From positions 1-33,540 of the forward strand of contig JACOTM010000062.1 in the NCBI GenBank assembly GCA_016178305.1: 33,540 nucleotides of DNA. Direction: 5' to 3'. The notes beneath the pieces are model-generated. The model saw only the letters and a program-made list of their open reading frames with translations, made no database searches and was not told the DNA's origin. Position numbers and translations under genes: made by a program. The number at the start of each line of letters is the position of its first letter. Within the stretch, counting starts at the first letter, position 1. Of the stretch, positions 1 through 33,540 are shown piece after piece. Source of the DNA: Flavobacteriia bacterium. Its GTDB lineage: Bacteria; Bacteroidota; Bacteroidia; Flavobacteriales_D; Crocinitomicaceae.

Positions 1-132
1 AATAAAGCCGCAATCACTCAGTAGAATTCGAAAAAGAATTTTAATTAGTTAAAAATTGTGAATCAATTGCAAAAGTTGGAAACAAGGAACAGAGAAAAAA
101 AAGTCCAAACAAATTCAAAATTTAAATTCAAA
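1..132. other. Upstream end of window, no supported gene
   Basis: All three plus frames meet a stop within the first 52 bases (stops at 3-5, 22-24 and 50-52). Any of these could be the end of a gene that starts before the window, but too few codons remain to identify one. The rest is AT-rich and leads into the hairpin at 133-168. Confidence 0.3.
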
Positions 133-168
133 ACTTAAGCGTTTCTTAACTTAAGTGAACGTTTTTTT
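133..168 (+). terminator. Hairpin plus T-run, probable terminator of a gene upstream of the window
   Basis: ACTTAAG (133-139) and CTTAAGT (150-156) are perfect inverted repeats around a 10-nt loop, followed within 6 nt by a run of seven T (162-168). The stem is short and AT-rich, so it is only moderately stable. A promoter-like element for the next genes begins 14 bases further on, which fits a transcript boundary here. Confidence 0.4.
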
Positions 169-181
169 ATATAAAACGGCT

Positions 182-189
182 TAGTTTTG
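182..189 (+). promoter_or_regulatory. Bacteroidota -7 element (TAGTTTTG)
   Basis: TAGTTTTG matches the TAnnTTTG -7 consensus of Bacteroidota promoters and lies 34 bases upstream of the ATG at 224. No clear TTTG/TTG -33 box is seen at the usual 19-21 nt upstream; there is only a T-run. It would serve the small ORF at 224 and the DUF2867 gene at 340. Confidence 0.35.
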
Positions 190-223
190 TGAAAAATACA
201 GACATAATTAATACACATTAATA

Positions 224-334
224 ATGAAAAAAAATATCCTTTGCAATATTATTATTATCTTAATTCAATTATTTTGCTCAAAACATAATCACATTGCAAC
301 CAGATGCTATCTCTGGAAAGATTCTGAAATCTGA
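224..334 (+). CDS. Possible 36-residue lipoprotein-like peptide or decayed gene remnant
   Basis: An ATG at 224 opens 36 codons ending TGA at 332-334. The start MKKN is followed by a hydrophobic run (IIIILIQLF) and a Cys-Ser, resembling a lipoprotein signal peptide with a lipobox-like QLFC. The remaining 16 residues match nothing I recognise. The stop is 5 nt before the ATG of the DUF2867 gene, so the two would be cotranscribed. A different frame (291-344) reads through the same bases with plausible residues and ends at TAA 345-347, so this may be a frameshifted remnant of a longer lipoprotein. It could also be a non-coding leader. Confidence 0.3.
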   Translation: MKKNILCNIIIILIQLFCSKHNHIATRCYLWKDSEI

Positions 335-339
335 CTTTT

Positions 340-891
340 ATGAATAAAAAAATCAAGAAAATAACGCATTCAAAACTTCCTGAACAATCAATACTTAACT
401 TAGATTCTTCAAATTTTCATTTTATTGATAGTTTTCAGGGAATTATAGATGATCCTCAAAATGAAATCACTTCATTAATGGTTGGAAAAGCTTTTTTTAC
501 AAGTTCACCTAAATGGGTTGAAAAATTATTCGCTTTTCGGAATAAAATAGTTTCACTTTTCGGTTTAAAAACTTCAGGAAAAGCAGTCAATAGAAAAGAA
601 CTATTAGATAATTTTAAATGTGAAACTGGGGAGCAGTTAGGTCTTTTTAAGGTGTTCGGTAAAAACGAACAAGAAGTTGTCTTAGGAGAAGATGATAAAC
701 ATTTAAACTTTCGAATTTCATTATTTCTTAGTCCTGACAAAAATGATTGGAATAAAAAAACACTGACTATATCTACAACAGTTGTATTTAATAATCGGTT
801 TGGAAGGCTCTATTTTTTACCCGTAAAACCATTTCACAAACGTATCGTACCTCTAATGTTAAAGGGAATTATTAAACAATTAAAAAAATAA
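340..891 (+). CDS. DUF2867 domain protein
   Basis: The 183-residue product matches the DUF2867 family over most of its length: a DSF start to the domain near residues 29-31, a WVEKLFAFRNKIVSLFGLK segment (about 60-78), and a C-terminal half rich in beta strands ending with FNNRFGRLYFLPVKPFHK. There is no signal peptide or membrane helix, so it should be cytoplasmic. DUF2867 occurs alone or at the C-terminus of short-chain dehydrogenase-like proteins; its activity is unknown. The gene follows a tiny ORF by 5 nt and converges with the minus-strand operon ending at 945. ATG 340 is the only ATG upstream of the conserved region. Confidence 0.75.
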   Translation: MNKKIKKITHSKLPEQSILNLDSSNFHFIDSFQGIIDDPQNEITSLMVGKAFFTSSPKWVEKLFAFRNKIVSLFGLKTSGKAVNRKELLDNFKCETGEQLGLFKVFGKNEQEVVLGEDDKHLNFRISLFLSPDKNDWNKKTLTISTTVVFNNRFGRLYFLPVKPFHKRIVPLMLKGIIKQLKK

Positions 892-903
892 ACATTGTTA
901 TTA

Positions 904-938
904 GTCTAGAATCTCAGGTTTTAAAGATTAATTTAGAC
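904..938. terminator. Imperfect hairpin between convergent genes
   Basis: GTCTA-g-AATCT (904-914) can pair with AGATT-aatt-TAGAC (925-938) around a 10-nt loop, giving two 5-bp stems split by an asymmetric bulge. It sits in the 53-bp gap between the convergent DUF2867 and DUF2459 genes, where a bidirectional terminator would be expected. There is no strong T-run on either strand, so support is mainly positional. Confidence 0.3.
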
Positions 939-944
939 AGATTC

Positions 945-1634
945 TTAATATTTAGAAAAAATTCCAGCATTGAAAGGTGTCCACAGACATGCCGGTAAAT
1001 CTGCACTTTTTAAACCTGAATTAATCCATGAGTTGCAAGTATGAAACATCCCATAGCGACCATTAGCCTGATAAAAGGCATCCGATTCCCAATTTCCTTT
1101 GTTCTTTATACAATCAAATCCACCTGATTTCTTTTTTTTTAAGGTTTTAAGAACATATTTAGTCACTAATGAATATTGCTTTGTTGTAATATTCAGTTCA
1201 ACAACATTTTCAGGAAATTCCTCTTTTCTTAAATAATTTACATGAACAGCGGATTTACCTAAATAAAAAGCCGCCTCAAAAGCTGTTGAAAATTTTAAGT
1301 CAGACCATTCTGGTGTGTGTAAGAAAAAACCTTGGTCTCCCCATCCAACAGCTATGAAGTTTTTTGTTGAATCATTGGCTTTGGTATCCGTCATTAAAAA
1401 TACTTTAGACCAATCTTGTTTATTTGCGTTTACGGGGAAAATAAAATCAGTATGTATCCCATCTGACTTCATATAAATAGTAACATCTTTTCCTGTTGCT
1501 TTCTCTCCAACTGTTATAACCATGCCTATTAAAGCAATTGTTAGATAACAAACAACAAAAGCAAAGAAAAATTCGATGCTCCCGATTATTTTTTTCGAAA
1601 GATACTTTAATATGTTTAAGATTTGTGTTCCCAA
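945..1634 (-). CDS. DUF2459 / TIGR02117 family membrane-anchored protein
   Basis: The 229-residue product has one N-terminal membrane segment (about residues 16-40, IEFFFAFVVCYLTIALIG) followed by an exported domain. The domain matches the DUF2459/TIGR02117 family: DGIHTDFIFPV (about 58-68), VGWGDQGFFLHTPEWSDL (about 96-113) and a C-terminal HTCNSWINSGLKSADLP. The His, Cys and Trp in these motifs are family-conserved, but no enzymatic role is established. The start is TTG at 1632-1634, because the first internal ATG (residue 38) would remove the membrane segment. The gene overlaps the end of the WD40 gene by 19 bases, so translation is probably coupled. It is the last gene of the comA operon. 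Confidence 0.75.
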   Translation of the reverse strand: MGTQILNILKYLSKKIIGSIEFFFAFVVCYLTIALIGMVITVGEKATGKDVTIYMKSDGIHTDFIFPVNANKQDWSKVFLMTDTKANDSTKNFIAVGWGDQGFFLHTPEWSDLKFSTAFEAAFYLGKSAVHVNYLRKEEFPENVVELNITTKQYSLVTKYVLKTLKKKKSGGFDCIKNKGNWESDAFYQANGRYGMFHTCNSWINSGLKSADLPACLWTPFNAGIFSKY

Positions 1635-2506
1635 ATTAATATTTTTTTATCATCGCCAAAAGTAGCGAATTTATTTTCAGAAATTTTAACCAAACCATTA
1701 ATAGAATGCTTATGTCCACCTGTTTTTAAATCTAAACGTTGTATAAACCCAAAAGATTGAGAATCCCAAATTTTAATAGTTTTATCTCTACTTACACTAA
1801 TAAATTGGTTATCATCATTAACAAAAAGTAAATCATAGATAACAAAATGATGTGCCGGAATTTCCAGCATTAATTTTTCAGAATCAAAATCCCAAATTTT
1901 TAATTTAGCATCTTTACCACCAGATATTAGAACATTTTGTGTTGGGTGGAAAACAGTGATAGAGGTCCCTCCTTTATGTGCCTTTTCAATCGTTTTAATT
2001 TCGTTAAAGCCTTTAGTTTCAAAAACGCGAATTGAACCATCTTGACAAGAAAGCACCAATAAATTGCCTTCTTTTGAGCATTTTATTTTTCGAATTTTAC
2101 CGCAATTAAGAGGTAGATAAATTAAAAGGCTTAAATTTTCACTATCCCATACAGAAAGGTTTCCATCTGCATCACCACAATAAAAATGCTTTTTGATAGA
2201 ATTGTTTTCTAAAGCAAATATCCCTTTTAGATGCTGCGTAAAATGTTTTACTTCTATTTTTTGAAAAATATCTATTATATGAACAGACCCATTTGATAAG
2301 CCAATCACACCTAAATTTTCAGAAATAAAAACAATGGAATAAACGGATTGACCTAGATTTATTGCAAATTTATCTTGCAGACCGTTTTCAATATTCCAAC
2401 GCGTAACATATTTGTCAGCACTACCAGAGTACAATTGATTTAAATGAAAAATTCCGCAGTAAATAGCTGCGGAATGTCCTATTATTTCTTTTGATTTTTG
2501 AAACAT
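1616..2506 (-). CDS. WD40 repeat protein, seven repeats
   Basis: The 296-residue product is almost entirely WD40 repeats. Seven can be counted, each ending in a WD-like dipeptide or equivalent: RWNI, HIIDI, VWDS, VFET, IWDF, IWDS and IWEH. GH or AH dipeptides open several of them (residues about 10, 176, 217 and 264). Seven repeats make one complete beta-propeller with nothing left over, so it is probably a pure interaction scaffold. There is no signal peptide, so it is cytoplasmic. The ATG directly abuts the TAA of the upstream ComA gene (TAAATG), and the 3' end overlaps the DUF2459 gene, so the three form one translation-coupled operon. The partner protein cannot be read from the sequence. 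Confidence 0.85.
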   Translation of the reverse strand: MFQKSKEIIGHSAAIYCGIFHLNQLYSGSADKYVTRWNIENGLQDKFAINLGQSVYSIVFISENLGVIGLSNGSVHIIDIFQKIEVKHFTQHLKGIFALENNSIKKHFYCGDADGNLSVWDSENLSLLIYLPLNCGKIRKIKCSKEGNLLVLSCQDGSIRVFETKGFNEIKTIEKAHKGGTSITVFHPTQNVLISGGKDAKLKIWDFDSEKLMLEIPAHHFVIYDLLFVNDDNQFISVSRDKTIKIWDSQSFGFIQRLDLKTGGHKHSINGLVKISENKFATFGDDKKILIWEHKS

Positions 2507-3361
2507 TTATGCTTCTTCTTCAATAATTTCATTTTCATCATTCACTTGTTTCAAACGCTCAGCATAATCTTCTGGTAAGAATTCGAAAAAAGTATCACCT
2601 CTTAATCCTAGTCTTAAGCATTCTAATGGAATAATATCATTTGGAGCTATATTTCCTAAATTTACATTTTGACCAAAAAGTTTAATAAACCATACTTGTT
2701 GGTTTTTTTGAGGAGCTTCCCAAAGAATATTTCCAGGATCAACTTTTGCAATAATTTTATTAATAAGATAAGTATGTGCTGTTCCATTTGGTCTAAATAC
2801 ACCTACATTTCCAGCTTCACGACCTTCTGCGATTACTTTCCATGAACCAGCTTCCAATTCGGTACTCATCATTTTTACCCATTTTGTAGGTGATACAATA
2901 ATCCCCGAATCTTTCGAACCTACTTCTGACATTACTGTTCTGGTTTTTGAAAGGCGACTAATTAATTTGCATTTTTCATCATGATCCATAATGATTGAAC
3001 CATCCGAAATTTCAGCTAAATCTAAATTATATTTATCTAATAAACGGACATAATCTTCAAATTTTCCTCTTGCATGAAAAGCTTCGAATAATGTACCTCC
3101 CAAATAAGGTCTTATGCCAGCTGATTTATATAAATTAATTTTTTCTTGAAAATCGTTTGTAACATAAGCTGTACCAAATCCAAATTTGACAACATCAGTC
3201 AAATGAGCAGAAGCTTGAATAAAATTTTCTGTTTCTCGAAGACTTAAACCTTTGTCCATCATCATAGTTAGACCAGTTTGACGAGGCTTTACAATTCTTT
3301 CAGGTATATATGGTAATTCAAAATTCATAATTTCATCTATATTGGGTGCTAATTTACACAT
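2507..3361 (-). CDS. comA: Phosphosulfolactate synthase-like protein (ComA family)
   Basis: The 284-residue product is full length for the ComA family, a TIM-barrel that adds sulfite to phosphoenolpyruvate to give phosphosulfolactate. Recognisable blocks are RQTGLTMMMDKGLSL (about 27-41), VVKFGFGTAYV (57-67), PYLGGTLFEAFHARGKF (85-101), LAEISDGSI (about 114-122), SEVGSKDSG (145-153) and VIAEGREAGNVGVF (about 176-189). In methanogens the product leads to coenzyme M. Bacteroidota lack that pathway, so sulfolactate or sulfonolipid precursor supply is a more likely role, but this is inference. Homologues usually begin near MNFELP, so ATG 3328 (residue 12) is a serious alternative start. This is the first gene of a three-gene operon with a promoter-like element 55 bases upstream. 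Confidence 0.8.
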   Translation of the reverse strand: MCKLAPNIDEIMNFELPYIPERIVKPRQTGLTMMMDKGLSLRETENFIQASAHLTDVVKFGFGTAYVTNDFQEKINLYKSAGIRPYLGGTLFEAFHARGKFEDYVRLLDKYNLDLAEISDGSIIMDHDEKCKLISRLSKTRTVMSEVGSKDSGIIVSPTKWVKMMSTELEAGSWKVIAEGREAGNVGVFRPNGTAHTYLINKIIAKVDPGNILWEAPQKNQQVWFIKLFGQNVNLGNIAPNDIIPLECLRLGLRGDTFFEFLPEDYAERLKQVNDENEIIEEEA

Positions 3362-3416
3362 TCCAATTGGAATAATTGTTGAAATGAAATAGAATGGACC
3401 GATTTATTTTTCGAAA

Positions 3417-3424
3417 CAAAGATA
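3417..3424 (-). promoter_or_regulatory. -7 element for the comA operon
   Basis: On the minus strand these bases read TATCTTTG, a match to TAnnTTTG. The element lies 55 bases upstream of the 3361 start and 88 bases upstream of the alternative start at 3328. A good TTG -33 box is not seen at the expected distance, so this is a half-match. Confidence 0.35.
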
Positions 3425-3599
3425 AGTTTTGCAATAAAATTCATTTGTGTTATTAATCCGATATTGATTTAAATTTGAGTGTAAAATTTTAATCAAACTC
3501 TAGGTTATTAGATGAGTCACTCCTGATTTGGATAAAAATAGAACTTAATTAATTAATCTCAATTGTTTTGTAAGATACTGGAAATAAAATTTTTATTTC

Positions 3600-3632
3600 T
3601 TTGTGTTTTGTAATTTGATTTCCATATATTTG
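3600..3632 (+). promoter_or_regulatory. Bacteroidota-type promoter of the C25 protease gene
   Basis: TTTG at 3600-3603 (-33 box) and TATATTTG at 3625-3632 (-7 box, matching TAnnTTTG) are separated by 21 nt, within the usual spacing for the housekeeping sigma factor of Bacteroidota. Transcription would start around 3639, leaving a leader of about 20 nt before the ATG at 3661. This is the best full promoter match in the window. Confidence 0.5.
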
Positions 3633-3660
3633 AATTGTTAAACTTTAAAATATAATAACT

Positions 3661-5919
3661 ATGAAAAAACTCTCTCTTTTTGTGGGGCTTATTTCTTTTT
3701 GTTCATTCTCCAATGCACAAAATTTTAAGCTGTTACAATCCAATGAAAATCAAATTGAAATTGAACATTTATTAGCTGAAAAAGGAAATGAATTTGTTAC
3801 AATAAATAATGAACAATATATTTCATATTCTAAAAATCACAAAATAACAACTAAAACTTTGGGTTCGCCAGAACTTCCAATGTTTTCAGAGTCTGTAGTA
3901 GTTCCAAATAAAGGTGCTGTTACCATTAATGTTGAACATGATGGTTATGTCGAATATTCTAATGTAAATATCGCGCCTTCTAAAGGGAGTTTAAAAAGAA
4001 ATGTTAATCCAAATGATGTTCCTTTTACTTTTGGTGCAGCTTATAATCAAAATGAATTTTATCCAGGTGTTTTGGCTTACAACAATGAACCATTTAATAT
4101 TCGAAGTACGAGAGGAACATCTATTACCATTTATCCTTATCAATATAATCCTGTTACAAAAATCTTACGGATTTATCAAAATATACGTGTGAGTGTAACC
4201 ACAAATCCTGCAATTTCTGGATTAAATGAGATTGAAGGAAATTCAGTAAACAATGATGAATTCAACCAAGTTTATGAAAATACATATATCAATCATACTG
4301 ATTTACAGCAAAGATATACGCAAGTAAATGAAATTGGAGAAATGTTAATAATATGTCCGGAAAGTCTTGTGACTCAAATTCAACCTTTAGCTGATTGGAA
4401 AAACCAAAAAGGTATCAAAACAACGATTGCTACTCTTACAACAACAGGGAATACGAGTGCTGCAATAAAGACTTACATTCAAAATTATTACACTAACAAC
4501 CCAAGTTTAATATATATACTATTAGTTGGAGATCATGCTGATGTGCCATCTTATACTTATGGTAATAATGGGACAGATGAATTATGGTCGGATACTTATT
4601 ATGCACAACTTACTGGAGGCACAACAGATCTCCATCCAGACGCTTTTATAGGACGTTTTTCTGGAAATTCATCGCAAATTGTTACAATGGTTAATAGAAC
4701 ATTGGAGTATGAAAAAAATCCAGCGAGTGGTGATTGGATGACTAGAGCTATTGGCATAGGTTCTGATTTAGGGGATGGAATAGGAGATGAAGGAGAAGCG
4801 GATTGGCAGCATGAACGTAATTTAAGAACTAAACTTTTGGCTTTTGGATATACGAATGTAGATGAATTATACGATGGAAATCATACGGGTGCGGATGCTT
4901 CAGGAGATCCTACAGCTGCAAATGTAGTTACGTCTATCAATGGGGGAGCAGGTTTGTTTAATTATACGGGACATGGCGATGATGATTTAATATACACAAG
5001 TAATTTCACAACAACGAATATTAATGCGGCTACTAATAATGGAAAATATCCTTTCGTTGTTTCTGTTGCGTGTAACAATGGGAAGTTTACTGCAGGAAAT
5101 TGTATTTCGGAAGGTTGGTTAAGAAGTTCAAATGGTACTGGACCTAAAGGTGCAATTGCTTCGGTTGGTTCTTCTATCTTAATGGCTTGGGCAGAGCCAA
5201 TGCAAACACAAGATGAAATTGTTGATATATTAACAGGACAATATCCTAGCAATCATAAAACTACAATTGGTGGGCTATTTTACAATTCTCAAATAAGTAT
5301 GCTTGATCAATATAATAACACAAGTTCTCAGGAAGTTATGAAAACTTGGGTCATGTTTGGAGATCCTTCAACATTGTTTAGAGATAAATTGACACAATCA
5401 ATTACGGCATCACATGTTTCATCTACCCCAATGGGTACAACTTCTATTACAGTAAATTGTGCTGTTGAAGGAGCTTTGATATGTATTACACAAAATAATA
5501 TTATACTTGGTACTGGAACAATATCAGGAGGAACAGTTGTAATAACAATAGCAGCAGTCACCAATTCAACTTCCTTATTAGTAACAGCAACACATCAAAA
5601 TTATGCTATTTATCAGGGAAATATAGTTATTTCAGGATCTAGTAATTCGCTATCTGAATTAAATCAAATGGCAAATATTAAAATTTATCCGAATCCAAAT
5701 AATGGTGTTTTGTATGTAGAAAATGCGTTGTCAGAAGATTTAGAATATACTATAAATGTAAGAAACCAAGTTGGTCAAATTTTGTATTCTGAAAAATTTA
5801 ATGGATGTGTTCATATAACTAAAACTATTAATTTATCTAATTTTAGTAAGGGACAATATTTTATTGAAATTGAAAATTCAAAAAATGAAAAGGTTGAAAA
5901 AATAATTGTGTTACAATAA
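3661..5919 (+). CDS. Secreted C25 family (gingipain-like) cysteine protease with T9SS sorting domain
   Basis: The 752-residue product starts with a signal peptide (1-19, cleaved before Gln20) and a propeptide-like region to about residue 220. A peptidase C25 domain covers about 226-575, with motif LVGDHADVPSY, His438 in NYTGHGDD and Cys471 in VSVACNNGKF. The His-Cys spacing of 33 residues equals that of gingipain RgpB (His211/Cys244). An Ig-like module follows (about 585-660), then a type A T9SS sorting domain starting KIYPNPNNG (about 673-752) and ending in a Lys-rich strand and Gln. The protein should pass the inner membrane by Sec, the outer membrane by T9SS, and be surface-attached or released. 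It is monocistronic, with its own promoter and a downstream hairpin. The substrate is not predictable; Arg or Lys specificity cannot be assumed. Confidence 0.9.
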   Translation: MKKLSLFVGLISFCSFSNAQNFKLLQSNENQIEIEHLLAEKGNEFVTINNEQYISYSKNHKITTKTLGSPELPMFSESVVVPNKGAVTINVEHDGYVEYSNVNIAPSKGSLKRNVNPNDVPFTFGAAYNQNEFYPGVLAYNNEPFNIRSTRGTSITIYPYQYNPVTKILRIYQNIRVSVTTNPAISGLNEIEGNSVNNDEFNQVYENTYINHTDLQQRYTQVNEIGEMLIICPESLVTQIQPLADWKNQKGIKTTIATLTTTGNTSAAIKTYIQNYYTNNPSLIYILLVGDHADVPSYTYGNNGTDELWSDTYYAQLTGGTTDLHPDAFIGRFSGNSSQIVTMVNRTLEYEKNPASGDWMTRAIGIGSDLGDGIGDEGEADWQHERNLRTKLLAFGYTNVDELYDGNHTGADASGDPTAANVVTSINGGAGLFNYTGHGDDDLIYTSNFTTTNINAATNNGKYPFVVSVACNNGKFTAGNCISEGWLRSSNGTGPKGAIASVGSSILMAWAEPMQTQDEIVDILTGQYPSNHKTTIGGLFYNSQISMLDQYNNTSSQEVMKTWVMFGDPSTLFRDKLTQSITASHVSSTPMGTTSITVNCAVEGALICITQNNIILGTGTISGGTVVITIAAVTNSTSLLVTATHQNYAIYQGNIVISGSSNSLSELNQMANIKIYPNPNNGVLYVENALSEDLEYTINVRNQVGQILYSEKFNGCVHITKTINLSNFSKGQYFIEIENSKNEKVEKIIVLQ

Positions 5920-5995
5920 GAAAATCTAAGTCTGTCTAAAATTATTTGATAAAAAGATTTTATTGGATTTTTTACTCAAATAAGGTTTGAAATAT

Positions 5996-6023
5996 GGAAG
6001 TCCTAATAAAGGTTAAGACTTCC
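5996..6023. terminator. Short hairpin downstream of the protease gene
   Basis: GGAAGTC (5996-6002) pairs with GACTTCC (6017-6023) around a 14-nt loop. The stem is GC-richer than the surroundings but has no T-run. It lies 77 bases after the protease stop and 28 bases before the stronger hairpin at 6052-6087, so it may help protect or terminate the transcript. Confidence 0.3.
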
Positions 6024-6051
6024 TAAAAATCAAATTAGTCTAATTTATATT

Positions 6052-6087
6052 ATTCAAATGGGAAGTGTAATAATTTCCCATTTGAAT
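6052..6087. terminator. Strong bidirectional hairpin terminator between convergent operons
   Basis: A perfect 13-bp inverted repeat, ATTCAAATGGGAA (6052-6064) and TTCCCATTTGAAT (6075-6087), encloses a 10-nt loop. On the plus strand it runs directly into TTTT (6087-6090). It lies between the protease gene ending at 5919 and the minus-strand kinase gene ending at 6105, so it is positioned to stop transcription from both sides. The minus-strand exit is AT-rich but lacks a clean T-run. Confidence 0.65.
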
Positions 6088-6104
6088 TTTCAAAAAATAA
6101 AGGT

Positions 6105-8612
6105 TTAAATTTTTCTATTTTTTAATTGAAATATTATTTTTTTAAATAAATTTTCACTATCAAAAGGCTTCGTTATATAATCATTCATTCCTACTTTTAC
6201 ACTTTTATTAATATCAGTTGCCGTTACATCTGCTGTAAGGGCAATTATGGGAATGGTTTTTTTCAATAAATTATCCATTGACCTAATTATTTTGGTAGCT
6301 TCATAACCATCCATCTCTGGCATCATTAAATCCATTAATATTAAGTCAAAATCTTCGCTTAAAACACGGTTTACGGCAAGTTCTCCATTTTCTACACATA
6401 CAACATTAAATCCAAATTGCTTTAATACAGTTGTAGCTAAAAGCTGGTTAATCATATTATCTTCAGCTAATAATATTTTAATATCTTTTGTGTTGATTTC
6501 CTCAGAAACTTCTGACTCTGAAACGACTTCAACATTATCTTTCGGGGTTAAATCATTTTTCAGACAAATTTGTATTGTGAAAAGACTACCTTTATCGATA
6601 ACACTTTCCACTTCAATTGTCCCTTCCATTATTTTAACTAATTTTTTCACAATGCTTAATCCTAATCCTGTACCACCATATTTTCGGGTAATATCTTCGC
6701 TTGTTTGCGTGAAAGGATCAAAAATCATTTGTAATTTTTCTTCAGAAATACCGATTCCTGTATCACTAATTTGAAATTTAATTTCAGTTTTGTCTTCTGA
6801 TTTTTGTTCTGAAGACACACTTAAGTTTATTGTACCATTTTCTGGGGTGAATTTTATCGCATTACTCAAAATGTTTAATAAAATTTGAGATATTCTGACA
6901 GGATCACCTAATAAATTAATGTTAATTTCATTTAATTCAAAATAATTGAAATTTATTTTTTTTTCGATTATTTTATATTCAAAATTCCCAGCTACTTGTT
7001 TACAAATAGTTGAAATGTTAATTGGAACATATTCCAAAGACATTTTTCCAGCATCTATTTTTGATAAATCTAAAATATCATTGATAATGACAAGTAAAAT
7101 ATCTCCAGAACTTTTAATCGCATTTAAATATTTAATTTGATCTTCAGTAAAATGATCATTTTGTAATAGTATTTTTGTAAAACCAATAATTCCATTTAAA
7201 GGTGTACGAATTTCATGACTCATATTCGCAATAAATTGCTCTTTCGCTGATTTTAATTGTTCAGCTAATTCTTTAGATTTTACGAGGTTTATTTCTATAT
7301 GTTTTTCAATTGTAATATCTTGTGTAACGCCATTTATACTAAGTAAATTTTTAGAGTTATCAGTGACAAATTCAACAATTGTTCGTATCCATTTATTGGA
7401 GCCATTTTTTAAAAAGATTTGTCTTTCATTTGTGAAATTTTTTTTCAATTCAATAAACTTTATCAAATTTTCATAAAAATCATCGTGTTTATCTTTTGAT
7501 ATAAAAGTTTTATACAATTCAAAAATATTTTGATTTGGTATATGCTCAACTTCAAAAATGGATGCAATTTCTTTTGAAACAATAAATTCTTTTGAGTTCC
7601 AATCAAAAGTCCAACTTCCAATTTTAGCAATTTCTTGCGCTTTATTTAATTGCAATTGATTGTTTAAAATTAATCTTTCCTGTTGTTTGTTTTTTGTAAT
7701 ATCATTTCCTAAAATGGTTACTCCAATGATGTTGTTTTCATTAATGATAATAGGTGTAAATGAGAAATTGTAAAATCTTAATTCGTTGTTAATTAATATT
7801 TTATTCTCAAGGAATACAGTGTTGTTTTTAAAGACTTTCTTATAACTATTTTCAAAAAAAAGTTTGAGTTTTTTTTCAAATTGATCGTGAATTACTTTAT
7901 GACCGATTATAGGTTTGATGTTCACTAGTTTTTGTATAAAATCTTCGTATGATTTATTAAATGTAATATATTTTCGATCTAATCCAAATGACCAAATTAA
8001 TCCTTCAGTATTTTCGATTAATGCATGAATATTGGCTTCATTTCCTTTAATTATTTTTTCTGATTTTGCTTTTAATTGTAAAACAAAAAAGGTCATTGGA
8101 ATAAAAGAAAAAAAGATCAAACATGAAGTTGTTTTATTTAATTCATTAAAAGGGGAGAAATAAATGGCACTTTCAATAATAATTAATGTGAAAATATGGA
8201 ATCTTAAAAGATGAGATATACTATTAAAAATATATGATGTACCGATAAATAATAGCATTACACCAATATCGTGGTTGAAGTTGAATCCGCGATATAAGCC
8301 AACATAAGAAAGATGAATCATTCCGATGTAACAATATACAGCTATTATATAATAAAAATTAGTACGAATAAATTGATTTTTATAGGAATATAAGGTGAAT
8401 ATGGAAATAGAAAAAACAATTATCAAACGAAGATAAAAATCGTTTAATGTCTCAAAGTTTAAAATAAATGTATTCGTATAGCCAAACAACGGATACATAA
8501 TTATTGTAATAAGGAAGAGCAATCGATACATTTTTAAATTCTTCTCAAATGTTGGATCGTTTGTATTATTGCTTTTAACGTTATTATTTTTATGTTCTAT
8601 TTTTTTTTTCAA
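6105..8612 (-). CDS. Six-TM PAS hybrid histidine kinase with receiver domain
   Basis: The 835-residue inner-membrane kinase has about six helices (residues about 28-180) with very short loops, so sensing may occur within the membrane. Two PAS domains follow (about 190-310 and 320-440). HisKA has the phosphoacceptor His466 in [15 protein letters not shown]. The HATPase domain (about 570-690) shows N-box NAIKFTPENG, G1 DTGIGIS and G2 [10 protein letters not shown]-terminal receiver (about 712-832) has acidic pair ED in LLAEDNMIN, phosphoacceptor Asp761 in LMDLMMPEMDG and Lys in TKPF. All catalytic residues are present. It is the last gene of the operon, 22 bases after the upstream hybrid kinase, and ends near the 6052-6087 hairpin. 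The signal and the final output are unknown. Confidence 0.9.
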   Translation of the reverse strand: MKKKIEHKNNNVKSNNTNDPTFEKNLKMYRLLFLITIIMYPLFGYTNTFILNFETLNDFYLRLIIVFSISIFTLYSYKNQFIRTNFYYIIAVYCYIGMIHLSYVGLYRGFNFNHDIGVMLLFIGTSYIFNSISHLLRFHIFTLIIIESAIYFSPFNELNKTTSCLIFFSFIPMTFFVLQLKAKSEKIIKGNEANIHALIENTEGLIWSFGLDRKYITFNKSYEDFIQKLVNIKPIIGHKVIHDQFEKKLKLFFENSYKKVFKNNTVFLENKILINNELRFYNFSFTPIIINENNIIGVTILGNDITKNKQQERLILNNQLQLNKAQEIAKIGSWTFDWNSKEFIVSKEIASIFEVEHIPNQNIFELYKTFISKDKHDDFYENLIKFIELKKNFTNERQIFLKNGSNKWIRTIVEFVTDNSKNLLSINGVTQDITIEKHIEINLVKSKELAEQLKSAKEQFIANMSHEIRTPLNGIIGFTKILLQNDHFTEDQIKYLNAIKSSGDILLVIINDILDLSKIDAGKMSLEYVPINISTICKQVAGNFEYKIIEKKINFNYFELNEININLLGDPVRISQILLNILSNAIKFTPENGTINLSVSSEQKSEDKTEIKFQISDTGIGISEEKLQMIFDPFTQTSEDITRKYGGTGLGLSIVKKLVKIMEGTIEVESVIDKGSLFTIQICLKNDLTPKDNVEVVSESEVSEEINTKDIKILLAEDNMINQLLATTVLKQFGFNVVCVENGELAVNRVLSEDFDLILMDLMMPEMDGYEATKIIRSMDNLLKKTIPIIALTADVTATDINKSVKVGMNDYITKPFDSENLFKKIIFQLKNRKI

Positions 8613-8634
8613 TTGAATAAGGTTTAAAAATTAT

Positions 8635-11289
8635 TTATTTTTGATATAATAAATATTTAAAAAGAACTTTTTTTAAATCAGTTTCATTAATGGGTTTGTA
8701 TAAATAGGAATCCATGCCAGCAATAAGACTTTTTTGCTTTTCTTTAGATTCAATTTCTGCAGAACATGCTATAATTGGAACACGTTTTCCTTTTTCCAAT
8801 TTACGTATTTTAATAGTTGCTTCAAAACCATTCATTATCGGCATTTGAAGATCCATAAAAACAATATCTGGTTTTTCATATTTGTATTGTTCGATAGCTT
8901 CGTTTCCATTCATTGCTTCTAGGATACTGGTGTTCTTTAATGTGTTTTGAATCATGGTTTTAGTTAGTAATATATTGGTTGGATTATCGTCAACAATTAA
9001 TATTTTATAATGTAATTTTTTTATTACTTGGAACTCGTTTTTTTCTTCTAAAAAGGTGTTTGTTTTTAATAACTGGTCAAATAATTTATTAGGTTTGATT
9101 GGTTTGAAAAGTCTGTTTTTGATTGATTCTAATTTATTATTTGCAGTTGTTTCATTATTTATGATTGAATTTGAAATAATTATATAATGTTCGTTTTTTG
9201 ATTTGATTTTATCAATAAAATCAAATATTTTATTGTTTTTTAATGAAATTTCAATAATGAGAATTGAATATTTATTTGTACGATATGATTTTATGAAATC
9301 ATTAAACGTTCGACAAATATCAATCTCTATATTGAATGCTTTGATGTATTTTTCAATTATTTTCCCTTCTTCTACAGATTTTATGAATACCAATATTTTA
9401 CGTATATTTTGCAAAACAGTTTTCTGATTAATTTCTAATTCCGGATCAATAGGCAATTCCAAATCGAAATAAAATGTACTTCCTTTTTTAGGTTCACTGA
9501 TTAATTTTAATTGACTATCAGCAATTAATCGAAGTAATTTATTTGAAATAGATAGTCCTAAGCCTGTGCCACCATATTTTCGCGTAGTTGATGAATCTGC
9601 TTGTGAAAAAGCATCGAATATTTTCAATTGATTCTCATGACTTATTCCGACACCAGTGTCACTAACGGAAAAGCGGATGCAAGACGATTTTGAATTTCTT
9701 GACATTTCTTCAAGTTTTAATTCAATGTTTCCTTTTAATGTGAATTTGACAGCGTTTCCTAGTAAATTAATTAATATTTGTTTAATTCTTAATGGGTCAA
9801 TGTAGCAAAATTGAGGGATATTCGGGGAAAGGTATAATAGTAATTCTAGTTTTTTAGTTTGAGCTTGAAATGAAATTACATCAATAGCCTCAGAGCAAAT
9901 TAATCGAATATCTGTTTTTTGAATATCTAATTCTAATTTTCCAGCTTCAATTTTTGAAAAATCCAATATGTCATTTATTACTTTCAATAATGAATGTGCT
10001 GATTGAATGATTGTTTTCGTATAAATTTCTTGTGTTGGAAATAAGGTGGTACTGTTTAATAATTCTGAAAATCCAATGATGCCATTTAAAGGAGTACGTA
10101 TCTCATGACTCATATTTGCTAAAAAATCAGATTTTGCTTTATTTGCTTTTTGAGCTAATTCTTTCACTTTATTTAATGCAACTTCGTTATTGATTTGAGC
10201 AGTAATATCTTGAAAAGCGCCATAAATTTTTACTAATTTAGATTTGTTCATTTCAACGTCACCAATAATGCGTACCCATTTTAAATTATTATGTTTTGTT
10301 CGTATTTGAATTTTGATGTCAAAATTGGATTTCATTTTTAAACTTTGACGTACATTTTTAATTAAAACTTTAAAACCAATTTCTGTAAAAAAAGGTTTCA
10401 CATTCTCAACTTTAATTTCATCGATTAAATCAACCTCAAAAATTTCTTTTGTTACATTTGAACAATATATTGTTTTATCTCTTTTGTATTCCCAAACACC
10501 AATTTGTGCTATGTTATTCACTTGTCTTAGTAATTCTTCATGCTGTTTTAATAAAGATTCTTTTTGAAATCGCTCTGTAATATCTGTAAAAGTTGAAACA
10601 ATTCCAGATTGATGGGGCAGAAATGTTTTGTTTAAGTTAATCCAAACAAATTCTTTTTTTGATTTTTGAAACCCGATAATACGATTAAAAGAATGATCTT
10701 GTGTCTTGAAGGAAATGTTGAAAGGATGTGATTTTTGTGAAATAAAATCTCCTTTTTCAGTCTGAAATTTCGAATTAAATTCATTATTTTTTCCAATTGC
10801 TTTCAAGAGTGATTTTCCCAGAATTTGAACCGCAGCAGGGTTACAAAACAATATAGTTCCATTGACGTCTTGAAGTATAATTCCATCATTTATTGATGTA
10901 AATATTGAATTCAGTTGTTGGTTTTTTTTCTCTTGTTCCGTATCCTTACTAATTAATGATAATTCGTATTCTTTTCCAAGTAATAATATCGTTTTGTTGG
11001 TGTTGTTAATATAACATTTCCATTGCATGCACTTCATTTGCTTGGAAGAAGTAACAATTCTAACAGAAAAATCGAAATTTTCAGAAGTTTGCATTAAATT
11101 TAATTGTAATTTTTTTTGATCTTCTAATAAAATAATATTTATAAATTTTTGATTGATTAATTCATTTAGTTTAAAACCAAATGAATTGCTAAAGGAAGCA
11201 TTTATATCTTTGATAATACCTGAAAAATCAATGACACAAATACAATCATTTGTAAGATTAAATAAATTGATTGAATCGTTAGTTTTCAT
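8635..11289 (-). CDS. Soluble multi-PAS hybrid histidine kinase with one degenerate and one intact receiver
   Basis: The 884-residue product has no signal peptide or membrane helix. Three PAS-like domains (about 1-115, 125-240 and 250-370) are followed by HisKA with His395 in [15 protein letters not shown]. The HATPase domain (about 500-615) has [17 protein letters not shown] and GGTGLGLS. A first receiver-fold region (about 630-745) lacks the acidic pair and has Glu where Asp is expected ([10 protein letters not shown]), although the terminal KP remains. It is therefore probably a non-phosphorylatable pseudo-receiver. The final receiver (about 760-880) is intact, with VDDN, Asp813 in [11 protein letters not shown] and YKPI. 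The PAS domains suggest a cytoplasmic small-molecule or redox signal. It lies 40 bases after the stand-alone receiver in the same operon. Confidence 0.9.
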
Positions 11290-11329
11290 AAGTTTTATCG
11301 TATTAGAAAGAATCTAAATAGTGTTTTAA

Positions 11330-11713
11330 TTATTTAATGAATTCATAAATTTTAGCGATTAAGTCCCTAGCATCATAAGGTTTTGAAATATAATCATTCA
11401 TACCAGAATCCAAACATTTTTGTCGAACATCTTTAGTGACATCTGCAGAAACGGCGATAATCGGAGTTGTAGAATTATTTTGAATATCAATTTCTCGTAT
11501 TTTAATACTCGCTTCATATCCAGTCATTTCAGGCATCATTAGATCCATTAATATGACATGATAATTTCTATTGCTGTATGCTTCAACCGCTAACAAGCCA
11601 TTTTCAACTAAGTCAATATCAAATCCTTCTTTTTCTAGTATTGTTTTAATTAATAACTGATTTATTGCATTATCTTCAGCTACTAGTATCTGTATGTTTT
11701 TGTAATTTGCCAT
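11330..11713 (-). CDS. Stand-alone CheY-like response regulator receiver
   Basis: The 127-residue product is a single receiver domain: acidic pair in LVAEDNAINQ (about 10-19), phosphoacceptor Asp57 in ILMDLMMPEMTG, a Thr/Ser position in AVSADVT, and Lys in SKPYD. There is no output domain. It closely resembles the receiver of the 835-residue kinase (LMDLMMPEM, GMNDYI.KP), so it may be a phosphate shuttle or sink between the kinases, as in Fix-, Spo0F- or CheY-like relays. It lies between two kinase genes (33- and 40-base gaps), supporting a shared operon. Its target could be an HPt protein, which is not encoded here, or direct protein binding. Confidence 0.9.
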   Translation of the reverse strand: MANYKNIQILVAEDNAINQLLIKTILEKEGFDIDLVENGLLAVEAYSNRNYHVILMDLMMPEMTGYEASIKIREIDIQNNSTTPIIAVSADVTKDVRQKCLDSGMNDYISKPYDARDLIAKIYEFIK

Positions 11714-11746
11714 TTGCTTTTTTTCTAGGTTTCGTTCGAAAAATTT

Positions 11747-12841
11747 TTAAGTATTTGTTTTTTCAAATGGAATAATAAATGAAAAAGTAGAACCTTTATT
11801 TAATTCACTTTCAACAAAAAGTTTTCCATTTAGTGCTTCAACTGTTTTTTTTACAATCGTTAATCCGAGTCCTGAACCAGATTTTTGATAATCACTTTTA
11901 TTTAATTGATAAAATGCGTCAAATATGGACGTAATATTTTCTTTAGATATCCCGATTCCATGGTCTGTTAAAGTAAATTCTATTAATTCATGTTCTTTTG
12001 TTTGACTATGTGATTTACAATTTAACTCAATAACTCCTCCAATCGGCGTGAATTTGATAGCATTATGTATTAAGTTTGAAAAAATTTGATTCAATTTAGT
12101 CTCATCTCCAATTAATTTTGTATTAATAGTTGGGTCAATTGTATAATTAAATTTAATTTTTTTTAATAGAATATAATCGTTAACTGAGTTGATAAGTTTT
12201 GGAATATAATTATATAAATTAATTAGGTTATCTTGAATGTTGTAATTACTTGAATTTAAGTTATTTATCTCTGTTATATTGTTAACGATAGCTAAAAGAA
12301 TTTCACTTGACTTTACGATGGTTTCAATATGCTGTTTGCTCTCGATTGTGAGTTCTTGATTTTGGGATAGAAGATTTGAAAATCCGATAATTCCATTCAA
12401 AGGTGTTCGAATTTCATGACTCATATTCGACAAGAATTCATCTTTTGATTTTGCTAATAATTCAGCCTTTTTTTGTTCTTTTAGTAATTGTAAATTAGTT
12501 TTTTCAAGTGCTTCTTTTGATACCATTGCCCCTTTTAATTCTTCTATATAAGTATTGAAGCCCATACATATTACATCAAGTTCATCTTGCTTTTCGGAAA
12601 TAGGTAATTGGTTAAAAAAATTTCCTCCAATACATTCTAAGATATGCTCAATAATTAATGATTCTCGACGTCGTTGTTCGGTGTACTTAGCTTCAAAATG
12701 TGAAATTTCTAATAATATATCTTCAATTGAATTTCCTTGAGTAATTTGCACATTAAATTCGTCATGATACAAGCTTCTAATCTTAGATAATATTTTAGCT
12801 ATTTTATCAGACATTGGATTGTTTTTGTTTTCTAAGCTCAT
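11747..12841 (-). CDS. Cytoplasmic histidine kinase with HAMP-like N-terminus, no receiver
   Basis: The 364-residue product has no membrane helix. The N-terminus is helical, with a HAMP-like stretch at about 67-102 (GGNFFNQLPISEKQDELD then FNTYIEELKG), a coiled-coil linker, and HisKA with His142 in [15 protein letters not shown]. The C-terminal HATPase (about 235-360) has NAIKFTPIGG, DHGIGIS and GSGLGLT. No PAS or receiver domain is present, so it probably passes phosphate to the stand-alone receiver encoded next. The ATG at 12841 lies inside the STAS-like gene (35-base overlap). A second ATG at 12814 overlaps the STAS stop by 8 bases and would remove nine poorly conserved residues; either start is possible. 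The STAS partner may feed directly into the HAMP-like region (inference). Confidence 0.87.
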   Translation of the reverse strand: MSLENKNNPMSDKIAKILSKIRSLYHDEFNVQITQGNSIEDILLEISHFEAKYTEQRRRESLIIEHILECIGGNFFNQLPISEKQDELDVICMGFNTYIEELKGAMVSKEALEKTNLQLLKEQKKAELLAKSKDEFLSNMSHEIRTPLNGIIGFSNLLSQNQELTIESKQHIETIVKSSEILLAIVNNITEINNLNSSNYNIQDNLINLYNYIPKLINSVNDYILLKKIKFNYTIDPTINTKLIGDETKLNQIFSNLIHNAIKFTPIGGVIELNCKSHSQTKEHELIEFTLTDHGIGISKENITSIFDAFYQLNKSDYQKSGSGLGLTIVKKTVEALNGKLFVESELNKGSTFSFIIPFEKTNT

Positions 12842-13196
12842 TTAACCATTCAACCGCATCTTTTTTATCTTTGAAAGCTTTAACAGGAATCTTTACTTTT
12901 TTAATTTTTAAAAATGTATTATATAAAAATAACGTAAGGTGTGAATTGACAACAATAGATGAAGCGATTAGTAAGTTTTGGCCATACTTTTCGCCATAAT
13001 CTCTAGCTTCTTTCGTCATGCTTTTTAAATTACATATATCGTAACAAAAATATTGCGGGTTACCGTTAGAAATTGTTTCGCGCAACATATATATATCTTT
13101 AGAATTTTCTAAGGTCATATTAAAAGGTTGTTTATATTCACTAAACAAAATTCCATCTTCTATCCAAAAACGTATATGTTCATTCTCTAAGTTCAT
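12807..13196 (-). CDS. STAS / SpoIIAA-like protein (DUF7793 type)
   Basis: The 129-residue product resembles the STAS/SEC14-like proteins of Flavobacteriia annotated as DUF7793. It has a start with FWIEDGILFSEYK (about 10-22), the block YFCYDICNLKSMTKEARDYG (about 49-68), a hydrophobic strand LLIASSIVVNS and an end of VKAFKDKKDAVEWLNEL. There is no membrane segment. It is the first gene of the signalling operon, and its 3' end overlaps the kinase gene, so the pair is probably made in fixed ratio. STAS-fold proteins commonly act as binding partners that switch kinases or sigma-factor regulators; here control of the adjacent kinase is inferred from context only. The family match is by motif memory, not by search. 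Confidence 0.7.
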   Translation of the reverse strand: MNLENEHIRFWIEDGILFSEYKQPFNMTLENSKDIYMLRETISNGNPQYFCYDICNLKSMTKEARDYGEKYGQNLLIASSIVVNSHLTLFLYNTFLKIKKVKIPVKAFKDKKDAVEWLNELRKQKQSNV

Positions 13197-13349
13197 ATTA
13201 AATTAACTTTAATATTTAATTCAAAATTTAATGTATTAATTGTACTCCAATTATTTTAATGAGTAGTATATGTTGAATTATTCACCTATTTATTTAAGAA
13301 ATATAGAAATAAAAAATAAATTTTAGGTAAGTTTTTTTATTTTTTTTCT

Positions 13350-13357
13350 CAAAAATA
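13350..13357 (-). promoter_or_regulatory. Possible -7 element of the signalling operon
   Basis: On the minus strand these bases read TATTTTTG, matching TAnnTTTG, 154 bases upstream of the STAS-like gene start. The -33 box is poor (a TTG at 15 nt instead of about 20), and the region is so AT-rich that chance matches are likely. Confidence 0.22.
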
Positions 13358-13575
13358 TTTTTTTGTTTGTGTCAATTTAAATTAAAAAAACAATAATAAG
13401 TATTCAATGTATTTATTATTAGTTGTTTATGTGTTGTTTTTAGATGTGATTGATAATATGGATTAGATTATTGAATGCCTGTTATGTTGTATTCTATGTA
13501 ATTAATTGATTCGTTAAGTTCGTTTTAAGCTTACTTATTATTTGGACAATTTTAATATATTTTAGAGATTCTATA

Positions 13576-13583
13576 TACATTTG
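13576..13583 (+). promoter_or_regulatory. Possible -7 element of the porin gene
   Basis: TACATTTG matches TAnnTTTG and ends 19 bases before the porin ATG, predicting a short leader of about 10-13 nt. The nearest TTTG upstream (13541-13544) is 31 nt away, too far for a standard -33 box, so this is a half-match. Confidence 0.3.
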
Positions 13584-13602
13584 GATAAATTAATTAATAA
13601 TT

Positions 13603-14799
13603 ATGATAAAAAGTATTTTTCTATATGCCGTTTTTATACAATCCATTGTTTTTGCTCAGGAGATTAAATTTGATTCTCTCGATATACACTCAAAATCAAA
13701 TGATACAACTGATAAAATTGTGAATGGGTTTAATTTAAATGGTTATATCGATGTTAATTATTTTCAAAATACAAATAATCCACAAAATGGCTCCAACCTT
13801 GGGAAGTCTGGCTATGCTCGGGCATTTGATCAAAAATGTGGACAGTTTCAAATTGGTTTAGTACAAACAAAAATTACCTATACACATTCAAAATCAGAAG
13901 CAATTGTTGATTTGGTATTTGGACCCCATGCTGATCTAGCAAATTATGGAAATGTGATAGGCCCTTTAGGGGGAACGTCTTCATTAGCAATTAAACAAGC
14001 TTATTTTAATTGGAGAGCACATCAAAAAATAATTGTTACCGCCGGGCAATTTATTACTCATATTGGTTATGAAGTTGTTGATGCCCCGTTGAATTATCAT
14101 TATTCACTAAGTAATTTATTTACGAATGGACCTTATTATCATATAGGAACAAAAATAGCCTATTGCCATAGTGATAAAATTGCATTGATGGTTGGTCTTG
14201 TTAACAATTGGGATAATTTATATGATAATAATCAATTTAAAACAATTATTTCTCAAGTGTCATATACTCCGTCAGAGAAAGCTAAATTATATATAAATTA
14301 TATTGGTGGTAACGAAACAACAATGTCTCATTTTAATGAAGGTGACAAAACACATGGTTTCAAGCAACTAATTGATATTGTAGGTAATTTTCAAATAACG
14401 CCTAAATTTTATATTGGAATAAATGGAGCTTTAGGAAAACTAGGCTTTTTTGATTTTTATGATAAAAGAGTTCAGAAATATTGGGGTGGTGCAGCGCTTT
14501 ATTTGAACTATAATGTATCAAAGAAAATTTCAGTTGGAACGAGAGTTGATTATTTGGATAACACTCAAAATGTTCAGTATATCGGTGCTACAAATGTAGT
14601 AAGTAGTACTTTGACAGGAGTTATAAAAGTTTCAGAGGATCATTTGCATATCAAGCCTGAAATAAGATTTGATAATTATAAAAAAATAAAATATAGTGGA
14701 CCAGCCACTGAAAATGTACAGCAATTTATGGATGCGAAAGGAAATTATACGTTATGTAATCAATTGACATTAGGATTAGCTTTAGTGTATAAGTTTTAA
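13603..14799 (+). CDS. Outer-membrane beta-barrel porin, bbp2 / OmpL-like
   Basis: The 398-residue product has a signal peptide (1-18, cleaved before Gln19). After a short polar linker it shows alternating amphipathic strands throughout, ending LTLGLALVYKF with the C-terminal Phe typical of outer-membrane barrels. The segment order matches the bbp2 (OmpL-like, putative beta-barrel porin-2) family: FNLNGYIDVNYFQN near the start, IKQAYFNWRAHQKIIVTAGQF (as two adjoining strands, about 128-148), IGYEVVDAPLNYHYSLS and KLYINYIGG. It probably forms a solute pore in the outer membrane. It is a single gene with its own promoter region, convergent with folP at a distance of only 9 bases and without a hairpin between them. 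The substrate is unknown. Confidence 0.85.
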   Translation: MIKSIFLYAVFIQSIVFAQEIKFDSLDIHSKSNDTTDKIVNGFNLNGYIDVNYFQNTNNPQNGSNLGKSGYARAFDQKCGQFQIGLVQTKITYTHSKSEAIVDLVFGPHADLANYGNVIGPLGGTSSLAIKQAYFNWRAHQKIIVTAGQFITHIGYEVVDAPLNYHYSLSNLFTNGPYYHIGTKIAYCHSDKIALMVGLVNNWDNLYDNNQFKTIISQVSYTPSEKAKLYINYIGGNETTMSHFNEGDKTHGFKQLIDIVGNFQITPKFYIGINGALGKLGFFDFYDKRVQKYWGGAALYLNYNVSKKISVGTRVDYLDNTQNVQYIGATNVVSSTLTGVIKVSEDHLHIKPEIRFDNYKKIKYSGPATENVQQFMDAKGNYTLCNQLTLGLALVYKF

Positions 14800-14808
14800 C
14801 ATAGGATT

Positions 14809-15666
14809 TCAGTTTTTTAAGCAGTTTATTATTTCCTTCGCTTCTTTAACGTCATGAACCCGTAAGAAGTTAGCGCCTTTTTGAATTGAAATTGTATTTA
14901 AAATAGTCGTTCCATTTAAAGATTCTTCGGGGGTGATGTTTAATTTATTGTATATCATTGATTTTCGTGAAATGCCGACTAATATAGGTTTTTTTAAAAG
15001 TTTAAATTGCTCTAAATTAAATAGTAGCTCATAATTTTGCTCCATGGATTTCCCGAAACCAAATCCTGGGTCAATGATGATGTCAGTAACATTGCGTTGA
15101 TGTAATTGTTCAATTTTTTGAGACAAAAATGCACATACATTTTTAAATATAGAGCCTTCTTGAATAGTATTTTGCATGTTTTGAGGAACACCGTGCATGT
15201 GCATTAATATATAGGGGCATTTATAATTTCCAACTATATTTAACAAATTAGAATCTAGTTCAAAAGCACTAATATCATTAATAATATCAATTCCATTTTC
15301 TAATCCAATTTTAGCTACTTCTGCTCTAAAAGTGTCTAATGAAATGGGAATTTCTGAAAATTCTTTTCGTATCAGTTGAATTGGAGTTAAAATTCGTTTT
15401 ATTTCTTCTTTTTCTGAAATATTTTCAGCTCCAGGTCTGCTCGAATAACCACCTAAATCAAGTATGTCAGCTCCTTCAATTAAATGTTTTTCAACTTGCT
15501 TTAAAATAGCATTTTCAGACTGTAATCTACTGGTGCTGTAAAAAGAATCAGGTGTGCAATTTACAATTCCCATTACTTTTGGAATAGACAAGTCTAATAA
15601 TTTATCCTTTGCTCTTAGATAATTATTTACAGGAAAATGTGTATCTTCAACCTTTAATTTTTGCAT
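14809..15666 (-). CDS. folP: Dihydropteroate synthase
   Basis: The 285-residue product is a complete dihydropteroate synthase, which joins p-aminobenzoate to 6-hydroxymethyl-dihydropterin pyrophosphate in cytoplasmic folate synthesis. Signatures are MGIVNCTPDSF (about 32-42), DILDLGGYSSRPGA (69-82), ISLDTFRAEVA, DIINDISAFE, PYILMHMHG, DIIIDPGFGFGKS and the C-terminal LRVHDVKEA. These cover the pterin- and phosphate-binding loops, so the enzyme should be active and sulfonamide-targetable. The ATG at 15666 is 10 bases from the divergently transcribed DUF1599 gene, so the two promoters must reach into each other's coding sequence. It ends TGA at 14809-14811, facing the porin gene. Confidence 0.96.
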   Translation of the reverse strand: MQKLKVEDTHFPVNNYLRAKDKLLDLSIPKVMGIVNCTPDSFYSTSRLQSENAILKQVEKHLIEGADILDLGGYSSRPGAENISEKEEIKRILTPIQLIRKEFSEIPISLDTFRAEVAKIGLENGIDIINDISAFELDSNLLNIVGNYKCPYILMHMHGVPQNMQNTIQEGSIFKNVCAFLSQKIEQLHQRNVTDIIIDPGFGFGKSMEQNYELLFNLEQFKLLKKPILVGISRKSMIYNKLNITPEESLNGTTILNTISIQKGANFLRVHDVKEAKEIINCLKN

Positions 15667-15676
15667 ATTAGAATAA

Positions 15677-16219
15677 ATGAGTCAAACAACTTTAGAATAT
15701 ACAAATGTAATCAATGTTTGCAGAGAAATATTTTCCAAGAAAACAAAAGATTACGGAACGGCATGGAGAATATTGAGACCAAGTTCTTTAACGGACCAAA
15801 TTTTTATAAAAGCGCAACGAATCAGAACAATTCAGGAGACAGGAGTAAACAAAGTTGGAGAATCAATTGAGGATGAATTTATCGCGATAATCAATTATTG
15901 TATTATGGCAATCATTCAAGTTTCTGAAAAAGAATTAACAGATTTAGAGTTAGAAATTGATTTGGCAAATTATTTATATGAAAAATATAGCAAAGAAGCA
16001 TTTGAGCTAATGATACGGAAGAATCACGATTATGGTGAGGCATGGAGAGATATGCGTGTTAGTTCTTTGACAGATTTAATCTTAATGAAAATTTTAAGAG
16101 TTAAACAAATTGAAGATAATAACGGTTCTACAATCATCAGTGAAGGAATTGATGCTAATTACTTTGATATGTTGAATTATTCTGTTTTTGCCATGATTCA
16201 TTTATTAAAAGATAAGTAA
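15677..16219 (+). CDS. DUF1599 (Nmad1) protein with two tandem domains
   Basis: The 180-residue product consists of two copies of the DUF1599 domain, also called nucleotide modification associated domain 1. Copy one (about 18-83) contains KTKDYGTAWRILRPSSLTDQ and copy two (about 110-178) contains KNHDYGEAWRDMRVSSLTDL. Each then has a Lys-hydrophobic-Arg helix and an acidic segment before a hydrophobic helix. Conserved DYG-AW-R-SLTD residues occur in both copies. There is no signal peptide. Related domains have been linked to nucleotide or base modification by comparative genomics, but no reaction is proven. It starts a plus-strand run with the next gene 4 bases away, in the conserved Bacteroidota order DUF1599, BT_3928, tpiA. 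Confidence 0.88.
   Translation: MSQTTLEYTNVINVCREIFSKKTKDYGTAWRILRPSSLTDQIFIKAQRIRTIQETGVNKVGESIEDEFIAIINYCIMAIIQVSEKELTDLELEIDLANYLYEKYSKEAFELMIRKNHDYGEAWRDMRVSSLTDLILMKILRVKQIEDNNGSTIISEGIDANYFDMLNYSVFAMIHLLKDK
15702..15709 (-). promoter_or_regulatory. Possible -7 element of folP inside the DUF1599 gene
   Basis: The minus strand reads TACATTTG, a TAnnTTTG match 35 bases upstream of the folP ATG and within the first codons of the divergent DUF1599 gene. A -33 box at normal spacing is not clear. Because the intergenic gap is only 10 bases, the folP promoter has to lie in this coding stretch, which gives the element some positional support. Confidence 0.3.
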
Positions 16220-16222
16220 TAT

Positions 16223-17980
16223 ATGAAGCCACAATTAACTTTTCAAGGTCGCTCCTTATTTTTTAATTCATTGTTCATTTTTGTTAATCTTGTAGGATTA
16301 ATTTTTGTCGTTTTAGGTTTTCATAAAAATTTTGAATCATATAAAATACTATTTACTCTTTTAGGTTTTGGGTTAATGCTTTTGACGATTTTAGGAATAA
16401 TTATTTTCAAAGGAAAACTAATGTTTTCAAGTGTTTCAAGAGTGATTGTCGGTAGTATTTGCATTGTTTCTGGTCTTGTTAAAGCAAATGATCCAATTGG
16501 ATTTAGTTATAAATTAAAAGAATATTTTGAAGATGGTGCTTTGGCTTATAGGTTAAAAGAATTATTCAGTTCTCCAACTTTTTCTTTAGAGTTTTTAATG
16601 GATTATGCGTTGCCTTTAAGTATATTTATTTGCATCCTTGAAATCGTTTTAGGCGTATTGTTATTAATTGGTGGACAAATAAAAATAATCGTTTATTTGA
16701 CTTTATTGATGATGTTGTTTTTTACGTTCTTAACATCGCATACAGCCAGTTGTGATGCCAAAAATAATTTTTTAGATAGAGATGTTTATGCGACATCTAG
16801 TCAATTAGGACAGTTGAAATTACAAGAATCAAAAACAAATAAATTAATTAAAATTCATTCAAAAACCGCAACACATATTACTGTAGATGAGTTGAAACAA
16901 CCTCAGTGTGTTTCTGATTGCGGTTGTTTTGGAGATGCTTTAAAAGGTTCTTTAGGTCGATCATTAACCCCGATAGAGTCATGGTGGAAAGATTTGATTT
17001 TAGTTTATTTAATTGTTTGGATTTTTATTTCTCAAAGGAAAATAAAGGCGAATACTTGGAGAAATAATCTCTGGTTTTTAATTTTTAGTTTTGCGATTAT
17101 TCTCTTTTTTGCTTGGGTTTTCGGATGGGCTTTCCCGATATTATTTGGATTTATCGTCCTTTTTGGGAGCATGTGGATTAGACAAGTTTATCGAAATAGG
17201 TTCGGAGAATTAGTAGGAGGAACGCTGTTTACTTCGTTTGTTTGTAGTTTATTTATTTTCTATGTTATTAGATATGAACCTATGAAGGATTTTAGAGCTT
17301 ATGCTGTAGGGAGTAATTTATTATCAAAAATGTATAACGGTGTTGATGGCAAATATGACAATATATTAATTTATAAAAATAAAAAAACAGGTAAATTAAA
17401 AGAGTTATCATCGAATTCTACTGAATATACGCATTCTAAAATTTGGGAAAATAAAAATTGGAAGTTCATAAAAATGAATCAGAAAATCATAGTTGAACCC
17501 GTTTTACCTTCAATTACGGAACAATTTAACCCCTTTATTTCAGTCCGTGATATTTCGAGTGCAGAATTGAAAATCCCATTTATAAAGCTTCAATTAGAAA
17601 ATCAAAAGAATGAAACAGATGAAATCTCTCTTCGAAAATATATCGTAAGAGAAAAACGAATATTCATTCTATCTACGAATGATCTAGTAAATGCTGATTG
17701 GACTGAGTTGAATCGAATTAAAAACATTAGAAATCAGTGTTTAAAATTAAAAATACCGTTTGTTTTAATCACAAATGCGAGTAGAAATTCGATCAATCAT
17801 TTTAGAAAATACAATCATTTTAACGTGCCAACCTTTGCGAATGATGAAACTGAATTGAAAGCAATTTCACGTTCAAATCCATCATTAATGATTATCAAAA
17901 AAGCAATTGTTATTGGGAAATATCCTCACCGTTCAATACCTACTTTTGAATGGATTCATAAAAATTTATTACAAAAATGA
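16223..17980 (+). CDS. BT_3928 family membrane protein (DoxX/MauE-like with thioredoxin-like tail)
   Basis: The 585-residue inner-membrane protein has two N-terminal helices, then a DoxX/MauE-like helix bundle starting at SRVIVGSICIVSGLVKANDP (about 70-89). A soluble insert carries Cys177 and the cluster Cys229, Cys233 and Cys235 in CVSDCGCFGDAL. Further helices follow to about 350. The C-terminal 120 residues (from about KRIFILSTNDL) look thioredoxin-like but have no CxxC. MauE-type proteins carry a similar C.CFG motif and take part in disulfide or redox chemistry in the periplasm, so a redox role is plausible but unproven. The gene overlaps tpiA by 4 bases (ATGA), and the neighbourhood DUF1599-BT_3928-tpiA is typical of Bacteroidota. 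Confidence 0.85.
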   Translation: MKPQLTFQGRSLFFNSLFIFVNLVGLIFVVLGFHKNFESYKILFTLLGFGLMLLTILGIIIFKGKLMFSSVSRVIVGSICIVSGLVKANDPIGFSYKLKEYFEDGALAYRLKELFSSPTFSLEFLMDYALPLSIFICILEIVLGVLLLIGGQIKIIVYLTLLMMLFFTFLTSHTASCDAKNNFLDRDVYATSSQLGQLKLQESKTNKLIKIHSKTATHITVDELKQPQCVSDCGCFGDALKGSLGRSLTPIESWWKDLILVYLIVWIFISQRKIKANTWRNNLWFLIFSFAIILFFAWVFGWAFPILFGFIVLFGSMWIRQVYRNRFGELVGGTLFTSFVCSLFIFYVIRYEPMKDFRAYAVGSNLLSKMYNGVDGKYDNILIYKNKKTGKLKELSSNSTEYTHSKIWENKNWKFIKMNQKIIVEPVLPSITEQFNPFISVRDISSAELKIPFIKLQLENQKNETDEISLRKYIVREKRIFILSTNDLVNADWTELNRIKNIRNQCLKLKIPFVLITNASRNSINHFRKYNHFNVPTFANDETELKAISRSNPSLMIIKKAIVIGKYPHRSIPTFEWIHKNLLQK

Positions 17981-18723
17981 GAAAGAAAATTGTCGCAGGA
18001 AATTGGAAAATGAATTTATTGAATGCTGAAGCAATCAAATTATTTACGGAAATTACAACCAGTTTAGCTACTGTGAAAAATGTTGAAGTATTAGCTTTTC
18101 CTCCAAGTATTTATATCTCGGAATTATCATTAATTGAAAGTAAAATTGGATTGGGAGCTCAAAATTTTTACCCTAAAGATAAAGGAGCATTTACTGGAGA
18201 GATTTCAACTGCTCAGATTAAAAATATAGGTGTTACGCATGTGCTAATTGGGCATTCTGAAAGAAGAGCATATTTTAATGAAGACCATTCATTTTTAAAA
18301 GAAAAAGTTAATTCAGCTTTAGATTATAGCCTGACACCTGTCTTTTGTTGTGGAGAACCTTTAGAAATAAGAGAGTCAAATACGGAGTTTGAATATGTCA
18401 AAAATCAATTAATCGAAAGTTTATTTCATTTGAATGAAACAGATATTCAAAAATGCGTTATAGCTTATGAACCTGTTTGGGCGATAGGAACAGGTAGAAC
18501 AGCAACCGTAGAACAAGCCGAAGCGATGCACGCAGCAATTCGTTCATGGCTTAAAGAATATTACAACGAAACAATTGCAGCGTCCATTTCTATATTGTAT
18601 GGTGGAAGTTGTAATGCTTCAAATGCAAAAGAGTTATTTTCAAATCCAAATGTAGATGGAGGATTGATAGGTGGTGCAGCATTGGATGCAACCTCATTTT
18701 TACAAATAATAAAATCATTTTAA
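17977..18723 (+). CDS. tpiA: Triosephosphate isomerase
   Basis: The 248-residue product is a complete triosephosphate isomerase, interconverting dihydroxyacetone phosphate and glyceraldehyde 3-phosphate in glycolysis. The active-site residues are visible: Lys11 in AGNWKMN, His93 in LIGHSERR, and Glu165 in AYEPVWAIGTG, followed by the phosphate-binding YGGSCNASNA and DGGLIGGAAL loops. Start and stop are both translation-coupled: ATGA overlap with the upstream BT_3928-family gene, and TAATG overlap with prmA downstream. Length is normal and no key residue is missing. Confidence 0.97.
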   Translation: MRKKIVAGNWKMNLLNAEAIKLFTEITTSLATVKNVEVLAFPPSIYISELSLIESKIGLGAQNFYPKDKGAFTGEISTAQIKNIGVTHVLIGHSERRAYFNEDHSFLKEKVNSALDYSLTPVFCCGEPLEIRESNTEFEYVKNQLIESLFHLNETDIQKCVIAYEPVWAIGTGRTATVEQAEAMHAAIRSWLKEYYNETIAASISILYGGSCNASNAKELFSNPNVDGGLIGGAALDATSFLQIIKSF

Positions 18724-19562
18724 TGGATTATTTAGAACTTGATATAAAATTTGAGCCAAGAGATCCTTGGTCTGAAATCATTACAGTAGAACTGGCGGAT
18801 TTAGGTTTTGATAGTTTTGTAGAAACAGAAGAAGGAGTTTTGGCTTATGGTCCAGTAAATACTGTTGAAATGGATTTGGTAAAAACAAAAACATTATTAT
18901 CAAAAGAAACTTCCGATTTTAAAGTAACTTTTTCAGAAAAAGTAATTCCTCATCAAAATTGGAATGCTGTGTGGGAATCCGATTTTCATCCAGTAGAAGT
19001 AAAAGATTATTTAACAATTGTAGCCCCCTTTCATTCCAAAGAAAACAGAAAAGGAATGTTAGTTGAAATACAGCCTCAAATGTCTTTTGGTACAGGGCAT
19101 CATCAAACAACATGGTTGATGTCAAGTGCTTTGTTTGAATTGGATTCAATGCCTGCTAAAGTTCTAGATATGGGGACAGGGACAGGTGTGTTGGCTATTA
19201 TAGCTGAAAATTTAGGCGCAAAAGAAATTGTTGCAATAGACATTGAAGATTGGTCTGTAGAAAATGCAAAAGAAAATGCTGAGCGTAATAATTGTCAAAA
19301 AATAAATGTATATTGTGGTGATGTAGATTTAATTCAAAACCAAAAATTTGGATTAATAATTGCTAACATAAACAAAAATGTTTTGAAATCGCACATGAAA
19401 GCATATAGTGAATCTTTAGAAAAAGGAGGGACTCTTTTGTTAAGTGGTTTTTTTGAATCGGATGTTGATGAATTAATAGAATTTGCGGAACCATTTGAAC
19501 TTAATAAAGAATCGATTGTTTCGAAAGAGACTTGGGCTGGAATAAAATTAATTAAACAATAA
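18723..19562 (+). CDS. prmA: Ribosomal protein L11 methyltransferase
   Basis: The 279-residue product matches PrmA, which trimethylates ribosomal protein L11 using S-adenosylmethionine. An N-terminal L11-recognition domain (about 1-70) precedes the methyltransferase core, with PQMSFGTGHHQTT (about 117-129), motif I VLDMGTGTGVLAI (about 147-159), acidic motif VAIDIEDW and motif IV LIIANINKNVL. Bacteroidota PrmA is slightly shorter than the E. coli form, and this one is of that size. The ATG overlaps the tpiA stop by one base. A 15-base gap leads to the 1540-residue exported protein. Confidence 0.95.
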   Translation: MDYLELDIKFEPRDPWSEIITVELADLGFDSFVETEEGVLAYGPVNTVEMDLVKTKTLLSKETSDFKVTFSEKVIPHQNWNAVWESDFHPVEVKDYLTIVAPFHSKENRKGMLVEIQPQMSFGTGHHQTTWLMSSALFELDSMPAKVLDMGTGTGVLAIIAENLGAKEIVAIDIEDWSVENAKENAERNNCQKINVYCGDVDLIQNQKFGLIIANINKNVLKSHMKAYSESLEKGGTLLLSGFFESDVDELIEFAEPFELNKESIVSKETWAGIKLIKQ

Positions 19563-19577
19563 CTTAAAATTACTGCT

Positions 19578-22500
19578 ATGCTGAAAAAAGGAGTTTTATT
19601 TTTTGGATTTTTACTAATTACAATATTTTCATTTTCACAATCATATCCAACAGATAGAGAGAAATTTGTAAAACAGTTTCAAAAAGTTTTGCAAGAATAT
19701 GGAAAAGGAGATTTTCATGATTTTGCAAAGAGAGATTTACCTCATAGTTTATTAGAATCTACCGATTTCTCGAATGATTATTTCAATCGTTTGGTTGTGA
19801 CTTGTAATTTGATGGAATCTAAAAGAATGGATCCTTATCCTGAAATTTATAATTATGTCTATTCCGTATATTGTTTTGTGCAAAGAAAACAATCCAATGT
19901 AAGTTATAATGCATGGCACAGTTCAGTGGATAAACTTTTAAATTTAAAAGATACCCGAAAGATTACCGATTTTATGGAATTTTCAGCAGGATTTTTCTCG
20001 AAAAATTTAATAGCAGAATCCTCTAATTTTAATTGGTTTTATTATGGAGGGAGTTATTCTTTTGAATTTACAGACAAACCATTTATACGTTTTTCAGGTG
20101 GTAATTTAGCTTGTCGTGTAGATAATAGAGACAAAGATTCCAAAGAATTATATATTGATAGTTCGGTAATTTTCTTAACATCTGGAGTTTACGACCCAAT
20201 TTTAAAAAAATGGGAAGGTGAAAAAGGCGTTGTGACTTGGGAAAAAGTAGGTTTATCTAAATCTGAAACAAATGCTCAGTTGTCTAAATATGAAATTTTA
20301 TTAAAGACATCAACTTTTTCAGCTGATTCTGTATTATTGACAACACCCTATTTTACAAAAAAAATTATGGGTAAATTATCAGACAGAGCATTTAAAATAA
20401 ATAGAGATATAGATAAAATTTACCCTCAATTTATATCGTATGAAAAAAGATTGACAATTAAGAATATTCGTCCGGATGTTGATTATGATGGAGGCTTTTC
20501 ATTGCAAGGAAATAATTTTGTAGGTGTTGGTTTTCCTGATAATCCTGCAAAAATGATAATTTACAGAAATGCTAGTCCATTCATTTATGCTAGTTCACAA
20601 CAATTTACAGTTGCCCCCCGAAGAATTACATCAAGTACAACAGGTATAAAATTAGTATATAATATAAAAGATTCAATATATCATCCTGGAGTAGATTTTG
20701 TGTATGATTTAGATAAAAAAATGGTGGAGATGACGCGAACAAAATCAGGTGTTGGGCAATCACCATTTGGCGATTCATACCATCAGTTAGATATGTTTAT
20801 GCCGAAGCTGACATGGAATACGGAATCAACAGATTTGATCGTAACCTATGAAATAGGAACATCTCAAGAGCAAAGAATAGCACGTTTAGAATCTAAAAAT
20901 TATTTTGACGAAAAATTATATGATTATTTGCAAGGAATGGAGGCTGTTCATCCATTGGTTGCTATTTCGAAATATTGTCATAAATACGATGAATATACAT
21001 TAAATGAAGGAAAAATAGCAACAGCATTGAATAAAACAATTGAGCAGGCAAAACCTTTAATGTTGGAATTATCAACTTATGGCTTCATTTCGTATGATTC
21101 CGAAACCAAAATGGTTACAGTCAATAAAAAAACAATGAATTTTGTTGAATGTAAAGCAGGAACAAGAGATTTTGACAATTTAGTTTTTATATGTGATTTC
21201 AAGCCTAAAGAATTAAAAGGTTATACTGAAGAGCAATTAAAACAAGATGCTTATTTACGTGAAATACAAAAAGAATTTCTTGAAAAAACTGAAAAAAGAA
21301 GGATGATGACAACATTCGCCTCCATCAGTTTATCGACTTTAGATATACATGCAAATGCAATTGATGCGGTTGTTATTTCGGAAAAACAAAATACAATCGT
21401 TTTTCCAGTAGGAAATGAAGTTACAATTAAACAAGATCGTAATTTCGAATTTGGTGGTTGGGTTAATTGTGGTAAGATGGAGATTGATGCAATCAATGCA
21501 ACATTTGTTTATAAAGACTTTAAAATCGCTTTATTAAAAACTGATAAGTCAACATTTCGTTTAACACCATTATCTGAAAAAGATGGTAAAAAACCTATTG
21601 GAATGTTAAGTAGCATCTCAGGAATTGTAGGTGATATTTATGTTGATAATCCTTTAAATAAAGCAGGTATTTCAAAAAATTACACAGACTTTCCCAAATT
21701 AAAATCGGTTAAAAATTCTTTTGTTTATTATAATTCAAAAGCAATTTTGAGAGGAGCGTATGATAGTACTCGTTTTTATTATACTGTTTTCCCTTTTGAT
21801 ATTGATAGTTTAGATAACTTTTTTGAAAAAGGATTTCATATTGTAGGTGAATTAACTTCCGCTGGAATTTTTCCTAAAATTAAACAAGATTTAGTGATTA
21901 TGCCTGATTATTCATTTGGATTTTCAACGAAAGCACCTCCTGAAGGATATGAATTTTATGGAACGAAAGCGAAATACGATAATAAAATAATATTGTCAAA
22001 TAATGGATTGCAAGGCGCTGGGCAAATTGATTTTGTTAAATCGAGTTCTACATCAATAGATTTATTTAATTTTTTACCAGACTCTTGTATCGGTTATGCT
22101 AAATTTGTAAATACCCCTGTTGAGTCTGGAATTCAATTTCCAGATGTAAATTGTAATATAGCTTATATTACTTATATTCCAAAAAGCAATTTATTGAAAG
22201 CTGCTTCAACAGCAAGAAATGAATTAGCAATGTTTAAAGGTGAAGCTAAATTAAGTGGAACAATTTTCGTTCGAAATGAAGGCTTAAGAGGAAAAGGTAA
22301 TATTGATATGAAAACAGCCGAAATCTTCTCTTTTGATTTTAAATTTAAACGATGGGATGTCGATGCGGATACGGCAGAATTTAATCTGAAAAATACGCAT
22401 ATTGAAGAGGGAGAAGAGGAGATGGCATTTAAATCTTCAAATGTAAAATCTCATATTTCTTTTGCTGACAGAAAAGGAGAATTTATTTCAAATGATGGAA

Positions 22501-24200
22501 CTTCTTTGGTTACTTTTCCTAATAACCAATACATCTGTAAAATGGATAAGTTGAATTGGTTAATGGATAAAGAATCGATAGAAATTGAAACAAATGCAGG
22601 AGAAGAAGCTTTAGCCAATAATGATTTAAATTTAGTTGGACCCAATTTTTTCTCGGTGCATCCCAAACAAGATTCTTTGCAATTTAGAGCTCCAAAAGCA
22701 TTTTTTAGCTTGAACGACAAAACGATTTATTGCTCAAAAGTCGAATTTATAGATGTTGCTGATGCGCGAATTTATCCAGACAGCATGAAGTTAACAATTC
22801 GTAAAAAAGCAAAGATGGATCCTTTAACAAATGCTAAAATTGTTGCCAATTACATAACACAATATCATAAATTTATTAAATGTGATTTAGAAATTACAGC
22901 TAGAAGAGCTTATACAGGGAAAGGGATTTATCCTTATTATGACTTGGATAGTATGTTAACAAATTTCACTATGGACAGAATCTTTTTAGATTCAACTTTT
23001 CAAACAGAAGCAAGGGGTAAAATAGCAGAAGATGCTAAATTTTATCTAAGTAAGCAATTTGACTATTATGGAGATGTAACAGTTAAAGCGGCAATTCCAA
23101 CAATCATTTTTACAGGGGCAACTCGTATGAATCATACTTGCGAAAAATTCCCTAGAGCTTGGATTGCATTTAGTGCAAAAATTGATCCCGCTAATATTCA
23201 AATCCCAATCGATGCAAATATGAAAAGTATTGATGGAAAAGCAATTACTTCAGGAATTATTTGGAGAGATTCTAGAAGTTTAGATAGTATTAAATTATAC
23301 CCAACTTTTTTATCTCCAATGGCTGATCCAAATGACCCGGCAGCTATGACAGCAAGTGGATTACTTCAATACAATGTTGATGCAGGTGAATTTCAAATTT
23401 CTTCAAAAGCGAAATTAGCTAATAGGGCTGAGAAAGGAAATTATATTGCCTTACATACCGAAAGTTGTTCGATGAATGGAGATGGGATAATTAATCTAGG
23501 TATGGATTTTGGTGAAATTGTAAAAATTGATGCTGCAGGAACAGTAAATTATAACCAATCAACAGGAAAAACATCAATAAATGCAACCGTAAGATACTTT
23601 TTTCCGTTCGATAAAGGATTGATGGAATCGATTGCTACAAAAATAAATGCTGTTGAAGGTTTAAAACCGATGGAAATGAGCTCAACTTCTTTGGAAGAAG
23701 CTTTGGTGGAATGGTCTGATCGTAAGACAGCAGATAAAATTAAATCAGATTATACTTTAAAAGGTGAAATTTCGAAATTACCTTCAGAAATGGAAGCAAC
23801 AATTACAATTACAGGAATTACAATTTCTTCATTTGATGATGTTAAAATGCAGGAAAAGGGATTGATTTCAATTTCAGAAAATGCAGTTTTATTAAACATG
23901 TATGAAAAGCCTGTATTGAAAATTGTTCCTATCAAAGCTTTTTATCAACAAATTTATTCGGGAAATGGCGGAGATAAATTTGGTTTATTCATTAATATAC
24001 CTGGAGGAAGAGATTATTATTTTGATTATTCCATGGAGAAAAAAGATGGATTACTTCGTGTAATTACGGGAGATGCTGAATTAGAAGCTGCTGTAACTGC
24101 AATTAAAGAAGATAAGAGAAAAGCAAAAAATTATAAATATGAAATGACCAATCAGAAAATATATTTAAGTAAATTTTTAAGATTATTTGGAGGAGAGTAA
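19578..24200 (+). CDS. Large exported protein of unknown family, 1540 residues
   Basis: I do not recognise this protein. It begins with a clear signal peptide (1-20, FLLITIFSFS then Gln21), has no later membrane helix and no T9SS sorting domain, and ends LRLFGGE, so it is probably periplasmic or outer-membrane associated. Residues about 22-170 look helical. About 455-535 form a compact helix-then-strand module, vaguely winged-helix-like. From about 640 to 1450 it is strongly beta-rich, with short alternating strands and repeated ILRGAYDS-, LRGKGNIDM- and TARRAYTGKG-like segments that suggest a beta-solenoid or long beta-taco, loosely like LptA/OstA or AsmA-type lipid conduits (inference). It sits 15 bases after prmA, and its last codons form the plsY ribosome binding site, so it is expressed with phospholipid synthesis. 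Confidence 0.85.
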   Translation: MLKKGVLFFGFLLITIFSFSQSYPTDREKFVKQFQKVLQEYGKGDFHDFAKRDLPHSLLESTDFSNDYFNRLVVTCNLMESKRMDPYPEIYNYVYSVYCFVQRKQSNVSYNAWHSSVDKLLNLKDTRKITDFMEFSAGFFSKNLIAESSNFNWFYYGGSYSFEFTDKPFIRFSGGNLACRVDNRDKDSKELYIDSSVIFLTSGVYDPILKKWEGEKGVVTWEKVGLSKSETNAQLSKYEILLKTSTFSADSVLLTTPYFTKKIMGKLSDRAFKINRDIDKIYPQFISYEKRLTIKNIRPDVDYDGGFSLQGNNFVGVGFPDNPAKMIIYRNASPFIYASSQQFTVAPRRITSSTTGIKLVYNIKDSIYHPGVDFVYDLDKKMVEMTRTKSGVGQSPFGDSYHQLDMFMPKLTWNTESTDLIVTYEIGTSQEQRIARLESKNYFDEKLYDYLQGMEAVHPLVAISKYCHKYDEYTLNEGKIATALNKTIEQAKPLMLELSTYGFISYDSETKMVTVNKKTMNFVECKAGTRDFDNLVFICDFKPKELKGYTEEQLKQDAYLREIQKEFLEKTEKRRMMTTFASISLSTLDIHANAIDAVVISEKQNTIVFPVGNEVTIKQDRNFEFGGWVNCGKMEIDAINATFVYKDFKIALLKTDKSTFRLTPLSEKDGKKPIGMLSSISGIVGDIYVDNPLNKAGISKNYTDFPKLKSVKNSFVYYNSKAILRGAYDSTRFYYTVFPFDIDSLDNFFEKGFHIVGELTSAGIFPKIKQDLVIMPDYSFGFSTKAPPEGYEFYGTKAKYDNKIILSNNGLQGAGQIDFVKSSSTSIDLFNFLPDSCIGYAKFVNTPVESGIQFPDVNCNIAYITYIPKSNLLKAASTARNELAMFKGEAKLSGTIFVRNEGLRGKGNIDMKTAEIFSFDFKFKRWDVDADTAEFNLKNTHIEEGEEEMAFKSSNVKSHISFADRKGEFISNDGTSLVTFPNNQYICKMDKLNWLMDKESIEIETNAGEEALANNDLNLVGPNFFSVHPKQDSLQFRAPKAFFSLNDKTIYCSKVEFIDVADARIYPDSMKLTIRKKAKMDPLTNAKIVANYITQYHKFIKCDLEITARRAYTGKGIYPYYDLDSMLTNFTMDRIFLDSTFQTEARGKIAEDAKFYLSKQFDYYGDVTVKAAIPTIIFTGATRMNHTCEKFPRAWIAFSAKIDPANIQIPIDANMKSIDGKAITSGIIWRDSRSLDSIKLYPTFLSPMADPNDPAAMTASGLLQYNVDAGEFQISSKAKLANRAEKGNYIALHTESCSMNGDGIINLGMDFGEIVKIDAAGTVNYNQSTGKTSINATVRYFFPFDKGLMESIATKINAVEGLKPMEMSSTSLEEALVEWSDRKTADKIKSDYTLKGEISKLPSEMEATITITGITISSFDDVKMQEKGLISISENAVLLNMYEKPVLKIVPIKAFYQQIYSGNGGDKFGLFINIPGGRDYYFDYSMEKKDGLLRVITGDAELEAAVTAIKEDKRKAKNYKYEMTNQKIYLSKFLRLFGGE
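24189..24197 (+). promoter_or_regulatory. Shine-Dalgarno sequence deciding the plsY start
   Basis: GGAGGAGAG lies 4 bases before the ATG at 24202 and is formed by the Gly-Gly-Glu codons that end the previous gene. Strong Shine-Dalgarno sites are uncommon in this window. The site supports ATG 24202 over the upstream in-frame TTG at 24187, which would start inside the site itself. Confidence 0.6.
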
Positions 24201-24201
24201 A

Positions 24202-24819
24202 ATGAATTTTTTAATTTTTAGTGGAATCGCTTATTTGCTTGGTTCAATTCCAACTGCTGTTTGGATTGGAAAAAGTTGGTATAATATCGATGTTAGAGAA
24301 CATGGAAGTAAGAATGCTGGTGCGACCAATACTTTTCGTGTTTTAGGAAAAAAACCTGGTATTATTGTCCTTTCAATAGATGTGTTGAAAGGATTTTTTG
24401 CTGTTTATATTCCTGTCTTTTTTATTCAATATTCTGTAAATGATGAATTAGTAAAGCTTCAAATTATTGCAGCTATTTTGGTTGTATTAGGGCACGTATT
24501 TCCTTTGTTTGCAAATTTTAAAGGAGGTAAAGGTGTAGCGACTTCGCTTGGAGTTGTTTTTGGCATTCATCCTCCCGCGGCAACTGTCTGTTTATTGGTT
24601 TTCTTATTAGTTTTTATAATATGTAATTATGTATCATTAGGAGCTATTGTGGCTGCGATTATTTTTCCTTTTGTGTTAAAATTTGTTTTTGCCGTTGAAT
24701 CCATTTGGTTATTATTATTCAGTGTCGTACTGAGTTTAGCAGTAATTATTACGCATCGAAAAAATGTAACGCGATTATTACATGGTCAAGAAAATAAAAT
24801 GAACCTTTTTAAAAAATAA
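24202..24819 (+). CDS. plsY: Glycerol-3-phosphate acyltransferase PlsY
   Basis: The 205-residue inner-membrane protein transfers acyl groups from acyl-phosphate to glycerol 3-phosphate, the first step of phospholipid synthesis. The three PlsY motifs are present: GSIPTAVWIGK leading to HGSKNAGATNTFRVLG near the N-terminus, GHVFPLFANFKGGKGVAT in the middle, and HRKNVTRLLHGQE at the end, separated by five to seven membrane helices. I use ATG 24202 because it gives the usual N-terminus and has a Shine-Dalgarno site. The stop of the 1540-residue gene is one base before it (TAA, a, ATG), so translation is coupled. The giant gene follows after 32 bases with no hairpin between. Confidence 0.95.
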   Translation: MNFLIFSGIAYLLGSIPTAVWIGKSWYNIDVREHGSKNAGATNTFRVLGKKPGIIVLSIDVLKGFFAVYIPVFFIQYSVNDELVKLQIIAAILVVLGHVFPLFANFKGGKGVATSLGVVFGIHPPAATVCLLVFLLVFIICNYVSLGAIVAAIIFPFVLKFVFAVESIWLLLFSVVLSLAVIITHRKNVTRLLHGQENKMNLFKK

Positions 24820-24851
24820 TTGTACTTCCATTTTAAACTTTTGAAAATTAA

Positions 24852-27800
24852 ATGCTGAAATTTTTAAAAATTATGTTTTTTTCTTTGTTCTGTTTGTTTC
24901 ATCTTGGGACTTACGGTCAAACGACTATTGAAACAAAGGAAACAGCAGATAAGTTTTTTGAAAAAGGTCAGTTTATTGAAGCAACTCCATTGTATATGAC
25001 TTTGTTAACTTCTAATCAGAGAGATTTTGATGTTAATTTTAAATACGGGGCTTGTTTACTCTACTCAGCTAATAAGAGATTAGACGCCTTTAAATATTTA
25101 AATTATGCTATTACAAGCGAGACTGTTGACCCACGAGCTTTTTATTATCTTGGAAAAGCACAACATTTAAATTATCAATTTAGTGAAGCTATTATTAATT
25201 ATAAAAAATATAAAACTAAAGCAACAACAAATTTAGATAAAAATTTGGATGTCGATAGGCAAATATTGATGTGTGAAAATGGTAAACGTTTGATGACAAC
25301 CATCACAGATTTAGTTGTTCAGGAAAAAAAAGAAATGACTTTGGATAAATTTTACCAGTTGTATAATCTTCAAAATATTGGTGGTGATTTTTTAGTTACG
25401 AGTGATTTTCAATCGAAAATAGATAAAAAAAAGGAACATACTCCTTTGATTCATTTCCCTAAAAGCAAGTCAGTTTTTTATTATTCTAGTTATGGAGATG
25501 ATGATAAATCAGGAAAAGATATTTATATCAGAAGGAGATTACCTACTGGAGAATGGGGATTACCGCAAAAATTAGCCGGAGGTGTTAATACTGAATTTGA
25601 CGAAGATTACCCTTTTTTTCATACTGGCGACAATTATTTATATTTTAGTTCCAAAGGACATAATTCAATGGGAGGTTATGATGTGTTTAGATCTAAATAT
25701 GACCCAGAAACAAACTCTTTTGGACCTGCGGAAAATATGGATTTTGCAATTTCAACACCAGCTGATGATATGTTGTATATTGTCGATTCTTTAAATCAAA
25801 ATGCTTACTTTAGTTCGAATAGACAAAGTCAATTAGGAAAAGTTTTTGTTTATAAAGTTCTTGTTGAAAAAGTACCATTGCAATTGTCTGTCGTTAAAGG
25901 AACTTTTTATAATTCAATTAACCCGGATAATAAAAAAATATTTATCGAAGTTCGAGATTATGCCAATGGTGATATCGTTGGAAATTTTAATTCAAATGAA
26001 AAAGGAATTTACTTAATACCTTTTCCAAAAGGAGGAAAATATGAATATTCAATTCGAGTTGAAGGTAAACCAGATATTTATAAAACGATTGTTTCTATCC
26101 CATTTTTGAAAGAATTTAAACCTTTAAAACAAAAAATTACAGATGAAATTATAGGTGAAAACGAAGTTGTTAAAGTAATAGATTTATTTAATGAACAAGT
26201 TGAAGATATTTCAGATGTAATGGCTATTGTAGTGAAGAAAAGAGCTGAATTAGCACCAAATGCAGATCAGTTTGTCTTACATAAAGAAATTGCGTTAGAT
26301 ACTAAAATATTAAATGAATTAGGTATTGGTAATTATAAATTAAATGAAGTTTCTGATTTATTAGATAAAGAAGTTAATGAAGCTCAAGAAGCGGCTAAAA
26401 AATCAGAAGATTTAAATAATAAAATAAATTACCAAACGCTTGAGATTTTAGAGAAAGTTAATTTACTTGATTTGGCAATTAAGGATAAAGTAGCTCAAGC
26501 TGATAAAACTGAAAATCCAGATGCAAAGTATTTATTAATGAAATCTGCTGAAAGTTTAACTGTAAAGCAAGAATTATTACGTGAAAAAGCGAGAGAAGAC
26601 ATGAAATATGCAGATTCTCTTGCTAAATTACCGAATGCATCTAACGTAAAAAAAGCGAATGATTTAATAGAGATTCAAAAACAATATCAAATATTGATAA
26701 ATGAAAATAAAGAGCAAGAAGCTTTGACACTTTTATCAGCGAATAAAGAATTATTGAAAAATGTAATTCAATCTAAATCAAACGACGAATTACAAATTTT
26801 AATAGACCAGAGTTTAACTTTACAGGAAGAAATAGATGCTTTGAAAAAGAAAGATAATTCCTATTTAGAAAATATAACGGCACTAAATAAAGCAAATATA
26901 GCGTTAGAACAATCAAAAACTACGGCTAAAAGTAAAGAAATTGCAAATATTGATGCTAAAATTAGAGCGAATAATTCTGAAATTGAATTAATTAGGTCTG
27001 AAAAGAAAATCATTGAAAATAAATTAGAAACAAAAGGAAATACTTATATACAAACAAGTGAAAAAATAGATAAACTCCAATCGATTTCTACAATAAAAGA
27101 TTCTAAAATAATTTCAAAAGAGGAAGCAAATAAAGCATTAAACTCATTAGAAACAACAAATTCAAATACTTTAAAAGCATACGTTGCTCTTCAACTTTCA
27201 GAATTAGAAAAGTTAAAGCCTGAGTTGAAAAAAGAGGAATTAGTAGAAAACAAGGAAGTTATAAATATTGATAAAAATTACGCTTCAAAATTAAATGAAA
27301 TTGAGTCAAATCTAAATTTAAATGAAAAAGATAAAAATACACTTAAAAATCAATTGAATTCAGATCTTATTAAAAATATAGATGTAAAATTAAATGAAAT
27401 TAATCAAAAATTGAGTGCTGATCCAACAGATCAAAAATTACTAAATGCTAAAACGAATCTACAAACTTTAAAAAATAAAGTTCAAGAAAACATTGATAAC
27501 ACAACTGATTTAATTAATACTTCAAATACAACTACAAACACAACAACTGCGACAAATTCTAATAACGGTTCAAATGGTACGTTAAACACAGCATCGAATA
27601 CGACGGCAACAGGTACTAATACAACGACAAACACAACCGCTTCGACAAATTCTAATAACAGTTCGAATGGTACGTTAAACACAGCATCGAATACGACGGC
27701 AACAGGTACAAATACAACGACAAACACAACTGCTTCGACAAATTCAAATAACGGTTCAAATGGTACGTTAAACACAGCATCGAATTCAGATGCAATATCT

Positions 27801-30800
27801 CAAGAAGAAGTATTAACATTTATCAATTCAATTTCGCCAACATATAAGTCTAACATTTCATCTATTGAAAACGAAAATAATTTATCTGATATTGAGAAAA
27901 ATCAAAGAATAATAGATGAAAATCAAAATTTAATTCAAAAATTAAATCAATTAAAGACTGAAAATAATGTTGAATTATCTAAATCACCAACAAATAAAGA
28001 ATTCATTCAAAAAGATGAAATTATAGATAGAGCAATTACTGATATTTCTTTAGAATTGAATAGAAAAAAAGAAGCGTTGAAGAATTTGGCTTCAACTTCT
28101 TCAAATAATCAATTTTCAGAATCAAAATTAATTGAAGAAATAGAGCCAAATTATAATCGTAAAATAGAAGAAATTTCAAAAGATGTTAGTTTATCAGAGT
28201 CTCAAAAGCTTAAATCAATTCAAAAAGAGGATGAAAATTTAATTGCCAATATTGATCTTTCAATTTCTAAATTAGATAAAGAATTAGAAACGAATTCAGA
28301 TAAAATAACAATTTCAAAAAAAGAAAATTTAATTCAGTTAAAATCGACCATTGAGGAGCAAATAAAACAAAGAGAAATTCAAATCAAAGAAAAAGTAACA
28401 GCAGAAAATTTTTCAATCATTTCAAAAATGGATGAAGATGAAAAAAAAGGATTAATAGAAAAATTAAGAATTGAAAATTTAGGTTCTAATTCAGACGAAG
28501 TGAATAAAGAATACGCTACTTCCGAGGAATTAAAAAAGCAACAAAATTTATTTGAAACATACGAAGCAAAAATCAAAAAAGAAATTCTGTTGGTAAACTC
28601 TCAAATAGAGAATAATGAGAATCTTGAATTACAAAAAAAGAAATTTATTCTCGATGAAGAATTAAAGTTGATAGAGGATAAAAAAGAAGTTATTAAAACA
28701 AATTTAAAAGCAATTGAAAGTAATACGACAGAGATAACATCGAATAATACAATGAATTCTTCAAATTTTGTCGTTACTGAAAAAGAAATTCAAAAAGTGA
28801 TTTCTTCTTTAAATCCGAATTATGAAGTTGCAATTAAAACGATTGAATCAAATTCAAATTTAACCCCAACTCAAAAAGCAGAAAAGGAATTTAGCGAAGA
28901 AAGTAAAATGTTGAATGCTTTGACAACATTGAAAGCATCAAATCAACAGCAAATTTCAAATTCACCGAATAATCAGGAGTTGAAAAATAAAGCCTTGACT
29001 ATTGAAAAAGCAATTGCTGAAGTGAAAAATTTGTATATTGAAGATTCTAAAACAATTGTCTCAAATCAAAAAGCAAGTTTTGATGTTTTAACAAATGAAA
29101 TCCAACCAACTTATTCTGATAACAAAACATCTATAATTTCAAATTCTTCTCTAAACGAAATTGAAAAGTTAGAAGAATTACAAAAAATAGATGCGCAATT
29201 AACTTCTAAAATAGACTCAAAATTAACTGAAATTAATGCACAGTTAAAAGAAAAAGAAACTCCTGAATTGGAAGCGAAACGCCAACAATTAGAAATTCTT
29301 AAAACGGCAACAGAAGAGAATGTTGCGAACAGAGAAAAATCATTAGAGACGAAAAAACAATTAGCAACTAATCTTACTTCAAAAAAATCTGATAAATCCA
29401 ATAATAGTTTAAACGAATCAGAAGTAAAAGAAGTTATTCATTCAATTAATCCAAATTATGAAGCTACAATTGCCGCAATAGAAACAAATTCCAATTTAAC
29501 TGAAACAGAAAAATTAGAGAAAATTGTTTTGGAAGAACAAAAAATGCTTAATGCTTTACAAAAAAGAGAAACTTCAAACAAGCAACAATTAGCAGTTTCC
29601 CCGAATGATTTGGAATTAAAAAATAAAGCTGAGGTTCTTGAAAAAGCATTGACAGCTATAGATTCAAAATTACAGAACAATTCAGCTGAATTACGATCTG
29701 TAGATTCTAAAAAATACAAACAATTAGCGGATAATGTTTTACCAAATTATTCTTCGACAATTGAGACTATTCAATCAAACAATAGTTTAACCGCAGCAAG
29801 TAAAACGAATGCAATTCAATTGGAGAATAAAAAATTAGTCGCTGCAATTGATCTTCAGTTGAATGAAATTAATAAGCAATTAAAATCGAATCCAACAGCA
29901 GAATTGGAAGTAAAAAAATCGGAATTAGAAGTATTGAAAGTAACTACAAATAATGCAGTTGCAAATGGTAATCAATCCAAAGAAGTTGTATCAAATACTT
30001 CTTCCAGTACACTTGCATTGCAAAATGTGACTAATGAAAACGCATCTTTAAGTGATTCTGATGTAAAGGAAATTGTAAAATCGATTGATCCTAATTTTGA
30101 TGCGAAGATTAAAAACATTCAATCCAATGTGACGCTCAATGCTAATGAAAAATTAGAAAAAATAATTGCAGAAGAAAATAAAATGTTGAATTCATTAACA
30201 GAATTAAGCATTCAAACAACAACTAATTTTACGGCAGACCCTTCTAATTCAGAATTGAAAAATAAAGCTCAAGCAGTTGATAATGCAGTTGTAGCGGTTC
30301 AGAATGAAATGAAAGTGGATGCTGTACAAATTACAAAACAAAACAAAACAAAATTTGAAGCGATATCCAATGAAGTTTCACCCGATTATTCTCAAAACAT
30401 TCAAACAGCACAGTCGAGCTTAAATCTAAGTGAAGTTGAAAAATTAAAAGCAATCCAACAAGAAGATAAAAAATTATTGAATGCTTTGTCAAACTCAATT
30501 TTAAGTATTGAAAAACAACTTCAAAATAGTTCGTATCCAGCGTTAATAGCTAGGAAAAATGATTTAGAAATATTGAAATTAGCAACAGCATTAAACATAG
30601 AGAAAAGAGAATCTTTAATAATTTCAAACACAGCTGTAGCATCAAATTCTGCGAATCAAAATGTGTTGGATCAAAAAGCAGATTTAACGGATCCAGCAGT
30701 GAAAACAGTAATCAATTCAATTAATCCAAATTTTGAAAATAACATTCAAGAAATTGCTTCTAATTCAAATTTAACTTCTTCAGAAAAAATTGAAAAAATT

Positions 30801-33540
30801 GTAGTAGAAGAGGAAAATATGTTAAAAGCGTTGAATCATTTGAATCAATTAACAACAAGTGAATTAGCAAAAAATCCAAATGATACAGCATTAAAAGAGA
30901 AATCTGTTTCGATAGAAAAAGCAATATCGATTATTGCGACTGATAAATCTGAAAAAGACAAGGTTATTACAGTTGCAAAAGCTCCGATTACAACAACGGA
31001 AATAATTTCAACAATTAGTCCAACATATACTGAAAATGTTGCTTCGATTGAGTCAAACTCAACATTAAGTGAAGTTGCAAAATTGAAAGCAATTCAGCAG
31101 GAAGATACAAAATTGATTAGAGAAATTGATACTAAAATAAATCAGTTAGAAAAACAGATTCAAACGAATCCGACTTCAGAATTAGTGAATCAAAAAGAAA
31201 AATTAGAATCGATAAAATCAGAGAAAGAGGAAGCTTCACTAGAGAGAGCTCAATTAATTTCTTCAAAAGAAAATGTTGTTCAAAATAAGGAAACTGAGAC
31301 TGCTGTTTTGGATATGATTTCGGAAGTTAAACCAAATTATTCTGAAAAAGTAAAATCAATTAATGAAAGTAGTGACAATCCATCGAAAAAAATAGAAAAT
31401 TTAATCAAAGAAGAGAAAGATTTAATTTCGAAACTTGAAAGCGTGAAGTCTAAAGATGAATCAGTTGTAAAGAAAGATCCAGCAAATGAAGAAAAAAAGC
31501 AGGAAATTACTACAATTGAAAAAGCAATTCAGCAATCAGAAAGCAAAGTAAATACATTAACAAATGATTTAGTACAAACTGAAGTGAATGCAATTGATCC
31601 CGTTCAGTTGATTACAAAAGTAGATGAAAAATACACGGATGAAATTACTGCAATTGAACGTTTGAATAGTTCAACAAAACAAGCAGATTTGATTGCAAGG
31701 GAAACTGAATTACAACAAAAAATTGCAGAAAAAATAGCTTCAAATTCGAAACAAATTGAGAAGTCGGGAAGCATTTCTTTAAAAGCAGAAAACACAGTAT
31801 TAGCACAACAATTAGATGCAAGTAAAAATAGGGTAGAAGCTTTAAAAGAAGCTGACATCGTAAACCCTATAAATTCAGAAAACGTTTCAGAAAACAAAGT
31901 AGCATCTTTGGAAATTCGTCAATCAATTTTAGGAAGTAATTCTGTAGAAGTTGAAAAAACTTATACGACATTAGATGAACTGAAAAAGCAGGATGTAATT
32001 TTAGCAAACTACGAGCAAACTTTGGTGAATCAATTAGATGAAGTGACAAAAGAATTAGAGAAAAATTCTCAAAATTCAAATTTAATAGAACAAAAAATAT
32101 CATTAGAAGAAGAAATTAAATTGGTTCAAAATAAGCGCAAAGCAGGTAGAATTACAATTGGAGAATTGGAACGTGTGGCGGTAGTAAAATCGGATGAACA
32201 GATTCAAATTGAAAATTTACAAACTGAAAATGATTTATTAAAACAAAAAGCTCAGAATCCAGATTTAACTTCAAAACAAAAAGCTTTAATAACGAAGGGA
32301 ATTAGTCAAAATGAAAAACAACAAAATGAGTTAACGACAATTGTTGTTACAAATACGCTAACTAAAGAACAAGAAGAAAATAAACAAAAAACAACTCAAA
32401 TTATTCCATTATCGAATTCTTCAAATTCTATAGTTGCAGTTGCACAAACCCAAAATACACGATTGACATCGGAAGTTGAAATTTTAGTAAATAAAGCAAA
32501 AGACACCAAAGATGCTGAAGAAAAAAATTATATTTTAACTCAAGCATTAGATAAGCAAGTTCAGGCAAATGAAATTATTGAAAATGCTTTAATTGACAAT
32601 GCAATTCAAGTTGCTTCAAACAATGAAATAGCATCTTTATATACGAAAGAGGAGTTGGAGCAAAAAAAACGTAGATATACGATTCAGATAGGTGAATTAA
32701 CTTCTGAGATTCAATCATTAGATGCGCAAATTAATGCAACTAAGCCGAATAAAGCAAGCAGTTTAATTCAAAAAAGAGATGAATTGATAACTCAACAAGA
32801 GCAATTAAAAGTAGAAGTTTCAAGAATTGAGAAACAACTTTCTGGTGAAAAAGTTACAACCGTTTCCACAATTAATAAAAAAGCAATTGAAGAAGCAATA
32901 ACCTATAAAGAAGAGAATGAAATTGCTCAAACAGATGTGTACAAGTCGTATGTTCAAAGTGTTAGTAAAGCTTTAGTGACGGAGAAAAAAATTACAGTAT
33001 TAAATAATGAATTAGAAGAACAAAGAGTCGTAGCGAAGCAATTAATTAAGACTTCAATTGATAATCCAAGTGAAGCAAATAAAGATGCTGTAAAGGAACA
33101 ATTACATTTGATAAAATCAGGGGAAACAGCAAAAGAAGTTTTAGAAAACCAATTAAAAATAGAGCAAACAGAAGCGAATGGGATATTGCTTCAGAACGAA
33201 GGTGTTTCTATGAAAATGCAGAATATGGCTCAACGAGGAGTACTACCAGTTGATAAACAAGAATTGATTGCGAAATTGGTGCCACTTCCAGCTTCTGGTT
33301 TAGAAATTAAAACAGATGTGAAGCGAAGTGACGTGTTTATTCCAATTCCAGTAGATGTAAAAGAACCAAACGGGTTAGTTTATCGTGTTCAAGTTGGGGC
33401 ATTCTCTAAGCCAATACCACAAGATTTATTTAGTTCATTCAATCCCGTTTCTGGTGAAAAAATTGCGAATACTTCGATTACAAGATATATGGCTGGTTAT
33501 TTCAATGGAGCAGGTAAAGCTGTTGAAGCACTAACATTGA
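24852..33540 (+). CDS. Giant exported TPR-PD40-coiled-coil-SPOR protein, 3' end outside window
   Basis: One frame stays open from ATG 24852 to the window end (2896 codons and one base, no stop). A signal peptide (1-22, then Gln23) is followed by TPR-like helices (about 25-115) and a PD40 propeller (about 195-336; SYGDDDKSGKDIYIRRR, YLYFSSKGHNSMGGYDVFRS, AYFSSNRQ). Next comes a carboxypeptidase-regulatory-type beta sandwich (about 342-417). About 2400 residues of Lys/Glu/Asn/Gln-rich helix then include alternating repeats and a Thr/Ser/Asn linker. A SPOR-like domain starts near residue 2840 (YRVQVGAFSKP, then TRYMAGYF). The front half has the domain order of PorE and other OmpA-type envelope proteins, but a long helical arm and SPOR replace the OmpA domain. 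It probably spans the periplasm and binds peptidoglycan (inference). It is probably cotranscribed with plsY. Confidence 0.88.
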   Translation, partial: MLKFLKIMFFSLFCLFHLGTYGQTTIETKETADKFFEKGQFIEATPLYMTLLTSNQRDFDVNFKYGACLLYSANKRLDAFKYLNYAITSETVDPRAFYYLGKAQHLNYQFSEAIINYKKYKTKATTNLDKNLDVDRQILMCENGKRLMTTITDLVVQEKKEMTLDKFYQLYNLQNIGGDFLVTSDFQSKIDKKKEHTPLIHFPKSKSVFYYSSYGDDDKSGKDIYIRRRLPTGEWGLPQKLAGGVNTEFDEDYPFFHTGDNYLYFSSKGHNSMGGYDVFRSKYDPETNSFGPAENMDFAISTPADDMLYIVDSLNQNAYFSSNRQSQLGKVFVYKVLVEKVPLQLSVVKGTFYNSINPDNKKIFIEVRDYANGDIVGNFNSNEKGIYLIPFPKGGKYEYSIRVEGKPDIYKTIVSIPFLKEFKPLKQKITDEIIGENEVVKVIDLFNEQVEDISDVMAIVVKKRAELAPNADQFVLHKEIALDTKILNELGIGNYKLNEVSDLLDKEVNEAQEAAKKSEDLNNKINYQTLEILEKVNLLDLAIKDKVAQADKTENPDAKYLLMKSAESLTVKQELLREKAREDMKYADSLAKLPNASNVKKANDLIEIQKQYQILINENKEQEALTLLSANKELLKNVIQSKSNDELQILIDQSLTLQEEIDALKKKDNSYLENITALNKANIALEQSKTTAKSKEIANIDAKIRANNSEIELIRSEKKIIENKLETKGNTYIQTSEKIDKLQSISTIKDSKIISKEEANKALNSLETTNSNTLKAYVALQLSELEKLKPELKKEELVENKEVINIDKNYASKLNEIESNLNLNEKDKNTLKNQLNSDLIKNIDVKLNEINQKLSADPTDQKLLNAKTNLQTLKNKVQENIDNTTDLINTSNTTTNTTTATNSNNGSNGTLNTASNTTATGTNTTTNTTASTNSNNSSNGTLNTASNTTATGTNTTTNTTASTNSNNGSNGTLNTASNSDAISQEEVLTFINSISPTYKSNISSIENENNLSDIEKNQRIIDENQNLIQKLNQLKTENNVELSKSPTNKEFIQKDEIIDRAITDISLELNRKKEALKNLASTSSNNQFSESKLIEEIEPNYNRKIEEISKDVSLSESQKLKSIQKEDENLIANIDLSISKLDKELETNSDKITISKKENLIQLKSTIEEQIKQREIQIKEKVTAENFSIISKMDEDEKKGLIEKLRIENLGSNSDEVNKEYATSEELKKQQNLFETYEAKIKKEILLVNSQIENNENLELQKKKFILDEELKLIEDKKEVIKTNLKAIESNTTEITSNNTMNSSNFVVTEKEIQKVISSLNPNYEVAIKTIESNSNLTPTQKAEKEFSEESKMLNALTTLKASNQQQISNSPNNQELKNKALTIEKAIAEVKNLYIEDSKTIVSNQKASFDVLTNEIQPTYSDNKTSIISNSSLNEIEKLEELQKIDAQLTSKIDSKLTEINAQLKEKETPELEAKRQQLEILKTATEENVANREKSLETKKQLATNLTSKKSDKSNNSLNESEVKEVIHSINPNYEATIAAIETNSNLTETEKLEKIVLEEQKMLNALQKRETSNKQQLAVSPNDLELKNKAEVLEKALTAIDSKLQNNSAELRSVDSKKYKQLADNVLPNYSSTIETIQSNNSLTAASKTNAIQLENKKLVAAIDLQLNEINKQLKSNPTAELEVKKSELEVLKVTTNNAVANGNQSKEVVSNTSSSTLALQNVTNENASLSDSDVKEIVKSIDPNFDAKIKNIQSNVTLNANEKLEKIIAEENKMLNSLTELSIQTTTNFTADPSNSELKNKAQAVDNAVVAVQNEMKVDAVQITKQNKTKFEAISNEVSPDYSQNIQTAQSSLNLSEVEKLKAIQQEDKKLLNALSNSILSIEKQLQNSSYPALIARKNDLEILKLATALNIEKRESLIISNTAVASNSANQNVLDQKADLTDPAVKTVINSINPNFENNIQEIASNSNLTSSEKIEKIVVEEENMLKALNHLNQLTTSELAKNPNDTALKEKSVSIEKAISIIATDKSEKDKVITVAKAPITTTEIISTISPTYTENVASIESNSTLSEVAKLKAIQQEDTKLIREIDTKINQLEKQIQTNPTSELVNQKEKLESIKSEKEEASLERAQLISSKENVVQNKETETAVLDMISEVKPNYSEKVKSINESSDNPSKKIENLIKEEKDLISKLESVKSKDESVVKKDPANEEKKQEITTIEKAIQQSESKVNTLTNDLVQTEVNAIDPVQLITKVDEKYTDEITAIERLNSSTKQADLIARETELQQKIAEKIASNSKQIEKSGSISLKAENTVLAQQLDASKNRVEALKEADIVNPINSENVSENKVASLEIRQSILGSNSVEVEKTYTTLDELKKQDVILANYEQTLVNQLDEVTKELEKNSQNSNLIEQKISLEEEIKLVQNKRKAGRITIGELERVAVVKSDEQIQIENLQTENDLLKQKAQNPDLTSKQKALITKGISQNEKQQNELTTIVVTNTLTKEQEENKQKTTQIIPLSNSSNSIVAVAQTQNTRLTSEVEILVNKAKDTKDAEEKNYILTQALDKQVQANEIIENALIDNAIQVASNNEIASLYTKEELEQKKRRYTIQIGELTSEIQSLDAQINATKPNKASSLIQKRDELITQQEQLKVEVSRIEKQLSGEKVTTVSTINKKAIEEAITYKEENEIAQTDVYKSYVQSVSKALVTEKKITVLNNELEEQRVVAKQLIKTSIDNPSEANKDAVKEQLHLIKSGETAKEVLENQLKIEQTEANGILLQNEGVSMKMQNMAQRGVLPVDKQELIAKLVPLPASGLEIKTDVKRSDVFIPIPVDVKEPNGLVYRVQVGAFSKPIPQDLFSSFNPVSGEKIANTSITRYMAGYFNGAGKAVEALTL
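27262..31720 (+). repeat. Alternating A/B helical half-repeats in the giant protein
   Basis: The translated frame contains about 13 diverged half-repeats of about 100-110 residues. A-type starts lie near 27796, 28776, 29410, 30051, 30690 and 31302, with consensus like EVKxVIxSINPNYE, IxSNSNLT, EKLEKI, EExxML and ELKNKA. B-type starts lie near 27262, 28120, 29080, 29718, 30354, 30996 and 31600, with PxYSxNI, SLSExEKLxAIQQED, KQLxxNPTxEL. A plus B make a superunit of about 211 residues (620-640 bp). Non-repeat coiled coil interrupts between B at 28120 and A at 28776. The repeats are diverged at DNA level, so they are old compared with the minisatellite. Confidence 0.75.
27525..27785 (+). repeat. 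93-bp in-frame minisatellite, about 2.8 copies
   Basis: The unit starting at 27551 recurs at 27644 and, partly, at 27737, a period of 93 bp or 31 codons; a 26-bp partial copy precedes it from 27525. Copies one and two differ at only 4 of 93 bases, and the 49-bp third copy differs from the first at one base, so the array is recent or homogenised. The encoded unit is a Thr/Ser/Asn/Gly linker (TNSNNGSNGTLNTASNTTAT and on), expected to be disordered, in the middle of otherwise helical sequence. Because the period is a multiple of three, copy number can change without a frameshift. Confidence 0.92.

Follow-up and report, generated by a model that had tools for sequence, protein, structure and literature searches.

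Outer membrane-wall attachment in Bacteroidota is known mostly through OmpA-type anchors. SPOR domains prefer peptide-stripped (denuded) septal glycan, and those of FtsN, DamX, and RlpA direct these proteins to septal glycan in division. According to PMC9143113 and PMC7192894, PorE bridges the PorP barrel and peptidoglycan, and its propeller is given as 269 residues, 167-435 (PMC7192894). As described in the same papers, PorE (PG1058) of Porphyromonas gingivalis is exported and carries TPR, a beta-propeller, and a CRD-like domain followed by a peptidoglycan-binding domain (PMC7192894, PMC9143113), an arrangement that the giant protein reported here (the giant) would share.

Open frame, gene end, and N-terminal head

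The window, meaning the whole stretch of DNA analysed, is the entire contig C32 (33,540 bases) of a 3.6-Mb assembly with 124 contigs. Its gene order is tpiA, prmA, the gene of a 1540-aa exported protein, plsY, and the gene of the giant. The open frame of the latter (24852..33540, plus strand) has 2,896 codons and zero stops and is cut by the contig end, which confirmed the preliminary description of a frame open for at least 2896 codons. The frame of the nearest relative found, L002 from a Crocinitomicaceae MAG, is complete (3,037 aa), and the last 423 residues of this relative were used as a probe for the missing gene end in this genome. Residues 1-52 of this tail matched the window end with 69% identity, and residues 53-420 matched the minus strand of contig C109 with 42% identity. 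The ends of C32 and C109 have ~15 bases in common with one mismatch, and there is no exact overlap. The 3' end of the giant gene is thus placed on C109 by homology and not by reads; the joined contigs, which would carry the gene past position 33540 as had been suggested, give a putative protein of 3,272 aa. The next gene after the giant on C109 is clpS (PF02617). The features are as follows.

19578..24200, plus strand: conserved exported protein of 1540 aa; no Pfam family; overlaps plsY
24187..24819, plus strand: plsY (glycerol-3-phosphate acyltransferase); PF02660, E 1.9e-56; ends 32 bases before the giant
24852..33540, plus strand: 5' part of the giant gene; 2896 codons, frame open to the contig end
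Contig C109, L067:4814 down to the stop at 3681, minus strand: putative 3' part of the giant gene; joined by homology, total 3272 aa
24852..24920, plus strand: signal peptide, residues about 1-23 (...GTYGQ); helix 2-17 in the AlphaFold2 model, cleavage site by eye
24924..25301, plus strand: TPR domain, residues 25-150; AlphaFold2, VIA comparison with the CHIP TPR, profile matches to PDB TPR chains
25314..25862, plus strand: short PD40 beta-propeller-like region, residues 155-337; family PD40 matches, model strands, invariant columns
25887..26183, plus strand: Ig-like / CarboxypepD_reg-like domain, residues 346-444; model strands, PF13620 matches of relatives
26199..27521, plus strand: first helical segment, residues 450-890; helical by sequence
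27522..27794, plus strand: N/T/S/G-rich linker with 31-residue (93-bp) tandem repeats; TRF
27798..31865, plus strand: array of ~98-residue helical repeats, residues 983-2338; 12 strong copies, with a weaker 13th at 802-889
31866..33365, plus strand: second helical segment, residues 2339-2838; helical by sequence, 36.6% identity to L002
33372..33539, plus strand: first 56 residues of SPOR1; its rest, SPOR2, and a divergent C-terminal domain lie on C109

The signal peptide was the sole 19-residue window over the hydropathy threshold in the window protein, and no strongly hydrophobic stretch was seen beyond it; a hydrophobic stretch of 19 residues occurs at 2577 in L133, a frame of the family. 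The lipobox pattern was absent from the N-terminus of the window protein and occurred in one of 76 family N-termini (L119; two of the 78 frames were dropped). In an AlphaFold2 model of the head generated from the alignment (mean pLDDT 77, pTM 0.52), residues 25-150 form a TPR superhelix, strands follow at 155-337, and residues 346-444 fold into an Ig-like sandwich. The TPR part was superimposed on the CHIP TPR domain with a VIA Z of 17.2 and an rmsd of 2.8 over 131 residues. The strand block at 155-337 was modelled with moderate confidence (pLDDT about 55-86), and the structure search with the head model was dominated by TPR chains, so that it barely probed the propeller and CRD. The conserved motif of the PD40 region is NTEFDEDYP...GHNSMGGYD(I/V)F.

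When the window protein was searched by itself, Pfam returned no TPR, PD40, or SPOR above the cut-offs, and PD40 (PF07676) scored 9.9 bits (E 0.97) against a cut-off of 20.9. A PDB sequence search with the single N-terminus of the window yielded nothing useful; whole-protein Pfam and NCBIfam scans gave weak sub-threshold names only, and scans of pieces gave the chance-like names BFN_dom and DksA-like. Among 35 aligned family N-termini, PD40 was detected at E ≤ 0.01 in 34 (24.7 bits in L002 and 36.4 bits in L012 versus the cut-off of 20.9), TPR_16 in 21, and CarboxypepD_reg (PF13620) in 16. A head profile of 32 N-termini, from which the window, L002, and L003 were left out, found window residues 15-445 at 468 bits. 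The assignment of PD40, TPR, and CRD to the window head, which comes via its relatives, is a predicted one. The model and the family profiles agree on the order TPR, propeller, CRD in the giant, in line with the preliminary description of a signal peptide, TPR, PD40, and a beta sandwich arranged as in PorE.

SPOR domains in the position of OmpA_C

Pfam found SPOR neither in the giant's own C109 piece nor in the L002 tail. At the level of the family, PF05036 matched 32 of 44 SPOR copies at E ≤ 0.01 (best 4.7e-8) and left 12 without a match; the L012 copy scored 16.7, i.e., below the curated cut-off of 21. A profile of the 44 copies matched the SPOR of CwlC (1x60) with an E of 2.2e-6, and its second PDB match was a weak two-piece one to the lipoprotein chain 7adk_B (E 5.8e-4). 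With the window and L002 left out, a 41-copy profile matched residues 2841-2926 of the giant at 88.0 bits and residues 2987-3073 at 96.6 bits. The PF05036 assignment holds for the family, and the giant's own copies, tied to it through that profile, are probably SPOR domains as well. The Gln of VQIG and one Gly were invariant in all 44 copies. The family SPOR is divergent, and its first-helix region is shortened. Domain profile searches thus failed with the giant alone, where Pfam stayed below threshold, and succeeded with the family (PD40 in 34 of 35 and SPOR in 32 of 44).

A single OmpA_C query at E ≤ 0.01 had no match in the giant or in any of 78 frames, which comprise the family and one PD40 paralogue, and Pfam detected no OmpA in either piece of the giant. 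An OmpA_C domain concealed elsewhere in the giant was rejected because the OmpA_C query came back empty. Together with the matches of the family SPOR profile, this bears out the earlier claim that SPOR replaces OmpA.

Of 77 family frames, 70 stop inside their own locus. SPOR copies were present in 65 of these 70 complete frames, numbering two in 15, three in 47, and four in 3. After the removal of three duplicates, 62 SPOR-bearing complete frames remained; measured from stop to stop, their median length was 2,227 codons and their range 1,806-3,623. Three of the five exceptions (L011, L024, and L041) are broken frames with SPOR in the next frame, and the other two, L123 (1,685 codons) and L125 (1,192 codons), are complete and without recognisable SPOR. 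The frame break of L041 adjoins masked bases.

It could be argued from the splitting of the gene across two contigs that the giant is an assembly or gene-calling artefact produced by fused frames, a frameshift, or a chimeric contig. This is extremely improbable, since the same head and tail lie in one frame in 65 of 70 complete relatives and frame breaks account for three of the five exceptions. A frame artefact was rejected on these grounds, and the giant frame is real. The head plus SPOR tail, an architecture previously noted at this locus, recurs in many families.

SPOR of the giant type was also found in a barrel protein of the same genome. This 416-aa protein has a signal peptide, an OMP_b-brl barrel, an acidic linker, and a giant-type SPOR at 319-404, which scored 66.5 bits and showed 39% identity to residues 2961-3080 of the giant (E 4e-25). 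In four of five foreign barrel homologues fetched, the same linker was followed by OmpA_C (E 1e-15 to 6e-11, phmmer). The tail of the fifth, L141, resembles another SPOR by eye (a weak 10.7 bits), and a second homologue in the window's own genome, L146, stops in the linker and has neither SPOR nor OmpA_C. When the 416-aa barrel was compared with 60 family genomes, matches at E ≤ 1e-20 occurred in 21, and the barrel and SPOR were both covered only by the 416-aa protein itself; G046, G052, and G058 matched solely via the SPOR of their giant. It seems, then, that a giant-type SPOR can stand in for OmpA_C, and the barrel of the window's own genome is the best evidence for this.

Helical middle and ~98-residue repeats

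The middle of the giant, residues 450-2838 (2,389 residues), contains no Trp, no Cys, and 25 Gly. Its identity to L002 across 450-885 is 33.5%. The tandem repeats of the linker were located by TRF at 27523-27785 (93 bp, 2.8 copies, 92% match). Elsewhere in the middle, a motif around [I/V]xPxY returns every ~100 residues. A repeat profile detected 12 copies (983-2338) at 67-98 bits and one at 802-889 at 31 bits, the profile having been made from those same 12 copies. An independent profile derived only from the L002 repeats scored 463 bits on the window array (E 7.5e-143), and none of 20 shuffled control middles was listed.

A two-repeat model was computed from 20 aligned pairs from the window, L002, and L003, and reached a pLDDT of 93 and a pTM of 0.84. 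Each modelled repeat comprises a pair of short helices and a pair of longer, antiparallel ones of 31-32 residues each. The model thus suggests that the array is a chain of small bundles and not a single long coil. The middle had been described as a very long coiled coil of ~2400 residues; its length and mostly helical character roughly stood, whereas the single coil gave way to 12-13 repeats of ~98 aa and an N/T/S-rich linker. A simple or continuous coiled coil was rejected on the basis of the 12 strong repeats and the folded helical module in the model. The accompanying argument that such a middle must bundle or serve as a spacer was supported.

When the repeat model was compared with solved structures, nothing significant was found, which does not imply a new fold. 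The best Foldseek E was 0.21, and no VIA Z exceeded 9.5, a value in the chance range for helical bundles. Designed coiled-coil proteins were at the top when the repeat profile was searched against the PDB (best E 5.7e-5), and the search against Pfam yielded only scattered weak matches.

With the repeat profile at E ≤ 1e-3, copies were present in 12 of 77 family frames, namely L002, L003, nine genome loci of the window's family, and L132 (family label f51). L140, also of the window's family, has no repeats, and the remaining loci carry different middles. The repeat number in the repeat-bearing complete loci ranged from 2 to 14, with 11-14 copies in L002, L128, L133, and L138 and 2-7 in seven further complete loci. 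At the same threshold, the window has 13 copies, and two further genomes of the genus have 14 each; the variation in repeat number inside this genus is therefore small. Giant frames of 2,890, 2,955, 3,197, and 3,623 aa were found in four other genomes of the genus; four more frames of 631-1,309 aa may be cut by contig ends.

Identity to L002 was 69.5% in PD40, 59.8% in the CRD, 66.7% in SPOR1, and 56.2% in SPOR2, compared with 29.9% in the repeats; it was 44.4% in the signal plus TPR part and 35.8% in the last C-terminal domain. Conservation of PD40, CRD, and SPOR alongside a fast-evolving middle would fit binding ends joined by a spacer.

Distribution, neighbours, and proposed role

The presence of the giant was counted with the N-terminal head profile at E ≤ 1e-60, and SPOR was examined only in the fetched loci. 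The head profile matched 85 of 100 genomes of the family (counted at E ≤ 1e-60 from a run at 1e-40), 216 of 299 of the order, and 181 of 395 Bacteroidia genomes, corresponding to 78 of 197 genera. In a phylum-wide sample, which is biased towards the most complete genomes and not representative, it matched 2 of 247. A single match per genome was usual, with two to four in some. The giant family is thus widespread in Bacteroidia. No description of the family or its layout was found in the open-access literature, which agrees with the statement in the preliminary description that no protein of this layout was known.

In 74 related loci, many of which have scant flanking DNA, a plsY homologue lay upstream on the same strand in 26, all 26 of which matched the window plsY, and a gene for a ~1500-aa protein lay upstream on the same strand in 27. 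Downstream of the giant, an M48 peptidase gene was present in 19 loci and clpS in 8 (one member of each cluster was scanned). Seven neighbour proteins from the related loci were scanned by Pfam; no PorP-type gene was identified among these recurrent neighbours, and the sole sign of type IX secretion (T9SS) among the seven was a secreted protein with Por_Secre_tail in one group. Among the matches listed for both genes, the ~1500-aa gene was directly upstream of the giant, on the same strand, in 61 of 126 genomes, the 61 bearing 12 family labels, with a gap of 29-1473 bases; in the other 65 listed genomes, the two genes were on different contigs (57) or far apart on one (8). The ~1500-aa protein was present in 322 of the 395 class genomes versus 181 for the giant. 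The 1540-aa protein and two relatives had no Pfam match, and a search of the 1540-aa protein against the PDB gave nothing credible. It is a probable operon partner of the giant.

We hold, with moderate confidence, that the giant is a PorE-like tether that links the outer membrane to peptidoglycan across the periplasm by means of a SPOR anchor and a modular spacer. The protein would be exported by Sec and remain periplasmic. Its TPR-PD40-CRD head would dock onto an outer-membrane partner, as PorE does on the PorP barrel, and the opposite end, with its two or more SPOR domains, would grip wall glycan. The spacer would consist of the helical modules, and its length would vary among relatives with the number of ~98-residue repeats. 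Peptidoglycan binding, docking, the periplasmic location, and the function are what we infer for the giant. On account of the preference of SPOR domains for peptide-stripped septal glycan, a septal or remodelling site would most likely be its place.

The same preference, together with the multiple SPOR domains (two to four in 65 of 70 complete frames), would also suit a division protein that is brought by SPOR to septal glycan and recruits outer-membrane or wall factors through its head at the constriction, with tethering just a means to that end. We consider this unlikely, because none of the seven scanned neighbour proteins is a division protein and 214 of 395 class genomes, which also divide, had no match at E ≤ 1e-60. 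The neighbourhood raises another reading, in which the giant, the ~1500-aa protein encoded upstream, and plsY together make up an envelope-building module; the giant could, for instance, be a scaffold or ruler that spans the periplasm while lipids or the outer membrane are assembled. The ~1500-aa gene directly upstream in 61 of 126 genomes with 12 family labels (among the matches listed), plsY upstream in 26 loci, and the M48 peptidase downstream in 19 are consistent with it. On the other hand, the ~1500-aa protein, found in 322 of 395 genomes versus 181 for the giant, works without the giant, the two genes were apart or on different contigs in 65 of the 126 listed genomes, and plsY and clpS are housekeeping genes whose adjacency may reflect operon history. 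Such a module is distinctly unlikely.

A role in T9SS or gliding, like that of PorE in P. gingivalis, is suggested by the PorE-type head and had been put forward before. The T9SS marker SprA_N was detected in 382 of 395 class genomes. It was present in 178 of 181 genomes with the giant and in 204 of 214 without it, so that the association is uninformative and T9SS needs no giant; conversely, three of the 13 genomes lacking SprA_N (G614, G720, and G738) have the giant. Since SprA_N is common in genomes without the giant, the giant is not a core part of T9SS, and this candidate was rejected. The SprA_N counts weakened the proposal of a T9SS-specific role, a single Por_Secre_tail protein in one group was the only sign among the seven scanned neighbours, and we regard a T9SS or gliding component as very unlikely. 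The giant as a T9SS cargo was also rejected, because no Por_Secre_tail or similar sorting domain was found in the window protein or the C-terminal piece.

If the periplasmic tether is correct, the SPOR tether and the SPOR barrel would mean that the wall-binding module is exchangeable, and outer-membrane attachment via SPOR would be directly testable. The 2-14 repeat copies among relatives form a natural length series for the effects of tether length. A tentative extension, which we regard as doubtful, is that the family is an adjustable envelope ruler by which the spacing of the outer membrane from septal or remodelled peptidoglycan is set or sensed, that it forms one system with the ~1500-aa protein, and that SPOR is used generally for OmpA_C.

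CwlC, FtsN, DamX, and RlpA resemble the giant in having a C-terminal SPOR; to our knowledge, they have no TPR-PD40-CRD head and no repeat spacer like that of the giant. Spectrin-type proteins would be similar in that tandem helical bundles of ~100 residues serve as spacers. The repeat unit of the giant differs from that of spectrin in its two short and two long helices, and no significant match was obtained: plectin repeats ranked 17 against the repeat model (Foldseek E 0.72, weak), and a beta-spectrin chain appeared in the repeat sequence-profile search at a weak E of 0.076. A PorE-like PD40-OmpA protein is encoded in the window's own genome, a 781-aa protein at C38 with PD40 and OmpA above the Pfam cut-offs. 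In comparison with PorE itself, the propeller region of the giant is short, about 183 residues versus the 269 given for PorE (PMC7192894). The giant lacks the lipobox, whereas PorE is an outer-membrane lipoprotein. In place of OmpA_C, which was not found, the giant has two or more SPOR domains, and with 3272 aa and a spacer of about 2,390 residues it far exceeds PorE, which has about 670 aa.

Genes of the window and the exported protein upstream of the giant

The window also encodes the following products.

3661-5919, gingipain-type peptidase C25 with a propeptide and a T9SS sorting tail
6105-13196, minus strand, gene cluster for two hybrid histidine kinases and a third histidine kinase, along with a response regulator and a DUF7793 protein
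19578-24200, exported 1540-aa protein, no Pfam family
27523-27785, N/T/S/G-rich linker inside the giant, encoded by 93-bp in-frame tandem repeats

The 1540-aa exported protein was encoded in 322 of the 395 Bacteroidia genomes of the class sample, and the giant gene often lies directly downstream of its gene. The protein is near-core in Bacteroidia, yet unannotated.

Relatives of the giant and their neighbouring genes

Two shorter relatives, L123 (1685 codons) and L125 (1192 codons), have the head, and SPOR was not recognisable in either frame. By eye, their C-termini resemble a degenerate SPOR domain.

Downstream of the giant, a flotillin-like FloA gene was found in seven loci and NfeD in eight (one member of each was scanned); the loci named for these genes are L111, L113, L114, L115, L122, L031 and L125. 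PD40-type frames of at least 598 codons that match the head profile were also seen downstream of the giant in L015, L018 and L025, with one further such PD40-type frame in L018. In L127, a separate 154-codon frame starts near 4160 (+), just upstream of the giant; its match to the head profile (E 2.5e-27) covers part of that profile. On C109, the contig that continues the giant, the genes past clpS include the following.

L067:523-3046, 11-copy WG-repeat protein and Kinase-PolyVal protein on the opposite strand

SPOR and OmpA_C in barrel proteins

The barrel proteins concerned are the following.

L069:2212-3459 (G000:C31, source genome), SPOR-bearing OmpA-type barrel protein
L146 (G000:C41:4500-5800), second homologue of the source genome, 328-codon frame
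L141 (G043:C9:118400-120200), homologue from another genome of the family

The L146 frame stops in the linker and contains neither OmpA_C nor SPOR. By eye, the C-terminal end of the L141 barrel resembles a more canonical SPOR domain. The SPOR domain of the L069 barrel occupies the position of OmpA_C in four of the five foreign homologues fetched, and the SPOR-like end of the L141 barrel perhaps represents an independent exchange.
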